Part shown: positions 1-64,000 of the stretch, one piece after another
How positions within the stretch are numbered: the first letter of the stretch is position 1
Layout of the letters: each line of letters starts with the position of its first letter
Source of the DNA: Methylomonas albis
GTDB taxonomy: Bacteria; Pseudomonadota; Gammaproteobacteria; Methylococcales; Methylomonadaceae
Reading direction: 5' to 3'
Length of the DNA stretch: 64,000 nt
NCBI RefSeq assembly: GCF_014850955.1
Contig: NZ_JACXSS010000001.1
Coordinates: forward strand, 2,356,001 to 2,420,000
Translations under genes and position numbers: made by a program
The notes under the pieces: model-generated
The model's database searches: none
Told to the model about the DNA's origin: nothing
What the model saw: the letters and a program-made list of their open reading frames with translations, nothing else

Positions 1-561
1 GCGCGGTGCCTGCAAAATCGCCCGGCCGCTGTTACGTCCAAACGCGTCTTTGCCGGTCAGGGAGATAATGAAATTTAAACTTTTATTTAAAATGCGCGGA
101 AACGGGTGGGCGGAATCCAGTCCTACCGGGGTTAGAATCGGCAGCAACTCTTCGTTGAAATATTTTTCCAGCCAGGCTTTTTGCGCCGGACTCCAGCGGT
201 CGCGGCGCAGGAAGCGGATATTTTCGGCTTCCATGCAAGGGATCAGTACTTCGTTAAGCACTCGGTATTGTTCGGCGACCAGATCGTGCGCCTTGATCGA
301 GATTTTTTCGAACTGTTCGTTAATGGTTAAACCGTCGGAACTGACCAGATTGGGGTCCATTTCCGCCATTTGTATCAAACTGGCCACGCGCACTTCATAA
401 AACTCGTCCAGGTTGGAACAAGAAATGCATAAATAATTCAGCCGTTCCAATAGCGGCAGCGTTTCGTCCAAGGCTTGAGCGAGCACCCGAAAGTTGAACT
501 CCAGCAAACTGTGTTCGCGGTTTATATAAAGCTCGGGACTAGTTAGATCGATTGATTCCAT
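1..561 (-). CDS. ppk1: Polyphosphate kinase PPK1, N-terminal part (runs off left edge)
   Basis: The reverse strand reads from ATG at 561 to the window edge without a stop, giving about 187 residues. The N-terminal helical domain of PPK1 is visible: NREHSLLEFNFRVL near residue 14, then PLLERLNYLCISCSNLDEFYEVRVA at about 36-60, and LTPVGLDSAHPFPRI further on. PPK1 makes polyphosphate from ATP reversibly, using a phospho-histidine that would lie beyond the window. It is divergent from cysM, with which it shares the 562-687 intergenic region. The C-terminal three quarters cannot be assessed. Confidence 0.9.
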   Translation of the reverse strand, partial: MESIDLTSPELYINREHSLLEFNFRVLAQALDETLPLLERLNYLCISCSNLDEFYEVRVASLIQMAEMDPNLVSSDGLTINEQFEKISIKAHDLVAEQYRVLNEVLIPCMEAENIRFLRRDRWSPAQKAWLEKYFNEELLPILTPVGLDSAHPFPRILNKSLNFIISLTGKDAFGRNSGRAILQAPR

Positions 562-646
562 GTCGGCTGCTGGTTAGATTGTGGTCAGTTGATTATAAAT
601 GAAATCATTTAGCCTTGGGTTACAGCGGCGCTTAAGGTGTGGAACT

Positions 647-655
647 TGCTATAAT
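647..655 (+). promoter_or_regulatory. Extended -10 promoter element for cysM
   Basis: The sequence TGC-TATAAT forms an extended -10 box 33 bases upstream of the cysM ATG. No good -35 hexamer is seen at 16-18 bp, which fits an extended -10 promoter. Confidence 0.5.
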
Positions 656-687
656 CGCCGCCGTAACGTTAACTGGATGTTAAAGTC

Positions 688-1578
688 ATGAATTTCCCAA
701 CCATAGAATCTTTTGTCGGAAATACGCCATTGGTGCGTTTGCAACGCTTGCCCGTAGGCGGCGGCAATACTATTTTGGTCAAGCTGGAAGGCAACAATCC
801 GGCTGGTTCGGTTAAAGATCGACCTGCCTTAAGTATGATTCAACACGCCGAGGCGCGGGGCGAGATCAAACCCGGCGACCGCTTGATCGAAGCCACCAGC
901 GGTAATACCGGGATTGCCTTGGCGATGGCGGCGGCGATTAAAGGCTACAAAATGACCTTGATCATGCCGGATAATATGAGTGCCGAACGCATTGCATCGA
1001 TGAAAGCCTACGGAGCGGAAATCATTCTCACGCCGGCTAAAGGCAGCATGGAAGGCGCCATCGATTTAGCTCGGGCAATGGAAGCGCGCGGCGAGGGCCG
1101 GATTTTGGACCAATTCGCCAATCCCGATAATCCTTTGGCGCATTACGAAGGCACAGGTCCGGAAATCTGGCGCGACACGCAGGGCAAAATCACGCATTTC
1201 GTCAGCTCGATGGGGACCACCGGCACTATTATGGGGACTTCCAAGTATTTGAAAGAGCAAAATCCCGCTATTCAGATTGTAGGCGTGCAACCGGAAGGTG
1301 ACTCGAAAATCCCCGGTATCCGGCGTTGGCCGCAGGAATATTTGCCAAAAATATACGAATCGGTGCGCGTGGATAGCATCATTGAAGTCGATCAACTTAA
1401 TGCGGAAAATACCACGCGGGCTTTGGCGGCGGAAGAGGGCATCTTTGCCGGGGTTTCATCCGGCGGCGCGGTGTATGCTGCCTTGCAATTGTCCCAACAA
1501 ATTGAAAATGCCTTGATCGTGGCGATTGTCTGTGATCGCGGCGACCGTTATTTATCCACCGGTATTTTTCCGACTTAA
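688..1578 (+). CDS. cysM: Cysteine synthase B (O-acetylserine sulfhydrylase)
   Basis: This 296-residue PLP enzyme of the beta-family joins O-acetylserine with sulfide or thiosulfate to give cysteine or S-sulfocysteine. The PLP lysine is K43 in GSVKDR, the substrate loop is TSGNTG at 70-75, and the phosphate-binding glycine-rich loop is GTTGT near 176. The size and the short C-terminus ending STGIFPT fit CysM rather than the longer CysK. It starts shortly after an extended -10 element and appears monocistronic, with a hairpin downstream. The cytoplasmic role is well established for the family. Confidence 0.93.
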   Translation: MNFPTIESFVGNTPLVRLQRLPVGGGNTILVKLEGNNPAGSVKDRPALSMIQHAEARGEIKPGDRLIEATSGNTGIALAMAAAIKGYKMTLIMPDNMSAERIASMKAYGAEIILTPAKGSMEGAIDLARAMEARGEGRILDQFANPDNPLAHYEGTGPEIWRDTQGKITHFVSSMGTTGTIMGTSKYLKEQNPAIQIVGVQPEGDSKIPGIRRWPQEYLPKIYESVRVDSIIEVDQLNAENTTRALAAEEGIFAGVSSGGAVYAALQLSQQIENALIVAIVCDRGDRYLSTGIFPT

Positions 1579-1592
1579 CCGACAACTCTATA

Positions 1593-1622
1593 AGTCAGGG
1601 GGCGTGATAACGTTCCCTGACT
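1593..1622 (+). terminator. Hairpin downstream of cysM
   Basis: AGTCAGGG (1593-1600) can pair with CCCTGACT (1615-1622), an 8-bp stem with a 14-base loop lying 15 bases after the cysM stop. There is no strong T-tract, so it may only be an RNA-stabilising hairpin. Confidence 0.4.
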
Positions 1623-1674
1623 GACTTATCCTTGGGTTTAACCCAAATCGCTGTAACCCGAATCACAATTCATA

Positions 1675-2997
1675 ATGGCCCACAAGAAAAAACTCCCCTT
1701 AGACCCCGTTACCGTTACCATAGAATCTCTCTCCCACGATGGTCGTGGTGTTAGCCACGTCAACGGCAAGGTCGTGTTCATCGACGAAGCCTTGCCCGGC
1801 GAAACCCTGGAATTCGTGTATACCGACAGCCGCAAAGACTATGCCGAGGGTAGGGTGGTCAATTTGCTGAGCCGCTCCGAACACCGTGTCGAACCGGCTT
1901 GTCCGCACTTCGGCACTTGCGGCGGTTGCAGTTTTCAACACGTCGACGACGCCGAGCAGATCAACTTTAAAGAAGATTTGCTGCGCGATCAGTTCCGCCG
2001 TATCGGCAAAGTTGAGATCCCGCAAATCTGGGAAGCTTTGACCGGCCCGCATTGGGGTTATCGCAGTAAAGCCCGGATGGGTGTGAAGTGGGTGGCGAAA
2101 AAGAACAGGGTGTTAGTGGGGTTTCGCGAGCGGCGCAATCCGTTTCTGGCGGAAATCGATAGCTGCAAGGTAATGAACCCCATCGTCGGTGAGAAATTGA
2201 TTGCGCTGGGCGAGATGATCGCCGGGCTGACGGTTAAGGACAAAATCCCGCAAATCGAAGTCGCCATTGGCGATAGCGATTGTGTGCTGGCGTTTCGGGT
2301 ACTTGAGCAACCGACCGACGCCGACAAGCAACGGCTGCGCGAATTTTCTCATCAGCATCAGCTCAGTATTTGTCTGCAATCGAAAGGCCCGGATACCATA
2401 GTGCCGCTAGAAGGCGAACCGGAAGTGATTCCGAGCTATGCCTTAGCCGAGCAGGGAGTTAAATTCAATTTTCGGCCGGCGATGTTTACCCAGGTTAATT
2501 ACCAGATCAATCAGAAAATGGTCACGCGGGCGCTGGAAGCCTTGGAACTGTCCAAGGACGACAGAGTATTGGATTTATTCTGTGGTTTGGGGAATTTTAC
2601 TTTGCCGCTGGCGACGTTGGCAGGGCAGGTAGTGGGTGTAGAAGGCGACTTGCCGCTGGTCAAGCACGCTCGGGAAAATGCCAAGTTGAATAATCTCGAC
2701 AATGTCGAGTTTCATGTCGCCGATTTGAGCAAAGACTTGAAAGACCAACCCTGGTCCAAGCAAAAGTTTACCAAAGTGTTGCTCGACCCCTCACGGGCCG
2801 GTGCCTCGGAAGTGTTGCACAACTTGAAGCACTGGCGGCCCGATCGCATCGTTTACGTATCCTGCAATCCCTCTACCTTGGCTCGCGATGCCGGGATTTT
2901 GGTGAACGAGCTGGGTTACAAACTGGTTAAGGCCGGGGTGATGGACATGTTTCCGCAAACCGCGCATGTCGAATCGATAGCCTTGTTCGTGAAATGA
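1675..2997 (+). CDS. rlmD: 23S rRNA (uracil-1939-C5)-methyltransferase RlmD
   Basis: The 440-residue protein has an N-terminal TRAM RNA-binding domain (about residues 10-65), the iron-sulfur cysteines in ACPHFGTCGGCSF near 80-90 with a further cysteine in EIDSCKV, the SAM-binding motif DLFCGLGNF near 300, and the catalytic cysteine motif VSCNPSTLARD near 400. It uses SAM to make m5U at position 1939 of 23S rRNA. Length and domain order match E. coli RlmD/RumA. Its stop overlaps the start of the next gene by four bases (ATGA), indicating translational coupling. Confidence 0.93.
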   Translation: MAHKKKLPLDPVTVTIESLSHDGRGVSHVNGKVVFIDEALPGETLEFVYTDSRKDYAEGRVVNLLSRSEHRVEPACPHFGTCGGCSFQHVDDAEQINFKEDLLRDQFRRIGKVEIPQIWEALTGPHWGYRSKARMGVKWVAKKNRVLVGFRERRNPFLAEIDSCKVMNPIVGEKLIALGEMIAGLTVKDKIPQIEVAIGDSDCVLAFRVLEQPTDADKQRLREFSHQHQLSICLQSKGPDTIVPLEGEPEVIPSYALAEQGVKFNFRPAMFTQVNYQINQKMVTRALEALELSKDDRVLDLFCGLGNFTLPLATLAGQVVGVEGDLPLVKHARENAKLNNLDNVEFHVADLSKDLKDQPWSKQKFTKVLLDPSRAGASEVLHNLKHWRPDRIVYVSCNPSTLARDAGILVNELGYKLVKAGVMDMFPQTAHVESIALFVK

Positions 2998-3530
2998 TCC
3001 CAGGTTCTACCGGGCCGAATGCCTACACCCAATTTGCCGAGTCATTAAAGTCCAGCTATCTGGACATCTCCATTGCCGAGCAGCGTCTGCGGTTGCTGGA
3101 GAACGGCGCGCTGTTGGCGGAGTTTCCGGTTTCCACGGCTAAAAACGGTCCCGGCGAAAAAAAGGGCAGTTATTGCACACCAACCGGCTGGCATAAAATT
3201 AGGGCCAAAATAGGTGCAGGTCTGCCTATCAATAGCGTACTCGCCGGCCGCCGGCCAACCGGCGAAATCTACTCGCCCGAATTAGCTTTGCAGCATCCGC
3301 AACGCGACTGGATACTCAGTCGCATCCTCTGGCTGGGCGGCCTGGAGCCCGGAAAAAACCGCTACGGCGACGTCGATTCCACTTGGCGTTATATCTATAT
3401 CCACGGCACTCCTGACGAACTCATGCAAGGCCAGCCGGAGTCCCATGGCTGCGTGCGGATGCTCAACGCCGACGTGATGGCCTTATTCGAGCGGGTTAAA
3501 GTGGGTTGTGGGGTATGGATTCATGAATAG
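2994..3530 (+). CDS. L,D-transpeptidase (YkuD domain), no visible signal peptide
   Basis: The 178-residue protein carries the YkuD catalytic signature: HGT near residue 137 and SHGCVRM near 150, with the nucleophilic cysteine in HGC. Such enzymes crosslink or edit peptidoglycan stem peptides in the periplasm. The N-terminus is polar and has neither a signal peptide nor a membrane anchor, which is unusual. The start is fixed by the ATGA overlap with rlmD; in-frame ATGs further in would cut the domain. Either export uses another route or the enzyme acts in the cytoplasm. Confidence 0.85.
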   Translation: MIPGSTGPNAYTQFAESLKSSYLDISIAEQRLRLLENGALLAEFPVSTAKNGPGEKKGSYCTPTGWHKIRAKIGAGLPINSVLAGRRPTGEIYSPELALQHPQRDWILSRILWLGGLEPGKNRYGDVDSTWRYIYIHGTPDELMQGQPESHGCVRMLNADVMALFERVKVGCGVWIHE

Positions 3531-3542
3531 TGATCACATCGT

Positions 3543-4346
3543 ATGCCGCGCATCGTTTTAGGCATTGAATACGACGGCAGCGCTTATGCCGGCTGGCAAT
3601 GGCAGGACGGCAGAGCTACCGTGCAGGGCCAGCTGGAAAAAGCCTTGACTAAAATCGCCGATCAGCCGATTACCGTGCTATGCGCCGGCCGCACCGATGC
3701 CGGGGTCCATGCCCTGGAACAAGTGGTGCATTTCGATTGCGAGGTAGAGCGCGATATGCGCGCCTGGCTGATGGGTGGTAACAGCCAGTTGCCGGACGAT
3801 ATTCGTATCACCTGGGCACAGGCGGCGCTTGGCGACTTCCATGCCCGCTATAGCGCCATTGCCCGCGCTTATCGTTACGTGATTCTGAATCGGCCGATGA
3901 AGTCGGCGTTATTGCGTAGCCAAGCCACCTGGTGTTACCAAGATTTGGACGAACATGCTATGCACCGGGCTGCGCAAGTCTTACTTGGCGAACACGATTT
4001 TTCTTCGTTTCGCGCGCAAAGCTGTCAATCGGTCAGCCCCAACCGCCTGATGCATTTCATTGATGTGTATCGAGACGAACAGCGAGTGATCATCGATCTA
4101 TGCGCAAACGCGTTTCTGCATCATATGGTTAGAAATATCGCCGGGGTATTGATGGAAATCGGTATGGCGCGTCGGCCCATAGATTGGACCACCGAGTTGT
4201 TGGCGCTTAAAGACCGCTCACAAGCGGCGATGACTGCGCCGCCGCATGGCTTGCACCTGGCGGCAGTGTATTACCCTGAGCATTACGGTATCGTCAAAAA
4301 TAGTTTATTCGATAAACTGCCGGCGGATGCGCGCCGTTATGACTAA
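3543..4346 (+). CDS. truA: tRNA pseudouridine(38-40) synthase TruA
   Basis: The 267-residue protein converts U38-U40 in the tRNA anticodon stem-loop to pseudouridine. The catalytic aspartate is in AGRTDAGVHA near residue 50, and the C-terminal FLHHMVRNIAGVL motif of the family is present. The N-terminal VLGIEYDGSAYAGWQ is typical. It begins 12 bases after the L,D-transpeptidase stop, so rlmD, the transpeptidase and truA probably form one transcript. Confidence 0.93.
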   Translation: MPRIVLGIEYDGSAYAGWQWQDGRATVQGQLEKALTKIADQPITVLCAGRTDAGVHALEQVVHFDCEVERDMRAWLMGGNSQLPDDIRITWAQAALGDFHARYSAIARAYRYVILNRPMKSALLRSQATWCYQDLDEHAMHRAAQVLLGEHDFSSFRAQSCQSVSPNRLMHFIDVYRDEQRVIIDLCANAFLHHMVRNIAGVLMEIGMARRPIDWTTELLALKDRSQAAMTAPPHGLHLAAVYYPEHYGIVKNSLFDKLPADARRYD

Positions 4347-4389
4347 ACCCAAGGGTTGGTAGCGAACCGAATGTCGGCCATGGCCTGCA

Positions 4390-4668
4390 TTACTGCGACT
4401 TATCGAAGTGCTTGGGGTGATTTAACTGGTATTTGGAAAAATAAGACAACTCAGTTTCGTCGATTGTCTCTGAAGACAGGTGGGAATAGAGCTTGTCGAC
4501 CACGTTTTTGAACCATAGCGGTCTGTAAATTAGTACGAATATCAGAATTGAATCGGTAACCGGCACGGGTAGTATTTCCATGCAAGCTATGGTCACCAAA
4601 ATCATAAACCACTTGATGCGCCATAACAGCGGCGGATTTCTGCGTTTAAAGTGAAAAATTTTCTTCAT
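4390..4668 (-). CDS. Small hypothetical membrane protein
   Basis: I do not recognise a family. The ATG at 4668 is preceded by GAGGGAG at good spacing, so it is preferred to the upstream TTG. The 92-residue product has a basic N-terminus (KKIFHFKRRN), then one long or two short hydrophobic stretches (about residues 17-50), and a charged tail. The positive-inside rule suggests a cytoplasmic N-terminus. It is convergent with truA. Confidence 0.5.
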   Translation of the reverse strand: MKKIFHFKRRNPPLLWRIKWFMILVTIACMEILPVPVTDSILIFVLIYRPLWFKNVVDKLYSHLSSETIDETELSYFSKYQLNHPKHFDKSQ

Positions 4669-4718
4669 ACTCGTCTCCCTCAACAATTTTTCAGCCAGGT
4701 GCGAAAAGCAACAGGCAT

Positions 4719-4760
4719 AAAAAAAGGACTAAGGGTTTTTAACCCAACTCCTTGATTTTT
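4719..4760 (-). terminator. Rho-independent terminator of a lost tRNA gene
   Basis: Read on the minus strand, AAGGA pairs with TCCTT and GGGTT with AACCC around a small internal loop, and a run of seven T follows. It sits four bases downstream of a tRNA-like 3' end in the same orientation. Confidence 0.55.
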
Positions 4761-4763
4761 CAG

Positions 4764-4784
4764 TGGTGCCCAGACAGGACTGGA
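4764..4784 (-). pseudogene. 3' fragment of a tRNA gene
   Basis: The minus strand ends AGTCCTGTCTGGGCACCA, which looks like the T-arm 3' strand plus the acceptor and CCA of a tRNA, probably leucine type. No matching 5' acceptor (TGCCCAG) or anticodon arm can be found upstream. A truncated tRNA end next to accessory DNA is typical of an attachment site left by an integrated element. The call is tentative. Confidence 0.3.
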
Positions 4785-4936
4785 ATTAACATGACGTTCG
4801 CGTACATGATTTTAGGTTTTGCTTATTGCCTCGGATTTACCCTCGCAAACAAATAAGCAAATTTATAGCCAGTTTCGAAAATGTTACAGGTTCAATTCTC
4901 AAATGACAAATCGAATTCGTCTGCCTGTCGATCAAC

Positions 4937-5170
4937 TTCGGATGGTCATTCAGTAAGCCATTGGGAACCATCGTCAAAGCCTTCTCGACCCTGCGCGAAG
5001 ATTTTGACAAAGAGCGTAGGCATCACGAAACAATGGGCCAGCAAATCCAACGAGTGATGTACGCCAAGATAGGCATCTACGGCGACTTGTAAGGCATCGG
5101 CGGCAGTTGGTTGTAGGAGATTGAGGATTTGGAGATGCGGGCCTTGGGGATTGATGGGGATTTGGGTTGA
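4937..5170 (+). pseudogene. DUF2130 protein, C-terminal remnant 1
   Basis: One frame reads about 78 codons, with an alpha-helical segment REDFDKERRHHETMGQQIQ followed by IGIYGDL, a stop, GIGGSWL, a second stop, then EIEDLEMRALGIDGDLG and the terminal stop. This matches the C-terminus I know for DUF2130 proteins (MYGDLQGIAGKSLQEIEGLEL). Two internal stops, where glutamine codons are expected, show decay. No start is present. Confidence 0.6.
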
Positions 5171-5191
5171 GCTATCGCCTACCGGCTCGAC

Positions 5192-5227
5192 CTGGTTCCC
5201 AAGCTCCGGCTTCCAGCCTGGTGTCTA
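5192..5227. repeat. REP-like palindromic element, degraded copy
   Basis: GGTTCCCAAGCTCCGGCTTCCAG combines the two half-palindromes (TTCCCAAGC and GCTTCC) seen in the better copies at 5853, 7921 and 8521. It lies between the DUF2130 remnant and the ParD promoter. Confidence 0.5.
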
Positions 5228-5260
5228 GTGCCCAGAATATTTTGCCGCATCGGGCGGATT

Positions 5261-5277
5261 GTATTAGCATCTAATAC
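5261..5277. promoter_or_regulatory. Palindromic operator upstream of parD
   Basis: GTATTAG, spacer CAT, CTAATAC form a perfect 7-bp inverted repeat ending 22 bases before the antitoxin ATG. Autorepression by the RHH antitoxin at such a site is the rule in ParDE systems. Binding here is inferred. Confidence 0.6.
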
Positions 5278-5299
5278 CAACAATACGGAGGGCAATGCG

Positions 5300-5545
5300 A
5301 TGCCGAGAAACACATCCATCACACTAGGCGAACATTTAGATCAGTATGTTCGGGAAAAAATACAGCAAGGTCGCTTTCTGTCGGTCAGCGAAGTCGTCCG
5401 CGCCGGTCTGCGGCGACTGGAAGAAGACGACCAAAAGCTCGAAGCCATACGGGCCAAATTGCAAGCCGGGGAAGACTGCCCGGTTGTCGAAGCATTCGAC
5501 GGCGAGCAATTTCTGAAAGCGATGCATAAAAAATACGGCCAATGA
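5300..5545 (+). CDS. parD: ParD-type ribbon-helix-helix antitoxin
   Basis: The 81-residue protein begins PRNTSITLGEHLDQYVREKI, a typical ParD N-terminal strand and helix, with SVSEVVRAGLRRLEE as the RHH second helix. The C-terminal part binds the toxin. The ATG at 5300 is chosen because GGAGGG stands just before it; the longer reading from 5228 has no such site and would cover the operator. It overlaps the toxin start by four bases. It should neutralise ParE and repress the operon at the palindrome upstream. Confidence 0.85.
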   Translation: MPRNTSITLGEHLDQYVREKIQQGRFLSVSEVVRAGLRRLEEDDQKLEAIRAKLQAGEDCPVVEAFDGEQFLKAMHKKYGQ

Positions 5546-5838
5546 AGCCGCAATATCGTCTTCGGCAACGGACGGCGGACGATTTGGAACAAATCTGGGC
5601 TTATAGCCACCGGCAATGGGGTACCGAACAAGCCGACCATTGCTTGCGCAACCTCTTTGACCGCTTTGCTTGGCTGGCCGAGCATCCGCAATTAGGTAAG
5701 CCTCGCGACGTCATCAAACTCGGCTATTTTTGCTTCCCGGAAGGCCGGCATTTAATCTTTTATATGAACAGCGAAACGGGTATCGATGTAATCGGAGTTC
5801 TACATCAGAACATGGATGTTGTGAATCACTTGGCTTGA
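5542..5838 (+). CDS. parE: ParE/RelE-superfamily toxin
   Basis: The 98-residue product has the ParE hallmarks: TADDLEQIWAYS near the N-terminus, HPQLGKPRDVI in the middle, and GYFCFPEGRHLIFY with DVIGVLHQNMD at the end. ParE toxins generally poison DNA gyrase; RelE relatives cut mRNA, and the target cannot be decided by eye. ATGA overlap with parD gives coupled translation. The gene is intact and followed directly by REP-like repeats. Confidence 0.85.
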   Translation: MKPQYRLRQRTADDLEQIWAYSHRQWGTEQADHCLRNLFDRFAWLAEHPQLGKPRDVIKLGYFCFPEGRHLIFYMNSETGIDVIGVLHQNMDVVNHLA

Positions 5839-5852
5839 AGGGTTGTTTCTGT

Positions 5853-5992
5853 TTCCCAAGCTCCGGCTTGGGAACCCCGGCCTTGGAAGCTCCAGCTTCC
5901 AGACTGGTTGTGGATAGGAAGCTAGAGCTTCCGAGGTAGTGTTCCCAAACTGGAGTTTGGGAACTAGCAGAAAGCCGGAACTTGGGAACTAG
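5853..5992. repeat. Cluster of REP-like palindromes (five units)
   Basis: Within 140 bases there are TTCCCAAGC-tccg-GCTTGGGAA (5853-5874), GGAAGC-TCCA-GCTTCC (5885-5900), GGAAGCT-AG-AGCTTCC (5917-5932), GTTCCCAAAC-tgga-GTTTGGGAAC (5941-5964) and a half unit near 5974-5988. The two alternating stem types resemble paired REP (BIME-like) arrangements. They match the units that flank the RAYT gene at 7991-8512. Confidence 0.8.
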
Positions 5993-6104
5993 CAGAACGC
6001 CACGGTGGGCATGTACGGCGTTGCAGGGCATCGCCGGCAAGTCTTTGCAGGAGATTGAGGGCTTGGAAATGCGGGTGTTGGGGATGGATGGTGAGTTGGA
6101 GTGA
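5993..6104 (+). pseudogene. DUF2130 protein, C-terminal remnant 2
   Basis: GAACGCCACGGTGGGC encodes NATVG, then MYG, then after a two-base deletion LQGIAGKSLQEIEGLEMRV, GMDGELE and a stop. This is the same C-terminus as the fragment at 4937-5170 but better preserved, and differs at several residues. The two are therefore probably remnants of paralogous or duplicated DUF2130 genes, now separated by the parDE module and REP repeats. Confidence 0.55.
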
Positions 6105-6150
6105 CCATGCGCTTGGCCTTTTGAAGTTGACTAGCCAAACGGACCACCCT

Positions 6151-6175
6151 GGTTCCCAAGCTGGATCTTGGTAAC
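6151..6175. repeat. REP-like palindrome upstream of the NTPase gene
   Basis: GGTTCCCAAG-CTGGAT-CTTGGTAAC is an imperfect copy of the tall REP stem. It lies 22 bases before the NTPase start. Confidence 0.6.
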
Positions 6176-6197
6176 TAGAATATATACTGGAATTAAT

Positions 6198-7907
6198 ATG
6201 TCAATTGAAGTAGTGAGAAAAAGAGTTTTTGATTTTCTTAAAACAGACACTCCAGAAGTACTTGCAATTAGTGGAGAATGGGGAGTGGGGAAAACTTATA
6301 GTTGGGATGATTATCTTATAACTGCAAAAAACAAAAATGCGATTGCCTTAGATCGTTATGCCTATGTTTCTTTGTTTGGCATAAATTCATTATCCGCCTT
6401 TAAATATGCGCTATTTGAAAGCATCGTCAATAAAAACTTAATCGGCAAGCGATCTACTGTTGAGTCGTTTAAGGAAAATGCAACCGCTGTCTCTAAATCA
6501 CTTGGCAGGAAAATTGGTCCGTGGTTAATAAACGCCCCCGTTTTAAAAAACTTTTCAACACAAATTGAATCGGTCTCGTTTTTATCGATAAGTAATACAT
6601 TAATTTGTATTGATGACTTGGAAAGAGCAGGGAAGGACTTAAAGCTACAAGATGTTCTTGGATTGGTTTCGCTGTTGAAAGAGCAAAAGAAATGTAAGGT
6701 GGTATTGTTAGTCAATGATGATGACAGTAATCAAGGAATTTCCGACTATAAAATATATCGCGAGAAGGTAGTCGATGTTGATTTAAAGTTTGAACCCACA
6801 TCATTTGACTGTGCATCGATTGTTTATAAAGGCGACGATTACAATTCAAAAAAATTAATAGAGTTCACTTCTAAACTAGGGATTAAGAACATTCGTATCC
6901 TCAAGAAAATTGAGCGACTAGCATTATTGGGTATGCCCTGCCTTAATGGTTTTGACGAAGAAGTTAAATATCAATTCCTACATTCGTTAGCTTTATTTAC
7001 ATATTGTAACTACAGCAACATACAGTCGAGCAAACCCGATCCAATCAAAAGCACGTTTAATTCTGTGCCTACACTCAAATTTGTAACAAACCTAGGCTAT
7101 AACGCATGGGGAATCGGGGATGACAAAGAACTCACTGGGGAACAGCAGGCTTGGAAATCATTTCTGAGCGAATATGGCTATAACAATACAGATGACTTTG
7201 ATCTTGTGATCGCTGATGCCGTTGTAGCCGGCTATTTCATGGAAGACAACTTAAAGGAAAAAGCGCAAGCACTAAATGAACATCATTCTGCGAGTAAGTC
7301 AAAATCGTCTTTTACTGAGACGTGGCGATTGTTTCATGATAGCTTCGATGACAATCAATCGCAGGTCATTAATTGTCTATATGAAAGTTTTAAGCGCAAC
7401 GCCAAGCATATAACACCGAACAATCTTAACGGAACCGTTATGCTTTTTAAAGAGCTAGGTGAGTTTGATAAGGCTTTAGAGCTTCTGGAGTATTACATTA
7501 CTCTTAGAAAAGACGAAACCGGATTATTTAACATTGAAAATCACAATTTTTTTGGCGATATTTGTGATCAAGATGTAATAAGCAGATTCAATGAAATATA
7601 TGCTGAATCAAAGGCGCCAGAAGAAGTTAAGGATATTTTACGACGAATAGGTTCTTCAAATTCATGGAATCAGTCAGATACGCTGATATTGTCAAATATA
7701 CACACTATAGATTATTACAATATATTTAAATCCGATGGAGGCATTCATTATATTGAGCCATGTTTAAAATTTGGACAATGTTTAAATCCAGGTGACCATG
7801 AGTTAGAAATTACAAATAAAGCAAAAGAAGCCCTTTTGATGATTGCTAAAGAAAGCAAGTTAAATGAATTAAGGGTTAAAAAATTTGGGATAAAGATTGA
7901 TGCTTAG
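6198..7907 (+). CDS. P-loop NTPase of KAP-like type, putative defence protein
   Basis: The 569-residue product carries Walker A GEWGVGKT at 26-33 and Walker B LICIDDLER at 135-143, with the aspartate pair D138/D139. This arrangement, ISGEWGVGKTYSW followed by YVSLFGINS, is that of KAP-type or STAND-like P-loop NTPases seen in defence islands. The remaining 400 residues have no motif I can name, and no transmembrane segment is obvious. The ATG at 6198 is chosen over the TTG at 6168, which lies inside a REP palindrome. The gene is much richer in A and T than its neighbours, a sign of transfer. It has no partner gene and is bounded by REP repeats on both sides. Confidence 0.7.
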   Translation: MSIEVVRKRVFDFLKTDTPEVLAISGEWGVGKTYSWDDYLITAKNKNAIALDRYAYVSLFGINSLSAFKYALFESIVNKNLIGKRSTVESFKENATAVSKSLGRKIGPWLINAPVLKNFSTQIESVSFLSISNTLICIDDLERAGKDLKLQDVLGLVSLLKEQKKCKVVLLVNDDDSNQGISDYKIYREKVVDVDLKFEPTSFDCASIVYKGDDYNSKKLIEFTSKLGIKNIRILKKIERLALLGMPCLNGFDEEVKYQFLHSLALFTYCNYSNIQSSKPDPIKSTFNSVPTLKFVTNLGYNAWGIGDDKELTGEQQAWKSFLSEYGYNNTDDFDLVIADAVVAGYFMEDNLKEKAQALNEHHSASKSKSSFTETWRLFHDSFDDNQSQVINCLYESFKRNAKHITPNNLNGTVMLFKELGEFDKALELLEYYITLRKDETGLFNIENHNFFGDICDQDVISRFNEIYAESKAPEEVKDILRRIGSSNSWNQSDTLILSNIHTIDYYNIFKSDGGIHYIEPCLKFGQCLNPGDHELEITNKAKEALLMIAKESKLNELRVKKFGIKIDA

Positions 7908-7920
7908 CGTTTACTGGCTC

Positions 7921-7966
7921 CCAAGCTCCAGCTTGGCAGCCTCAACTATCGGAAGCTCCAGCTTCC
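7921..7966. repeat. Pair of REP-like palindromes left of the RAYT gene
   Basis: CCAAGC-TCCA-GCTTGG (7921-7936) and GGAAGC-TCCA-GCTTCC (7951-7966) form one pair. The same pair in reverse order is found just after the RAYT gene. Confidence 0.8.
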
Positions 7967-7990
7967 GTTCGACCTAACTTCCCCTAGCCC

Positions 7991-8512
7991 ATGCCCCGCA
8001 GCCGCTACCGAGTCCTGCAAAACCCCAGCCCGCACTTCCTGACTGCGACGATCAATCAATGGCTGCCGCTGTTTACCCGTCCTGCGACGGTGAACATCGT
8101 GCTGGATTCCTGGCGGTTTTTGCAGCGCGACAGCGGGTTTCAGCTATACGGTTACGTGATCCTGGAAAATCACTTGCACCTGCTTGCCGCATCGCCGGAT
8201 TTGAGCCGTGACATACAGCGCTTTAAGGCTTATACCGCCAAGCAGATCATCGCCTATCTGCAACAAAGCGGCTCGGAGCGAGTGCTGGAATTATTGGCGC
8301 TGTTGAAGCGGCCGCATAAGATCGAAAGCGAGTTTCAGGTCTGGGAGGAAGGCAGTCATCCGCAACTGATCGAAACCGAGACGGTGATGCGGCAAAAGCT
8401 GGATTACATTCATCAAAATCCGGTAAAGCGCGGTTATGTGGATTTGCCGTATTCCAGCGCTCGGAATTATGCGGGTTTGGCGGGGCTGGTCGAGGTGGTT
8501 CGGGACTGGTGA
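7991..8512 (+). CDS. REP-associated tyrosine transposase (RAYT, Y1 HUH family)
   Basis: The 173-residue protein has the HUH metal motif HLHLL at 61-65 (in YGYVILENHLHLL) and the conserved LDYIHQNPVKRG with the candidate nucleophile Tyr139. These are the marks of TnpA_REP single-copy transposases that nick REP hairpins and are thought to spread them. REP-like pairs sit directly at both ends (7921-7966 and 8521-8570), the usual arrangement. The start ATG at 7991 has no clear ribosome site. The gene appears intact. Confidence 0.88.
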   Translation: MPRSRYRVLQNPSPHFLTATINQWLPLFTRPATVNIVLDSWRFLQRDSGFQLYGYVILENHLHLLAASPDLSRDIQRFKAYTAKQIIAYLQQSGSERVLELLALLKRPHKIESEFQVWEEGSHPQLIETETVMRQKLDYIHQNPVKRGYVDLPYSSARNYAGLAGLVEVVRDW

Positions 8513-8520
8513 TTGGGTCG

Positions 8521-8570
8521 GGAAGCTGGAGCTTCCGAGAAGTGGGTTCCTAAGCTGTAGCTTGGGAACC
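8521..8570. repeat. Pair of REP-like palindromes right of the RAYT gene
   Basis: GGAAGC-TGGA-GCTTCC (8521-8536) and GGTTCCTAAGC-TGTA-GCTTGGGAACC (8545-8570) start eight bases after the RAYT stop and mirror the pair on the other side. Confidence 0.8.
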
Positions 8571-8691
8571 AGCCTGCAATGGCCGTTAGCGCGGCGTAAT
8601 CGGAGGCATGCAAAAGCCATTCGTGCGATTATGCCTTGCTATTCGTACCTTCACGGACTGCAATAAAGCAATTAACTCAACCAAAACCTCT

Positions 8692-9216
8692 ATGGCCATT
8701 AGCTCCACCATCAATAAACTCTCCGTGACTATTGCCAATATGGATAGCCATTATTATCAAAGCCACGAACTCACTTTGGCGCAACACCCGTCTGAAACGG
8801 ACTTGCGTTTTATGATGCGGCTAATCGCGTTTATGGCGAATGCCAGTGAGCGGCTTAGTTTTACCAAAGGCATGGACAGCGATGAGGAGCCTGATCTGTG
8901 GCAAAAAACCCTTACCGATGAAATTGAACTGTGGATAGATTTGGGGCAACCCGATGAAAAACGGATACGTAAAGCCTGTGGCCGTGCCCAGCAAGTGATT
9001 ATCTACACCTATCAGGAGCGCAAGGCTAAAGTTTGGTGGGAACAACAGCAAGCTAAGTTACAACGTTTTAACAACCTCAAGGTCTTTCATATCAATGCTC
9101 AGGGGGTGGAGGCAATGATTGCCCGCTCCATGAAATTGCAATGCAATATTCAGGATGGCGAGATCTATTTGAGCGATGAAAACTCAAGCCTGGTCATTAC
9201 CTTGGATCGGCTTTAA
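8692..9216 (+). CDS. yaeQ: YaeQ family protein
   Basis: The 174-residue protein matches YaeQ along its length: LTLAQHPSETDLRFMMRLIAFM, ERLSFTKGMDSDEEPDLW, ELWIDLGQPDEKRIRKA and the C-terminal IQDGEIYLSD. The family has a PD-(D/E)xK nuclease-like fold; its role is not firmly known, although E. coli YaeQ was first noted for compensating loss of RfaH. The ATG at 8692 is chosen because homology begins there; the longer reading from 8608 adds unrelated sequence next to the REP pair. Confidence 0.88.
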   Translation: MAISSTINKLSVTIANMDSHYYQSHELTLAQHPSETDLRFMMRLIAFMANASERLSFTKGMDSDEEPDLWQKTLTDEIELWIDLGQPDEKRIRKACGRAQQVIIYTYQERKAKVWWEQQQAKLQRFNNLKVFHINAQGVEAMIARSMKLQCNIQDGEIYLSDENSSLVITLDRL

Positions 9217-9450
9217 GCATTGCGAATCTGCATTTAAAAGCCGGGCTTGGTAAATTCGTCGATAGTGACGGCGTAGTTGGTAGACCCGGCAATCAGGGCC
9301 GGAGGTGTTGACCGGATAATGGGCTTCGTGGTTTCGACAGAAAAACGCATTTCGAACGCCTAGGTCTGGAATTGCCAGGGAATCCAGATCGAATCTGCGT
9401 GAATAATGAGTGCGTGCTTGGCTAGTTTGAGTTGGATAGCGTCGGACAAT
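9217..9450. other. Gene-less spacer with a possible coding remnant
   Basis: No intact gene is visible. On the minus strand 9237-9300 reads LIAGSTNYAVTIDEFTKPGF followed by a stop, which looks like the C-terminus of some decayed gene, but I cannot name the family. Confidence 0.35.
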
Positions 9451-9451
9451 A

Positions 9452-9486
9452 AAAAACCCGCGAAGCCAGTAAGTTTGCGGGTTTTT
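9452..9486 (-). terminator. Rho-independent terminator of tRNA-Leu
   Basis: AAAAACCCGC (9452-9461) and GCGGGTTTTT (9477-9486) form a 10-bp stem with flanking A and T tracts. It lies 33 bases downstream of the tRNA 3' end. Confidence 0.85.
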
Positions 9487-9518
9487 GAATTTGTAGCACC
9501 CTGTGTTGGATGCATAAA

Positions 9519-9605
9519 TGGTGCCTCAGACCGGAATCGAACCGGTACGACCTTTCGGTCGCGAGATTTTAAGTCTCGTGCGTCTACCTATTTCGCCACC
9601 GAGGC
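9519..9605 (-). tRNA. tRNA-Leu (anticodon TAA)
   Basis: The 87-base class II tRNA has acceptor strands GCCTCGG and CTGAGGC (one G-T pair) with encoded CCA, an anticodon stem CGAGA/TCTCG with loop CTTAAAA giving anticodon TAA, the long variable arm CGACC-GAAA-GGTCG typical of leucine tRNAs, and T-loop TTCGATT. It reads UUA and UUG codons. Confidence 0.95.
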
Positions 9606-9635
9606 CTTCTTACTGTTGAAGTGCGAAGCCCGCGA

Positions 9636-9663
9636 ATTTTATAGCATTGATTAAATTTGTCAA
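9636..9663 (-). promoter_or_regulatory. Promoter of tRNA-Leu
   Basis: On the minus strand a perfect -35 TTGACA (9658-9663) stands 16 bp before the -10 TAAAAT (9636-9641). A GC-rich discriminator (CGCGGGC) follows, as in stringently controlled stable RNA promoters. Confidence 0.75.
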
Positions 9664-9725
9664 TTGAAAAATGGCAGTTTAATGTCTGCGTAGCTGTTGG
9701 CGGCGGAAAAACAATTCACCAGGCA

Positions 9726-10907
9726 TTAAACGGCTTGTTTGATTCTAAGCAAGGCGTTTTCCAAGTTTGCCATGCTGGTGGCAATGGAGATTCTGATGTG
9801 GCCTGGGCAACCGAATGCAGAGCCGGGCACTAAGGCCACGCCGGCTTTTTCGATCAAATACTCGGCAAACTCCAGGTCGTCGTTGATGCCGTCCAGTTTG
9901 CTCAGCAGTTTTTCGACGTTAGGGAATACGTAGAAAGTGCCGTCGGTTGGCAAGCACTCGATGCCAGGTATGTTGTTCAGCTCGGCAACCACATAGTCGT
10001 GACGTTTTTTAAATTCCACCATCATCGTGTCGATGCAGCCTTGGTCGCCGTTCAACGCTTCTTCGGCCGCCATTTGGGAAATAGACGTTGGGTTGGAGGT
10101 GCTTTGAGATTGAATGATGCACATCGCGTCGATCAGGGGAGCAGGACCCGCCGCGTAACCGATACGCCAGCCGGTCATCGAATAGGCTTTGGATACGCCG
10201 TTCAGCACGATGGTGCGCTCGTAAAAATCCGGGTGGGCGTTGAGGATGTTGACGAAATCACCTTTGTTCCAAAGGATCAATTCGTACATGTCGTCGGTAG
10301 CGATCAGAACCTCGGGAAAATCTAATAATACATCGCCCAAGGCTTTAAGCTCTTCCAGGCTATAGGCTGCACCAGTCGGGTTGGACGGGCTGTTGATCAC
10401 TAACAAACGGGTTTTGGGGGTAATCGCTGCGCGCAATTGGGCCGGGGTAATTTTGAAGTTTTGCGCCTGACAGGTTTCGATAATCACTGGCACACCATCC
10501 GCCAGTAACACCATATCCGGGTAAGACACCCAGTAGGGGGCAGGGATGATGACTTCGTCGCCTGGATTGATCAGCGCTTGTGCTAAGTTGAAAAAGCTTT
10601 GTTTGCCGCCGCAGGACACCAGAATTTGCTTGGCTTGGTAATCCAGGCCGTTATCGCGTTTGAATTTGGCGATGATGGCTTTTTTCAAGCCGGCAGTCCC
10701 GTCAACCGCAGTATATTTGGTAAATCCGGAATTGATGGCTTTAATGGCGGCCGCTTTAATATGATCCGGCGTATCGAAATCAGGTTCGCCGGCGCCCAGG
10801 CCGATAATGTCTTTGCCGGCGGCACGCATCGCGGCGGCACGGGCAGTGATGGCCAGGGTAGGGGACGGTTTGACCGCTTTTACACGGTTAGACAGGGTGA
10901 TGCTCAT
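9726..10907 (-). CDS. aspC: Aspartate aminotransferase (class I, PLP)
   Basis: The 393-residue protein has the fold-type I features of bacterial Ib-type aspartate aminotransferases: SRVKAVKPSPT at the start, INSPSNPTG near 170, the PLP lysine in GVSKAYSMTGWRIGY near 237, and a C-terminal arginine in HIRIS that binds the substrate carboxylate. It interconverts aspartate and glutamate with their oxo acids in the cytosol. Some members also act on prephenate. It lies downstream of sbcB on the same strand with an 87-base gap. Confidence 0.88.
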   Translation of the reverse strand: MSITLSNRVKAVKPSPTLAITARAAAMRAAGKDIIGLGAGEPDFDTPDHIKAAAIKAINSGFTKYTAVDGTAGLKKAIIAKFKRDNGLDYQAKQILVSCGGKQSFFNLAQALINPGDEVIIPAPYWVSYPDMVLLADGVPVIIETCQAQNFKITPAQLRAAITPKTRLLVINSPSNPTGAAYSLEELKALGDVLLDFPEVLIATDDMYELILWNKGDFVNILNAHPDFYERTIVLNGVSKAYSMTGWRIGYAAGPAPLIDAMCIIQSQSTSNPTSISQMAAEEALNGDQGCIDTMMVEFKKRHDYVVAELNNIPGIECLPTDGTFYVFPNVEKLLSKLDGINDDLEFAEYLIEKAGVALVPGSAFGCPGHIRISIATSMANLENALLRIKQAV

Positions 10908-10994
10908 GATGCCTCGGTCGAAATTTACTCAAATGCTGTTTATTATACGGCATAACGCCAAAATCGCAGTATTCCCGAAACAAACTGCAAATCG

Positions 10995-12434
10995 TCAATC
11001 CGGAAATTGTAGACGCCGATCTGCTGCATAAGCAGCGAGTTCGTTCAATATTGCCAGATTCGCACCGGGCTCTTCCCGCATCTGCGTGATTTTGGCGGCA
11101 AACTGTTCCAGCGTTATCGCGCCACTTGCTGCTGTGCCGTTTAGTTTAGCTCGACAATATTGTTGCCAGCGTTGGGCGTCTTCCGGGGGCAGGGTATGTG
11201 GATAATTTCGGGCACGGTAGCGAAACAACATTTCCGGCAAACGGGCGTCGTCAAAATCGGCGTCAAACTTGGATAACTCAGTGGGTAGGGCTTGTCTGAT
11301 CCGGGCCATCACTGCTTTGTCACGGTTGCTGAAAAATCCGCCGCTGTAAATCATCAAATCAGGATCGCGAGGCGACTCTTGATATTGACGGGTAAATACC
11401 TCCGATAGTTTCTCCGCCAAGGGTGGCGCGGCCCGAATCAGCTGCAAATTTGCTCGGCATAAGCCTAAATCAAGCTGCAAACGTTCGGCGTCGGCCGGTC
11501 GTACCACAGACAACGGCGCCAACACTGGGGCTTTGTTGATATGCACGGTTTTTAAGGGGATTCTGGCAACCCCTTCCGGCAATTCGTCACTCGCAACAAA
11601 TAGCCGTTGCTGAATGTCTTCCGCGCTTAACTCGAGCAAGGGTGCGGGATCGACCAACAGGTCGTAAACGATGATCTCGTTACTATTGCTCGGGTGCGCT
11701 GCCAATGGCAGGATCACGGCTAAATGATTATTTCGAGAGGCGAACCGGCCGGAAATATGGATTAACGGGGTAAAACTGCCAAGTTGCAATAGCTTTAATG
11801 CGGCGCTTTTATGGCGGTAATTTTGTAAATAGTCGAATAGCTTCGGTTGACGTTGTTTGATTAATTTGGCCATTGCAATGGTTGCATACACGTCGGATAA
11901 GGCATCGTGTGCAGTTTCATGGGCGATGCCGTTAGCCTTGGTGAGCCCTTCCAATTTAAAACTGGCAACGCCCTCGGCATTCACCGGCCACTCAATACCC
12001 TCCGGCCGCAAGGCCTTGGCGGCGCGGACGACATCGATAATATCCCAGCGGGAATTACCGTTTTGCCATTCGCGCGCGTAAGGATCGTAAAAGTTGCGAT
12101 AGAGTAGATTGCGGGTGACTTCGTCGTCGAAGCGGATGCTGTTGTAACCCACGCCACAGGTGCCGGGTTCCGCGAGTCGCTGATTAATCATGCCGGCAAA
12201 CGCTGCCTCACAAACGCCTCTTTCAGCGGCCAATTGTGGGGTGATGCCGGTAATCAAACAGGCCTCTGGGTGTGGCAAGTAATCGTCGGCAGGCTGGCAG
12301 TAGGCCATCACGGGCTCACCGACGATATTGAAATCGGCATCGGTGCGGATACCTGCAAATTGACAAGGCCGGTCGCGTTGCGGATCGATGCCGAAGGTTT
12401 CGTAATCGTGCCAGAAAAAAGTCGCTGTAGTCAT
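10995..12434 (-). CDS. sbcB: Exodeoxyribonuclease I
   Basis: The 479-residue protein begins with the DEDD exonuclease motif WHDYETFG (residues 8-15), with later ExoII and ExoIII motifs (YNSIRFDDE near 98 and HDALSDVYAT near 180). The C-terminal SH3-like and helical regions of ExoI are present by length (E. coli ExoI is 475 residues). It degrades single-stranded DNA 3' to 5' in recombination and mismatch repair. It is divergent from the mxaD-like gene. Confidence 0.92.
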   Translation of the reverse strand: MTTATFFWHDYETFGIDPQRDRPCQFAGIRTDADFNIVGEPVMAYCQPADDYLPHPEACLITGITPQLAAERGVCEAAFAGMINQRLAEPGTCGVGYNSIRFDDEVTRNLLYRNFYDPYAREWQNGNSRWDIIDVVRAAKALRPEGIEWPVNAEGVASFKLEGLTKANGIAHETAHDALSDVYATIAMAKLIKQRQPKLFDYLQNYRHKSAALKLLQLGSFTPLIHISGRFASRNNHLAVILPLAAHPSNSNEIIVYDLLVDPAPLLELSAEDIQQRLFVASDELPEGVARIPLKTVHINKAPVLAPLSVVRPADAERLQLDLGLCRANLQLIRAAPPLAEKLSEVFTRQYQESPRDPDLMIYSGGFFSNRDKAVMARIRQALPTELSKFDADFDDARLPEMLFRYRARNYPHTLPPEDAQRWQQYCRAKLNGTAASGAITLEQFAAKITQMREEPGANLAILNELAAYAADRRLQFPD

Positions 12435-12561
12435 TAAATGTTCAAGGGCGGGCGGCTAGAGTCGGGAAAATTTCCGCAAACATGCTTTTGCGGATACTTG
12501 CGGAGAGATTTTATTTTATAATCGCCCCCTCCATTTTATGTGACCCTCATAGGAAAGTGTT

Positions 12562-13158
12562 ATGAAAAAAACCTCGTTACTCGTTTCAGCCGCATTGTTT
12601 TTGTTTACCAGCATGGCAAATGCTCATGGCCCGGTTAGAGCAAAATTGACCGCTACTATGACTATTGATGCGCCAGCGGCAAAAGTTTGGGATGTAATTA
12701 AAAATTACGACGATCTATCCTGGCTACCAGCCGTTAGAAGCGTAACAGGCGAAGGCACCAACAATAAAGGCGCGGTCCGCACGCTGCATCTGACCAATGG
12801 TGGCACTATCACGGAAGAATTGAAAGCCTATGACGCCGCGAAATTTTCTTATAAATACAAAATTACCGAGATGAGCTCTACCGGCACCATCAAACATGCC
12901 GGCCAAGACGAACATATTCCTGTATTGCCGGTTGGCAACTATGCGGCGGAAATATCCGTTACCGATAAAGGCGGCAAATCTGAAGTCGAATGGGTTGCCA
13001 CTTATTATCGTTCTTACGTAAATAACAATCCACCAGCGGAACTGAACGAAGAAGCAGCTGATAAAGCGGTTACAAATGTGTTGAAATCCGGACTGGAATC
13101 ACTTGCTAAAAAAGTAGGCGTTGGCGTTGCGACTGTTGATATCGACATCAAACGCTAA
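12562..13158 (+). CDS. mxaD: MxaD-like periplasmic SRPBCC protein
   Basis: The 198-residue product starts with a signal peptide (KKTSLLVSAALFLFTSMANA, cleavage after residue 22). The mature part is an SRPBCC/START-like domain: TIDAPAAKVWDVIKNYDDLSWLPAV, then NGGTITEELKAYD, VLPVGNYAAEISV, and YRSYVNNNPPAELNEEAADKAV. These resemble MxaD, which in methylotrophs is reported to help methanol dehydrogenase interact with cytochrome cL. AGGAA precedes the ATG, and a TATAAT box is at 12517. No mxaF or xoxF gene is in the window, so the symbol is by similarity only. Confidence 0.7.
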   Translation: MKKTSLLVSAALFLFTSMANAHGPVRAKLTATMTIDAPAAKVWDVIKNYDDLSWLPAVRSVTGEGTNNKGAVRTLHLTNGGTITEELKAYDAAKFSYKYKITEMSSTGTIKHAGQDEHIPVLPVGNYAAEISVTDKGGKSEVEWVATYYRSYVNNNPPAELNEEAADKAVTNVLKSGLESLAKKVGVGVATVDIDIKR

Positions 13159-13171
13159 AAAGCTGTCATCC

Positions 13172-13198
13172 GGTTCTCGGCATTCAACTCCGAGAACC
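13172..13198 (+). terminator. Hairpin between mxaD-like and propeller genes
   Basis: GGTTCTCGG and CCGAGAACC form a perfect 9-bp stem with a 9-base loop. There is no T-tract, so it may stabilise the upstream message or attenuate rather than fully terminate. Confidence 0.5.
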
Positions 13199-13229
13199 CT
13201 CTCGCCGCAATCCCCTACGTATCCTCACT

Positions 13230-14183
13230 ATGTACATCAGATATTCGTTTTTGGCTTTGACGCTGCTAAGTGCTTTAGAGTCCAGCGCTAGCGCCGATCC
13301 TCGCGCCTTCATCACTAATCAACTGGACAATTCGGTGTCGGTCATCGATACCCAAAGCCAGCAAGTCATAGAGACGATTAAAGTGGAGGGTAAACCCGCT
13401 GGCGTTGCGCTAAATCAACCGAAGAAACAGGTGTACATTAGCACGCCGGAAGGCGGCGGTTTTGCGGTTTTGGACGGCGAGAAACTAACTAAATTAACCA
13501 AGGTTAAGGTCGGCGGTGCTTCGCTTGGGATCACTGCAGACCGAAAAGGCGAGCAGGTGTTTGTCGCCGATTGGTATGAAAACTCTGTGACGGTTTTCGA
13601 TACCAAAAATTTTGCCAAAATTAAGACCATTACAGTTGGTAAATCGCCATCCGGCATGACGGTCAGTCCGGACAATCGCTGGCTATATGTCGCCAATCGC
13701 ATCGACGATACCATTTCGCAAATTGATTTGAGTAAACTGACTATCCGCAACACTACCAAGGTGGGTGCGCATCCGTTTGGGATAGCGGTGGACAGTCAAG
13801 GTAAACATCTGTATTCCGCTAACGTCGAAAGCGACAATGTGACAGTTTTGGACGCCCGTAGCTTGAAACGTTTGGCGACCATAAAGGTTGGCGCCCGGCC
13901 TTATGCGGTTTCGCTGGCATTGAACGACAGTCTATTATTCGTCACGAATCAGGACGATAGCACTGTCTCGGTAGTCGATACCGCTACATTCAAACAGATT
14001 GAGGTAATCGCAGTGGGCGATAAGCCGGAAGGTATCAGCACTCATCCCGACGATCAAAAAGTATATGTTGCTAACTGGTTTGACAACAATGTGTCTGTCA
14101 TCGACGCTAAAACGTTGAAAGTGGTGAACACCATTAAAACAGGGGAGGGCAGCCGCGCCTTTGGCGAGTTCATCGCGCGCTAG
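13230..14183 (+). CDS. Secreted YVTN/YncE-type beta-propeller protein
   Basis: The 317-residue protein has a signal peptide (about 22 residues, ending SSASA) and about seven repeats of the type GxxPxGxxxxPDxxxxYVxNxxDxxVSVIDxxxxK, for example NQLDNSVSVIDTQSQ and NWFDNNVSVIDAKTL. Such propellers act in the periplasm as binding or scaffold proteins; no catalytic residues are recognisable. It follows the MxaD-like gene by 71 bases on the same strand, so a link to the periplasmic methanol oxidation system is possible but inferred. Confidence 0.85.
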   Translation: MYIRYSFLALTLLSALESSASADPRAFITNQLDNSVSVIDTQSQQVIETIKVEGKPAGVALNQPKKQVYISTPEGGGFAVLDGEKLTKLTKVKVGGASLGITADRKGEQVFVADWYENSVTVFDTKNFAKIKTITVGKSPSGMTVSPDNRWLYVANRIDDTISQIDLSKLTIRNTTKVGAHPFGIAVDSQGKHLYSANVESDNVTVLDARSLKRLATIKVGARPYAVSLALNDSLLFVTNQDDSTVSVVDTATFKQIEVIAVGDKPEGISTHPDDQKVYVANWFDNNVSVIDAKTLKVVNTIKTGEGSRAFGEFIAR

Positions 14184-14254
14184 TCGATTCGGCATTTTGA
14201 TGGTCGCGCTTGTATGGTAGACTGCGCGCCGTTGCTAACATCATTGAGAAATAT

Positions 14255-14545
14255 ATGGCTGAAACCGTTGAAGATTTAACCATTAGTTACGAAGACGGCG
14301 GCGTTGAAACTGTCAAGGAACTAGACAAAAAAGTCCTGAGCAAGGGCGCTTGGGCCACGGTCATTTACCGTTATCAGGATTGGGAACCGGCTAAAAATCA
14401 ATATAGCCAAGATAGATTTAGCATTCGCCGCTATCAAAAGCGCAACGGCGAATATCAGCAAAAATCCAAATTCAATATTTCCAGCGAAAAACAAGCTCAA
14501 GAGTTAATCGAGGCGCTACAAGGTTGGTTGGCGGAAGGTCAATAG
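14255..14545 (+). CDS. Conserved hypothetical protein with PC4-like C-terminus
   Basis: The 96-residue product (start at ATG 14255, MAETVEDLT) contains KGAWATVIYRYQDWEP and FSIRRYQKRNGEYQQKSKF followed by a helix EKQAQELIEALQGWL. The strand-rich region plus C-terminal helix recalls PC4/PurA-type single-stranded nucleic acid binding folds, but this is my impression only. I believe similar short proteins occur widely in gammaproteobacteria. It converges on feoC across a shared hairpin. Confidence 0.6.
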   Translation: MAETVEDLTISYEDGGVETVKELDKKVLSKGAWATVIYRYQDWEPAKNQYSQDRFSIRRYQKRNGEYQQKSKFNISSEKQAQELIEALQGWLAEGQ

Positions 14546-14553
14546 TCACCGGA

Positions 14554-14589
14554 AGCATAGCGAGGGGGTAAAAGCCGCCTCGCTATGCT
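14554..14589. terminator. Bidirectional hairpin between convergent genes
   Basis: AGCATAGCGAGG (14554-14565) pairs perfectly with CCTCGCTATGCT (14578-14589), a 12-bp stem with a 12-base loop. It sits between the plus-strand hypothetical gene and the end of feoC. Confidence 0.65.
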
Positions 14590-14809
14590 AGTCCACCCAT
14601 TCGTAAATCTCGGTCAAGGTTTGATCGCACTTGCAACAACTGGTGCCGCAAGACGAAGCAACCGGGCTTAGCCGTACTTTACCTTTGTTGATCCATTTTC
14701 CCAGCATGCCGCGTAAGGCATCGGCATCCATTTGAAAATGCAGCACTAGATCGCTCAAGGTTACCCGGTGTTTTTCCTGCAAATAACTGCGCAAGTCGGA
14801 CAATATCAT
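14588..14809 (-). CDS. feoC: FeoC-like winged-helix protein with cysteine cluster
   Basis: The 73-residue protein MILSDLRSYLQEKHRVTLSDL has the winged-helix start of FeoC and a C-terminal cysteine group SSCGTSCCKCDQT (four cysteines), which in relatives binds an iron-sulfur cluster. It probably controls FeoB stability or activity. The ATG at 14809 overlaps the feoB stop by four bases, so this start is preferred to the upstream reading inside feoB. Confidence 0.85.
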   Translation of the reverse strand: MILSDLRSYLQEKHRVTLSDLVLHFQMDADALRGMLGKWINKGKVRLSPVASSCGTSCCKCDQTLTEIYEWVD

Positions 14810-17121
14810 TGAGTGACTCCGTTTGTTTGGCGCACCCCGTAAAAACGCAATACGGACAGAATGCCGACAAATATAAGGATTAGCGCCAATATCCAGCCGA
14901 TTGCCGAATTGGGGTGCTGCGCATAGGTCATGCCTTGGTAGAAGAGGGTGGCAGTCAGGTAGGCGACAAAAGTGGTCCAACACACCACGAATAAAGCCCA
15001 GGCGCCGTTGGTTTCTTTGTAGATCGCCGCAGTGGCAGCTATACAGGGCGCATACAACAAAATAAACAACAAATAGGCAAAAGCGCCAATCTGGCCGTCA
15101 AAATGCGCTTGCATGACGCCGAAGGTATCGAGCTTGACTTGCTGTTGTTCGGCTGCCGCAGCCTGATCGGATACATTGGCTATGCCTAATCCCAATGGAT
15201 CGAGAAGCTTGTCGGCGATTGCCATTAAGTTGTCCGGTACAGTTTGGCAGGCTTCCAGCAGCGCTTCTTGCAAATCGAAGCTTTTCTCTTCTGCTATGTG
15301 ATCCGAGACAGCCATTTGGCTATACAAGGCATCCAAAGTGCCGACTACGGCCTCTTTAGCTAACACGCCGGTAAAAATGCCGACAGTTGCAGGCCAGTTA
15401 TCATGAGCGATGCCCATGGGCTGGAAAACCGGCGTCAATGCGCGGCCGATTTCGCTTAGTACCGACTTATCGCTATTTTCCTGGCCGAAACTGCCGTCTG
15501 TGCCCAAAGAGTTCAACACATTCAATACCAGCACCATCGGCACAATGACTTTGCCGGCGTTGAAGATGAAGGTTTTTAAGCGCTCCCAGGTTTTGGTGTA
15601 CACACCTTGCAAAGTGGGTAAATGGTAAGCGGGCAGTTCCATCAGAAAAGGCGTAGGGGAGCCGCGCAATAAAGTGTGACGCATGATTAAACCGGTCAAC
15701 ACCGCCACCACGATGCCGAATATATACAAGCCAAACACCAGGTTCTGCCCGCCGACCGGGAAAAACGCGGCGGCAAACAAGGCGTAAACCGGCAGACGGG
15801 CGCCGCACGACATGAAGGGATTCATCAAATTGGTTAATACCCGATCACGCTGATTATCCAAGGTGCGGGTGGCGATAATGGCCGGCACATTGCAGCCAAA
15901 ACCAACGATCATGGGAACAAACGATTTGCCGGGCAGACCAATGATGCACATGAACCTATCCATCACAAATGCGGCTCTGGACATATAGCCCGAATCTTCC
16001 AGCATCGATAAAAATATGAACAAAAAGCCGACGATGGGTATAAAGGTAGACACCACTTGAATGCCGCCGCCGATCCCGCTGCTGGTCAAAACCACCAGCC
16101 AGTCCGGCCAACTCATCGCTGTCAGCAATTCACTTAAGCCATCCACTAGCAAGGCGCCGACCGCTTTGTCAAAAAAGTCGACGAAAGCGCTGCCAATATT
16201 AATGGTAAACATGAACATTGCATACATCACCAACAAAAATATGGGGATGCCCAAGAAGCGGTTTAGAACGATGCTGTCGATTTTGTCGGTAGTGTTACGG
16301 GATACTTCGTTAAGTTTGCAGACGCTGGCTTTTACTAGTTGGTTAACCAAACCATAGCGGGCGTCCGCGGCGAGAATATCGATTTCGTCTTGGGTTTGCG
16401 CTTCGATGTCTGCACGCAGTTGTTCTGCAACTTGCTGTAGTTCGGGGCCGGCAAGCTGTTTGGCCAAGGTATCGTTTTCCAGCAAACGTAGGGCAAGCCA
16501 GCGACTATCGCAAATCAATTCTAAGGATTGTTGGGAAAGCTGCGGTTGCAATTGGCTGACAGCAGCTTCAATGACCGAATGGTAGTCGACTTGTAATGCG
16601 GGAATAGGCTTGCTGATGCAAGCTTTATTGATTTCGTCTCGTAATTCCTTGATACCAGTACCAGCAGCGGCTGTAACCGGAACTACCGGACAAGCCATTT
16701 GTGTGGCGAGCAACTCGATGTCAATTTTGACGCCGCGTTTTTTAACTGCATCCATCATGTTCAACACCAATATCATCGGCACGCGCATTTCTATCAATTG
16801 CGAGGTCAGGTAAAGATTGCGTTCTATATTGGAAGCATCGACGATATTGATGATCAAATCGGCTTGGCGAGAGGCCACGTAATCGCGGGCTACTTTTTCG
16901 TCCAGAGAAATGCTGTCGTCATCGGCTTCTAAGGAATATGTGCCGGGCAAGTCGACGAGACTTATCTGTTTGCCTTGATGGGTGTATTCGCCGGTTTTTT
17001 GTTCAACAGTAACGCCAGGCCAATTGCCGACATGTTGCTTGGAGCCGGTCAATGCATTGAACAGCGTGGTTTTTCCGCAATTGGGGTTACCGACAACGCC
17101 GACGGTAAAGTCCATACTCAT
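14806..17121 (-). CDS. feoB: Ferrous iron transport protein B
   Basis: The 771-residue protein has an N-terminal GTPase domain with G1 GNPNCGKTT (residues 11-19), G3 DLPGTYSL near 57 and G4 NMMD near 120, a helical linker (about 170-270), and a polytopic membrane domain with two Gate repeats including the cysteine-containing GFGCNVPAI. It imports Fe(II) across the inner membrane. It overlaps feoA and feoC by four bases each, giving an feoABC operon. Confidence 0.96.
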   Translation of the reverse strand: MSMDFTVGVVGNPNCGKTTLFNALTGSKQHVGNWPGVTVEQKTGEYTHQGKQISLVDLPGTYSLEADDDSISLDEKVARDYVASRQADLIINIVDASNIERNLYLTSQLIEMRVPMILVLNMMDAVKKRGVKIDIELLATQMACPVVPVTAAAGTGIKELRDEINKACISKPIPALQVDYHSVIEAAVSQLQPQLSQQSLELICDSRWLALRLLENDTLAKQLAGPELQQVAEQLRADIEAQTQDEIDILAADARYGLVNQLVKASVCKLNEVSRNTTDKIDSIVLNRFLGIPIFLLVMYAMFMFTINIGSAFVDFFDKAVGALLVDGLSELLTAMSWPDWLVVLTSSGIGGGIQVVSTFIPIVGFLFIFLSMLEDSGYMSRAAFVMDRFMCIIGLPGKSFVPMIVGFGCNVPAIIATRTLDNQRDRVLTNLMNPFMSCGARLPVYALFAAAFFPVGGQNLVFGLYIFGIVVAVLTGLIMRHTLLRGSPTPFLMELPAYHLPTLQGVYTKTWERLKTFIFNAGKVIVPMVLVLNVLNSLGTDGSFGQENSDKSVLSEIGRALTPVFQPMGIAHDNWPATVGIFTGVLAKEAVVGTLDALYSQMAVSDHIAEEKSFDLQEALLEACQTVPDNLMAIADKLLDPLGLGIANVSDQAAAAEQQQVKLDTFGVMQAHFDGQIGAFAYLLFILLYAPCIAATAAIYKETNGAWALFVVCWTTFVAYLTATLFYQGMTYAQHPNSAIGWILALILIFVGILSVLRFYGVRQTNGVTQ

Positions 17122-17351
17122 ACTTTTTCTATGAGTAAGACCGACGCCTCGTTTTTACGTAGCGACAAAGAAAATCCGCGAATTTTGATTTCAACAGGAT
17201 CGCCCATGGGTGCAAAACGAGTAATTGTGAATTCAGTACCTGGCGTTAACCCCATAGCCAGCAGCTTCTTCCGATAGACGCCACCTGATTGATCGAACCC
17301 CACTATACGGCCTGTATCGCCAGTCGCCAGCGTTTTGAGATATGTCGACAT
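17118..17351 (-). CDS. feoA: Ferrous iron transport protein A
   Basis: The 77-residue SH3-like protein reads LATGDTGRIVGFDQ, LLAMGLTPGTEFTITRFAPMGDPVEIKIRGFSLSLR, as in FeoA. It is the first gene of the operon; a Fur-like box begins 11 bases upstream of the ATG at 17351. Confidence 0.93.
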   Translation of the reverse strand: MSTYLKTLATGDTGRIVGFDQSGGVYRKKLLAMGLTPGTEFTITRFAPMGDPVEIKIRGFSLSLRKNEASVLLIEKV

Positions 17352-17361
17352 GCAAGCTAAT

Positions 17362-17376
17362 TAATAATTGTTCTCA
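17362..17376 (-). promoter_or_regulatory. Fur box upstream of feoA
   Basis: On the minus strand TGAGAACAATTATTA matches the 7-1-7 Fur consensus TGATAATnATTATCA at 12 of 14 arm positions. Iron repression of feoABC is the known behaviour of the operon in gammaproteobacteria. Confidence 0.7.
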
Positions 17377-17476
17377 TTAAGCCGCAATATAGCACATCGA
17401 TGTAAGGGTGTTACAGAATTAGTTTTGGCTATATCCCTTCGATGCACATTCATATCCGGTAATAGCCACATGTATA

Positions 17477-17504
17477 ACTTCGCATAATGTATATTATGTT
17501 AAAT
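17477..17504. other. dif: XerCD recombination site dif (chromosome dimer resolution)
   Basis: The site reads ACTTCGCATAA (XerC arm, 17477-17487), TGTATA (central, 17488-17493) and TTATGTTAAAT (XerD arm, 17494-17504). Compared with the E. coli dif I remember, the central region and XerD arm are identical and the XerC arm matches at 8 of 11. It lies in a gene-free gap between feoA and a small ORF. This places the replication terminus in the window. Confidence 0.9.
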
Positions 17505-17624
17505 AATGTACTACTAACGATAATTCTGGCCAATGCGCCGTCGCTCGTTTAAGTGAATTTGTTAATAGTCGACGGACTGGTGCGGCGTAAAAGCAGCCAG
17601 ACCAATTTCGATTACCCCAGCGCT

Positions 17625-17789
17625 ATGGCGCATCGCTACAGCCTTTACCTGATTCTGGGGACGCTGTATCTGTTGCTGGTCAGTTTGACCCTGCCGTTTC
17701 CGATTCCACCACAAACTGTCCCTGTAAGCATTTTTGTCGTGGTCTACGCCGTCAACGTGTTGCTGGCTAATACGCAAAAGCGGGTATGA
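17625..17789 (+). CDS. Possible small membrane protein
   Basis: From ATG 17625 a 54-residue product has a hydrophobic stretch (YLILGTLYLLLVSLTLPF) and a second one (PVSIFVVVYAVNVLLA) with a basic end TQKRV. No ribosome site is clear, and a longer reading starts at GTG 17553. It lies next to dif. I recognise no family and the gene may not be real. Confidence 0.35.
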   Translation: MAHRYSLYLILGTLYLLLVSLTLPFPIPPQTVPVSIFVVVYAVNVLLANTQKRV

Positions 17790-17896
17790 ATTGTCTTTAC
17801 AGCAAATGGATCAAAAACTCGGCATCCCAATGTAATTTGAATACCCTCTCCATCCAGCGCCAACCATTGATAACTAAAGTCCAAGGCACGCCCCTG

Positions 17897-19045
17897 TTAG
17901 GCGCGAGCGCAACTTAAGGAGCCGGCGCAATGAACCGCCCGCAACACCAGTATTTTCCCGAACGTCTGCAAGCCCACCACCTCCCGAAGTTCCAGCCCGC
18001 TTTGATCGAACAGCCGCCGCCATTCGGCCAGCGTCCGTTCCCGGCCGCGAGTGTTGACGAACATCTGCATATCGAACGCGGCCGTGGCCATGTCGGCTCG
18101 TTTGTCCGGCATCACCAACTCCATCACGGCGATGGCTGCGCCGCTAGTTGCACAGGCTTGTGCGACATTGCGCAGCACGGCAACGCAGGTGTCGTCGTCG
18201 AAGCCATGCAGCACCGCACTCAGCAGGTAAATGTCCTTGCCGCTGCGCGCCTTGGGCACGGCTTGCAGCAGGTCGCAAGCTTCGAAACTCATGCCTTGCA
18301 GCGCGGCGCCCTCGCCTTTTTCCTTCCAGAACTGCGCCGCGCCGCGAATAACCTGTTCGCGGTCGGCCACCAGCGCCTTGAGGCGCGTATGGCGTTTGAG
18401 GATGGCGAGGGACTTTGCACCCTTGGATCCGCCGATGTCGATGATACGCTCGAAGCGTGACCAATCGAAATCGGTAACAAAGCTGCCCCCGGCCAAGGCT
18501 TCCACGCTATCCATCGCCTGCGCAAACAGCTGGTCGAATTCCGGGTTAGCATCCAGGTAATCGTAAAACGCCTGCCCGTGAGCAGATTCGAACGGCACGC
18601 CGCCGCTGCACACTCCCTGCTCCAATCGTTCGAACCACGGCCGGCTCATTTCCGGCGAATTGTGCATCAGCACCATCGCCCGAACGCTGTGGGGATGATC
18701 CGGGCGCAGGCAGGACGAAAGCTTATTGTTGCGGAAGCGACGTTGCGAGACCTCCTCGAACACGCCCATCGCCACCAGCATGCGCAGCAAGCGGTAGAGC
18801 GCATCGGCATCAGCGGCGACGCGCTCGGCCAGGGTTTCGGCGCTCAATTCGCCGTCAGCCAGCGCGCCGGCGATGTCCAGCCGCGCGACGACATTCAGCG
18901 CCCGCGATTGCCAGAAGGCCGAACCGATCTGAATCAGACGGAACGGCGGCGGCACGATTTTGTTGGGCAGGTTTTGCAGCCAGGCGCCGAATCTGGCGAA
19001 CTTGGCGAAACGGCGCACCGCGCCGGCATTCTTTTGCAATGTCAT
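17897..19045 (-). CDS. SAM-dependent O-methyltransferase (family 2 type)
   Basis: The 382-residue protein has an N-terminal winged-helix dimerisation region (VVARLDIAGALADGELSAE, about 55-110) and a Rossmann methyltransferase domain with IIDIGGSKGAKSLAIL near 215 and SAVLHGFDDDTCVAVLRN near 290. This is the layout of acetylserotonin/hydroxyindole-type O-methyltransferases acting on small aromatic or secondary metabolites. The ATG at 19045 has GGGAG in front. It starts one base after the stop of the broken TetR gene, so the two were cotranscribed. The region is GC-richer than the surroundings. Confidence 0.8.
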   Translation of the reverse strand: MTLQKNAGAVRRFAKFARFGAWLQNLPNKIVPPPFRLIQIGSAFWQSRALNVVARLDIAGALADGELSAETLAERVAADADALYRLLRMLVAMGVFEEVSQRRFRNNKLSSCLRPDHPHSVRAMVLMHNSPEMSRPWFERLEQGVCSGGVPFESAHGQAFYDYLDANPEFDQLFAQAMDSVEALAGGSFVTDFDWSRFERIIDIGGSKGAKSLAILKRHTRLKALVADREQVIRGAAQFWKEKGEGAALQGMSFEACDLLQAVPKARSGKDIYLLSAVLHGFDDDTCVAVLRNVAQACATSGAAIAVMELVMPDKRADMATAAFDMQMFVNTRGRERTLAEWRRLFDQSGLELREVVGLQTFGKILVLRAVHCAGSLSCARA

Positions 19046-19046
19046 G

Positions 19047-19657
19047 TCACACTCCCGCTTGCGCCGCAGCCATGCCAGCCGCCAATAGTTTGCCATTCAG
19101 CGTAGCGAGTTCGTTGATGAAGGCTTCGTCCATCTGTCCGCCCATCTGTTCCTCGAAAATGTCTTTCAGCAGCATCGGCATCATGGCCAGGCTGACGAAG
19201 GCCATGCGCGCCACGTCGGGGTTGATCGCCCGATCGACCTGGCCGCTGGCCTTCAGCTGTTCCAAGCGCCGCGCACCGCCGCTACGGCCACGCTCCAGCA
19301 ATTGCAGGATGAAACGCCGGCCCGGCCCGTGGTTGAGGGCCAGCACCTTGAGAATGAGCTTGGGAAATTCGGGATGCTTGCGCATGGTGTCGTAATACAG
19401 CCGCAGATAGTCGGCGAAACCGCCGACCTCGGACAGCGTATCGCTGTCGAGCATGTCCAGGAGGGCTTGAGCGTCTCGCGGATCATTTCTTCGTAAAGGC
19501 CTTCCTTGTTGCCGAAGTAATAGCGGATCATCGAGATATTGACGCCCGCCTGGTCGGCGATGGCGCGGGTGGTAACCTTGTGGTATTCATCGGAAAGGAA
19601 ACAGTCCGGCGCCGCCTTGAGCAGACGCGCGTAAACCGGGTCGCTAATATCGTTCAT
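19047..19657 (-). pseudogene. TetR-family regulator, frameshifted
   Basis: From ATG 19657 (AGGAG upstream) the frame gives a TetR DNA-binding domain, YHKVTTRAIADQAGVNISMIRYYFGNKEGLYEEMI, then leaves frame after IRETL near 19470. The ligand-binding part continues in another frame (DMLDSDTLSEVGGFADYLRLYY to AAAQAGV, stop at 19047). Total length is one base short of a multiple of three, consistent with a single-base deletion. A sequencing error is possible. It would have controlled the methyltransferase downstream. Confidence 0.8.
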
Positions 19658-19770
19658 CGTAAAAACTCCTGCAAGCCATGATGGCGGCAGGTTAGCACCG
19701 GCGGCACAACCGCCCTAGCAGATTTGCCAATCAAGATGCGGGGTTTGATTGAACGGCAAGCCGTTCGAAG

Positions 19771-20385
19771 TCAGCGCAGCAAGCGCACCTCAAGCAACAT
19801 ACAGCCCACGGCAAAGGTGAAAATTCCAACAGTAGACACATACACCGAAATCATCGGCCCCAGCGCATAAACCACGGCGCCGACGAAGATCAATGCCGCG
19901 GCCGGCTTGGGATAGAGCGCCGAACGGTAGATAGCCAGGCAAAACAGCACAATGCCGATTAATATCGTCGCGGAAGCCGAGATTCTAAACGCCAACACCG
20001 CCGGATCGTTTTTGATGATGGCGTCGCGCAACAGAAAGGCGGTTTCGGGATAGCGGGCGATGACGGGATAAAGAAACAGCTCCCAAGTCACCTTGCAGGC
20101 CTGTAACAAATAAGCCGCCTCGACGAACAAAAAACCGACGGCGCCCTGCACGCCGGCCGTGTCACGCATCTTGGCATAAACGGCATAGAATCCGACCAGC
20201 AACGCTAACACGCCGGCGAAGGCTACCAGCGCTAAAGGCACCCAAGCTGAATTGCGTACCACTTCGACATAGTCGAAGCTTCCCCTCCCTAAGGGTAACA
20301 AGATCGGGAACAGGACCGCATAAGCGCTGAGCAATAGCGATCCCACGATGATGGCGATGCCGCCGAGTTTTTCGAAAATGTGCAT
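19771..20385 (-). CDS. Polytopic membrane protein of unknown function
   Basis: The 204-residue product has about six hydrophobic segments (for example GGIAIIVGSLLLSAYAVLF, VPLALVAFAGVLALLVGFYAVY, ATILIGIVLFCLAIY and AAALIFVGAVVYALGP). The ATG at 20385 has GGGAGG at good spacing; an ATG two codons earlier abuts the ribosome site, and the longer reading is not supported. It lies 113 bases upstream of the TetR gene on the same strand and may share its transcript. I do not recognise the family. Confidence 0.65.
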   Translation of the reverse strand: MHIFEKLGGIAIIVGSLLLSAYAVLFPILLPLGRGSFDYVEVVRNSAWVPLALVAFAGVLALLVGFYAVYAKMRDTAGVQGAVGFLFVEAAYLLQACKVTWELFLYPVIARYPETAFLLRDAIIKNDPAVLAFRISASATILIGIVLFCLAIYRSALYPKPAAALIFVGAVVYALGPMISVYVSTVGIFTFAVGCMLLEVRLLR

Positions 20386-20462
20386 GTTCATCCTCCCTGT
20401 TTCGATTGATGGCCGGCCACCGATTCCGGTCTGACCACGGCAATGAAGATTCGGACATGGCC

Positions 20463-20540
20463 GTAGGCTGGGTAGAGCGAAAGCGAAACCCAGCACAAAT
20501 ACCATCAATGCTGGGTTTCATTGCATTCAACCCAGCTTAC
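20463..20540. repeat. Imperfect palindromic intergenic repeat (MITE-like)
   Basis: GTAGGCTGGGT and AAACCCAGCA on the left mirror TGCTGGGTTT and ACCCAGCTTAC on the right, forming a roughly 78-base hairpin with an AAACCCAGCA/TGCTGGGTTT inner stem. Elements with GTAGGCTGGGT ends are common intergenic repeats in proteobacteria; no transposase is present. Confidence 0.6.
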
Positions 20541-20842
20541 GATCCTCAAAAGACCAAGATGAATATAATCGCCATATCGGTTATATTCATTGGAATCCGG
20601 CAAAATATGGGCATGTTCAAAATATAATCGATTTACCCACAGGGCATAAAGGCCTTATTCAAGCTTCCACCGGTATGTGAAGCAAGGTATTTATGAAAGA
20701 AGTTGGGACATAATGAAAATAACGAGATTGATGGTATTTGGTGACGCGACCGATACACCTCCTAACGTCGGCACATCCTAATTTGTGCGCACCTTATCGC
20801 GTTATAGATTAACCAAGGCTAGCGCATCGTATCGAGATAAGA
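20541..20842. other. Gene-less spacer with a 30-bp operator-like palindrome
   Basis: TGAATATAATCG (20560-20571), spacer CCATAT and CGGTTATATTCA (20578-20589) form a 12-bp inverted repeat with one mismatch, and a further half site AATATAATCG occurs near 20620. It looks like a repressor operator, but no intact gene follows on the plus strand. The rest of the spacer shows nothing clear. Confidence 0.4.
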
Positions 20843-21052
20843 TTACCCCTCTTTTTTTATTTTTAATGCGCGCCACCCCTTAGGTTTTTTTTCTAAAGTA
20901 AAGCTAACCTGATCCCCCGTGGCTAATATCTTGTCGTCAGCTTCTATTTCTTGATAGAAAAAAAACACATCCTGACCTTTCTGCCTTTGTATAAATCCAA
21001 AGCCTTTAAAAATATCAAATGTTTTCACAACCCCAAAGTGCCGTTCTTCCAT
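20843..21052 (-). CDS. Cold-shock-domain protein, retron partner
   Basis: The 69-residue protein is a single CSD: RNP1-like KGFGFIQR and RNP2-like DVFFFYQEI, with GVVKTFDIF at the start and GDQVSFTLEKKPKGWRALKIKK at the end. CspA-type domains bind single-stranded RNA or DNA. It starts two bases after the reverse transcriptase stop, so the genes are coupled, and shares the low GC content of the retron. Binding to msDNA or its RNA is an inference from context. Confidence 0.85.
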   Translation of the reverse strand: MEERHFGVVKTFDIFKGFGFIQRQKGQDVFFFYQEIEADDKILATGDQVSFTLEKKPKGWRALKIKKEG

Positions 21053-21054
21053 TT

Positions 21055-22233
21055 TTATTCCCAGATTTCTTTTTTAGTTTGTTTGTTACCGTAAACTTTG
21101 TTCAATTGAAGCCGAAGAGAGTTAGCTAATGACTTGTTATTTCGACCTAAAATACCCAATCTATAATATAACGAGTTTACGCGCTTTATGTTTCCAATCC
21201 TTTGGTTTTGTGGGGCGGTTACTTTAACCAATTTTTTAGTTTCTTGTATCAGTTGTTTTTGCATTGGTTCGTCATAAACAGGCAATACTAAACTGAGTCT
21301 TTCGCGAAGTTTTTTTGCTTGCACGTGTTGTAACCGTTGTAATTTTGCAACTTTACCTGACACTTCATTCCAGCGTTCATGATATTTCTCAGAACAACGA
21401 TTAACCTTGTATTCGCGCTCACACATAAATACAAGTTGCCGAATAAACCTACGCTCCTCTTTTCGAGATTTAGGTTTTTTATGTCCTATCCAAAGACCTG
21501 TGACTTCAAAACTCGCTTCAGGGTTCGCTCTATGTTCAATTCTCGTTTTACGGCCGTTAATTTTAAGCTCGTATTTTTTAAAAAGTGCTGCAATTTTCTT
21601 AATATAAAAAGTCTCTTGTTCTTTTGTAAGAGTTGTTTGAGTTGATAAAGTAATGTCGTCTAAAAGACGAGAATATTGGATGTTATGTTTTTGAAGCTCT
21701 GAAACCAGCAAGTACTCAGTGTCATAAAATAATAAATTTGCAATGTATGATGACGTACATGCGCCTTGTGGGACTCTATTGTGGAGTGTAACAATTTTTG
21801 TAAGTAACTCGGCTATATGAGCTGGGAATTTAAAGAAGTGCTGAAATATTTTCGACACATATTCAGACTTAATGTTTGGGTAGAATTGCTTAATATCAAT
21901 GCAGATAATTTGATTGGCATGTGAGTGGCGTAAAGCATTTGCAACATAATCACGCGGATTATTTTCGTCTTTGATTCCACCCTGCAAATACTCAGGATAT
22001 TCCACCTTTTCGAATATTCTGGAGTTTATGCGTTTTTGTAGCTTTTTAAGCTCGTACTTAGGCTCATGAACTAATCTTTCTTTGCCATTTTTTTGTGGTG
22101 TCAAAAAGCTAGTGTATGAGTTATCAATCTTATTTGATAAATCTAGTAAAAGTTTAGGGTGAATTCCTAAAGTAATCGCCAATGCCTCAACTGAGGCAAT
22201 GGGATTGTTAGGATAGTGAGGGGCAAGCTTCAT
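21055..22233 (-). CDS. Retron reverse transcriptase
   Basis: The 392-residue protein has the group II-derived RT fold with retron-specific marks: NALRH at 99-103 (the NAxxH region X motif), DIKQFYPNI at 113-121 (first catalytic Asp), VPQGACTSSYIANL at 154-167 (domain 4), SRLLDDITLS at 188-197 (catalytic Asp pair 192/193), and VTG at 244-246 (region Y). The usual tyrosine of YxDD is replaced by leucine. It would reverse-transcribe the structured RNA encoded upstream into msDNA. ATG 22233 has a poor ribosome site, so coupling to the upstream small gene (32 bases away) is likely. Low GC suggests transfer. Confidence 0.92.
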   Translation of the reverse strand: MKLAPHYPNNPIASVEALAITLGIHPKLLLDLSNKIDNSYTSFLTPQKNGKERLVHEPKYELKKLQKRINSRIFEKVEYPEYLQGGIKDENNPRDYVANALRHSHANQIICIDIKQFYPNIKSEYVSKIFQHFFKFPAHIAELLTKIVTLHNRVPQGACTSSYIANLLFYDTEYLLVSELQKHNIQYSRLLDDITLSTQTTLTKEQETFYIKKIAALFKKYELKINGRKTRIEHRANPEASFEVTGLWIGHKKPKSRKEERRFIRQLVFMCEREYKVNRCSEKYHERWNEVSGKVAKLQRLQHVQAKKLRERLSLVLPVYDEPMQKQLIQETKKLVKVTAPQNQRIGNIKRVNSLYYRLGILGRNNKSLANSLRLQLNKVYGNKQTKKEIWE

Positions 22234-22265
22234 AGAAAGGGAAGCAATGAATTAAGAGTCAGTTG

Positions 22266-22466
22266 TTAGTTCATAAACTTATCATAAACGAAATCAATAA
22301 GCTTAAATATTAAACCAACAACCAAGGGCAAATATGCTCTAAAACGAGTCAATTTACTACCTTGATCCGTATCAACTTGTTTTTCAGTTCGCATAGCGTG
22401 GAACTGTTGCAAACTGTTGCTCTTGATTTCTGGAACTACTACGACGATATAAATATCAGTTTTCAT
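22266..22466 (-). CDS. Small membrane peptide between retron RNA and RT
   Basis: AAGGAG stands five bases before ATG 22466, a strong ribosome site, so this 66-residue ORF is real. It begins KTDIYIVVVVPEIKS, has a polar middle, and ends with one hydrophobic segment LPLVVGLIFKLIDFVYDKF (about 46-64). No family is recognised. In retron defence operons the extra gene is usually the toxic effector, and small membrane proteins are known in that role; here that is inference. Confidence 0.7.
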   Translation of the reverse strand: MKTDIYIVVVVPEIKSNSLQQFHAMRTEKQVDTDQGSKLTRFRAYLPLVVGLIFKLIDFVYDKFMN

Positions 22467-22536
22467 TTTGTCTCCTTAAAGGATATTGAGTTTGTGGCTC
22501 AAGCCGAAGCCGCCACGCCAGACCAATAACTAAGGA

Positions 22537-22693
22537 AACGAGAATATAAGAATTGATAAATGGACGACTCTTAACCTTTACGCCAGACAACGGTCGTCCA
22601 TATACGCACAGATACAAATCATGCGCGTGGACATATCCCCGCAGCCCGGTCATGAACCCGAAGGTTCGCCTCGAAAGGCACCACTTTCTCGTT
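22537..22693 (-). ncRNA. Retron msr-msd RNA (predicted by structure)
   Basis: In transcript order: AACGAGAA (22693-22686, a1); hairpin GCCU-UUCG-AGGC (22679-22668); abutting hairpin GAACC-UUCG-GGUUC (22667-22654); hairpin ACGCGCA/UGUGCGU (22628-22604); a 9-bp stem AUGGACGAC/GUCGUCCAU with a 24-base loop (22601-22560), the msd candidate; and UUCUCGUU (22544-22537, a2) complementary to a1. This order a1-msr-msd-a2 ahead of an RT is the retron layout. The usual AGC next to a1 with the branching G is not obvious, and the a1/a2 pairing is short (8 bp). Confidence 0.75.
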
Positions 22694-22755
22694 GGGTAAA
22701 CAAACGTAGTAATTTTAAAGAGCAAAACAAACGGGCGACTAACACCCGCATATAT

Positions 22756-22784
22756 ATTCTGCCGAATCTTTATAACGATGTCAA
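22756..22784 (-). promoter_or_regulatory. Promoter of the retron operon
   Basis: Perfect -35 TTGACA (22779-22784) and -10 CAGAAT (22756-22761) are separated by 17 bp on the minus strand. Transcription would start near 22749, about 55 bases before a1. Confidence 0.65.
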
Positions 22785-22800
22785 ATGACCATGGCTACTA

Positions 22801-23338
22801 GGGCCAAGGATGCGGTAAACAACGTGCACCGCATCGTTCGCGATTGGTGCGGTTCGTGATCTCACCACACCCTACGCCCGCTATTGGCAGGCCAGCGGCC
22901 ATAGGCACTTCTTTCGGCTTTCGAAATAAGGTATAGGGACTAGATTTAGCGACTAATACTTGTCCCGATAAATATCTTTTCGATGTCCTAATTCGACGAC
23001 CAAAACGATTAATTCGTCGTCTTGAATCTGACAAATCAAACGGTAGTCGCCGACCCGATAGCGCCAGGGCCGTAGGATGTGCTGAACAGCGTGAAGCGCA
23101 TCGTTCGCGATTGGTGCGGTCGTAAACTCACCACACCCTACGACCACTATTGTTAGGCCATCTGCCATAGGCACTTTTTTCGGCTTTCGAAATAAGATAG
23201 TGGGGCTAGATTTAGCGATTAATGCTTGTCCCGATAAATGTCTTTTCGATGCCCCAATTCGACAACCAAAACGATTAATTCGTCGTCTTGAATCTGGCAA
23301 ATCAAGCGGTAGTCGCCGACCCGATAGCGCCAGTAGGC
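22801..23338. repeat. Tandem direct duplication of about 268 bp
   Basis: Units 22801-23068 and 23069-23338 align along their length with scattered differences. Each consists of an intergenic repeat (GATTGGTGCGGT and CACCACACCCTAC), a spacer (TTTCGGCTTTCGAAATAAG) and the 3' end of a relE-type gene. The right unit carries the end of the intact relE; the left is a decayed copy. Confidence 0.8.
22953..23069 (-). pseudogene. Duplicated relE 3' fragment
   Basis: The minus strand reads [18 protein letters not shown] and [15 protein letters not shown] then a stop, nearly identical to the last 37 residues of the intact toxin at 23219-23491. It has no N-terminus or start and arose from the tandem duplication. 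Confidence 0.8.
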
Positions 23339-23491
23339 GGATAATTTACCTTGCAAGGCTTTGCCCGCAATGCGCGGATTGTCTTGCTCGGCTAACTGAT
23401 CGAGAAAGGCTTTGATTCTGTCGCGGACCGGTTTGTCCAGCTTGTTGATAGCTTTGGCGGCGCCCGTCTTAAGCCTAATGCTCCAAGGCAT
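23219..23491 (-). CDS. relE: RelE-type mRNA interferase toxin
   Basis: The 90-residue product shows the RelE pattern: [56 protein letters not shown] and [15 protein letters not shown], with the basic and aromatic residues (R, Y) of the active-site surface near the C-terminus. RelE cleaves mRNA in the ribosomal A site. It overlaps the antitoxin gene by 17 bases. It is complete, unlike its downstream copy. Confidence 0.88.
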
Positions 23492-23702
23492 TGAGTTGCT
23501 GCTCCCATTCCGCCAAGCTGATCGTATCGTCCTTGCCGCAGGTCAATTCCGCTAACGCGATATCGGCGGCGGCAGCATCGGCCAAGTCTTCGAGGTAATC
23601 ACTGAGTAGATTTTTGATCAGTTGCGCGGGGCTAACGTGTTCCTGCTCGGACAACTGTCGGAGCAAGTTCGCCGTGTCGTCGTCGATATTGAGTGTCATC
23701 AT
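23475..23702 (-). CDS. relB: RelB/DUF6290-type antitoxin
   Basis: The 75-residue protein starts MTLNIDDDTANLLRQLSEQEHVSPAQLIKNLLSDYLEDL, an RHH-like N-terminal domain, followed by a charged C-terminal tail that would wrap the toxin. GAGG lies upstream of two tandem ATG codons; either may be used. It precedes relE as in canonical RelBE operons. Confidence 0.8.
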   Translation of the reverse strand: MMTLNIDDDTANLLRQLSEQEHVSPAQLIKNLLSDYLEDLADAAAADIALAELTCGKDDTISLAEWEQQLNALEH

Positions 23703-23756
23703 GCTGCTGCCTCTATTTTGGTTTTACGATTAGTCTCGTTGTATAACGCCGAGGGC

Positions 23757-23850
23757 CGTCGGATGTGCTGAACAGCGTGCACCGCACTTGTGCCCTTTAG
23801 GGTATCGTTCGCGATTGGTGCGGTTCGTAAACTCACCATACCCTACACCT
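23757..23850. repeat. Third copy of the GTAGG-type intergenic repeat
   Basis: GATGTGCTGAACAGCGTG followed later by CGTTCGCGATTGGTGCGG and ACTCACCATACCCTAC repeats the element at 22801-22875 and 23069-23142, here with about 20 extra bases inside. The ends are partly inverted (GTAGG or GTCGG versus CCTAC). Confidence 0.65.
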
Positions 23851-23934
23851 GCTTTTGGCTGGATATTTGCCATATTTCGTCTGACGAATTTTGGCCGGTT
23901 TTGAGCCTGCCGCTACGGCTCTATTCATCCAAGC

Positions 23935-24237
23935 TCACACAGACTCCAACTCTATTTTTACCTTTTTACCGAGCGCGGCGGCGGCGCTGACTAAGGTGGT
24001 CAAGGTTAAACTGGTGTCTTCTTCGTCCAGCAAGCGATTAAGCGAAGCCCTGCTGGTGTGCATTTTTTTGGCCATTGCCGTTTTACTGAGTTTTAGAGCC
24101 GACATGCCTTCCGATATTTGCCAAGCGATGACCCGCTTGGCCGCTACCGCTGTCACTTCATCAAGGATGGCTTCCTCGCTCAGGAAATCGTCGAAGCTGC
24201 TACCGATATGAGGGTTTTCTTCGCGCTGACTATTCAT
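23935..24237 (-). CDS. higA: HigA-type XRE antitoxin
   Basis: The 100-residue protein has a helix-turn-helix KLSKTAMAKKMHTSRASLNRLLDEEDTSLTLTTLVSAAAALGK (about 50-92), as in HigA proteins. It overlaps the toxin gene end by four bases. The order toxin-antitoxin is the normal one for HigBA. It appears intact although its toxin partner carries a stop. Confidence 0.85.
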   Translation of the reverse strand: MNSQREENPHIGSSFDDFLSEEAILDEVTAVAAKRVIAWQISEGMSALKLSKTAMAKKMHTSRASLNRLLDEEDTSLTLTTLVSAAAALGKKVKIELESV

Positions 24238-24578
24238 TGCTTACCTCGTAATGTTTTCAATCTTTGTTTTGCCAAGTCGATTTCCGCTTTCGGTGTTTTC
24301 TGACTTTTCTTGATAAAACCATGCAGCAAAATCATCGTCTGTTTATCGATGACAAACAGAACGCGGGCTATCCGGTTGTCCAGCTTAATTCTGACTTCCC
24401 AAATGTCGCCGTCAAGATGATCGACTAACGGCATACCGAGAGGCCAGCCGAATTGCACCGTTTTAATATCTTCGCCTATCGTTTTTCTGTCTTGAGCGGA
24501 TAAGCCTTTCAATCATTCTCTAACGGGCTCGCTGCCGGCATCCGTTGCAAAAAATCTAACAGAAAGGATTGGATTCAT
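24234..24578 (-). pseudogene. higB: HigB/Gp49-like toxin with an internal stop
   Basis: From ATG 24578 one frame reads MNPILSVRFFATDAGSEPVRE, then TGA (24513-24515), then LKGLSAQDRKTIGEDIKTVQ and IWEVRIKLDNRIARVLFVI to FIKKSQKTPKAEIDLAKQR. Gp49-like toxins have tryptophan at this point (PVREWL), so TGG became TGA. Translation could restart at the TTG directly after, giving a toxin lacking about 22 residues. The C-terminal core with the catalytic lysines (KKSQKTPK) is otherwise intact. Confidence 0.85.
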
Positions 24579-24708
24579 CGATGTAGCGTATCAAAATTGG
24601 TACTTAACAACAAGATTGACTGTCCGAAGCATCCAATAGCCGTTATCGCGGTTGACCGTATGCCGGCGACTGTTCGGCATTTTCAAACGCCATGGCGACA
24701 AGGCCTTA

Positions 24709-25110
24709 TCACTCCTGCCTATCCGCCGGATGATTGACGCCATCCCCGGTTCGCACTTCGCCCAGTTCAAAGGGATTAACACCTTCAAGGCATGCAACGT
24801 TGTAGCCGTACAGGCTAGGCACGGAACGGCGCTGGTGGTGGGTATAGATGCCGCAAATCGAACAAAAATAATGTTTGGCGCTCATGGTGTTGAATTGGTA
24901 AAGCTTCAAGACCTCTTGGCCTTTGACGACCTTTATTCCCGATAGCGGCACCGACGCCATAATCGCGCCCTTGCGCCGGCATAGCGAACAATCGCAGCGA
25001 CGCGGATCGACGATGCCGTCGGGAAGATCGAGTTCGAGTTCCACCGCACCGCAATGGCAGGTGGCGCGGTGTTTGGCGTTGATGAGGGTGTTGCCTACTT
25101 TTTTGATCAT
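24709..25110 (-). CDS. GFA/CENP-V family zinc protein
   Basis: The 133-residue protein has the GFA cysteine pattern: CHCGAVELEL, CDCSLCRRKGA and FCSICGIYTHHQRR, which bind two zinc ions. The family was named after a glutathione-dependent formaldehyde-activating enzyme, but most members have unknown substrates. ATG 25110 is chosen; the longer frame begins at TTG 25155. In a methylotroph a link with formaldehyde is tempting but unsupported. Confidence 0.82.
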   Translation of the reverse strand: MIKKVGNTLINAKHRATCHCGAVELELDLPDGIVDPRRCDCSLCRRKGAIMASVPLSGIKVVKGQEVLKLYQFNTMSAKHYFCSICGIYTHHQRRSVPSLYGYNVACLEGVNPFELGEVRTGDGVNHPADRQE

Positions 25111-25272
25111 ATCGTGTTGCCAATTGTTTTTTTGGATAAGGCCGTAAGGCGTCAATAGGCGTAGCCGTATTGCGCCGCCTGTTGGTCATTAACGTTTCGG
25201 CGCATTCCGCTAAAGTTAATGCGCCCTGCGCGGCTGAGTTTTACCATGAATCAACTATTCGACCGCTTTCGT

Positions 25273-26148
25273 TTACACCAAAGGCAGATATACATCCGTA
25301 ATCTGTTCGTGCTCGGCCGTTTCAGGCACCCGTTTGATGTAATGAAAAAATACCGGAAATTCCCGCAACTCCTCACCGCTTTCCGGCAACCACTCCCGGT
25401 AAAGGTAATAAACACTGTCGCTAATCCGGTCGGTCGAACCGATATGGCGCACCACGGCGCAACGTCCTCCCGGAATCAATTTGTTAATCACGCCTTGCGA
25501 GTTTTCCGGCACGGGTTGCTTGACCTCGCCGCATACATCGAATCGGAATGATTCTGCGGGCGTGACAGCCGGGTCATCATAGGGGATACCAATCGTGCGG
25601 CTGCTGGCGATCGGCGACAAGCCGCTCTGTTTGCGCCAGTCTATAAAGCTTCTGACCGACGCCATTATCAGGCTGGGCGGGCCACGGTGCTCCAAGACGG
25701 CTATTGTGGTCTCTGCAAAATCGACGATGGTGACGTTCATCTGGGGACTCCTTATGCGTTTGGGTAATAGCATGCGCTCGTTCCAAGGCTGCCATGCTGG
25801 GTGCTTTCGAAATTGAGTAGGCGTTTGTCCGAAGCACTTTTTGAATGCGCGGGAGAACGATTCCGCATTTAAGAAACCGGCGTCCAAGCCAATATCGGTA
25901 ATGCTGCGCCGCTCTTGAAACACCAGTTGGTAAGACGCCTTGCGTAAACGCAATAACTGGATGTAGCGCGTTGTGCTCAACCCGGTGTAAGCGGAGAACT
26001 GCCGTTGAAAATGAAAGCGCGAAAAACTGGCCTGTTTACTCAGTTCATTGACCGACACCGGCTCGAACAGATGTTTGTCTATGTAATCGAAAATCCTATC
26101 GAAGCGCATGGCATAGGCCGCGCTGGCCGTTTTATCGTCCACTTTCAT
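25273..26148 (-). CDS. AraC-family regulator with GyrI-like effector domain
   Basis: The 291-residue protein has an N-terminal double helix-turn-helix (FDYIDKHLFEPVSVNELSKQASFSRFHFQRQF and ITDIGLDAGFLNAESFSRAFKKCFGQTPTQFR, residues 18-112) and a C-terminal GyrI-like ligand-binding domain (from about 135). Such proteins resemble Rob/SbmC fusions and bind small hydrophobic molecules. Its targets are not evident; it is divergent from nothing and transcribed with its neighbours on the minus strand. Confidence 0.88.
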   Translation of the reverse strand: MKVDDKTASAAYAMRFDRIFDYIDKHLFEPVSVNELSKQASFSRFHFQRQFSAYTGLSTTRYIQLLRLRKASYQLVFQERRSITDIGLDAGFLNAESFSRAFKKCFGQTPTQFRKHPAWQPWNERMLLPKRIRSPQMNVTIVDFAETTIAVLEHRGPPSLIMASVRSFIDWRKQSGLSPIASSRTIGIPYDDPAVTPAESFRFDVCGEVKQPVPENSQGVINKLIPGGRCAVVRHIGSTDRISDSVYYLYREWLPESGEELREFPVFFHYIKRVPETAEHEQITDVYLPLV

Positions 26149-26208
26149 ACCTCCTCAATCGAGCGCTACTGTAACAAGCGCCGAATCATCTCGCCTGACT
26201 CAACGTGC

Positions 26209-27252
26209 TCAATTGACCATAGGCATATCTAAAACAAATCCGCGCACCGCGGCGGCGAATGCATCGGCCTGATCCTGCATGATGAAATGGCCGCTGTTGC
26301 CGACCACGATATGCCGCGAATGGCTGGACAGACGGGCCAGATCGTCCTGGTCGGCCTGTTGAATTTCGGCAAGCGCCTTGTCCACTTCGACATCTTTGCC
26401 CGCTCTCGCCGCTTCGCGCTCGACTATAGCCAAATCCACCAGATTGCCGGCGGTTAGCACCAGTAACGGGAGATTGCCTAAACTGCCTGGCGGCGGAGTG
26501 GCTGGGTCGAGTCCTTGGCGCATCTCGGCAATTTCGTTGACCACCGCATGAGCGGTATCGGTGCGGTTTTGTATTGCGGTTTTCGCGGCCAGGATTTCAG
26601 CCGGTAGCGGAGATGGCCTGCGGTCAGCGTCTACGATGCCCAGCAGCCTGACGATACCAAGCCGCGACAACGGTTCCGCAATTGCAATTTGCAGGGCTTG
26701 TTTCCGATAATCCCAGACGGCGTAGGGATACTGATGCATGGGGCTTTGTTCATGCGTCGAATCCACGAGGACGATACCTTGCGTCTGCTCGGGAAACCGG
26801 TGATAGAAAGCACGCACGTAAATTCCGCCCCGCGAATGGCCGATCAGCACAAACGGTGGCGCAATGCCGCCGTTGTGCAATAAGGCCTTCAGGTTTTCAG
26901 CCACTTCTTCCGGCTGGATGGCGGCGTCGACGGGGTCGCTCCAGCCCAGGCCTGGGCGGTCGTAGGCGCAAACGCGCATAGTCTGGGCAAGCTTGGCGTG
27001 AACCGGATACCAGCTCAACACGTTTTCGCCTAGGCCCGCTTCGAGAATCAACGTTGGCGAACCGGAACCCAGGCAGTAAAGATGGAGATTCAAGCCGTTG
27101 ACCGCAATCATCTGCCCTGGCGGTGGGAATGCGGCCAGGTCGGCTACGGTTGTTCCGGTTTGGTAAACGGCTCCCGCAAGTGCGGTGAGACTGACGATGG
27201 CCGAGCCGAAAAAACAGTAGCGTAAACACCGCCGAAAAGTTGGATGGTTCAT
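26209..27252 (-). CDS. Alpha/beta hydrolase with N-terminal membrane anchor
   Basis: From ATG 27252 the 347-residue product has a basic N-terminus and one hydrophobic helix (CFFGSAIVSLTALAGAVY). The hydrolase core follows: ILEAGLGENVLSWYPV, the nucleophile elbow GHSRGG, and the C-terminal NSGHFIMQDQ histidine. The substrate is unknown. A longer frame from 27324 overlaps the upstream gene; a TTG at about 27291 behind GGAGG is another possible start. Confidence 0.78.
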   Translation of the reverse strand: MNHPTFRRCLRYCFFGSAIVSLTALAGAVYQTGTTVADLAAFPPPGQMIAVNGLNLHLYCLGSGSPTLILEAGLGENVLSWYPVHAKLAQTMRVCAYDRPGLGWSDPVDAAIQPEEVAENLKALLHNGGIAPPFVLIGHSRGGIYVRAFYHRFPEQTQGIVLVDSTHEQSPMHQYPYAVWDYRKQALQIAIAEPLSRLGIVRLLGIVDADRRPSPLPAEILAAKTAIQNRTDTAHAVVNEIAEMRQGLDPATPPPGSLGNLPLLVLTAGNLVDLAIVEREAARAGKDVEVDKALAEIQQADQDDLARLSSHSRHIVVGNSGHFIMQDQADAFAAAVRGFVLDMPMVN

Positions 27253-27287
27253 GCCATGCGAACAATGCCCAAGCCGGTTGCTGGGTT

Positions 27288-27893
27288 TCAACTTGCGATC
27301 CTCCAGCCCACGGAATAAAGCCATGTTTGATATTGCTGATCCAAATCGGGCGGTGTCGGCATATTCTCGCGAGCGCTTTGCGCGGTTAAGTCGGCGGTTC
27401 GTTCCTCGAGGGTATTCAAGCCGACCGCAAGCCGTCTATCGTTGACGGATTCCGGATGCTCAATCGGATAAGGTTCGAGTTGCCCGTTTTGACTCGGTTG
27501 AAATTGGGTTCCGTAAATTTGCGGCTTTCCTTCGTACATGCGAATACGGTCTTCCAGAAACGCCGCTTGCCAAGGCATCACGTCGTTGCTGGCGGCGGCC
27601 TGCTTCAACAAAAACAGGCAATGCCGCATGAATGACGGATTGCCGATGGCATGTTGAGCAATCAACCAGGCCGCCCAAGCCCCCTCCTCGCCCACAAGAC
27701 TGTTTCCGGGCCAACCATATTCCTCGATAATGTCCGCAAGACGAGCGGCGTTGCCGATATGTACGGCTTCCATTTGTGGATGGTAGCCATAGCGCCCCAG
27801 AGAACCATCGGCGGCCAAGACCTCGCGTACCGACAGATCGTTTTTTGCCATCGCCACCAGTGCCTGGCTTAAGGTTTCGTTTGAGTGGGGCAT
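27288..27893 (-). CDS. DUF6624 domain protein
   Basis: The 201-residue product contains EEYGWPGNSLVGEEGAWAAWLIAQHA, LLKQAAASNDVMPWQAAFLEDRIRMYEGKPQIYGTQF and LEERTADL, which fit DUF6624 proteins as I remember them. Function is unknown. ATG 27893 is preferred to GTG 27926, without strong support from a ribosome site. Confidence 0.7.
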   Translation of the reverse strand: MPHSNETLSQALVAMAKNDLSVREVLAADGSLGRYGYHPQMEAVHIGNAARLADIIEEYGWPGNSLVGEEGAWAAWLIAQHAIGNPSFMRHCLFLLKQAAASNDVMPWQAAFLEDRIRMYEGKPQIYGTQFQPSQNGQLEPYPIEHPESVNDRRLAVGLNTLEERTADLTAQSARENMPTPPDLDQQYQTWLYSVGWRIAS

Positions 27894-27987
27894 CGGGATT
27901 CTGTTTTCGCAATTAGTAAGAGGCACTTCAGCTTGTGACGACCGGTCAACTATCCGGCCGTCAATCAGCGTCGAACATTAAGCTGCT

Positions 27988-28143
27988 TTAAGCGGACGGA
28001 CGTTTGATCAACAGCCGAATCCAAAACCACGTCTCGAAGGCTGCGCCAACGATGAAAGCGGCGTTACCAATACCGGAATAGCCGGCCAGATAACACGCCA
28101 CGGCTACCGCTAAGATCATTACGGTAATGATGTGATGTTTCAT
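27988..28143 (-). CDS. Small two-helix membrane protein
   Basis: The 51-residue product MKHHIITVMILAVAVACYLA, then GYSGIGNAAFIVGAAFETWF and a basic tail WIRLLIKRPSA, has two hydrophobic segments. AGGAG stands about ten bases before ATG 28143. No family is recognised; small proteins like this are common next to singletons of this kind. Confidence 0.65.
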   Translation of the reverse strand: MKHHIITVMILAVAVACYLAGYSGIGNAAFIVGAAFETWFWIRLLIKRPSA

Positions 28144-28216
28144 AGAACTCTTCTCCTAAATAAGTTTAAGGAACAACATTAACCAACCTACGGGACAAGT
28201 ACACCCAGGGTTGGAC

Positions 28217-28849
28217 TCAACATTTGACCGCATCGGCAACCAAGTTTGCCATGACCGGCTGGCCCGATGCGCGCAACGCTTCGATCACGCTGCTGCGGTT
28301 TTCCGGCGGCTGGTTTTGGCTGACTTTCCACTTGCCTTGCAACCGGGTCACGCTGATTTCGATACCGACAATCTGCGTGAGCAAGCGTTCGGTAAAATCG
28401 GCCGGCGCGTCCGCTACCGAGCAAGGCTCGGGGAAACCGGCTTCGAATTCATCCGTCATCTTCTCTAATTGCCGGCGAATCCAGACCGGGTCGTCGATGA
28501 TCCTTAGTTTGCCGTAGGCATGTACAGCGGCGTAGTTCCAGGTGGGCACCACCTTGCCGGTTTGCGGCTTGGTCGCATACCAGGACGGCGAGATGTAGGC
28601 ATTTTCGGCTTGAAACACCGCCAGTACTTCGGATTGAGGATCAAAGTCCGTCCACAGCGGATTCGAGCGAGCGATATGGCCGCGCAAGCAGCCGTAAGGC
28701 GTATCGCCCTCCTCCGCCCAATGCAGCGGAATGTGGTTGGCGTTCAGGCCGCCGGCGGACAAGGTGACCAGTGTCGCCAGCGGATAATCGCGTATCAAGG
28801 CCTGCATGACCTCAATTCTGGGTTCGTCGAAATGTTTGGGGATGTACAC
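28217..28849 (-). CDS. paiB: PaiB-like FMN-binding protein
   Basis: The 210-residue protein matches the PaiB family: MYIPKHFDEPR at the start, ATLVTLSAGGLNANHIPL, GHIARSNPLW, FQAENAYISPSWYATK and VPTWNYAAVHAYG. It has a split-barrel FMN-binding fold. In Bacillus PaiB was described as a negative regulator of sporulation and protease genes; here a flavin-dependent oxidoreductase role is equally possible. Confidence 0.88.
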   Translation of the reverse strand: MYIPKHFDEPRIEVMQALIRDYPLATLVTLSAGGLNANHIPLHWAEEGDTPYGCLRGHIARSNPLWTDFDPQSEVLAVFQAENAYISPSWYATKPQTGKVVPTWNYAAVHAYGKLRIIDDPVWIRRQLEKMTDEFEAGFPEPCSVADAPADFTERLLTQIVGIEISVTRLQGKWKVSQNQPPENRSSVIEALRASGQPVMANLVADAVKC

Positions 28850-28878
28850 TGATGCTTACCGTTTTAGTGTTAATGCCG

Positions 28879-29268
28879 CTAGACATTGATTTTGTAATTC
28901 AAGGTCACTTCGTCGCCGTGCATGCCGCGGAATCCCCAGTTGCAGGCGGGACTTTCATATATGCAAATTTCAATATCCTGGTGGGCGATGCCGATATTTT
29001 CTTGGATGCGGTCGAACAGCAAACGGACCAGCTTTTTCTTGGTGGCAACTTCCCGCCCCGTGATCATGCTGATCTCGATGATTGTATAGGCGTCGGTCCT
29101 GCCGATGGGTGCGAACAGGTCGTCTTTTTCCAGCGGAAAGAATCTGTGCGCCCTCTTGTCTTGCGGAAACTGCAAGGCTTCCACCACGCAGTCATGAATC
29201 ACATCGGACAATTGCCGCTTGATGGGATTGAGATGATCTTTAATCCCGTAGACTTTGATTTGTGCCAT
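28879..29268 (-). CDS. Tautomerase-superfamily protein without Pro-2
   Basis: The 129-residue protein AQIKVYGIKDHLNPIKRQLS contains VIHDCVVEALQFPQDKRAHRFFPL, TIIEISMITGREVATKKKLVRLLFDRI and DVEICIYESPACNWGFRGMHG-like sequence typical of the Tautomerase_2 group. Classic tautomerases use an N-terminal proline as base; here residue 2 is alanine, so the chemistry must differ. CGAGG lies seven bases before ATG 29268. Confidence 0.78.
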   Translation of the reverse strand: MAQIKVYGIKDHLNPIKRQLSDVIHDCVVEALQFPQDKRAHRFFPLEKDDLFAPIGRTDAYTIIEISMITGREVATKKKLVRLLFDRIQENIGIAHQDIEICIYESPACNWGFRGMHGDEVTLNYKINV

Positions 29269-29301
29269 TGTAAAGCCTCGTGAAATAAGGAACTGTAGCA
29301 A

Positions 29302-30000
29302 TCAGCTTGCGCTAACCGCGCGCAAAAAAGCCTCAACCAAAGGATGCGGCTGCTCCGGCGTGGACCGGGCTTGCGGCACGAACAACGTGCCTATGAAAAA
29401 CGGATGCCCAGGCCATTCGATCACTCGAATCTCGCCTTCGGCATCGGCGCCGGTGATTTGCATGGGACCTTGTTTCAACGTACCGACATACTCCGGGTTG
29501 ATGCCGAAATTACAGTAATACTGCTCGGTAGCCGTCATTGCCCCATAAATGCCTGCCACTCGTGAATTGGGCTCGAAGCTCAGTTGCATCTCGCGTCCGA
29601 CCAGCGAACAAGCCAGCTGCGAGATAAATAAATTCGAGGCATACGGATCGTATTCGGCATGCTGCGCGTCTTTAAATCCCAACACGTTGCGGGCATATTC
29701 GATAATCATGTGCTGAAAACCGCCGCAGGTACCCAAGCAAGGGATGTTGTTTTCTCGGGAATAGCGAATCGCCGCCAACGTTTTGTCCATGTCTTTATAA
29801 GGACTGCCGGGCGCGATCCAGATGCCAGCGTAGCGTTCAAACAAAGATGGATTAATGTCTGCGGTCGAAATCCAGGCGGCATTGACGGCTAATCCCAACG
29901 CTGCCCTAGCGTGTTCGATAGCGGCATCGGTAGCAGCGTGAGGCGGAAATGTCGGCGTGTATTCGCCAAGCAATGCGATGGATTTAATCTTGTCGTTCAT
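29302..30000 (-). CDS. Class I glutamine amidotransferase related to CTP synthase C-terminus
   Basis: The 232-residue protein has the class I GATase nucleophile motif CLGTCGGFQHMIIEYARNVLG (Cys near 97) and the C-terminal HPFFIGTLFVPQARS with HPLVEAFLRA, as in the glutaminase half of PyrG. The synthetase half is absent. Stand-alone relatives exist and their acceptor is unknown. It begins at ATG 30000 behind AGGTGA and ends 34 bases before the tautomerase gene start. Confidence 0.83.
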   Translation of the reverse strand: MNDKIKSIALLGEYTPTFPPHAATDAAIEHARAALGLAVNAAWISTADINPSLFERYAGIWIAPGSPYKDMDKTLAAIRYSRENNIPCLGTCGGFQHMIIEYARNVLGFKDAQHAEYDPYASNLFISQLACSLVGREMQLSFEPNSRVAGIYGAMTATEQYYCNFGINPEYVGTLKQGPMQITGADAEGEIRVIEWPGHPFFIGTLFVPQARSTPEQPHPLVEAFLRAVSAS

Positions 30001-30146
30001 TCGATGATCACCTTTCAGAAACCGTTGGATTATTCTGGATGGGACGAATTGTAGTGTTTGGGCTGCTATTTGGATTCACTTAAGCGGTCCGCACCCGAAC
30101 CTAGACGCAAAGTAACTTTCAATAAAAAGTGTCGCCAGGCATTTCG

Positions 30147-30698
30147 TTAATCGCCTTTTTCCAGGATGTGGGTGGTTATACCGTCGATACTGGTCTGATT
30201 GTTTTTCGTCCAATAGTCTCGTAAACCCTGTTCGCCTTGTTTTTCCGCCCAGTCCGAGAGTAATTCCCGCTCACCGGCATATGAAAAGTAGGGAACTGCC
30301 ATACCACAAGAGGTTTGCACCAAATCGACATTGACGTCGAAAATCTGCCGGGCGCCGGGTAGCGGTTTAAACCGGGCAAAAAGATCTACCCATTCGGGGT
30401 CATACTGATGAACGACCTTCGCTGTGCCGTAAAGCCTTAGAATCAATGGAGTGCCGTCAAAGGCACAAAACAAGATGGTCATTCGCGGCGCTTGCTGGAT
30501 ATGCGCCGATGTTTCGTTACCGCTACCTGTGGTATTTAGCCACGCGACACGGTTTGGGCCCAGCACCCTTAAGGAGTCCATACCTTTTGGAGAAATATTC
30601 ACGCGACTGTCGGCGGTCGCCGTCCCGACGAAAAACAGTTTCTGCTCGCTGATAAAATGGATATGTTTGGTGGATAGTTCGTCGAAGCGCTTGCCCAT
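30147..30698 (-). CDS. Pyridoxamine 5'-phosphate oxidase-related FMN protein
   Basis: The 183-residue split-barrel protein has HIHFISEQKLFFVGTATADSRVNISPKGMDSLRVLGPNRVAWLNTTGSGNET, the FMN-binding pattern of this family. It is shorter than PdxH and lacks its C-terminal substrate residues, so a role as a flavin reductase or oxygenase-like protein is more likely than vitamin B6 synthesis. Confidence 0.85.
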   Translation of the reverse strand: MGKRFDELSTKHIHFISEQKLFFVGTATADSRVNISPKGMDSLRVLGPNRVAWLNTTGSGNETSAHIQQAPRMTILFCAFDGTPLILRLYGTAKVVHQYDPEWVDLFARFKPLPGARQIFDVNVDLVQTSCGMAVPYFSYAGERELLSDWAEKQGEQGLRDYWTKNNQTSIDGITTHILEKGD

Positions 30699-30721
30699 GG
30701 CTGTCTCTGTGGTTTGAATGG

Positions 30722-31381
30722 CTAACGGTTGAATTGGGTCATGTTAGCAAATTGCGTAAGCAAAGGCGGCAGTTGCGACATATCATCGAATACAACATGG
30801 CCCGCGGTTTGCTGCGAAGTGGTCACGCCGGTTGGTACATAGTAAAGCGGCGTCATACCTGCCGCTAATGCGGCCTCAACCCCCACTTTACTATCCTCAA
30901 TCACCGCGCACTGATCAGGCACAAAGCCCATCGCTTTGGCGGCATATTGGAATAAACCCGGATCGGGTTTCCAAGAACCGATCTCATAGGAACTGAATAG
31001 ATTGTCACCAAAATAAGCAGCAAGCCCGCTGACTTCCAAGGCCTGACGGATTTTCGGAAGTGGACCGCTGGAGGCTATGCACATTGGCGCGTTCAGGGTG
31101 GCGAGCATGTCCAAAACACCCGGCATGGGCTTCAAATCACGGGCGAAAAGTTCCGCAACCCGCTGGCGATAGCACAATTCAAACGAATCTTGCAGCTTTA
31201 GGCTAAGGCGGTTTTCAAGGTCATGCAGAATCGAGCTTAGTTTTTGGCCGCGATAGCGCTCGGTCAAGATCTCCAGTGAATCATGCAATTGCGGAATTAG
31301 GTCGAGAAAGGCTTGATTGCTCAGGCCCTCACTATCGACCAGCGTACCGTCCAAATCGAAGATGACACAAATGTTATTCAT
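30722..31381 (-). CDS. HAD-superfamily phosphatase (YieH-like)
   Basis: The 219-residue protein has HAD motif I FDLDGTLVDSE (nucleophile Asp near 9), motif II CIASSGP near 108, and motif III/IV SWKPDPGLF with CAVIEDSKVGVEAALAAG. The helical cap of subfamily IA sits between motifs I and II. It resembles sugar or nucleotide phosphatases such as YieH. The substrate cannot be read from the sequence. Confidence 0.85.
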   Translation of the reverse strand: MNNICVIFDLDGTLVDSEGLSNQAFLDLIPQLHDSLEILTERYRGQKLSSILHDLENRLSLKLQDSFELCYRQRVAELFARDLKPMPGVLDMLATLNAPMCIASSGPLPKIRQALEVSGLAAYFGDNLFSSYEIGSWKPDPGLFQYAAKAMGFVPDQCAVIEDSKVGVEAALAAGMTPLYYVPTGVTTSQQTAGHVVFDDMSQLPPLLTQFANMTQFNR

Positions 31382-31449
31382 CTACCGCATTGCCTAATTG
31401 AATCGCCCATGCTGGCCGGTCTCCTGTCATTTTGAACCGCTTTCAATTA

Positions 31450-32130
31450 TCAGGTCATGATTACCAATAACTCGCGCGGAAATTGCTCAAAACTCTCAAT
31501 CACAGTAGAAACGCCCGGACAGGCGAGAAGCTTATTATGCGTCTCAATCGGTCCAAGACCGACGATATGGCCGATGTTGGCGGCATGGGCGGATTGGAAG
31601 CCGGAAATGGCATCCTCGACAACTATGCAATCATGCGGCGACAAACTAATATTGGTCGCCGCCTTGGCATACATATCCGGCGCGGGCTTACCGGGAAGAG
31701 TGCCGTCATCGTAGACAATCCGCTGCAGATCGAACCACTTATCCAGACCGAGGTGCCGGATGAAAAAATCCAGATTGGTTTTTTCCGAGGCTGTCGCAAT
31801 GGTGCGCGGAATATCTTTGCTAGAAACGAAGTCGAGCAGCGCTTCGGCACCGGGAGACAAGACAAACATTTCTGGATTTTTTAAGCATAAACCCCTGTAC
31901 ATGGACTCCTTGACCTGGATAAGCTCCAGTAATTCTTGTCTCTGAAGAGTTCGACTGCTGAGATAACTCAAAATGTGACTATTGGTACGGCCATGCACAT
32001 GGATTGAAAATTCGTCGCCGCTTATGGGGGAGCCTCTGAGTCGTAGCGCCGTGGCTTGCCAGGCCTGAACGTGAAGCGGTGCATCCCAAAGCAGAACACC
32101 ATTAAAATCGAAAATAATTCCTTTATATTT
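31450..32130 (-). CDS. HAD protein of the beta-phosphoglucomutase type with Asp-to-Asn change
   Basis: The 226-residue protein starts MKYKGIIFDFNGVLLWDAPL. Motif I is DxN instead of DxD, so the general acid/base aspartate is asparagine. Motifs TATASEKTN, GKPAPDMYAKAA and CIVVEDAISGFQSA are otherwise normal for the subfamily IA group. ATG 32130 is chosen because homology begins there; a further in-frame ATG lies six codons upstream at 32148. Activity is likely reduced or altered. Confidence 0.8.
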   Translation of the reverse strand, partial: KYKGIIFDFNGVLLWDAPLHVQAWQATALRLRGSPISGDEFSIHVHGRTNSHILSYLSSRTLQRQELLELIQVKESMYRGLCLKNPEMFVLSPGAEALLDFVSSKDIPRTIATASEKTNLDFFIRHLGLDKWFDLQRIVYDDGTLPGKPAPDMYAKAATNISLSPHDCIVVEDAISGFQSAHAANIGHIVGLGPIETHNKLLACPGVSTVIESFEQFPRELLVIMT

Positions 32131-32251
32131 CATTGCGATAGCAGACATTAGCTTGGATTAAGGTGCTGATAACCCAGGCTAAATGACAGCCTAAGACAGA
32201 TCGTACCGAGCCAATTCTTTGGATGGGACATACATCTAATGCACGCCACTT

Positions 32252-32818
32252 TTAAAGCTCTCCGGCCAACGAGTGCTGAAGCGGGTTACCGGCATTGAGT
32301 TTGTACCAGTCATTGAAGCGCTGTCGATAAGATTCAAAGGGCTGATGCAGTTCCTGGCGCGGATCATTACTCAGGGCGTAGGCCATGCCTTCGATTAGCC
32401 ATTGCTCGCCGCTTAGAAGGACCAGGCTGCCGAAATTGTCGGCCTGCCAATGATGGATGAGCTCATGCGCTACGTAGTGTTGCTGCCAACCTCGCGGCGC
32501 GATGGCGATAGCGAAACTGCCCAAGGTGAATCCCGCCTTATTCGATAGGCCGAATGCAGACCGGCATTGCTCCGTGCTACAAAAGATGATTTTCGGCTCG
32601 CCGATAGCCAAGCCCCATTGCGTGGCAAGATAACTTTTTGAGTCGTTGAGTAGAGATTCCGCCGCCGCAAGCTGAGAAAGGTCGTCTATGCATAGGTTTT
32701 GTTCGTTGCAATGGACGGCAAATGCTTCAGGGATCAGTACCCGGACCGGTTTGAAAAAAGCCAACGCGGAAATCGGCAAGCACAGGAAAACCACGGCTAG
32801 CCATCTACTGTATTTCAT
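32252..32818 (-). CDS. Exported HExxH metallopeptidase-like protein
   Basis: The 188-residue product has a signal peptide (MKYSRWLAVVFLCLPISALA). A gluzincin-like zinc site is visible: HELIH near 117-121 and the third ligand in WLIEGMAYAL about 25 residues later. GGAGG precedes ATG 32818. It should act in the periplasm or outside, but the substrate is unknown. Four cysteines (HCNEQNLC, CSTEQC) may form disulfides. Confidence 0.75.
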   Translation of the reverse strand: MKYSRWLAVVFLCLPISALAFFKPVRVLIPEAFAVHCNEQNLCIDDLSQLAAAESLLNDSKSYLATQWGLAIGEPKIIFCSTEQCRSAFGLSNKAGFTLGSFAIAIAPRGWQQHYVAHELIHHWQADNFGSLVLLSGEQWLIEGMAYALSNDPRQELHQPFESYRQRFNDWYKLNAGNPLQHSLAGEL

Positions 32819-32859
32819 CAATATTCCTCCATAACATCTAACGCCAAGTACACGATGAC

Positions 32860-33342
32860 TTAGCCATCGATAGGCAAATTCTGTCTCATTTTCCGACCGC
32901 CGACCGGCATAAGACCGTTGTGCTGATAAAAACTTAATGTCCGTTCAAACTCCGGGAGCGGCGGCGTGCATAACTCCAGGCACGACCAACCGCGCCGTTG
33001 CCCATAAATTCTCACCTGCTCTATCAACAGCGCGCCGACACCCGAACAGCGAAACTCGGGAATTACATAAAACTCTTGAATCAGGCCAATTTTGCCGCCG
33101 GCATATAAGGCATAGGTTTCGGTGATGGTCGCAACAGCAACCGGGCTATTATCCGACCAGCCAATAATAGCCGCGTAGTGGCCTGCGGATAACAGCTCGG
33201 CACAGCGCCGGACCGTACCTTCCAAATCGATATCGAAATGCTGCGCATGAGTACGCTCACAGATTTCCTGTGTTAGCTGGACGACCAGTGAGCCTATAGT
33301 TTCTGCGTGGTCTGGTGTTGCTTGTATAAATTCCAGTTTCAT
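32860..33342 (-). CDS. GNAT-family acetyltransferase
   Basis: From ATG 33342 the 160-residue protein reads MKLEFIQATPDHAETIGSLV with the acetyl-CoA-binding motif QEFYVIPEFRCSGVGALLIEQV near 93-115 and the C-terminal FYQHNGLMPVGG. The substrate is unknown. The longer frame from 33516 runs into the adjacent pseudogene and is not used. Confidence 0.85.
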   Translation of the reverse strand: MKLEFIQATPDHAETIGSLVVQLTQEICERTHAQHFDIDLEGTVRRCAELLSAGHYAAIIGWSDNSPVAVATITETYALYAGGKIGLIQEFYVIPEFRCSGVGALLIEQVRIYGQRRGWSCLELCTPPLPEFERTLSFYQHNGLMPVGGRKMRQNLPIDG

Positions 33343-33382
33343 TCGTGTACACACCGGTGATGGCTGCTTTAATCCAAGTTCG

Positions 33383-33890
33383 TTATTTAGGCTTGATGAC
33401 CAGCATCTGCCTACCGCCGCGTTGAAATTCGTAATCAACCTTAACGATCTGTACGTCAAATCCTCGGCCGGTAAATTCTTCTCTGATAACAGAAAGATAA
33501 GGCGATACTGACCCATTCAGCGCAAGTAGCGGAAAATATCCGCACCTCGCTGGCAACGCGTAACATTTCCTGTAGTGCCTGAAGATGAAATTCTGTCGAC
33601 AAGTGTGCGCTGTACAAAAACAGAAAATGCGATGACAAGGCAATCATCGAATTGTCCGTTTGCAAAAGGCAATGCCGGTAACTCTCCGGCGATGTATCGA
33701 CCTTGCTGCTTGCCCAACTCGAAATCGGCGAGAAAAGTATCCATGGCCGACATGCGCATTTCTCCGAGCGCCTCTATCGATGGAATAAAGAGCAGGCTAA
33801 AGAGGCTTACCAAAAGAGTATTGAGTTGTCTAAAATCTAGGCGATCCAACCCTTTAACCGCCAAGCTTTTCGGCTTGCCAGCCCTCCAAA
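33383..33890 (-). pseudogene. SAM methyltransferase-like gene with two frameshifts
   Basis: Three frames together give one protein: ALGEMRMSAMDTFLADFELG then GRYIAGELPALPFANGQF; after a shift near 33653 IALSSHFLFLYSAHLSTEFHLQALQEMLRVASEVRIF; after a shift near 33536 PLLALNGSVSPYLSVIREEF and FDVQIVKVDYEFQRGGRQMLVI. This matches a widespread class I methyltransferase family. Its N-terminal end is not recoverable upstream of about 33890. Confidence 0.75.
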
Positions 33891-33909
33891 AGCCACTCGC
33901 GCAAGGCAA

Positions 33910-34201
33910 ATTGCGTCTATCGCCAACCTGGATAGGCTTGTGCGCAAGCTAAAAAGCTATCCGAGAAAACCAAAACGTGGTGCAAGCTCAAACCGACATA
34001 AGCTTGCGCGACACCTGAAATGCTATTCCAAACCGGTAATTTGCTTTAATTGCCGACCTCGCCAGCTTGCCCGCAAGCAAAAATGCTTAGCGGACGAAGC
34101 GATTTGCTTAAGGGCAATCCTGAATAGCCTAACGGGAAAGGGAGCTACCCGACTCAGTCTTAACGCGATGCTCGAGCAGCAAACTACTCTTGCGCTTAGG
34201 C
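33910..34201. other. Gene-less spacer
   Basis: I see no credible gene here. A plus-strand open frame (33940-34215) has no ribosome site and a composition unlike a protein. It may include the decayed 5' part of the methyltransferase pseudogene. Confidence 0.5.
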
Positions 34202-35581
34202 TTAAATCACTTTAGAAAATTGCTGCTGTTTCTGCGCCAGGTATTTGTCAAACACCATGCAGATATTGCGGATTAACAGGCGGCCGGCGGTGGATACTTG
34301 AATGCCGTCGGCGGTTAAATCCAGTAAACCGTCGGCTTTCATCAGCCTCAGGTTTTCCAGCTCGGATGCAAAATACTCGGCAAAATGGATAGCAAACTCG
34401 GTCTCTATTTTGCTGAAAGTCAGTTCGAAATGGCAAATCAGTTGGGTGATTACCGCCCGGCGCAATTTATCGTCTTCATCCAGATCCACGCCGCGAAATA
34501 CCGGCAATTTGCCTTGCGAAATGGCGGCGTCGTATTCGTCCAGTTCTTTGTAATTTTGCATGTAGGCATCGCCGACCCGGCCGATGGAGGTTACGCCGAG
34601 CCCAACCAAGTCGCAGTCGGAATGGGTCGAGTAACCCTGGAAGTTGCGGTACAACTTGCCTTCGCGTTGCGCCACCGCCAGCTCGTCGTCGGGTTTGGCA
34701 AAGTGGTCCATACCGATGTAGACATAGCCGGCATCGGTGAGTTTTTGCCCGACCATTTGCAGGATTTCCAGCTTCACCGCCGGCGTCGGTAAATCGGCAT
34801 CGTTGATTTGCCGCTGGGTTTTGAAGCGGCTGGGCATGTGTGCGTAGTTAAAGATCGAAAAACGATCCGGGGCGTAGGCCAGCACTTGCTCCAGAGTTTT
34901 GGCAAAAGTCTGCTCGGTTTGCAGCGGCAAGCCGTAGATCAGATCGATGTTGGTCGAGCGAAAGCCTTCCTTGCGTGCTGCTTCCAGTACCGCAAAGGTT
35001 TGTTCCTTGCTTTGCAGGCGGTTGACGGCTTTTTGCACGTCCGGATCGAAATCCTGCAAGCCTAAACTGATGCGGTTAAAACCCAGTTCGCGCAATTGGG
35101 CGATGGTCAGATCGTTGGTTTCGCGCGGATCCACTTCTATGGAATATTCGCCGCTATCGTCGTCATGCAAATTGAAATGCTCGCGGGTGGTATCCATCAA
35201 GCGTTTCATTTGTTCGTAATTCAAAAACGTCGGCGTGCCGCCGCCCCAATGCAGCTGATTAACCGGCCGGCTCTTGTCGAACAACGCACCTTGCATCGCC
35301 ACTTCCCGGCACAAGTTGTCCAGGTAAGGTACGGCGTGGGCGCGGTTTTTGGTGACGATCTTGTTGCAGGCGCAATAAAAACACACCGTGTCGCAGAACG
35401 GGATGTGAAAATACAAAGACAACGGCCCGCCGGCGGCGTTGGATATGTCGATATGCTGGCGGTATTCGGCTTCGCCGAAGCCTTCGTGCAATTCCAGCGC
35501 GGTAGGGTACGAGGTATAGCGTGGACCGGACTTGTCGTAGCGTTTGATCAAGTCCAGGTCGAAGGTGATTGATTGATCCAT
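34202..35581 (-). CDS. hemN: Oxygen-independent coproporphyrinogen III dehydrogenase
   Basis: The 459-residue radical SAM enzyme has the cluster motif CDTVCFYCACNK (CX3CX2C, near residues 62-69), GGGTPTFL near 112, and the HemN C-terminal region. It decarboxylates coproporphyrinogen III to protoporphyrinogen IX without oxygen. Its ATG overlaps the stop of ccmI by one base, so haem synthesis is joined to the cytochrome c maturation operon. Length matches E. coli HemN (457). Confidence 0.95.
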   Translation of the reverse strand: MDQSITFDLDLIKRYDKSGPRYTSYPTALELHEGFGEAEYRQHIDISNAAGGPLSLYFHIPFCDTVCFYCACNKIVTKNRAHAVPYLDNLCREVAMQGALFDKSRPVNQLHWGGGTPTFLNYEQMKRLMDTTREHFNLHDDDSGEYSIEVDPRETNDLTIAQLRELGFNRISLGLQDFDPDVQKAVNRLQSKEQTFAVLEAARKEGFRSTNIDLIYGLPLQTEQTFAKTLEQVLAYAPDRFSIFNYAHMPSRFKTQRQINDADLPTPAVKLEILQMVGQKLTDAGYVYIGMDHFAKPDDELAVAQREGKLYRNFQGYSTHSDCDLVGLGVTSIGRVGDAYMQNYKELDEYDAAISQGKLPVFRGVDLDEDDKLRRAVITQLICHFELTFSKIETEFAIHFAEYFASELENLRLMKADGLLDLTADGIQVSTAGRLLIRNICMVFDKYLAQKQQQFSKVI

Positions 35582-36789
35582 TACTGCACTTCTTGGTTGA
35601 TGGCGATGCTGACACTAGGCGTGCCGGACAATGAATCCAGCTGCGCAGTGCCGATCAAATCGCCGGCCTGCGGCATCGCGTTGCCGGTTTTGGAGATACG
35701 AGCGACGATGCGCAGTTGCTTGAAGTCAGCCAGATGGGTTTGTGGCTGCATCGCCATACTGTCGTTTAACACCACGCTGGCGGGTAAATCAGAGACTTGT
35801 TTCCGAATGATAGCCAGCGGCATTTTCGGCCCACTAAGCGCTTGCGCGTATATAAACACCGTGTACTGAGCTTGGACTTTGGCCTTGAGCGCTGCATCCA
35901 GCTCGACTTTGACATTGATATCAACGGCCGCCGCCGACGATGCCGGCGCTTGCGGTTTTTGCTGCTCCGCTTCGGCCATTTGCATCATTTTTTGCAGTTG
36001 CTGCTGGTTTTCGTCACCGGCCGGCAATAGACCGGATAATTTCTTCCAGTACGCTATCGCCTGCGCAAAATCGCCCATTTCGGCTTTGGCCATGCCGGCC
36101 AGCCATAAGGCAGTGTGATCGTCCGGCACCAATTTTAAGGCCTGCTCCACCAATACGGCCGGTTCGCCGCTCATTTGGCCGTTACGCGCCATCGACAGCG
36201 CATCGGCGTAATGCAACATGACCGCCGGATCGTTGGGCTTGAGTTGATTCAGTTTGGCAAATACATTCGCCGCGTCCTGATATTGCTGAACATAAACATA
36301 AGACCGCCCCAACATCATCCAGCCTTCCAGGTCGTCCGGATGCTGTTTCAAGCGTTCGATCAGCTTGTCGACCATGCTTTTAACGTTGTCAGCCACTTTT
36401 TGATTGTTGGCTGCCAATTCGGCTTTGACCAGGGCTTGCGGCTCACCGAGCAAGCCATATAAAAACAGACTTAACAGCGGTACAGTAACCGCGACGACCG
36501 GCACGATCCAACGGCCGGTTTTAGCGCTGGGCGCGGCCGGCGCATCGTCTTCCAGGTCATCCAGCAGCGTCAATTGTAATTCGCGATACTGCGCATCGTA
36601 TTGCTCTTGCGATAATGCGCCGTTTTGCAATTGCAGTTTAAGCTCCGCCAGTTGCTGGCGAGCAATCGCGGTATTGCGTTGCTCGCCATCGGCGTAGCGT
36701 AGCGGTGTTTTTTTGAACAAGGGCGGCAGCAATACCAACAACGCCAGCACGATTAACCCGGCTATCACTAGCCAAAATTCCAGATTCAC
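35581..36789 (-). CDS. ccmI: Cytochrome c maturation protein CcmI
   Basis: The 402-residue protein has two N-terminal transmembrane segments (EFWLVIAGLIVLALLVLLPPLF and WIVPVVAVTVPLLSLFLYGLLG) around a leucine-zipper-like loop, then TPR repeats (about 140-260: EGWMMLGRSYVYVQQYQDAANVFAKL and following), then a C-terminal periplasmic domain. It presents apocytochrome to the haem lyase. It overlaps ccmH by four bases. Confidence 0.92.
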   Translation of the reverse strand: MNLEFWLVIAGLIVLALLVLLPPLFKKTPLRYADGEQRNTAIARQQLAELKLQLQNGALSQEQYDAQYRELQLTLLDDLEDDAPAAPSAKTGRWIVPVVAVTVPLLSLFLYGLLGEPQALVKAELAANNQKVADNVKSMVDKLIERLKQHPDDLEGWMMLGRSYVYVQQYQDAANVFAKLNQLKPNDPAVMLHYADALSMARNGQMSGEPAVLVEQALKLVPDDHTALWLAGMAKAEMGDFAQAIAYWKKLSGLLPAGDENQQQLQKMMQMAEAEQQKPQAPASSAAAVDINVKVELDAALKAKVQAQYTVFIYAQALSGPKMPLAIIRKQVSDLPASVVLNDSMAMQPQTHLADFKQLRIVARISKTGNAMPQAGDLIGTAQLDSLSGTPSVSIAINQEVQ

Positions 36790-37244
36790 GCGTCGTCACC
36801 TTTTTCTAAAATACTTTTTAGCTTGGCTTGCTGCTCTTTTGTTAGCGATTGATCCTCGCTGGTACTGGTTTTGCTGCGCAACACCCAGACCGTGGCCAAG
36901 CCGATGACCAGAAACAGCACCGGCCCCAACCAGAGCAACATGGTTTTCAATTTCAAGGCCGGCTTGTACATGACAAAATCGCCGTAGCGGTCGGTCATGA
37001 AATCGACAATGTCTTGGCGGGATTTACCTTGTTGCAGCATTTCATAGACTTGCCGGCGCAAATCTTTGGCCAGATCGGCATTGGAATCGGCGATGGTTTG
37101 ATTCTGACAGACCAGGCAGCGCAGTTCGGAAATCAGGGTTTGATAAGCCTGTTCTTGCTCGGGTTGTTTGAAATCGCGGTATTCAATGTCAGCGCGAGCT
37201 TGATACACCAGCAGCGATAACACCAGGGCATAGAGAAGTTTCAT
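36786..37244 (-). CDS. ccmH: Cytochrome c maturation protein CcmH
   Basis: The 152-residue protein has a signal sequence or anchor, the redox motif LRCLVCQNQTI (CxxC near 43-46), RRQVYEMLQQGKSRQDIVDFMTDRYGDFV, and a C-terminal transmembrane helix MLLWLGPVLFLVIGLATVWVL. It reduces the CxxCH site of apocytochromes. It overlaps ccmG by four bases. Confidence 0.95.
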   Translation of the reverse strand: MKLLYALVLSLLVYQARADIEYRDFKQPEQEQAYQTLISELRCLVCQNQTIADSNADLAKDLRRQVYEMLQQGKSRQDIVDFMTDRYGDFVMYKPALKLKTMLLWLGPVLFLVIGLATVWVLRSKTSTSEDQSLTKEQQAKLKSILEKGDDA

Positions 37245-37771
37245 GCGCTTTCCGCCTCCAATTGTTGAATCCAGGGCAGAAAGACTTTTTCCAGATCGCC
37301 GGGCTGCACCGGACCGGTATGTTTGTAACGAACCACGCCGCGTTTATCGATCACAAAGGTTTCCGGCACGCCATACACACCATAATCAATACCGGTACGG
37401 CCGTCGGCATCCATTACGCTGACGTTGTAAGGATTGCCGTGTTTACCCAGCCAGGCGTTGGCGGCCGCCATTTCGTCCTTGTAATTCAACCCCACAAGGA
37501 TGACTTTATTTTGCTTGGCCAGCTCGATCAATAACGGATGTTCTTCCCGGCAGGATACGCACCAGGACGCCCACACATTCAGCAGCCACACTTTACCCTT
37601 AAAATCGGCTTGGCTCAGGCGCTGTTCCGGTGTTGCCAAAATCGGCAAATTGAAAGCCGGCGCGGGTTTGTCGATCAGGGGTGAAGGGATTTCTCGTGGG
37701 TTAAGGTTTAAGCCAATCGCCAAAAAAATCGCCAAGGCGATGAACAAAAAAAGCGGTAACAGATACTTCAT
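37241..37771 (-). CDS. ccmG: Thiol:disulfide interchange protein CcmG (DsbE)
   Basis: The 176-residue protein is a membrane-anchored thioredoxin: N-terminal helix LFLFIALAIFLAIGLNL, then WASWCVSCREEHP with the active CxxC, and YGVYGVPETFVIDKRG with the cis-proline. It passes electrons from DsbD/CcdA to CcmH or apocytochrome. It abuts ccmF directly. Confidence 0.95.
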   Translation of the reverse strand: MKYLLPLFLFIALAIFLAIGLNLNPREIPSPLIDKPAPAFNLPILATPEQRLSQADFKGKVWLLNVWASWCVSCREEHPLLIELAKQNKVILVGLNYKDEMAAANAWLGKHGNPYNVSVMDADGRTGIDYGVYGVPETFVIDKRGVVRYKHTGPVQPGDLEKVFLPWIQQLEAESA

Positions 37772-39715
37772 TTAGTTTTGCGAAAGAGGTTTGTTAAGCA
37801 AACGATAGCGGCGGTCGCTGGCAGCAATCAGGCCGCCCAGAGCCATGAACACCCCGCCCATCCAGATCCAGCGAATGAAGGCTTTGTAGTAAACCCGCAA
37901 GCTCCAGGCACCTTGTTTATCCAAAGGCTCACCCAAGGCCACGAACAAATCGCGGAACACTCCGGCATCGATGGCCGCTTCGGTCATAGGCATGGTTTGC
38001 ACCCGGTACACCCGCTTTTGCGGCGATAACTCGGCAACGGTGGCACCATCATGGCTGACGGTCAGATAGCCTTGTTCGGCGCGGTAATTCGGCCCTTCGG
38101 TGCTTTTCACGCCATGGAATTGGAATACGTAACCGAACAAATCCAGGGTTTCCTCCGGCGCCAGACGGACGTCGCGTTCGATGCTGTATACCGAGGTGTA
38201 GGTAATGCCGATCACGAATACCGCGATACCCATATGTGCCAAGGTCATGCCGTAAAAACCGGCGGGAATTTGTTTCAGGCGCTCAATAGACCAGCTTTGC
38301 AGGCGTTGTTTGAACGCCAGGCCGGTTATAGCCAAGGTCCACAGGGCCAGACCGGTTCCCAAGGCAGCGCCCCAGGAATAAAACGGCATAAACAGTGGCA
38401 TCAGCAACGCCAAGCCCACGGAAGCGGCAATCAACCAACGTACGCGCAAGCCTAAAGCCTTCAGATCGTCGCTTTTCCAGCGCATCAACACACCCAGGCC
38501 AACCACCAAGGCCAAAGGCGCCATCAGCGGTATGAATACGGCATTAAAATACGGCGGGCCGACCGACAATTTACCCAAGCCCAGCGCATCGACGACCAAA
38601 GGATACAAGGTACCCAACAGGATGCTGGCGGCGGTGACCACCAGCAACACATTGTTGACCAATAAAACCGATTCCCGCGATACCAGCTCGAAACGAGCAT
38701 GGCTTTTCACCTGCGGAGCACGAATCGCGTACAACAACAGCGAACCGCCGACCACCACGGCCAAAAAGATCAGAATAAACAAGCCACGGGCCGGATCGCT
38801 GGCGAAGGCGTGTACCGAGGTCAATACGCCGGAACGGACCAGGAAGGTGCCGAGCAAGCTCAAGGAAAATGCGAAAATCGCCAGCAACACGGTCCAGGTT
38901 TTGAACACCCCGCGCTTCTCGGTGGCGGCCAGCGAATGGATCAAGGCGGTGCCGACCAACCAAGGCATGAACGAGGCATTTTCCACCGGGTCCCAGAACC
39001 ACCAGCCGCCCCAGCCCAACTCGTAGTAAGCCCACCAACTGCCCAAGGTGATGCCCATGGTCAAAAACATCCAAGCGATATTGGTCCAGGGCCGTGACCA
39101 ACGCGCCCAAGCCGCGTCCAGCCGGCCTTCCAGCAAGGCGGCTATCGAAAACGCGAATGCCACCGAAAAGCCGACATAACCCATGTAAAGCATCGGCGGA
39201 TGAATCGCCAAACCGGGATCTTGCAATAAGGGGTTTAAATCGCGGCCTTCGGCCGGAAACGGAAACAAGCGCTCGAAAGGATTGGAGGTCAGTAATAAAA
39301 ACAGGATAAAGCCGATGCTGACCAAACCCATTACACCCAACACTCTGGCGCGGGTGGCATCGGGAATGTGCTGGCTAAATGCCGCGACCAACGCGGTCCA
39401 GATCGACAAGGTCAAAGCCCACAATAACAAGGAACCTTCATGCGCACCCCACACCCCGGAAATCAGGTAGATCAGCGGCAACGCAGTATTGGAGTTTTGC
39501 GCCACGTAAGCCACCGAAAAATCGTGGCTGATGAAGCTGGCGGTCAAACAAGCGTAGGCCACGCCCATGAACAGTAATTGCCCAAATGCGGCGGGTTTGG
39601 CTACATGTACCCAACCGGTGATCGATTTAGCAGCGCCGAAAATCGGCAAGATGCCTTGTACAATCGCCATGCACAAGGCCAGGATTAATGCGAATTGGCC
39701 GATTTCCGGGATCAT
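37772..39715 (-). CDS. ccmF: Haem lyase subunit CcmF
   Basis: The 647-residue protein has about 15 transmembrane segments and the WWD haem-handling domain GGWWFWDPVENASFMPWL near 236-253. Conserved histidines flank it. It attaches haem to apocytochrome c in the periplasm together with CcmH and CcmI. Length is normal. Confidence 0.96.
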   Translation of the reverse strand: MIPEIGQFALILALCMAIVQGILPIFGAAKSITGWVHVAKPAAFGQLLFMGVAYACLTASFISHDFSVAYVAQNSNTALPLIYLISGVWGAHEGSLLLWALTLSIWTALVAAFSQHIPDATRARVLGVMGLVSIGFILFLLLTSNPFERLFPFPAEGRDLNPLLQDPGLAIHPPMLYMGYVGFSVAFAFSIAALLEGRLDAAWARWSRPWTNIAWMFLTMGITLGSWWAYYELGWGGWWFWDPVENASFMPWLVGTALIHSLAATEKRGVFKTWTVLLAIFAFSLSLLGTFLVRSGVLTSVHAFASDPARGLFILIFLAVVVGGSLLLYAIRAPQVKSHARFELVSRESVLLVNNVLLVVTAASILLGTLYPLVVDALGLGKLSVGPPYFNAVFIPLMAPLALVVGLGVLMRWKSDDLKALGLRVRWLIAASVGLALLMPLFMPFYSWGAALGTGLALWTLAITGLAFKQRLQSWSIERLKQIPAGFYGMTLAHMGIAVFVIGITYTSVYSIERDVRLAPEETLDLFGYVFQFHGVKSTEGPNYRAEQGYLTVSHDGATVAELSPQKRVYRVQTMPMTEAAIDAGVFRDLFVALGEPLDKQGAWSLRVYYKAFIRWIWMGGVFMALGGLIAASDRRYRLLNKPLSQN

Positions 39716-40146
39716 GGTTTAGCCGCCGGTTTTTTCAAGCTGCCGGCTACTTCCGGCGGCATGTAATTCTCGTCATGTTTAGCCAGCACTTCTTCCGCAA
39801 CGAACACGCCACGGCCATCCAGCGCACCCTTGGCGACGATACCCTGCCCTTCCCTAAACAAATCCGGCAAGATGCCCGAATATTCCACCGTCACTTCCTT
39901 TTCAAAATCGCTGAGTTTAAAACGCACCAATAAATCGGCGTTCGGCCGTTCCACGCTACCTTTCACGACCATGCCGCCCAAACGAAACACCGCGTTATTT
40001 GGCGCTTTACCGGCCGCCACATCGCTGGTAGAGAAAAAATACATCAGATTTTCGTTGAAGGCTTTTAAGGCAAAGGTGGCGGCCAATCCCAACACCACCA
40101 ACATTAAAACGATCAATATCAAGCGCTGTTTTCTTATCGGTTTCAT
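39712..40146 (-). CDS. ccmE: Haem chaperone CcmE
   Basis: The 144-residue protein has an N-terminal transmembrane helix (LILIVLMLVVLGLAATFALKAF), an OB-like barrel, and the haem-binding motif EEVLAKHDENYMPPEV with His near 126 and Tyr four residues on. It carries haem covalently from CcmCD to CcmF. It overlaps ccmF and ccmD by four bases. Confidence 0.95.
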   Translation of the reverse strand: MKPIRKQRLILIVLMLVVLGLAATFALKAFNENLMYFFSTSDVAAGKAPNNAVFRLGGMVVKGSVERPNADLLVRFKLSDFEKEVTVEYSGILPDLFREGQGIVAKGALDGRGVFVAEEVLAKHDENYMPPEVAGSLKKPAAKP

Positions 40147-40310
40147 CGAGCTTGTGACCGTTTTTGTTTGATAGTGAGCTGGCGTAGCAGTTGTTTACGT
40201 TGGAACACCGGCCAAATGAGAGTGCCGACCAACACTAAAGCCGTCACACCGTAAGCTGGCCAGACGTAGAGCGCATAACCGCCCATGTATAAAAAGCTTT
40301 CCCAGCTCAT
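40143..40310 (-). CDS. ccmD: Haem exporter protein CcmD
   Basis: The 55-residue single-span protein reads MSWESFLYMGGYALYVWPAY, a transmembrane stretch and a basic tail (KQLLRQLTIKQKRSQAR). ATG 40310 overlaps the ccmC stop and has GGAGAA upstream; the longer frame is inside ccmC. It releases haem-loaded CcmE. Confidence 0.88.
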   Translation of the reverse strand: MSWESFLYMGGYALYVWPAYGVTALVLVGTLIWPVFQRKQLLRQLTIKQKRSQAR

Positions 40311-41068
40311 GCCTGTTTCTCCAATAGCGCCTTGACCCACTGCGAGGTGGTTTCGCGTTTCAATAATTCCAGTTTGGCGGCTTGCAATACCGCAATCAGA
40401 TAATAAAACTTGAATGCCACCGCCATCAGTAACAATGGCACCAACATGCTGACGTGTATCGACGGTTTATCCATCTTGCTGACAGTCGGACCTTGATGCA
40501 GGGTATTCCACCATTGCACCGAATAATGGATGATCGGGATATTCACCACGCCCACCAGCGCCAGGATCGACACGGCCCGCGCCGCCGCGCGTTTTTCTTC
40601 GATGGCGCCGTACAAGCTGATCACGCCCAGATACAGAAACAACAGGATCAATTCCGAGGTTAAACGCGCATCCCACACCCACCAAGTGCCCCACATCGGC
40701 TTGCCCCACAAGGAACCGGTGACCAAGGCTACGAAGGTAAAGCCGGCACCGATAGGCGCACTGCTGATCAGCATTACCTCGGCCAGCTTCATGCGCCAAA
40801 TCAGCGCAATCCCGCCCATTACCGCCATCAGCACGTAAATGAACAATGACATCCAGGCTGCCGGCACATGGATATAAATAATCCGATAACTATCGCCCTG
40901 CTGGTAATCGGTGGGCGCCATATACAAACCGCCATAGAGGCCGGCGCCGAGCAACAATAGAAAAATAATCGTCAACCAGGGGATGAAACGATCCGCCAAG
41001 GCATAAAAATGCGGTGGCGACGAAGTACGATGAAAAAACCGGCTAACCGGCGCAGGGATCCAAGACAT
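40307..41068 (-). CDS. ccmC: Haem transporter CcmC
   Basis: The 253-residue six-helix protein has the WWD signature WGTWWVWDARLTSELILLFLYLG near 125-147. It loads haem on CcmE. ATG 41068 overlaps the ccmB stop by one base; the TTG just before is not needed. Confidence 0.95.
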   Translation of the reverse strand: MSWIPAPVSRFFHRTSSPPHFYALADRFIPWLTIIFLLLLGAGLYGGLYMAPTDYQQGDSYRIIYIHVPAAWMSLFIYVLMAVMGGIALIWRMKLAEVMLISSAPIGAGFTFVALVTGSLWGKPMWGTWWVWDARLTSELILLFLYLGVISLYGAIEEKRAAARAVSILALVGVVNIPIIHYSVQWWNTLHQGPTVSKMDKPSIHVSMLVPLLLMAVAFKFYYLIAVLQAAKLELLKRETTSQWVKALLEKQA

Positions 41069-41742
41069 CAATTAACACTCATTTTTAACGCGGCCGCAGT
41101 CGGCAGCGGCACTAACACCAATGCCGACAGTAACATAGCCAATAAAATATTCAGTTGGGCGTCGACCGGCAAACCGCTGGCGGCTCTATCGACAGCGCCA
41201 CTGGCGAAGATCAGTACCGGCACATATAAAGGCAATACCAATAATGACAACAACATGCCACCCCTGCGTAAACCGACCGTTAAGGCCACGCCAATGGCAC
41301 CAATCAAGCTGAGCAAGGGAGTAGCTAAGATCAATGTCAGCCATAAAGTTCCCATCGCTTGCTCGGGCAAGCCCAAAAACACAGCCAGTAAGGGTGCTAC
41401 CAGCAATAAAGGCAAACCGGTCACCAGCCAATGGGCGATGATTTTGCCCAACACCAAAATCGATAAAGCATGCGGACTAAGCAGCATTTGCTCTAACGAG
41501 CCGTCTTCGAAATCAGTTCGGAATAGCCCGTCTAGCGACAACAAAGCCGCCAATAACGCGGACACCCAAATCACCCCCGGCGCCATAGCTTTCAGCAAAT
41601 TAGGCTGGGCGCCCACGGCTAATGGAAACAAAGTCACCACCAATACGAAAAAAAACAGCGGATTGGCCATTTCCGCCCGGCGCTTAAACGCCAATGATAA
41701 ATCACGACGAATGATCGCCCAAAAAGCCCGAATTATTGGCAT
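41068..41742 (-). CDS. ccmB: Haem exporter permease CcmB
   Basis: The 224-residue protein has six hydrophobic segments, with the family features FEDGSLEQMLLSP and RRDLSLAFKRRAEMANPL. With CcmA it forms the ABC transporter that drives release of haem-CcmE. It overlaps ccmA by 10 bases. Confidence 0.94.
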   Translation of the reverse strand: MPIIRAFWAIIRRDLSLAFKRRAEMANPLFFFVLVVTLFPLAVGAQPNLLKAMAPGVIWVSALLAALLSLDGLFRTDFEDGSLEQMLLSPHALSILVLGKIIAHWLVTGLPLLLVAPLLAVFLGLPEQAMGTLWLTLILATPLLSLIGAIGVALTVGLRRGGMLLSLLVLPLYVPVLIFASGAVDRAASGLPVDAQLNILLAMLLSALVLVPLPTAAALKMSVN

Positions 41743-42365
41743 GCTTGCAGATGGATGCGTTGCAGGTTGAGATCGGCCATGCTTAGATCGTGATGAGAGG
41801 TCAACACCGCCATACCGCCGTGGGCAATATGTTCGGCCATCAGCGATTCTATCAATTTGATGCCTTGTCTATCCAGCGAGGTAAAAGGTTCGTCGAGTAT
41901 CCACAGCAGGTTATGCGTGATCAACAAGCGCGCCAGCGAAAGGCGGCGTTTCTGCCCTGCCGACAAGGTATGCACGGGGTTATCGTCGAATCCGGCCAGC
42001 TGCACTTTATCCAACGCTTGCTCAATGTGATATTTGCCCGCACTACCCAGTGCCAACGCAAACTGCAGATTTTCCAATACTGTCAATTCCTTTTTTGTGC
42101 CGTCGGCGTGGCCGACATAAGCCATGTCATTGTAATAACTACTGTCGGCGATTTTGCTGCCGCACCAATAAATTTCGCCGGCATCGGCTTCTCTAAATCC
42201 GCACAGGATGCGTAATAGCGAGGTTTTGCCGCTGCCGTTGGCACCTTCCAGCAATAACACTTGCCCGGCATTCACGGTAAAATTCAATTCGGAAAACAAC
42301 AAACGTTCATCGCGAAAACACGATAACTCACTGGCTTGCAGCGAAGCGTGTTGCGAGTTGTCCAT
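41733..42365 (-). CDS. ccmA: ABC transporter ATP-binding protein CcmA
   Basis: The 210-residue protein has Walker A GANGSGKTS near 39-47, signature LSAGQKRRLSLARLL, Walker B LLWILDEPFTSLD, and the H-loop in TSHHDL. AAGGA lies seven bases before the start. It is the first gene of the ccmABCDEFGHI-hemN run, and is divergent from purE. Confidence 0.95.
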   Translation of the reverse strand: MDNSQHASLQASELSCFRDERLLFSELNFTVNAGQVLLLEGANGSGKTSLLRILCGFREADAGEIYWCGSKIADSSYYNDMAYVGHADGTKKELTVLENLQFALALGSAGKYHIEQALDKVQLAGFDDNPVHTLSAGQKRRLSLARLLITHNLLWILDEPFTSLDRQGIKLIESLMAEHIAHGGMAVLTSHHDLSMADLNLQRIHLQACQ

Positions 42366-42462
42366 TCATCCATCCTTAGGCTGACACATTGCGAGGGGCG
42401 CTATCTTATCATTAAGCTCGGCATAGTTCGCAATTTGCCAACAGAGAAAATCTCCCCATTTA

Positions 42463-42471
42463 TGCGATAAT
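42463..42471 (+). promoter_or_regulatory. Extended -10 promoter element for purE
   Basis: TGC-GATAAT forms an extended -10 box 40 bases before the purE ATG. No close -35 is seen. Confidence 0.45.
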
Positions 42472-42511
42472 CGGGCCTGTTTCGATTGATCGCAAATACC
42501 GGAGATTTTGC

Positions 42512-43009
42512 ATGACCGCATTGATAGGCATCATCATGGGTTCCACATCCGATTGGGAAACCATGCAACATGCAGCGCAAACCCTAGAACATCTTGATAT
42601 TCCGCATGAAGTGGAAGTGGTTTCGGCCCATCGCACCCCCGACAAGTTGTTTAAGTATGCGGAAACCGCGGAAGGCAAAGGTTTGGAAGTCATTATTGCC
42701 GGCGCCGGCGGTGCCGCGCATTTGCCGGGCATGACCGCCGCTAAAACCGCACTGCCGGTGTTGGGTGTACCCGTGCAATCAAAAGCCTTGAATGGCATGG
42801 ACTCCTTGTTATCCATCGTGCAAATGCCGGCCGGCATCCCGGTCGGCACCTTGGCCATAGGCAAGGCCGGCGCAATTAACGCCGCCTTGCTGGCCGCTGC
42901 GATCATCAGTAATAAACATCCGCAATATCGCCCGGCTCTCGATGCTTATCGTCAACAGCAGACCGAGAGTGTGATTGCCACCCCCGATCCTAGACAGGTG
43001 GCCGGATGA
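42512..43009 (+). CDS. purE: N5-carboxyaminoimidazole ribonucleotide mutase
   Basis: The 165-residue class I PurE begins [15 protein letters not shown] and has [10 protein letters not shown] and [14 protein letters not shown], the substrate-binding loops. It converts N5-CAIR to CAIR in purine synthesis. GGAG precedes the ATG, and the stop overlaps purK by four bases. Confidence 0.96.
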
Positions 43010-44100
43010 AAATTGGTATTTTGGGTGGCGGCCAACTCGCCAGAATGATCGCCCTCGCCGGTTATCCGCTGGGACTGAAATTTATCGTGCTCGATCCCGA
43101 TCCGAACGCCGGTGCCGCCGGTTTAAGCGAGCATCTGCTGGGCGCTTACGACGATCCGAACTTGTTGGCGGAATTGGCTGAAAAAGCCGATGTGGTCACG
43201 TACGAATTTGAAAACGTGCCGGCGCATGTCGCCGAATTCCTGTCCAGCCACACCAAAGTCTATCCGCCGGCCGGCGCCTTGGCCGTCGCTCAGGATAGAT
43301 TGCAGGAAAAAAATTTCTTCAAGGAATTAGGCATCCGAACTGCGCCCTTCGCAGCCATCGATAACTTGGCGGATTTGGAACAAGCCATGCCCGAAATCGG
43401 CTACCCGGCTATTTTGAAAAGCCGGCGCATGGGTTACGACGGCAAGGGCCAAGTGGTTATAAAATCGGCCGACCAACTGGAGTCAGCCTGGCAAAGCATG
43501 CAAGGCGCGGCCTCTATAGTCGAAGGCTTCGTGCCGTTTCAGCGCGAAGTATCGATCATCGCCGCCCGCAGTCCGTCCGGCGAAATTGCTTACTACCCTC
43601 TATCGGAAAACCAGCATCGCGGCGGCATCCTCCGCGTTGCCGAATGCTGTGCTAATGATCCCGAACAAACAATCGCCGAGAGTTACGTCAGCCTGCTGCT
43701 GGAAAAACTGGATTATGTCGGCGTGATTGCGCTGGAATTGTTCGACCTAAACGGTGAGCTACTGGCCAATGAATTCGCGCCGCGTGTGCATAATTCCGGG
43801 CACTGGACCATAGAAGGTGCGGAAACCAGTCAATTCGAAAATCACTTACGGGCGATTCTGGATTTACCCTTAGGCTCGACTAAGCCGCGCGGATATGCGG
43901 GGATGGTGAATTTTATCGGTGGCTTAGCCGACGACGCAAAATTGTTAAACATACCAAACGTACATTTGCATCTATACGACAAAACTCCGCGTAAAGGCCG
44001 AAAAGTGGCGCACGCCACGGTCAGAGCGGATTCCGAAACCACCTACCGGGATGCGTTACAGCATTTGGCCAATCTGGCTTTGGCTGTTGACGAGTCATGA
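43006..44100 (+). CDS. purK: N5-carboxyaminoimidazole ribonucleotide synthase
   Basis: The 364-residue ATP-grasp enzyme begins [22 protein letters not shown], with [17 protein letters not shown] (ATP site) and [17 protein letters not shown] (metal and ATP site). It makes N5-CAIR from AIR, ATP and bicarbonate and is coupled with purE by overlap. Confidence 0.95.
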
Positions 44101-44486
44101 TCTCTTAGTCGATTTACGGCAATCAATGTACCCAAACCAAGCAATTTTCCGTTCGCTTCGGCTCCGCTCAGCGAACGACATAGTTGGCATTGCCGGTACA
44201 AACTTTCTCAAAAAATCACCTTGGCTTAAACAGCTGAGAAATTTTGGCTTGAAAAAAGCCAACGCTTCTCAGTAGGCCTGCTTTGCAGGCGCCTAAAAAT
44301 CCACTAAATTAATCACATCTGCTTATAAGCTCCCCACCAACAATTACGTCAGCTTTTGATTCAAGGCAAGCAGTATAAAGTTGAAATAGTCGGCAACCGA
44401 AATGTTGCATAATTAAATAGCACCCTTAACAAGCTTTACTAGACTGTAATACATACGGCTCGCATCCCTACCCAAAGGCCACAACC
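44101..44486. other. Intergenic region between purK and ftsH
   Basis: No gene is seen. A perfect 6-bp hairpin GCCTGC-TTT-GCAGGC lies at 44276-44290, followed by CCTAAAAAT, and may end the purEK transcript. An inverted repeat GTTCGCT/AGCGAAC lies near 44151-44176. Confidence 0.5.
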
Positions 44487-46325
44487 ATGAAAAAAACTTT
44501 GTTCTTGTTGTTCATACTGGCCGGCATCGCTATTGCTGGGTTTGTAGTTTTTAATCCCGCCCCTGCTGTCTATAACGCCCACGGCGACATTCCGTATTCC
44601 GACTTTATCCAGGATATACGCAGCAAACGGGTCGCTGAAGTGATAATAGACGGCAGAGCTATCGATGGTCTAAGGCATGACGGCACACATTTTACCGCTT
44701 ACAGTCCTGGAGATGTGACGATGATAGAAGATCTATTGCAAAATGGTGTGAAGGTCGTCGTACAAAGACCGTTAACGCAGTCGACATTTATGCAGGTGTT
44801 TTATTCCTGGGCACCAACCTTTTTGCTGATTGGGGTATTGATTTATTTCATGCGCAAACAACTACTTGGTGCTGGTGCTCAAAGCAATTTCGGCAAAAGC
44901 CGAGCTAAATTGATGACGGAGAATCAAGTAAAAATCCGCTTTAATGACGTTGCCGGCGTCGAGGAAGCCAAACAGGATGTCGCGGAATTGGTCGATTTCC
45001 TGAAAGCGCCGGGCAAATACGAGGCCTTGGGCGGCAAAATCCCCAGAGGCGTGCTGATGGTCGGCCCGCCTGGCACCGGAAAAACGCTATTGGCTCGCGC
45101 GATTGCCGGTGAAGCCGGTGTACCGTTCTTCTCGATTTCGGGTTCCGATTTTGTGGAAATGTTTGTCGGCGTCGGCGCATCCAGGGTCCGCGATCTATTC
45201 GTGCAAGCTAAAAAACAGGCTCCGTGTATCATTTTTATTGACGAAATCGATGCGGTCGGCCGGCAGCGCAGCCCCGGCAATATGGGCGGTACGGAAGAGC
45301 GCGAACAAACTCTAAATCAATTATTGGTCGAAATGGATGGCTTTAGCGGCAACGAGGGCATTATCGTCATCGCCGCCACCAACCGCATCGACGTATTGGA
45401 TAAAGCCTTGTTGCGTCCGGGACGATTCGACCGGCAAGTACAAGTCAGCCTGCCTGATATTAAAGGCCGCGAACAAATCCTCAGGGTTCATTCCAGCCGA
45501 GTACCGCTGGCCGACGACGTCAACCTTAACGATTTGGCGCGCGGCACACCGGGCTTTTCCGGCGCCGAATTGGCCAATCTGATCAACGAAGGCGCCTTGT
45601 TTGCCGCCCGCAACAATCAGCGCGAAATCACGATGAACGACTTGGATAAGGCCCGCGACAAAACTATTATGGGTGCTGAGAAACGCACAATGATCATGAG
45701 CCGTGAAGACTTGTTGATGACCGCCTATCACGAAGCTGGCCACGCCATCGTCGGTCGCTTGGTTCCCGAACACGATCCGGTCTACAAAGTCAGCATCATG
45801 CCACGCGGCGGCGCATTGGGTATTACTATGTTCTTGCCGGAGCGCGATGAATACAGTGCCAGCAAGGACAAATTGGAAAGCCAAATTTCCAGTTTGTTCG
45901 GCGGCCGGGCCGCGGAAGCCCTGGTTTACGGCAAAAATAAGGTGACCACTGGGGCCTCAAACGATATACAACGGGCGACGCAATTAGCTCGCAACATGGT
46001 TACCAAATGGGGGCTATCGGACAATCTTGGGCCGCTGGACTACGGCGACAATGAAGGCAGCTATCTGGGGCCGCAAGCCAAACCCATGTCTGAGCACATG
46101 GCGCGCCTTATCGACCGGGAAATTAGGTTGATTGTGGACAACAATTATCTAAGAGCCGAAAACCTATTAAAGGAAAATATCGACATTCTGCATAGCATGG
46201 CACAAGCCTTATTGGACTGGGAAACGCTGGACAAACATCAGATCGATGAATTGATGCAAGGCCGAATGATTGCTCCGCCCGTGCTTGATGCAGAACAAAC
46301 ATTGGACGCTGGCGAACTAGTGTGA
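44487..46325 (+). CDS. ftsH: ATP-dependent zinc metalloprotease FtsH
   Basis: The 612-residue protein has two transmembrane helices ([18 protein letters not shown] and [14 protein letters not shown]) around a periplasmic loop, an AAA domain with Walker A GPPGTGKT, Walker [12 protein letters not shown] and SRH RPGRFDR, and a zinc site HEAGH near 419-423. It degrades membrane and some soluble proteins at the inner membrane. It stands alone here, away from rlmE (ftsJ), so it may be a second copy in the genome. Confidence 0.94.
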
Positions 46326-46363
46326 AAGCTCATTTCCACCGAGCAGAACCGACGGCTTAGCGA

Positions 46364-49300
46364 CTAAATCTTAACTTGCAGACTGTGGTCGCGGGCCAGT
46401 AATAAGTAAAAAGCCGGCACCACAAATAAGGTAAACAATGTGCCCAGACCTAAGCCAGTGGCGATCACCAAGCCAATCGCAAACCGGCTGGCGGCGCCGG
46501 GCCCTGTGGCCAACAGCAACGGCAACATCGCCACAATCATCGCCACGGTGGTCATCAAGATAGGCCGTAAACGAATGCTGGCGGCTTGTTCGATAGCTAA
46601 ATTTCTACTAATCCGCTCGCGAATTTGCAATTGATTGGCAAATTCAACGATCAAAATACCGTTCTTAGCCACCAGGCCAATCAAAGTAATCAAGCCCACC
46701 TGCGTGTAAATATTGATAGTCGCGAAACCGAGCATTAAAAACGCCATCGCGCTGGCGATGGATAACGGCACGGAAATCAGGATGATCAAAGGGTCACGCC
46801 AGCTTTCGAATTGCGCGGCCAGTACCAAGTAGATAATCAGTAGCGCCATGAAGAAAGTCATGATTAATACATTACCCTGCTGAAGATATTGCCGCGATTC
46901 GCCGGTGTAATCGAAGCCGAAGCCGCGCGGAAATACTTCGCCGGCAATCTTTTCCAAACCGGCCATCGCATCGCCCAAACCCACGCCAGGGATCACCATG
47001 CCGCTCACTGTCAGACTGTTTAACTGCTGAAACTGGCTGCGCTTGCCGGGTTCCACCGAGTTTTGTATTTTCACCAGCGAGGACAAGGGCACTTGCGCAC
47101 CGGATGCAGTGCGCAAATAGTAATAATCCAGTTTGCTTATATCCAGGCGCGATGCATCGTCTACCTGCGGAATCACTTTATAGCTGCGGCCCTGCAAACT
47201 AAAACGATTGACGTATTGCCCGCCCAGTAAAGTCGCCAGATTGCTGCCTATGTCCTGCATGGTAATACCCAGGTCGGCAGCTCGATCGCGATCGATCACC
47301 AATGTCGATTTCGGCCGATTGAAGGAAACGTCCTTCATCAGAAAAGCAAATTGGCCGCTTTGCATGGCTTTGCCCAGCAATTGATCGGCTACTTGGTCCA
47401 GTTTGACGTAATCGGCATCGCTAGTGATCACAAACTGCATCGGCAGACCGCCGCCGGAGCCAGGCAGGCTGGGTGGCGGAATCACCGCGCTCTGAAAGCC
47501 GGCCACTTTATCCACCTTACTTTGCAGTTCCGGCACGATTTGCGGTAGCGAACGTTGGCGTTGAAAAGTGGACGGCATTTTGAAACCGCTGAACACGGTA
47601 TTGCTGTCGCCGCCAAAGCCCATAATCAGAAAGCTTTCTTCATGTTCCGGCATGCTTTCAAACTCGCGAATCAGTTCCCGGGCGTAGACTTCGTTGTATT
47701 TCAGGGTCGAAGTTTGCGGCGCGGTAGAAATTGCGAATAAGAAACTTTGGTCTTCGGTCGGCGCTAACTCTTTGTTGGACAGCATAAACATGAAGTAGAT
47801 ACTGACCAACACCAATAAGGCGAACACCATAACCGCCGCCGGATATGCCAACACTTTGTGTAACAGCCGCAGATAGTAACGAGCTAAGCCGTCGAAAAAA
47901 TGCTCGACAGCCAATTCGAAGCGTCCGGGTTGTCCGGCTTCTTTTAAAAATCGCGAACTCATCATCGGCGACAAGGTCAGCGCCACCACCCCGGAAACCA
48001 GCACTGCGCCAGCCAAGGAAAAAGCGAATTCGGTAAACAAAGTACCGACCAGACCGCCCATGAAACCAATCGGCGCGTAAACCGCAATAAGCGTGGTAGT
48101 CATCGCGATGACCGGTAGAGCCAATTCGCGGGCGCCTTCGATGGCGGCCTGCATTCGCGTGCGGCCGTTTTCGATATGTCTATGAATGTTTTCTACTACA
48201 ACGATAGCATCATCAACCACCAAACCGATGGCTAGAACCATGGCCAGCATGGTTAATAAGTTTAGGGAAAAGCCCATCGCCAGCATCAAGAATGCGCCGC
48301 CCACCAAGGACAAGGGCACAGTCACAGCGGGTATTAAGGCTGCGCGCAACGAGCCCAAGGACAAAAATATCACCACCAAGACGATAGCAACCGCTTCCAG
48401 CAAGGTGCTGATTACTTCGTGGATGGAATCATCTATGAATTGGCTGGCGTCATAGGGCAACAAAACATGCATCGCATCGGGCAGGTCGCGCTCGATCTCC
48501 TTTAATTGCTGCTTAACGGCTTTGGCGACCGTGAGCGGATTGGCGCCCGGCGCCTGCTCTATGCCCATAAAAATTGCCATTTTGCCTTTGTACCAGTCGA
48601 CCGAATCGTAATCTTCGCTACCCAGTTCGATATTGGCGATGTCGGCCAATCTCACCAACGTGCCGCCGCGATTGCTGACGACCAATTGTTGAAACTGTTG
48701 CTGACTGACCGCGTCGGTAGTGGCGTCCAAATCGAGTTTGACGTAATTGCCCTTGGTGCCACCAACCCCGGACAGATAATTATTGGCACGCAACACTTGA
48801 TCCAGCTCGCCGGCGGTGACTCCCAAGGCCGCCATTCGCTCCGGGTCCAGCCAAATTCGCATCGCAAAGGTCTTATTGCCCAATATCGCTGCTTTGCCGA
48901 CACCCGCAACGGCTTGCAGCTTGGGTTGTACCACCCGCAACATGTAATCGCTGAGTTGTGCGGCTTGCAAGGTGTCGCTGTACAGCGCGATATACATCAG
49001 GGCCGTGTCGTTGCCGGTTTGCGAGGTAATCACCGGATCCTCGGCTTCTTCCGGCAAGACGTTGCGTTGACTGGCAACTTTGGCCTGGATTTCCGCAACT
49101 GCGGCATTCGGATCGTAGTTTAGGCGCATATGCGCCTGAATTACCGAACTGCCCTGGCGGCTGCTGGAGGATAAGTAATCGATGCCATTGGCTTCGGCGA
49201 TAGCTTGCTGTAAAGGCGTGGTAATAAACCCTTTGATCAGTTCGCTACCGGCGCCGGGGTAAGAGGTGGTGATGGTTACTACGGTGTTTTCGGTTTCCGG

Positions 49301-49411
49301 ATATTGGCGTAGTTCCAATACTGTTAAGGCCCGCAAACCCAGAATCAAAATAAGTAGACTGACTACGCTGGCAAGTACCGGCCGTTGAATAAATAGATCG
49401 GTAAACTTCAC
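46364..49411 (-). CDS. RND-family efflux permease (HAE1 type)
   Basis: The 1015-residue protein starts MKFTDLFIQRPVLASVVSLL and has 12 expected transmembrane helices in the usual 1+5 twice pattern. Helix 4 carries GLVVDDAIVVVENIHRHIE with the proton-relay aspartates, and a matching region near the C-terminus reads GLVAKNGILIVEFANQL. Multidrug or solvent export with a TolC-like channel is the family role. No outer membrane channel is encoded nearby. It overlaps the adaptor gene by four bases. Confidence 0.93.
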   Translation of the reverse strand: MKFTDLFIQRPVLASVVSLLILILGLRALTVLELRQYPETENTVVTITTSYPGAGSELIKGFITTPLQQAIAEANGIDYLSSSSRQGSSVIQAHMRLNYDPNAAVAEIQAKVASQRNVLPEEAEDPVITSQTGNDTALMYIALYSDTLQAAQLSDYMLRVVQPKLQAVAGVGKAAILGNKTFAMRIWLDPERMAALGVTAGELDQVLRANNYLSGVGGTKGNYVKLDLDATTDAVSQQQFQQLVVSNRGGTLVRLADIANIELGSEDYDSVDWYKGKMAIFMGIEQAPGANPLTVAKAVKQQLKEIERDLPDAMHVLLPYDASQFIDDSIHEVISTLLEAVAIVLVVIFLSLGSLRAALIPAVTVPLSLVGGAFLMLAMGFSLNLLTMLAMVLAIGLVVDDAIVVVENIHRHIENGRTRMQAAIEGARELALPVIAMTTTLIAVYAPIGFMGGLVGTLFTEFAFSLAGAVLVSGVVALTLSPMMSSRFLKEAGQPGRFELAVEHFFDGLARYYLRLLHKVLAYPAAVMVFALLVLVSIYFMFMLSNKELAPTEDQSFLFAISTAPQTSTLKYNEVYARELIREFESMPEHEESFLIMGFGGDSNTVFSGFKMPSTFQRQRSLPQIVPELQSKVDKVAGFQSAVIPPPSLPGSGGGLPMQFVITSDADYVKLDQVADQLLGKAMQSGQFAFLMKDVSFNRPKSTLVIDRDRAADLGITMQDIGSNLATLLGGQYVNRFSLQGRSYKVIPQVDDASRLDISKLDYYYLRTASGAQVPLSSLVKIQNSVEPGKRSQFQQLNSLTVSGMVIPGVGLGDAMAGLEKIAGEVFPRGFGFDYTGESRQYLQQGNVLIMTFFMALLIIYLVLAAQFESWRDPLIILISVPLSIASAMAFLMLGFATINIYTQVGLITLIGLVAKNGILIVEFANQLQIRERISRNLAIEQAASIRLRPILMTTVAMIVAMLPLLLATGPGAASRFAIGLVIATGLGLGTLFTLFVVPAFYLLLARDHSLQVKI

Positions 49412-50502
49412 TGCGCGACCTCACGCTCGCCGGGCGTGGGTAGCTTATCCACGGCTACCGGCATGCCATTGCGCAATTTAACCTGCCCGGCACTGACAAC
49501 TTTATCCCCGGCATTGAGACCGCTGATAATTTCTACCCTGCCTGCGCGGCTTTGCCCACTTTGCACCTGCCGGTTTTGCACGGTGAAGCCTTTGTCGCTA
49601 GCGGTCAGCAAAAACACGGACTCACCATAAGGATTGTAAGTAAGCGCGGTGTCCGGCACGGTTAATACGGCACTCTGTTTGCCGGAAACGATTTGCACTT
49701 GGGCAAACATGCCGGGATGCAACTTTCTATCTTGATTTGCTAAGCGGGCCTGCACTTTCAAAGAGCGGCTTTGTTGTTCCACCGCCGGGCTGATCGCCAC
49801 GATCTCGCCGCTGAATCCTGTATCCGGGTATGCCTGGACATTAATAGTGACTTGTTGGCTTAAACTGAGTTGGCTCAGATAGCGCTCCGGTAAGTTGAAA
49901 TCAAGAAAGATGGGGTCCAACTTTTGCAACAAAATTAACGCTGAGCCCACTGGTAAATATTGGCCTAAATCGACTTGGCGTATGCCTAGATCCCCGCTAA
50001 AGGGCGCTTTTATCTGCTTTTTGGCAATTAAGGTTTGTTTGCTAGCTACCGCAGCACTCGCCTCTTCCAACAAGGCTTTGTTTTGGTCGTAATCGGATTG
50101 GGACACGAACTTTTTGTCTATCAATTGAGCGGTGCGTTGATATCGAATTTGCGCCAGGTGCTGTTCGGCCTGTAAACCTTGTAATTCCGCTTGGTCAGTT
50201 GCACTATCCAGCTCGATTAACAATTGACCTTGTTTGACCGTTTGTCCTGATTCGAAATGTATCGCCTTAATTTGCCCGGCGACTTCGTTACTGATGTTAA
50301 TACCCGCTACAGCCCTTAAACTACCGACCGTTGCTAACGAAGCGGGCCATTGCTCTTGTTTAACCTCGGCAATGGCAACCAGCGGAGGCGGCGGTGCTTG
50401 CATCTGACTGACGGCTTGATTGATTTGATAGAACTTCGTGCCAAACAGCGCACCTAGAATCAGCACGGTCAATAACAAGACGAGCAAAATACGTTTAATC
50501 AT
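49408..50502 (-). CDS. RND efflux periplasmic adaptor (membrane fusion protein)
   Basis: The 364-residue protein has an N-terminal membrane anchor (ILLVLLLTVLILGALFGTKF), lipoyl half-motifs (SNEVAGQIKAIHFESGQTVKQGQLLIELD and IKAPFSGDLGIRQVDLGQYL), a short coiled-coil hairpin between them, and a beta-barrel domain. It links the permease encoded next to it with an outer membrane channel. Confidence 0.93.
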   Translation of the reverse strand: MIKRILLVLLLTVLILGALFGTKFYQINQAVSQMQAPPPPLVAIAEVKQEQWPASLATVGSLRAVAGINISNEVAGQIKAIHFESGQTVKQGQLLIELDSATDQAELQGLQAEQHLAQIRYQRTAQLIDKKFVSQSDYDQNKALLEEASAAVASKQTLIAKKQIKAPFSGDLGIRQVDLGQYLPVGSALILLQKLDPIFLDFNLPERYLSQLSLSQQVTINVQAYPDTGFSGEIVAISPAVEQQSRSLKVQARLANQDRKLHPGMFAQVQIVSGKQSAVLTVPDTALTYNPYGESVFLLTASDKGFTVQNRQVQSGQSRAGRVEIISGLNAGDKVVSAGQVKLRNGMPVAVDKLPTPGEREVAQ

Positions 50503-50541
50503 GTGCGGATTAGTTGGATTGAGACGGTAGAGGAAAGTCTA

Positions 50542-51270
50542 TCAAATATATAGTGGTGCCATTCTGCGCCAATAGTGGCCTTGATGCGCACGCCCTTCCC
50601 ATTCGTAAAGGGCATGTTGAACGCCCTTCTCGGCGAGTGTTTGACTCAATTCATGATTATTCTGCAAAAAAGGATCTTCCTTGCCGATAACCAGCGTGAT
50701 TTCCATTTGCCGCAAACGCGCCAGTTGGGCGTCGCTATTCAGATTAGGTAAAAAATGGCTTGGTGTATGGAAGTAAACATGGTCGTCGTAATAGCCGTCG
50801 AACAGGTTCCTGAAACATTCAACTTCCAGGGTCAAGTCGAAACGCCCTGAAAATGCCACCAATTTTTTAAATAAATGGGGATGCCGGAAAGCAATATTGG
50901 CAGCATGAAAACCGCCTAAACTGCAGCCGTGAGCAATGACACAGGGATGCGGATTTTTCAAGGCCATGAACGGCATGATCTCGTTCAATATATAGTCTTC
51001 GAAAAACATGTGGCGCTGAATACGGTCTTTAGGCCGCCGCCAAAAACAGTAAAAAGTTTCGTGATCGATACTGTCAACGCAATACAGCTGTATCTGACCC
51101 GCTTCAATTTTATTACGGAGCCGTTCGACAATGCCGAGGTTTTCGTACTCGTAAAAACGACCGTCGCGAGTTGGAAAAATGAGTACTTTGGCGCCGGCAT
51201 GGCCGAAAACCAGGAACTCCATGTCGCGACCCAAGCGCGGACTGTGCCAGTGATGATATTCGCGATTCAT
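50542..51270 (-). CDS. Esterase D-like alpha/beta hydrolase
   Basis: The 242-residue protein has the nucleophile elbow HGCSLGG near 118, FHAANIAFRHP after it, and a C-terminal GRAHQGHYWRRM histidine. It resembles cytoplasmic putative esterases (esterase D/PF00756 type). It starts three bases after the next hydrolase gene, so the two are cotranscribed. The substrate is unknown. Confidence 0.8.
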   Translation of the reverse strand: MNREYHHWHSPRLGRDMEFLVFGHAGAKVLIFPTRDGRFYEYENLGIVERLRNKIEAGQIQLYCVDSIDHETFYCFWRRPKDRIQRHMFFEDYILNEIMPFMALKNPHPCVIAHGCSLGGFHAANIAFRHPHLFKKLVAFSGRFDLTLEVECFRNLFDGYYDDHVYFHTPSHFLPNLNSDAQLARLRQMEITLVIGKEDPFLQNNHELSQTLAEKGVQHALYEWEGRAHQGHYWRRMAPLYI

Positions 51271-51273
51271 AAC

Positions 51274-52239
51274 CTAAAGCGACGATTCTCCGAAAAAACA
51301 TTGTAGCTCCGCAATCAATTGCCGCTCTTGATCATGCTGGCGCGGATAATCAAAATGTCCCGCATCCAATACAAATAAAAGCTTGTCTGCTGCCCAAGCG
51401 TTGTATATCGCAAACTGTCCGGGTGGTGCGACAACCGGATCGAATAACGCAACTGCGGCGTGCAAGGGCTGTATCGCATAGCGTGCGGAAACAGCAGCAT
51501 CGTAATAGGCCAATGTGTCAAACACATTATGGTGGTTTTGACTATAGGCTTTTAAAGCTGCAGCACTGCCACTGGTCGGCAAGCTTAAACGCAAAGGCTG
51601 ATTGCCGAAGGTGGGGACATTCAAGTGCACTCGCTTGATCCTGGAATCCCAAGGCGCCGCCAAGGCTCCGATTCCAGCACCAAAACTAATACCCATGTAG
51701 CCGACCTTATCCGAGATTGAAGGATAACGTTCAACTAGAACGGTTACCGCCAACCATAGATCTTCTACACATCCACCTATCACGTAATTATTGGGATCGT
51801 CAATACCCTGGACGACATGCTGATTCGGCTGTTCCGGTAATCGTGCGCAACGACTGCGAGATATACCGCGAAAGCAAGGAAAAAGTAAGGCGGCGCCCGG
51901 TATTCTGAGATGAAAATCCGGCTGTTCTCGGCCACCATACCCATGGCCGACAACTATGCTTCGCGTAATGGGTTGCGCATCCGGCTCGAGCAACCAGCCG
52001 GCTATATGAAAACCATCAGTAGACCGATAGCCTATGTCATAGACACGGTAGCCAGCTCGCAGGCATTGGTAATTCAGAGAAAATTGTGGAGAGACAGATA
52101 AGGCTTTTTGATATTTATCCCGCCAAAACCGATTGAAATCGCTAGATTCTTGCGGCGCCGGAACGTTTAACAGATCATCAAGACTGTAACCGTAGCCAGG
52201 ATCATAGCTGTAATAATGATCGAATAAGCTCACTGGCAA
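51274..52239 (-). CDS. Acetyl xylan esterase-like hydrolase
   Basis: The 321-residue protein shows AXE1 features: an N-terminal FWRDKY region, GYRSTDGFHIAGWLLEP, VVGHGYGGREQPD, FRGISRS, the nucleophile in GYMGISFGAGIG, and a C-terminal LDAGHFDYP. No signal peptide is visible. The first codon at 52239 is TTG; a GTG two codons later is possible. AXE1 enzymes deacetylate sugars or cephalosporin C, but the true substrate here is unknown. Confidence 0.78.
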   Translation of the reverse strand: MPVSLFDHYYSYDPGYGYSLDDLLNVPAPQESSDFNRFWRDKYQKALSVSPQFSLNYQCLRAGYRVYDIGYRSTDGFHIAGWLLEPDAQPITRSIVVGHGYGGREQPDFHLRIPGAALLFPCFRGISRSRCARLPEQPNQHVVQGIDDPNNYVIGGCVEDLWLAVTVLVERYPSISDKVGYMGISFGAGIGALAAPWDSRIKRVHLNVPTFGNQPLRLSLPTSGSAAALKAYSQNHHNVFDTLAYYDAAVSARYAIQPLHAAVALFDPVVAPPGQFAIYNAWAADKLLFVLDAGHFDYPRQHDQERQLIAELQCFFGESSL

Positions 52240-52311
52240 CCGGTCTGATTAAATTCTGCTTAGGTCCTTTTGAGTTGGGAGCCTAATTCGTAATGTGGCA
52301 ATAATCTTTAA

Positions 52312-52328
52312 GTGGCGGCCAATGCCAC
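52312..52328 (-). terminator. Possible terminator downstream of ihfB
   Basis: GTGGC and GCCAC form a 5-bp stem with a 7-base loop, followed on the minus strand by TTAAAGATTATT. It is weak and may not be the true end of the supraoperon. Confidence 0.3.
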
Positions 52329-52407
52329 CACTCGAAAATCATATGAAGTTCAACGCCACTCACAGCGTGTGTGGGTTGAGTTGGTATTGTTAATGCGCTA
52401 TTTATTG

Positions 52408-52713
52408 TCAATCGACAATTTTGAATTTTTCCCTGGAAGCATCAACCATATCCCTCAATTCTTTTCCCGGTTTAAAATGCGGCACATGCTTTTCTGTTAA
52501 GGACACTGAATCGCCGGTTTTGGGGTTACGTCCCAATCGTGCTGAACGATGGTGTAATGAAAAACTGCCAAAACCTCTGATTTCTATCCTATCACCACTT
52601 GCCAGCGTATCGCTCAAGTGGTCAACAACGCATCTGACTGCCAATTCAACATCTTTAAGCGCGAGATGAGGCTGCTTTCGTGCCAGCATCTCTATCAATT
52701 CTGATTTCGTCAC
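52408..52713 (-). CDS. ihfB: Integration host factor beta subunit
   Basis: The 101-residue protein [20 protein letters not shown] has the HU/IHF arm sequence [29 protein letters not shown] and ends [16 protein letters not shown] 52713 is chosen because it gives the conserved VTKSEL start after AGGG; an in-frame ATG at 52746 would add eleven residues. IHF bends DNA. It is the last gene of the rpsA cluster. Confidence 0.94.
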
Positions 52714-52779
52714 ATCCAGCCCTGAATAATCAAAAAAGGGTGACATGAGCTAGTCATGCCACCCTTGGAGATGGTTTTA

Positions 52780-54471
52780 CTACTTGTCCATTTGTTTAAA
52801 GATATCGCCTAATGTGGCTGTACCCGCATTTTGTGACGAGTAATCTTTAATGGCATTTGACTCTTCTTCGACGTCTTTCGCTTTGATAGACAAAGAAATA
52901 GATTTAGTCTTTTTGTCAACACCGACAAACTTGGCTTCGATTTCTTCGCCTTCTTTCAACAAGGTGCGTGCATCTTCGACACGGTCACGTTGAATTTCAG
53001 AAGCGCGCAAATAACCTTCGACGTTATCGGCCAAGGTCACAATTGCGCCTTTAGCATCGATTTCTTTAATAACGCCTTTAACTAAGCTGCCTTTTTCATG
53101 AACAGCAATGTAGTTTTGGAAAGGATCTTGTTCGAGTTGTTTGATGCCCAGCGAAATGCGTTCGCGTTCGGAATCAACAGCCAGAATGACGGTTTCGACT
53201 TCATCGCCTTTTTTGTAATTGCGAATGGCTTCTTCGTCGTTCTCGTTCCAGGAAATGTCGGACATATGCACCAAACCGTCAATACCGCCGTCCAGGCCGA
53301 TGAAGATACCGAAATCGGTGATCGATTTGATTTTGCCGGAGATTTTGTCGCCTTTATTGTGAGTAGCGGCAAATTCATCCCATGGATTCGAACGGCATTG
53401 TTTCATACCCAATGAAATACGACGACGTTCTTCGTCGATTTCCAGAACCATGACTTCGCACTCATCGCCCAATTGCACAACTTTAGATGGGTTGACGTTT
53501 TTGTTGGTCCAGTCCATTTCGGAAACGTGTACCAAACCTTCGACGCCTTCTTCGATTTCCACGAAGCAACCGTAATCAGTGAGGTTGTTAACTTTACCAA
53601 ACACACGAGTGCCGGCAGGGTAACGACGAGCGATGTTTTGCCATGGATCTTCATCCATTTGTTTCATGCCCAACGATACGCGAGTTTTATCTTTATCGAA
53701 TTTCAGTACTTTAACTTTAACTTCCTGACCGATTTCTACACACTCGGATGGGTGACGTACGCGACGCCATGCCATATCGGTAATGTGCAGCAGACCGTCG
53801 ACGCCGCCCAAATCGATAAACGCACCGTAATCGGTGAGGTTTTTAACGATACCGGTAACAATCGCACCGTCTTGCAGAGTTTTAACCAACTCTTCGCGCT
53901 CTGCGCTGTATTCGCTTTCAACAACCGCACGACGTGACAACACGACATTGTTACGTTTTTGGTCGATTTTGATGACTTTAAATTCCAGATCGCGATTTTC
54001 CAGGAAAGCAGTGTCGCGGATAGGACGAACGTCAACCAGTGAACCCGGCAAGAAGGCGCGCAATGCACCAACTGCAACAGTGAAACCACCACGCACTTTG
54101 CCGTTGATACGGCCGACGATGGTTTCTTGGGTTTCAAAGGCTTTTTCCAGTTCAGCCCAAGCTTTGCTTTTCTTGGCTTTATCACGGGAAAGAAGAGTGG
54201 CGCCGAGGCCATCTTCAAATAAATCGAGAGCAACCTCAATTTCATCACCTACGTTGACCTCTAGGTCGCCATCGGCATTCAGAAATTGCCATTTAGGAAT
54301 GACCCCTTCTGATTTGGCTTGTGTGCTGACGATAACAAATTCGTTTTCGATGTCAACAACGGTACCAATTAGCATTGCGCCAGGACGCATTTCGGTCTTG
54401 GCATAACTCTCTTCAAACAACTCTGCAAAGCTTTCGCCCATCTCTACTTTCCCAAACTTGCTAAGACTCAA
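52780..54471 (-). CDS. rpsA: 30S ribosomal protein S1
   Basis: The 563-residue protein has six S1 RNA-binding repeats; the later four carry the clear pattern GxVxxxxDYGxFVxLxGVxGLLHxSD (for example [25 protein letters not shown]). It binds mRNA during initiation. Length is close to E. coli S1 (557). A 66-base gap separates it from cmk, and it may have its own promoter. Confidence 0.96.
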
Positions 54472-54537
54472 ACAAGTTTTTTCTTCTCTGAAATTAAAAT
54501 AAAGTCACCGATAAAAATTCGGTAACCACCAATAGCC

Positions 54538-55194
54538 TTAATCGACTAAATTTACTACCTGATCAATCACTTGCTGAATAGTCAAACTGGATGAATCGAT
54601 ATAATGCGCACCTTCCGGCACGGTAAGCGGAGCCGTGGCTCGTTGCTGATCGCGAAAATCGCGCTCTTCTATTTCCCGAGTGATTTGAGGAAGGTTAGCA
54701 TCAATCCCCTTTTCAATCAACTGTTTATATCGCCTAAGCGCCCTTTCCTCTGCGCTGGCGGTTAAATACACCTTGATTTTGGCATCTTGAAACACCACGC
54801 TACCCATATCGCGACCGTCCGCGACCAGACCCGGAAGTCTTTGAAAATCCTTTTGTTTTTGAAATAACACCGCTCTCACCTCTGGATATGCCGCAATGAT
54901 AGACGCGGTATTGCCGGTGGTTTCGGTACCCAGTTGGCTGGTAATGTCGGCACCATCTAGCTTAACAATTAATTCGTCGCCGCAATCGAATTCTAACGAC
55001 ATAGCTTCAGCGACTCGACAAATAGCCAAAATATCGGACAAATCCAAATCAGCTTTTAAAGCTGCGACTGCTAATGAGCGGTAAATCGAACCGCTGTCTA
55101 AATAATTCCAACCCAAAAGCTTCGCAACGGCACGGCTAACCGTGCCTTTACCGGCGCCGCTGGGGCCGTCTATGGTCAATACAGGCGTTTGCAT
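54538..55194 (-). CDS. cmk: Cytidylate kinase
   Basis: The 218-residue P-loop kinase has GPSGAGKGTVSRAVAKLLGWNYLDSGSIYRSLA at the start, VADGRDMGSVVF near 115, and the C-terminal DRDFRDQQRA-type region. It phosphorylates CMP and dCMP. It lies two bases after aroA. Confidence 0.96.
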   Translation of the reverse strand: MQTPVLTIDGPSGAGKGTVSRAVAKLLGWNYLDSGSIYRSLAVAALKADLDLSDILAICRVAEAMSLEFDCGDELIVKLDGADITSQLGTETTGNTASIIAAYPEVRAVLFQKQKDFQRLPGLVADGRDMGSVVFQDAKIKVYLTASAEERALRRYKQLIEKGIDANLPQITREIEERDFRDQQRATAPLTVPEGAHYIDSSSLTIQQVIDQVVNLVD

Positions 55195-55195
55195 C

Positions 55196-56512
55196 TTAAA
55201 AGCTAGTTAGAGCTAAACCTAGATGGGTGGCCAAATCCCGGAATTCGGGGAATGAAGTATTCACGTTCGCACAATCCCTGATTGTGATCGGCCCGTCTGC
55301 ACGCAAGCCCGCAATCGAAAAAGACATCGCAATACGGTGGTCTCCATGAGATTCAACTTCCCCAGCTCCGATATGACCACCGCCATTAATCACCATACCG
55401 TCTTTGGTTGGCTGCGCATCGACACCCAGAATTTGCAAACCGTCGGCCATCACTTGAATCCGGTCTGATTCCTTAACCCGCAATTCTTCCGCACCAGTCA
55501 ATACAGTTTGGCCATCCGCACAAGCAGCAGCGACAAACAACACCGGAAACTCGTCGATAGCCAGCGGCACCAGATGCTCGGGAATATTGATGCCTTTCAA
55601 ATTCGCGGAACGCACGCGCAGATCGGCAACTGGCTCGCCACCCACCTCTCTTTCATTCAGCACTTCGATATTGGCACCCATCAAGCACAAAATATCGATT
55701 ACACCGGTGCGAGTCGGATTGATTCCGACATGACGTAAAGTCACATCGGAATCAGGTGCGATACTGGCACCGACCAGAAAGAACGCCGCCGAGGAAATGT
55801 CGCTAGGTACGTCGATTTGCGTTGCGGTGAGTTTGCCTTGGTTGTTGATACGCGCGGTACTGTCTTGGCGTGTAACGGGATAACCGAACCCGTTCAGCAT
55901 TCGCTCGGTGTGGTCACGAGTCGGTGCCGGCTCAGTCACACTGGTTTCGCCTTCCGCGTACATGCCAGCCAGCAACAAACAGGATTTGACCTGGGCGCTA
56001 GCGATAGGCATATCGTAATGAATACCCTGCAATTTTCCAGCTTTGCCTTTGATATGCAGCGGAGCAGTACCGTTTTCCTGCGTAATAATCTCAGCGCCCA
56101 TCAGCGCCAATGGCGCCGTCACCCGTTTCATCGGCCGTGACTCCAACGACTTGTCACCGGTCAACACGCAATCAAACGGTTGGCCGGCCAACAAACCCGA
56201 CAGCAAACGCATCGAAGTACCGGAGTTGCCCAGATACAAAGGTTTCTCGGGCGCTTTCAGGCCATGCTTGCCCACGCCGTGTATCGTCACTTCACCATTG
56301 ACAGGCCCTTCAATTTCCACGCCCATGGCCCGGAAGGCTTCCAGGGTCGAGATGGCATCCTCCGCATTCAAAAAACCGGTGACGTGCGTAACACCTTCCG
56401 CCAGTGAACCCAGCATAATCGAACGGTGCGACATGGACTTATCGCCCGGCACACGGATTTCGCCGCGCAAACTACCGCCCGGCTGCACTTGAAAAGTAAT
56501 AGTTTGTGACAT
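55196..56512 (-). CDS. aroA: 3-phosphoshikimate 1-carboxyvinyltransferase (EPSP synthase)
   Basis: The 438-residue protein has GEIRVPGDKSMSHRSIMLGSLAEG, LGNSGTSMRLLSGLLAGQPF, DIPSDISSAAFFLV-type sequence and the C-terminal SHGDHRIAMSFSIAGL. It joins PEP and shikimate-3-phosphate. ATG 56512 is preferred because the longer frame from 56608 overlaps tyrA with unrelated residues. The active-site loop has Ala after GNSGT-S, placing it by eye between class I and II types. Confidence 0.95.
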   Translation of the reverse strand: MSQTITFQVQPGGSLRGEIRVPGDKSMSHRSIMLGSLAEGVTHVTGFLNAEDAISTLEAFRAMGVEIEGPVNGEVTIHGVGKHGLKAPEKPLYLGNSGTSMRLLSGLLAGQPFDCVLTGDKSLESRPMKRVTAPLALMGAEIITQENGTAPLHIKGKAGKLQGIHYDMPIASAQVKSCLLLAGMYAEGETSVTEPAPTRDHTERMLNGFGYPVTRQDSTARINNQGKLTATQIDVPSDISSAAFFLVGASIAPDSDVTLRHVGINPTRTGVIDILCLMGANIEVLNEREVGGEPVADLRVRSANLKGINIPEHLVPLAIDEFPVLFVAAACADGQTVLTGAEELRVKESDRIQVMADGLQILGVDAQPTKDGMVINGGGHIGAGEVESHGDHRIAMSFSIAGLRADGPITIRDCANVNTSFPEFRDLATHLGLALTSF

Positions 56513-56522
56513 GTTAATCTTC

Positions 56523-57398
56523 TTAGTCTTCTTGTTGATCGAGAAAACGCTGCCGGGCATTTCTGGCATACGTAAAGGTTTCGAACAATTGCACGGATTG
56601 ATCTTCAACCAGCAATTGTTCTATTTTGCTTAATTCCGCTTGAAATTGGCGAATCAAAGGCACGATTTCCTGCTTGTTCGCCAGGCAGATGTCTTGCCAC
56701 ATCGTTGGGTCGCTGGAGGCGATACGGCTGAAATCCCTGAAACCGCCGGCGGCATATTTAAATATCTCGCGCTGCTCGTCCTTGCGCCCCAACAAACCGA
56801 CCAAGGCGAAAGCCAGAATATGTGGCAAATGGCTGGTGGCGGCCAGCACGGTATCGTGATGTTCTACCGACATCACCGAAACGCTGGAGCCGATTTTTTC
56901 CCAAAACGCATGGATTTTGGCCAACGCCTGCTGATCGGTGTTGTCTAGCGGCGTCAGGATCAGGCGGCGATTGACAAACAAATCGACGGTTGACGCGTCG
57001 ACCCCGCTACGTTCCGCGCCGGCAATAGGATGAGCCGGTACAAAATTCGTCGGTACGCTGCCGAAAACCGCTTCGAGCGCAGATACCACGCTGCCTTTGG
57101 TGCTACCGGCATCGCTATAAATAGCATTCGGATTCCAATGCGGTTTAATTTGTTCGAAAATAGCCTGCATGCTACCAACCGGCGTGGCGACGATTACGCA
57201 ATCGGTATTTTTCAGTGCGGCACCAATGTCGGTATAAAGCTCATCGATAACACCCAGCTGTTTGGCCAATTGCATATTCGGCAGATTTTTCTCCCGGCCA
57301 TAGGCGACGACTTCGCGACATAAACCTTGCGCGCGCGCAGCCCTGGCAATCGAACCGCCGATCAAACCAATGCCGATGACGCACAGGCGGTTAAACAC
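56523..57398 (-). CDS. tyrA: Prephenate/arogenate dehydrogenase
   Basis: The 291-residue protein has the NAD-binding GIGLIGGSIARAARAQGL, CVIVATPVGSM, FVPAHPIAGAERSG and HDTVLAATSHLPH, all typical of TyrA. There is no chorismate mutase domain. It starts at GTG 57398 and overlaps hisC by eight bases. It makes 4-hydroxyphenylpyruvate or tyrosine. Confidence 0.93.
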   Translation of the reverse strand: MFNRLCVIGIGLIGGSIARAARAQGLCREVVAYGREKNLPNMQLAKQLGVIDELYTDIGAALKNTDCVIVATPVGSMQAIFEQIKPHWNPNAIYSDAGSTKGSVVSALEAVFGSVPTNFVPAHPIAGAERSGVDASTVDLFVNRRLILTPLDNTDQQALAKIHAFWEKIGSSVSVMSVEHHDTVLAATSHLPHILAFALVGLLGRKDEQREIFKYAAGGFRDFSRIASSDPTMWQDICLANKQEIVPLIRQFQAELSKIEQLLVEDQSVQLFETFTYARNARQRFLDQQED

Positions 57399-58494
57399 CG
57401 CTCAACACCTCGCGCAATGCTTTTATGAATATGGCGTTTTCGCGCTCGGTGCCTATGCTGACCCGCAAATGCTTGGGCATTTCGTAATTGGCCACCGGCC
57501 GCACGATCACACCCTTGCGCAGCAACGCATCATAAATCGGCAAAGCCGGCTGCTTGACATCAACCGAAACGAAGTTGCCGGATGATGGTATCCACGGCAA
57601 ATCCAATGCCTTGAACGCTTCGGTTAATTGCGCCATGCCGGCGCTATTCAGCGTCACTGTCTGTTCTAAATAGTCGGTATCATCCAGTGCGGCTTCCGCT
57701 GCAGCCAAAGCCAACATGCTGCAATTGAAAGGCTGGCGTACCCGGTTTAACAAATCGGCGACATCCGGAGAGGAAATTCCGTAACCGATGCGCATACCCG
57801 CCAAACCATAAGCTTTGGAAAAAGTACGGGCAATGATTAAATTGGGGTAGCGATTCGGCCAATCCAGTGACTCGGTTCTAACCACGGGATCGACGAACTC
57901 ATAATAAGCCTCGTCCAATACGCACAGCGCATGAGCTGGCAAATCGGCAATAAAACTTTCCAATTCCTTTTTATCCAGCAAGGTACCGGTCGGATTATTG
58001 GGATTGGCGATAAACACTAGGCGTGTTTGCGGACCAATTTGTTCGCGCATCGCAGTCAAATCATGACCGTATTGTTTAGCCGGCACGACTTTGGCTTTGG
58101 CGCCAACGGCCTGCGTCAGAATCGGATACAACGCAAACGCATGCTGAGAAAATACCACTTCCAATTTCGGGGTGACGAAAGTCCGCATCACCAATTCCAG
58201 AATCTCGCTGGAGCCATTACCCAAGGTAATTTGTTCAGGCAACACACTTAACTTAGCGGATAGCGCTGCTTTCAAGGCAAAACCACTACCATCAGGATAA
58301 CGGGTTAGCTCGGGCAATGTGGCTTGAATGGCCGCCGCGACTTTGGCACCAGTACCAAGAGGGTTTTCGTTGGAAGCCAGCTTAATAACTTCTGCTATAC
58401 CTAGCTCACGCTGTAATTCGTCGACCGGCTTACCGGGCACATAAGGTACCAGCTGCTGAACACCGGCAATAGCAAGTTCTAAAAATTTGTTCAT
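57391..58494 (-). CDS. hisC: Histidinol-phosphate/aromatic aminotransferase
   Basis: The 367-residue PLP enzyme has KLASNENPLGTG, YPDGSGFALK, ANPNNPTGTLL and the PLP lysine in ARTFSKAYGLAGMRIGYG. Placement between pheA and tyrA suggests the HisC2 type, which also transaminates phenylpyruvate and hydroxyphenylpyruvate. Confidence 0.93.
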   Translation of the reverse strand: MNKFLELAIAGVQQLVPYVPGKPVDELQRELGIAEVIKLASNENPLGTGAKVAAAIQATLPELTRYPDGSGFALKAALSAKLSVLPEQITLGNGSSEILELVMRTFVTPKLEVVFSQHAFALYPILTQAVGAKAKVVPAKQYGHDLTAMREQIGPQTRLVFIANPNNPTGTLLDKKELESFIADLPAHALCVLDEAYYEFVDPVVRTESLDWPNRYPNLIIARTFSKAYGLAGMRIGYGISSPDVADLLNRVRQPFNCSMLALAAAEAALDDTDYLEQTVTLNSAGMAQLTEAFKALDLPWIPSSGNFVSVDVKQPALPIYDALLRKGVIVRPVANYEMPKHLRVSIGTERENAIFIKALREVLSGV

Positions 58495-58504
58495 CGACCT
58501 AAGA

Positions 58505-59590
58505 TTAAATAACGGCTTTTGGATAAGAGCCGAGGATTTTCAACATTTTGACATTATTTTGCAGGGTTTCCAGCGCTTTAGCGACATCGACATCGTCGCG
58601 ATGACCATCAATATCAATAAAAAACACGTATTCCCACAAGCCCTGCCGCGACGGCCGGGATTCGATATGAGCCATGCTGATACCGTATTCGGCAAACGGT
58701 CCCAAAATCTTGTGTAGCGCGCCGGCTTGATTGCCGGTTGATACTAAAATAGAGGTCTTATCAAGTCCGGTGGATGCCGGCTGCTGCTTGCCGATGACGA
58801 TAAAGCGTGTGGTATTGTTGGATTCATCCTCGATATGCTGTTCAATGATATTCAACTCATATAACTCGGCGGCCATTAAACCTGCAATCGCCGCTTTATT
58901 GTGATCCAAAGACGCCAATCTGGCCGCTTCGGCATTACTGCTCACCGCCGTGCAAGGCACGCCAGGCAAATAGCTATTTAGCCATTGCCGACATTGCGCT
59001 AAGGATTGTTGATGCGAATAGACTTCGTTAATCGCCGCTAAAGCATCCATTTTGCCGAGCAGGTTTTGATGCACGCGAATTTCAACTTCGCCGCAGATTT
59101 GCAGTGAAGTAGTCATGAACCGATCCAGGGTATGCGCAATCACGCCTTCGGTGGAATTTTCCACCGGCACCACACCGAATTGGCAATGACCGGTTTCCAC
59201 CGCTAGAAAAATCTCCGGGATGGTCGCAGCCGGAATGCCCTTCACGGCATGGCCGAAATGTTTGAAGGTCGCTTGCTGAGTAAAGGTGCCGACCGGCCCC
59301 AAAAAGGCGACCTCCAGGGGCTTTTCCAAAGCCAAACACGCCGACATTAGCTCTCGAAACAGATGCACCATCGCATCGTCGCCCAGCGGGCCCGGATTCA
59401 ACTCCTTGATCCGACGCAATACCTGAGCTTCGCGATCTGCCCGGTAAAAACTGCCGGTCTCGCCTTCGGCCATTTTGGTTCTGGCAACTTCGATAGCACA
59501 CTCGGCGCGTTGATTAAACAGTTGCAGTAACTGCCTATCGATAGAATCGATACGGTCGCGCAATTCAGACAAAGGGATAATCGCCGTCAT
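58505..59590 (-). CDS. pheA: Bifunctional chorismate mutase/prephenate dehydratase
   Basis: The 361-residue protein has an AroQ mutase domain (SELRDRIDSIDRQLLQLFNQRAECAIEVARTK, residues 7-90), a dehydratase domain with FLGPVGTFTQQATFKHFG and PVENSTEGVIAHTLD, TTRFIVIG at its end, and an ACT domain (TSILVSTGNQAGALHKIL to ESRPSRQGLWEYVFFIDIDGH) for phenylalanine feedback. Confidence 0.95.
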   Translation of the reverse strand: MTAIIPLSELRDRIDSIDRQLLQLFNQRAECAIEVARTKMAEGETGSFYRADREAQVLRRIKELNPGPLGDDAMVHLFRELMSACLALEKPLEVAFLGPVGTFTQQATFKHFGHAVKGIPAATIPEIFLAVETGHCQFGVVPVENSTEGVIAHTLDRFMTTSLQICGEVEIRVHQNLLGKMDALAAINEVYSHQQSLAQCRQWLNSYLPGVPCTAVSSNAEAARLASLDHNKAAIAGLMAAELYELNIIEQHIEDESNNTTRFIVIGKQQPASTGLDKTSILVSTGNQAGALHKILGPFAEYGISMAHIESRPSRQGLWEYVFFIDIDGHRDDVDVAKALETLQNNVKMLKILGSYPKAVI

Positions 59591-59598
59591 ACCGATAG

Positions 59599-60678
59599 CT
59601 AGTGAGTGCGTTCGAACTCAGCCATGAAATCGATCAAGGCATCGACGCCGGCTTCCGGCATGGCATTGTAAATACTGGCGCGCATGCCACCGACCGACCG
59701 GTGACCAGGTAATGAACCTAGACCGCTTTTTTCGGCCAATCCTAAAAACTCCTTATCAAGCGCCGCATCAGCCAATACAAACGGCACATTCATTCGGGAA
59801 CGGTATTCTTTCACCACCGGGTTGCTATATAGCGTGGACTGATCGATAGCCTGATACAACTTGCCGGCCTTGTGTACATTATGTTGTTCAATCGCCGCGA
59901 TACCGCCTTGCTGTTTCAACCATTGCAGCACTAAGCCCAGCAAATACCAATTATAGGTGGCCGGTGTGTTCAACATGGAATCGGCTTTTGCTTGCTGTTG
60001 ATAATCGAACACCGCAGGCACGGTTCTCGGTGCCAAACCGACCAAATCATCGCGAACGATGACTACGGTCACGCCGGAAGGCCCCATGTTTTTTTGCGTA
60101 CCGGCATAAATAATGCCGTAGCGACTGACATCGACCGAACGCGACAAAATATTCGAGGACATATCGCACACCAGCGGCAGGTCGCCAACATCAGGAACGT
60201 CGGAAAACTCCACACCATGGATGGTTTCGTTGGAGGTGTAATGCAAATACGCTGCATCAGCATCGATAGCCCAACTATCAAATGCCGGTATCGTGGTAAA
60301 CGCGCTGTCTTCAGAGCTAGCCGCAATGTTGACTTCGCAATATTTGCCGGCCTCCTTGATCGAACTGGTAGACCAAGCCCCGGTATTCACATAACTGGCT
60401 TTGGTTTTGCCGTTCAGAATATTTTGCGGAATCATCGCAAATTGCGCGCTAGCGCCGCCTTGCAGAAACAACACTTTGTAATTGGACGGGATAGCCAGCA
60501 ATTCGATCAGATCGTTTCTCATGGCTTCGGCAATGGCCATAAAATGCTTGCCTCGATGACTCATTTCCATCACCGACATGCCGCTGTCTTGCCAATCCAG
60601 CATCTCTTGTTGAGCTTGCCGCAAAACCGGTTCCGGCAACATTGACGGACCGGCGCTAAAGTTATAAATCCTTGCCAT
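59599..60678 (-). CDS. serC: Phosphoserine aminotransferase
   Basis: The 359-residue protein begins ARIYNFSAGPSMLPEPVLRQAQQEM, has LQGGASAQFAMIPQN, CDMSSNILSR, the PLP lysine in GIIYAGTQKNMGPSGVTVVI, and SVGGMRASIYNAMP at the end. It works in serine and pyridoxine synthesis. It starts two bases after gyrA. Confidence 0.96.
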   Translation of the reverse strand: MARIYNFSAGPSMLPEPVLRQAQQEMLDWQDSGMSVMEMSHRGKHFMAIAEAMRNDLIELLAIPSNYKVLFLQGGASAQFAMIPQNILNGKTKASYVNTGAWSTSSIKEAGKYCEVNIAASSEDSAFTTIPAFDSWAIDADAAYLHYTSNETIHGVEFSDVPDVGDLPLVCDMSSNILSRSVDVSRYGIIYAGTQKNMGPSGVTVVIVRDDLVGLAPRTVPAVFDYQQQAKADSMLNTPATYNWYLLGLVLQWLKQQGGIAAIEQHNVHKAGKLYQAIDQSTLYSNPVVKEYRSRMNVPFVLADAALDKEFLGLAEKSGLGSLPGHRSVGGMRASIYNAMPEAGVDALIDFMAEFERTH

Positions 60679-60680
60679 AT

Positions 60681-63308
60681 TTATTCCTCTTCTCCGCCAG
60701 ATTCGGCGCTATCTGCTGGGACATCGGTTTCATCAATATCACCTTCGACGTCAATATCGCCTTCGACGTCATCTTCTTCATCGCCGAGACCATCAATTCG
60801 ATCCACACCAACGACTCTTTCGCCCTTATCCAGACGAATCACGGTAACGCCTTGGGTATTTCTACCGACCACGGAAATTTCCTTGACTCGAGTCCGAACC
60901 AATATGCCGCCGTCAGTGATCAACATAATCTCATCGGTATCATTGACCAACACCGCACCTACTACTGCTCCATTACGCTCGGAGGTTTGAATCGCAATCA
61001 AACCCTGACCGCCACGTCTATGCTGGGTAAATTCTTCTAGTTTGGTACGCTTGCCGTAGCCGTTTTCGGTAATGTTCAGTACCGTGCCTTCGGTTGAGAT
61101 AATCAGCGAAATGACTTTTTGGCCATCCTGTAAGCGAATGCCGCGCACCCCCGTAGCCGTTCTGCCCATCGACCGCACATCTGTTTCGTTGAAGCAGACG
61201 GCTTTGCCGTCGCTGCTAAACAGCAATACGTTTTGCTGGCCGTCGGTAATCGCCACGCCCACCAAAGTATCGTTTTCGTTTAAATCAATGGCGATTTTGC
61301 CGTTGCTACGTTGCCGCTCGAATTCAGGCAACGGGGTTTTCTTCACAGTGCCCGATGAGGTTGCCATAAAGATGTATTTATCGGCGCTATACTCGCGCAC
61401 CGGCAACATCGCGTTGATTTTTTCGCCCTCTTCCAGTGGCAGCAAATTCACGAATGGCTTACCACGCGACGCCCGGCTAGCGACCGGTAAATTGAACACC
61501 CTTAACCAATAAACTTTACCGGCAGACGAGAAGCACAGAATGGTGTCATGGGTATTGGCGATAATTAATTTCTCGACAAAATCATTTTCCTTGGTCGCCG
61601 TCGCCGACTTGCCGCGACCACCGCGGCGCTGGGCTTTATAATCGCTCAAAGGTTGCGTTTTTACATAGCCTTCATGCGACATGGTGACTACCATATCTTC
61701 TTCGGTAATCAAGTCTTCCGCTGACAGATTGGAATAATCCTGGACAATTTCGGTGCGCCGCGGATCGGCGTATTGGTTTCTAATTTCCTCCAGCTCTTCG
61801 CGAATCACTTCCATCAAGCGCACATCGTTGCCGAGGATATGCAGGTATTCGTCAATCAACTCCAGCAATTGTTTGTATTCGTTGACGATTTTTTCTTGTT
61901 CCAAACCGGTCAAACGGTGCAGACGCAAATCCAAAATTGCTTGAGCCTGCGCCTCCGACAAGCGGTATGCGCCGTCCGCCAAGCCAAATTCAACGGATAA
62001 ATCATCCGGCCGCGAACGGTCGGCGTCGGCTCTATCCAGCAACGCGGCAACCAAACCGGCTTTCCAGGTTTGAGCCAACAAACCCACTTTAGCTTCTTGC
62101 GGGTTCGGTGAGGATTTGATCAGCTCGATCATCTCGTCGATGTTAGCCAGCGCGACTGCCAGACCTTCCAGGGTATGCGCTCTTTCCCGCGCCTTGCGCA
62201 GGTTATAAATCGTTCTGCGGGTGACGATCTCGCGACGGTGATCGACAAACGCCGCCAGAATCTCTTTCAGACCCATTAAATGCGGCCGACCGTCGTACAG
62301 AGCGACCATATTGATACCAAATACGGTTTGCATCTGGGTTTGCTTGAACAGATTATTCAGCACCACTTCAGGTACTTCGCCACGCCGCAACTCGATGACC
62401 ATGCGCATACCGTCTTTGTCGGACTCGTCTCGCAATCCGGAAATGCCTTCCAACTTACCTTCTTTAACCAACTCGGCAATTTTTTCCAAAAGGCGGGCTT
62501 TGTTGACTTGGTAAGGTAGCTCGGTGGTAATAATGGCTTGGCGACCGCTATCGCCAATATCCTCGAAATGACTGCGACCACGCAGATAGATACGCCCACG
62601 GCCGGTGGCGTAGGCTTCGAAAATGCCGGAAGCGCCATTGATAATACCGGCGGTCGGAAAATCCGGACCAGGTACAATTTCCATCAACTCGGGAATAGTC
62701 AGATCGGGGTTTTCGATCAAGGCTAAACAAGCGCTAATTATCTCGCCCAGATTATGCGGGGGAATGTTGGTGGCCATACCGACCGCGATACCAGACGAAC
62801 CATTGACCAACAACGTGGGTACTCTGGTTGGCATCACGGTCGGCTCGGACTCGGACTCGTCGTAGTTGGCGACGAAATCGACAGTTTCCTTGTCCAGATC
62901 GGCCAGCAATTCGTGGGCGATTTTCGACATCCGTACTTCGGTGTACCGCATCGCCGCCGGCGAATCGCCGTCCACCGAACCAAAGTTACCTTGGCCGTCG
63001 ATCAGCATGTAACGTAAAGAAAATGGCTGCGCCATCCGCACCATGGTGTCGTAGACCGCTGTATCACCGTGTGGGTGATATTTACCGATCACGTCACCGA
63101 CGATACGCGCCGATTTTTTATAGGGTTTGTTCCAATCGTTTCCTAGTTCGTTCATCGCGTACAGTACGCGACGGTGCACCGGCTTGAGGCCGTCTCTGAC
63201 ATCGGGAAGTGCCCTGCCAACGATGACGCTCATAGCATAATCGAGGTAGGATTGTTTCATCTCGTCTTCGAGATTGACGGGGATAATTTCTTTAGCGAAG
63301 TCTGACAT
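60681..63308 (-). CDS. gyrA: DNA gyrase subunit A
   Basis: The 875-residue protein has the [24 protein letters not shown] near 73-92, the catalytic tyrosine in [11 protein letters not shown] near 122, the GyrA box QRRGGRGK, six pinwheel repeats in the C-terminal domain, and a very acidic tail ([19 protein letters not shown]). The residue matching E. coli Ser83 is threonine. It heads the supraoperon. Confidence 0.97.
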
Positions 63309-63408
63309 GGGTCCGTGGTTCCAGTGCAGTCGAAAGCTTATCGATCGACGGGTTGGCCTGCAGCATCAATTCCATTTAAGCATTGCTGACAGGTTTATAA
63401 AGCCGCCG

Positions 63409-63438
63409 ATTATAGCAAACGCCACCATCTGCCGTCAG
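63409..63438 (-). promoter_or_regulatory. Promoter of gyrA and the supraoperon
   Basis: On the minus strand CTGACG (63433-63438), 18 bp, then TATAAT (63409-63414) preceded by TTTGC (extended -10). The -35 overlaps the stop of the dienelactone hydrolase gene by a few bases. Confidence 0.65.
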
Positions 63439-64000
63439 GCAAAAATCTCACTCAAAAAGTTTTGCATGGCTTGCCAAGAGCGGCGATCGGCAACTGCTTG
63501 ATAAACTGTGCCGAAATCCGGATTGTTGGCGACAGGGTTGGTAAACGCATGCTTGGTATGACCGTAACTATGCAACTGCCAATCCGCACCCGCTTTAGTG
63601 AGCTCTTTTTGTATGGCACTTACTTGTTCAACAGATGCCATCGGATCATCGTAACCGTGCAACATCAACACCTTGGCCTTAATCCTAGGGTTAGCAAGAT
63701 TTTCAGGCGCGCCGAGCAGTCCGTGAAACGATACTACCCCACGAATATCCACGCCAGTCCGCGCCAAATCCAGCGCGCATAAGCCACCAAAACAAAATCC
63801 AATCGCTGCAACTCTACCGTTATCAGCCCACGGCATCAGCTTGACCGTCAATAGCGCCGCATGCAAGCGCTGCTGAAGCTTTGCTCGGTCTGCTATAAAA
63901 GGCTGCATCAATGTGGCATTTTCTTCCGGACTTTTTCCTAGCACGCCTTTGCCATACATATCAGTAGCAAACGCTAGATACCCTAATTCCGCTAGTTTTA
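63435..64000 (-). CDS. Dienelactone hydrolase family protein (5' end outside window)
   Basis: The frame stays open to the right edge (LAELGYLAFATDMYGKGVLG before the first internal Met at 63959), so the start lies outside. Visible features are the nucleophile in IGFCFGGLCALDLA, the Asp in LMLHGYDDPMAS and the His in YGHTKHAFTNP. Such enzymes hydrolyse dienelactones or other small esters. About 188 residues are present. Confidence 0.88.
   Translation of the reverse strand, partial: KLAELGYLAFATDMYGKGVLGKSPEENATLMQPFIADRAKLQQRLHAALLTVKLMPWADNGRVAAIGFCFGGLCALDLARTGVDIRGVVSFHGLLGAPENLANPRIKAKVLMLHGYDDPMASVEQVSAIQKELTKAGADWQLHSYGHTKHAFTNPVANNPDFGTVYQAVADRRSWQAMQNFLSEIFA

Follow-up and report, generated by a model that had tools for sequence, protein, structure and literature searches.

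The window, by which we mean the whole stretch of 64,000 nucleotides of Methylomonas albis DNA analysed here, carries at positions 17477..17504 (+ strand; C1:2,373,477) a 28 bp site with the 11-6-11 layout of dif, recognised by alignment to the dif sequence of E. coli. Two predicted arms, assigned by alignment to known dif, flank a central hexamer (17488..17493, +) that is identical to that of E. coli (6/6): a XerC-binding arm (17477..17487, +), with 8/11 bases in common, and a XerD-binding arm (17494..17504, +), with 11/11. All of the 3/28 bases that differ therefore lie within the XerC arm, and the alignment agrees with the initial annotation, which had read the centre and the XerD arm as those of E. 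coli and the XerC arm as 8 of 11. The layout, the centre, the XerD arm and the location in a terminus with converging KOPS are shared with E. coli dif, from which the window site differs at 3/11 XerC-arm bases and in having feoAB as its neighbour. The site lies in non-coding DNA, and none of the listed ORFs (45 aa and longer) overlaps it. On its left are feoA (17118..17351, − strand; PF04023), 125 bp from dif, and feoB (14806..17121, − strand; PF02421, PF07670 and PF07664). On its right, 48 bp away, lies a 78-aa ORF (17553-17789, + strand) whose only match is to the end of DUF4400, narrowly above threshold (27.6 bits; cut-off 27); this ORF may be the remains of an integrative element.

A search with the dif pattern, allowing up to 3 mismatches, found this one match in the window and none in any of 100 dinucleotide shuffles. 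The same search of the whole genome (C1, 5,360,835 bases, and C2, 34,598 bases; 5.395 Mb) returned the window site as the only match, with 0 matches to a reversed control pattern, and so the genome holds no other dif within this limit. It is practically inconceivable that the 28-mer arose by chance and has no function, since no shuffle produced a match (0/100), the exact 28-mer recurs in 119 or more other stretches of genome sequence and its position coincides with the switch in GC skew described below. The runner-up in the 204 kb surrounding dif reached 18/28 once the site's own reverse reading had been set aside, and a single other XerD half site (11/12) was found there, about 85 kb to the left. 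Two further candidates were discarded: a dif-like site on C2, for which the best match was only 18/28, and a resemblance of the XerC half of dif to a recombination site of phage P1 (26/34), from which no function is inferred.

We examined the position of the site relative to the strand biases of the chromosome. Over the 204 kb, cumulative GC skew has its maximum at position 17086 of the window, 391 bp from dif. Chromosome-wide skew was sampled in 35 pieces covering about 684 kb of 5.36 Mb (the window, split in four, and 31 further pieces of 20 kb each); it was positive in 15/15 pieces from C1:1 to 2,372,000, negative in 19/19 from C1:2,372,001 to 5,275,000 and positive in the one piece at C1:5,335,001. 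These pieces bracket the switch at the origin end to 5.275-5.335 Mb, about 70-130 kb past dnaA (C1:5,205,358-5,206,653), and the location of dnaA gives replication arms of about 2.83 and 2.53 Mb. For KOPS, we used GGGNAGGG, the motif named for V. cholerae in PMC5357621. Within the window, all six octamers to the left of dif are forward (+ strand; starts 1848, 10538, 10856, 11187, 11283 and 14142; 1848..14149) and all four to its right are reverse (− strand; starts 39842, 39847, 44466 and 50593; 39842..50600), so that every one of them points toward dif. In sets that overlap with this one and with each other, 18/20 KOPS in the 204 kb are directed at dif, the two of wrong polarity lying 59 and 65 kb to its left, and 38/44 have the expected polarity in the 34 pieces sampled as far as C1:5,275,000. 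Before dif these pieces contain 19 forward KOPS against 2 reverse, and after it 4 forward against 19 reverse. Over the whole genome the motif occurs 169 times in the forward and 184 times in the reverse orientation.

The skew sign change and the KOPS polarity switch are both located at dif, and the earlier proposal that the window spans the replication terminus is thereby borne out, the inversion of skew being not far from dif but within 391 bp of it. With a single site within 3 mismatches genome-wide, placed at this inversion, its designation as a chromosomal dif also stands, and the site is almost certainly the dif at which dimers of the main chromosome are resolved. Its position fixes where this chromosome terminates replication and, with it, the reading of the strand biases around the terminus. 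In PMC3025954, closeness of dif to the skew shift is described as general; the dif listed for Methylococcus capsulatus Bath, also a methanotroph, lies 39,100 bp from the skew maximum according to PMC2731167, compared to 391 bp in the window. The Methylococcus capsulatus Bath site has the same centre and XerD arm as the window dif, and differs from it in the outer bases of the XerC arm (PMC2731167). The host itself is a probable methanotroph, with two genome matches above cut-off to PF02461 (ammonia/methane monooxygenase family), of which there were none in 14 control genomes; the window site provides a well-supported dif for this probable methanotroph genus. The first 20 kb of C2 give short matches to plasmids of Methylomonas (3 records) and Methylotuvimicrobium (1 record).

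The genome encodes the proteins expected to act at such a site. One frame each exceeds the NCBIfam cut-offs for XerC (TIGR02224; L005) and XerD (TIGR02225; L004), and FtsK_gamma has one match above cut-off, in a frame of 775 aa. An FtsK frame of 526 aa covers profile positions 851-1353 of 1355 and scores 722 bits, below the full-length NCBIfam cut-off of 1566. If the known pathway applies here, FtsK would track along the converging KOPS to the terminus and activate XerD on the right arm of dif, after which XerC would resolve the Holliday junction and turn the dimer into two monomers at division. By analogy with that pathway, we infer that dimers would be resolved at the window dif by XerCD and FtsK.

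The site was then compared with those of other genomes. Among the matches listed for the exact 28-mer, titles that name a group are mostly gamma- or betaproteobacterial, apart from two MAGs with alphaproteobacterial titles (L046 and L083). In the latter, which bears the title Rhizobium sp., the flank of dif is nearly identical to that of Thiobacillus thioparus (L092), and this near-identity suggests that the Rhizobium-titled contig was wrongly binned. A site with up to 3 mismatches is present in 51/61 genomes, the host's own included, and in 44/51 of the more complete ones; of the 10/61 with no site within 3 mismatches, 3 are less than 90% complete and 7 are not. In three relatives (L211, L212 and L215), the sole site within this limit has the centre TCAATA instead of TGTATA. 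Matches to the XerC arm only, opposite in orientation to dif, were seen in L213 (20/28) and L221 (22/28). Of 20 stretches from relatives, 18 surround a canonical or near-canonical dif; the other two (L208 and L209) have a site with a changed centre and contain no KOPS. Across the 20, 71/72 KOPS converge on the site, although KOPS in homologous genes are not independent. Skew within 10 kb was positive on the left and negative on the right in just 8/20 of these stretches.

In three sister genomes (G013, G032 and G034), a second dif-like site was found 9.2, 7.6 and 7.8 kb, respectively, from the full dif. These partner sites are in direct orientation on the XerC side of dif, with the XerC arm intact and the XerD arm degenerate; their 15-base pattern had 0 matches in 620 kb of control DNA, which was taken from the host's own genome and not from the sister genomes. 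All three elements (L216 10001-19265, L225 10001-17664 and L210 2216-10028) carry a Zot/pI-type morphogenesis gene and a Phage_CRI/G2P-type replication gene between the two sites (3/3), as filamentous prophages seated in dif, and no integrase was found among the 14 ORFs scanned across them. We infer that these prophages were integrated by the host XerCD. From the geometry of the paired sites, the phage attachment site should consist of the dif XerC arm and centre with a poor XerD arm. The attP of TLCphi is alike in this respect: its XerC arm and centre resemble those of dif, and its XerD arm is degenerate (PMC4246890). TLCphi is presented there as a satellite without morphogenesis genes, unlike the sister-genome elements, which carry a Zot/pI-type gene together with a replication gene (PMC4246890). 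The dif-seated prophages broaden a known class of Xer-using elements by further hosts and a type of attachment site. In G014 (L208) and G034 (L209), a second dif-like site with a different centre was rejected as a further case: the 10 ORFs scanned there included no phage gene and belonged to ordinary families and to toxin and Fic families.

The initial annotation had also described the site as a target for dif-using mobile elements, which holds for the three sister genomes; the window dif itself is empty. We considered whether the window site could itself be an attachment site left behind by a Xer-using mobile element (IMEX) instead of the host dif. Attachment sites of this kind do exist in the sister genomes, a 40-base query is fully or partly matched in 182 plasmid and 20 phage records, and the ORF with the weak DUF4400 fragment begins close by on the right. 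However, an attachment site of this origin is contradicted by the uniqueness of dif in the genome, and the canonical centre, the position at the skew and KOPS switch and the neighbouring feoAB, present in most same-genus loci (13/19), also argue against it, as does the location of the single Zot-family match of the genome at C1:3,649,238, far from dif. An origin of the site in a mobile element is hence very improbable, and we retain the reading as the host dif. No second dif-like site in direct orientation borders the window dif, either genome-wide within 3 mismatches or in the 204 kb, and a search of the 204 kb for an IMEX remnant at this site found none, the best other match being 18/28.

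We looked at the genes on either side of dif in the relatives. Across the 19 same-genus loci (L188-L206), which have flanks of up to 1.5 kb, 13 carry feoA at about 1.5 kb or less from dif, in one of them truncated by the locus edge. A search of the 20 relative stretches with 29 window proteins (E-value limit 1e-10), covering up to 10 kb on each side of dif, found FeoA and FeoB in 10/20, and the genes behind them (YNCE, cyclase, sbcB and aminotransferase) in part of those. On the other side of the window dif, the 16.7 kb up to a radical-SAM gene that starts at 34202 form a slot (17505..34201) without KOPS, and none of the 14 slot genes queried was found beside dif in the 20 stretches, again up to 10 kb on each side; the lone slot-gene match was an alpha/beta-hydrolase (38%) in L208. 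The radical-SAM gene is found 84 bp past the far end of the dif-seated prophage in G013 (L216) and about 6.5 kb from dif in G033 (L211). In 7/10 stretches the feoAB genes are on the XerC side of dif; in the other three (G013, G027 and G014) they are on its XerD side, and there too KOPS converge on dif in its given orientation, apart from 1 in G013. In the relatives compared, the variable side of dif is the side away from feoAB.

The gene content of the window was scanned with Pfam in 60 proteins, with 4347-6167 and several short ORFs left out. Many of the matches are housekeeping (feoAB, ccm, aromatic amino acid genes, DNA gyrase A, cytidylate kinase and an S1-domain protein), and no transposase or integrase was found among these 60 proteins. 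A reverse transcriptase gene (20843-22233, − strand; PADLOC RT_V, E 4.8e-159) lies 3.3 kb from dif and is one of four RVT_1 matches in the genome. It adjoins a cold-shock-domain gene, a kind of partner that type V retrons have, and from their sequences the two genes are a probable type V retron. Also in the slot is a ParE-type toxin gene with an antitoxin-like ORF and a partial tandem toxin copy (22953-24512, − strand), and the window holds 3 of the genome's 13 ParE matches. A putative second toxin/HTH pair was recognised by eye in this same region. To the left of feoB, a 579-aa ORF in low-GC DNA (6168-7907, + strand) matches, at 6168-7904, part of the PADLOC PDC-S49 profile (E 1e-19) and no Pfam family, and is a candidate defence gene. 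The many mobile and defence genes that had been attributed to the surroundings of dif were therefore too strong a description, as many of the matches are housekeeping and no transposase or integrase is among the proteins scanned; what remains of it is the probable type V retron, the ParE-type toxin genes and the one candidate defence gene.

The window dif is a real but ordinary example of a well-known site, and the sister-genome prophages and the variable slot are the fresher points. Tentatively, and with a little less than an even chance of being right, we propose that dif in this genus forms one border of a variable slot that lies between feoAB and the radical-SAM/ccm cluster, which filamentous phages may enter via TLCphi-type sites, though with a morphogenesis gene of their own, and that the accessory genes at 17.5-34.2 kb of the window, the retron and toxin genes among them, may fill the same slot. 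A clustering of integrases at the terminus was also considered and dropped: of the 21 Phage_integrase matches in the genome, 0 lie inside the window, the nearest being about 57 and 64 kb from dif. On C1 (n = 18), none occurs before 2.3 Mb save for the XerC and XerD genes, the other 16 lying at 2.31-5.33 Mb.

Lastly, we examined the bases that flank the 28-mer, using 107 of the at least 119 exact-match loci after similar ones had been dropped, the only correction made for relatedness. The flanks are A/T-biased with a weak pattern, approximately W-A-W-R-T-A-T at +1 to +7 on the right and A-T-n-T-A-T-A at −7 to −1 on the left. Positions on the right carry 0.10-0.48 bits of information and those on the left 0.06-0.31, where the control averaged 0.028 and did not exceed 0.19, and the consensus is stronger on the XerD side among the matches listed. 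Variability outside the 28-mer is given as high in PMC2731167. In 48 loci from relatives, some of them counted twice, the right flank scores a mean of 4.0/7 against 2.5 for the window at large, and the right flank of the window dif scores 6 of 7.
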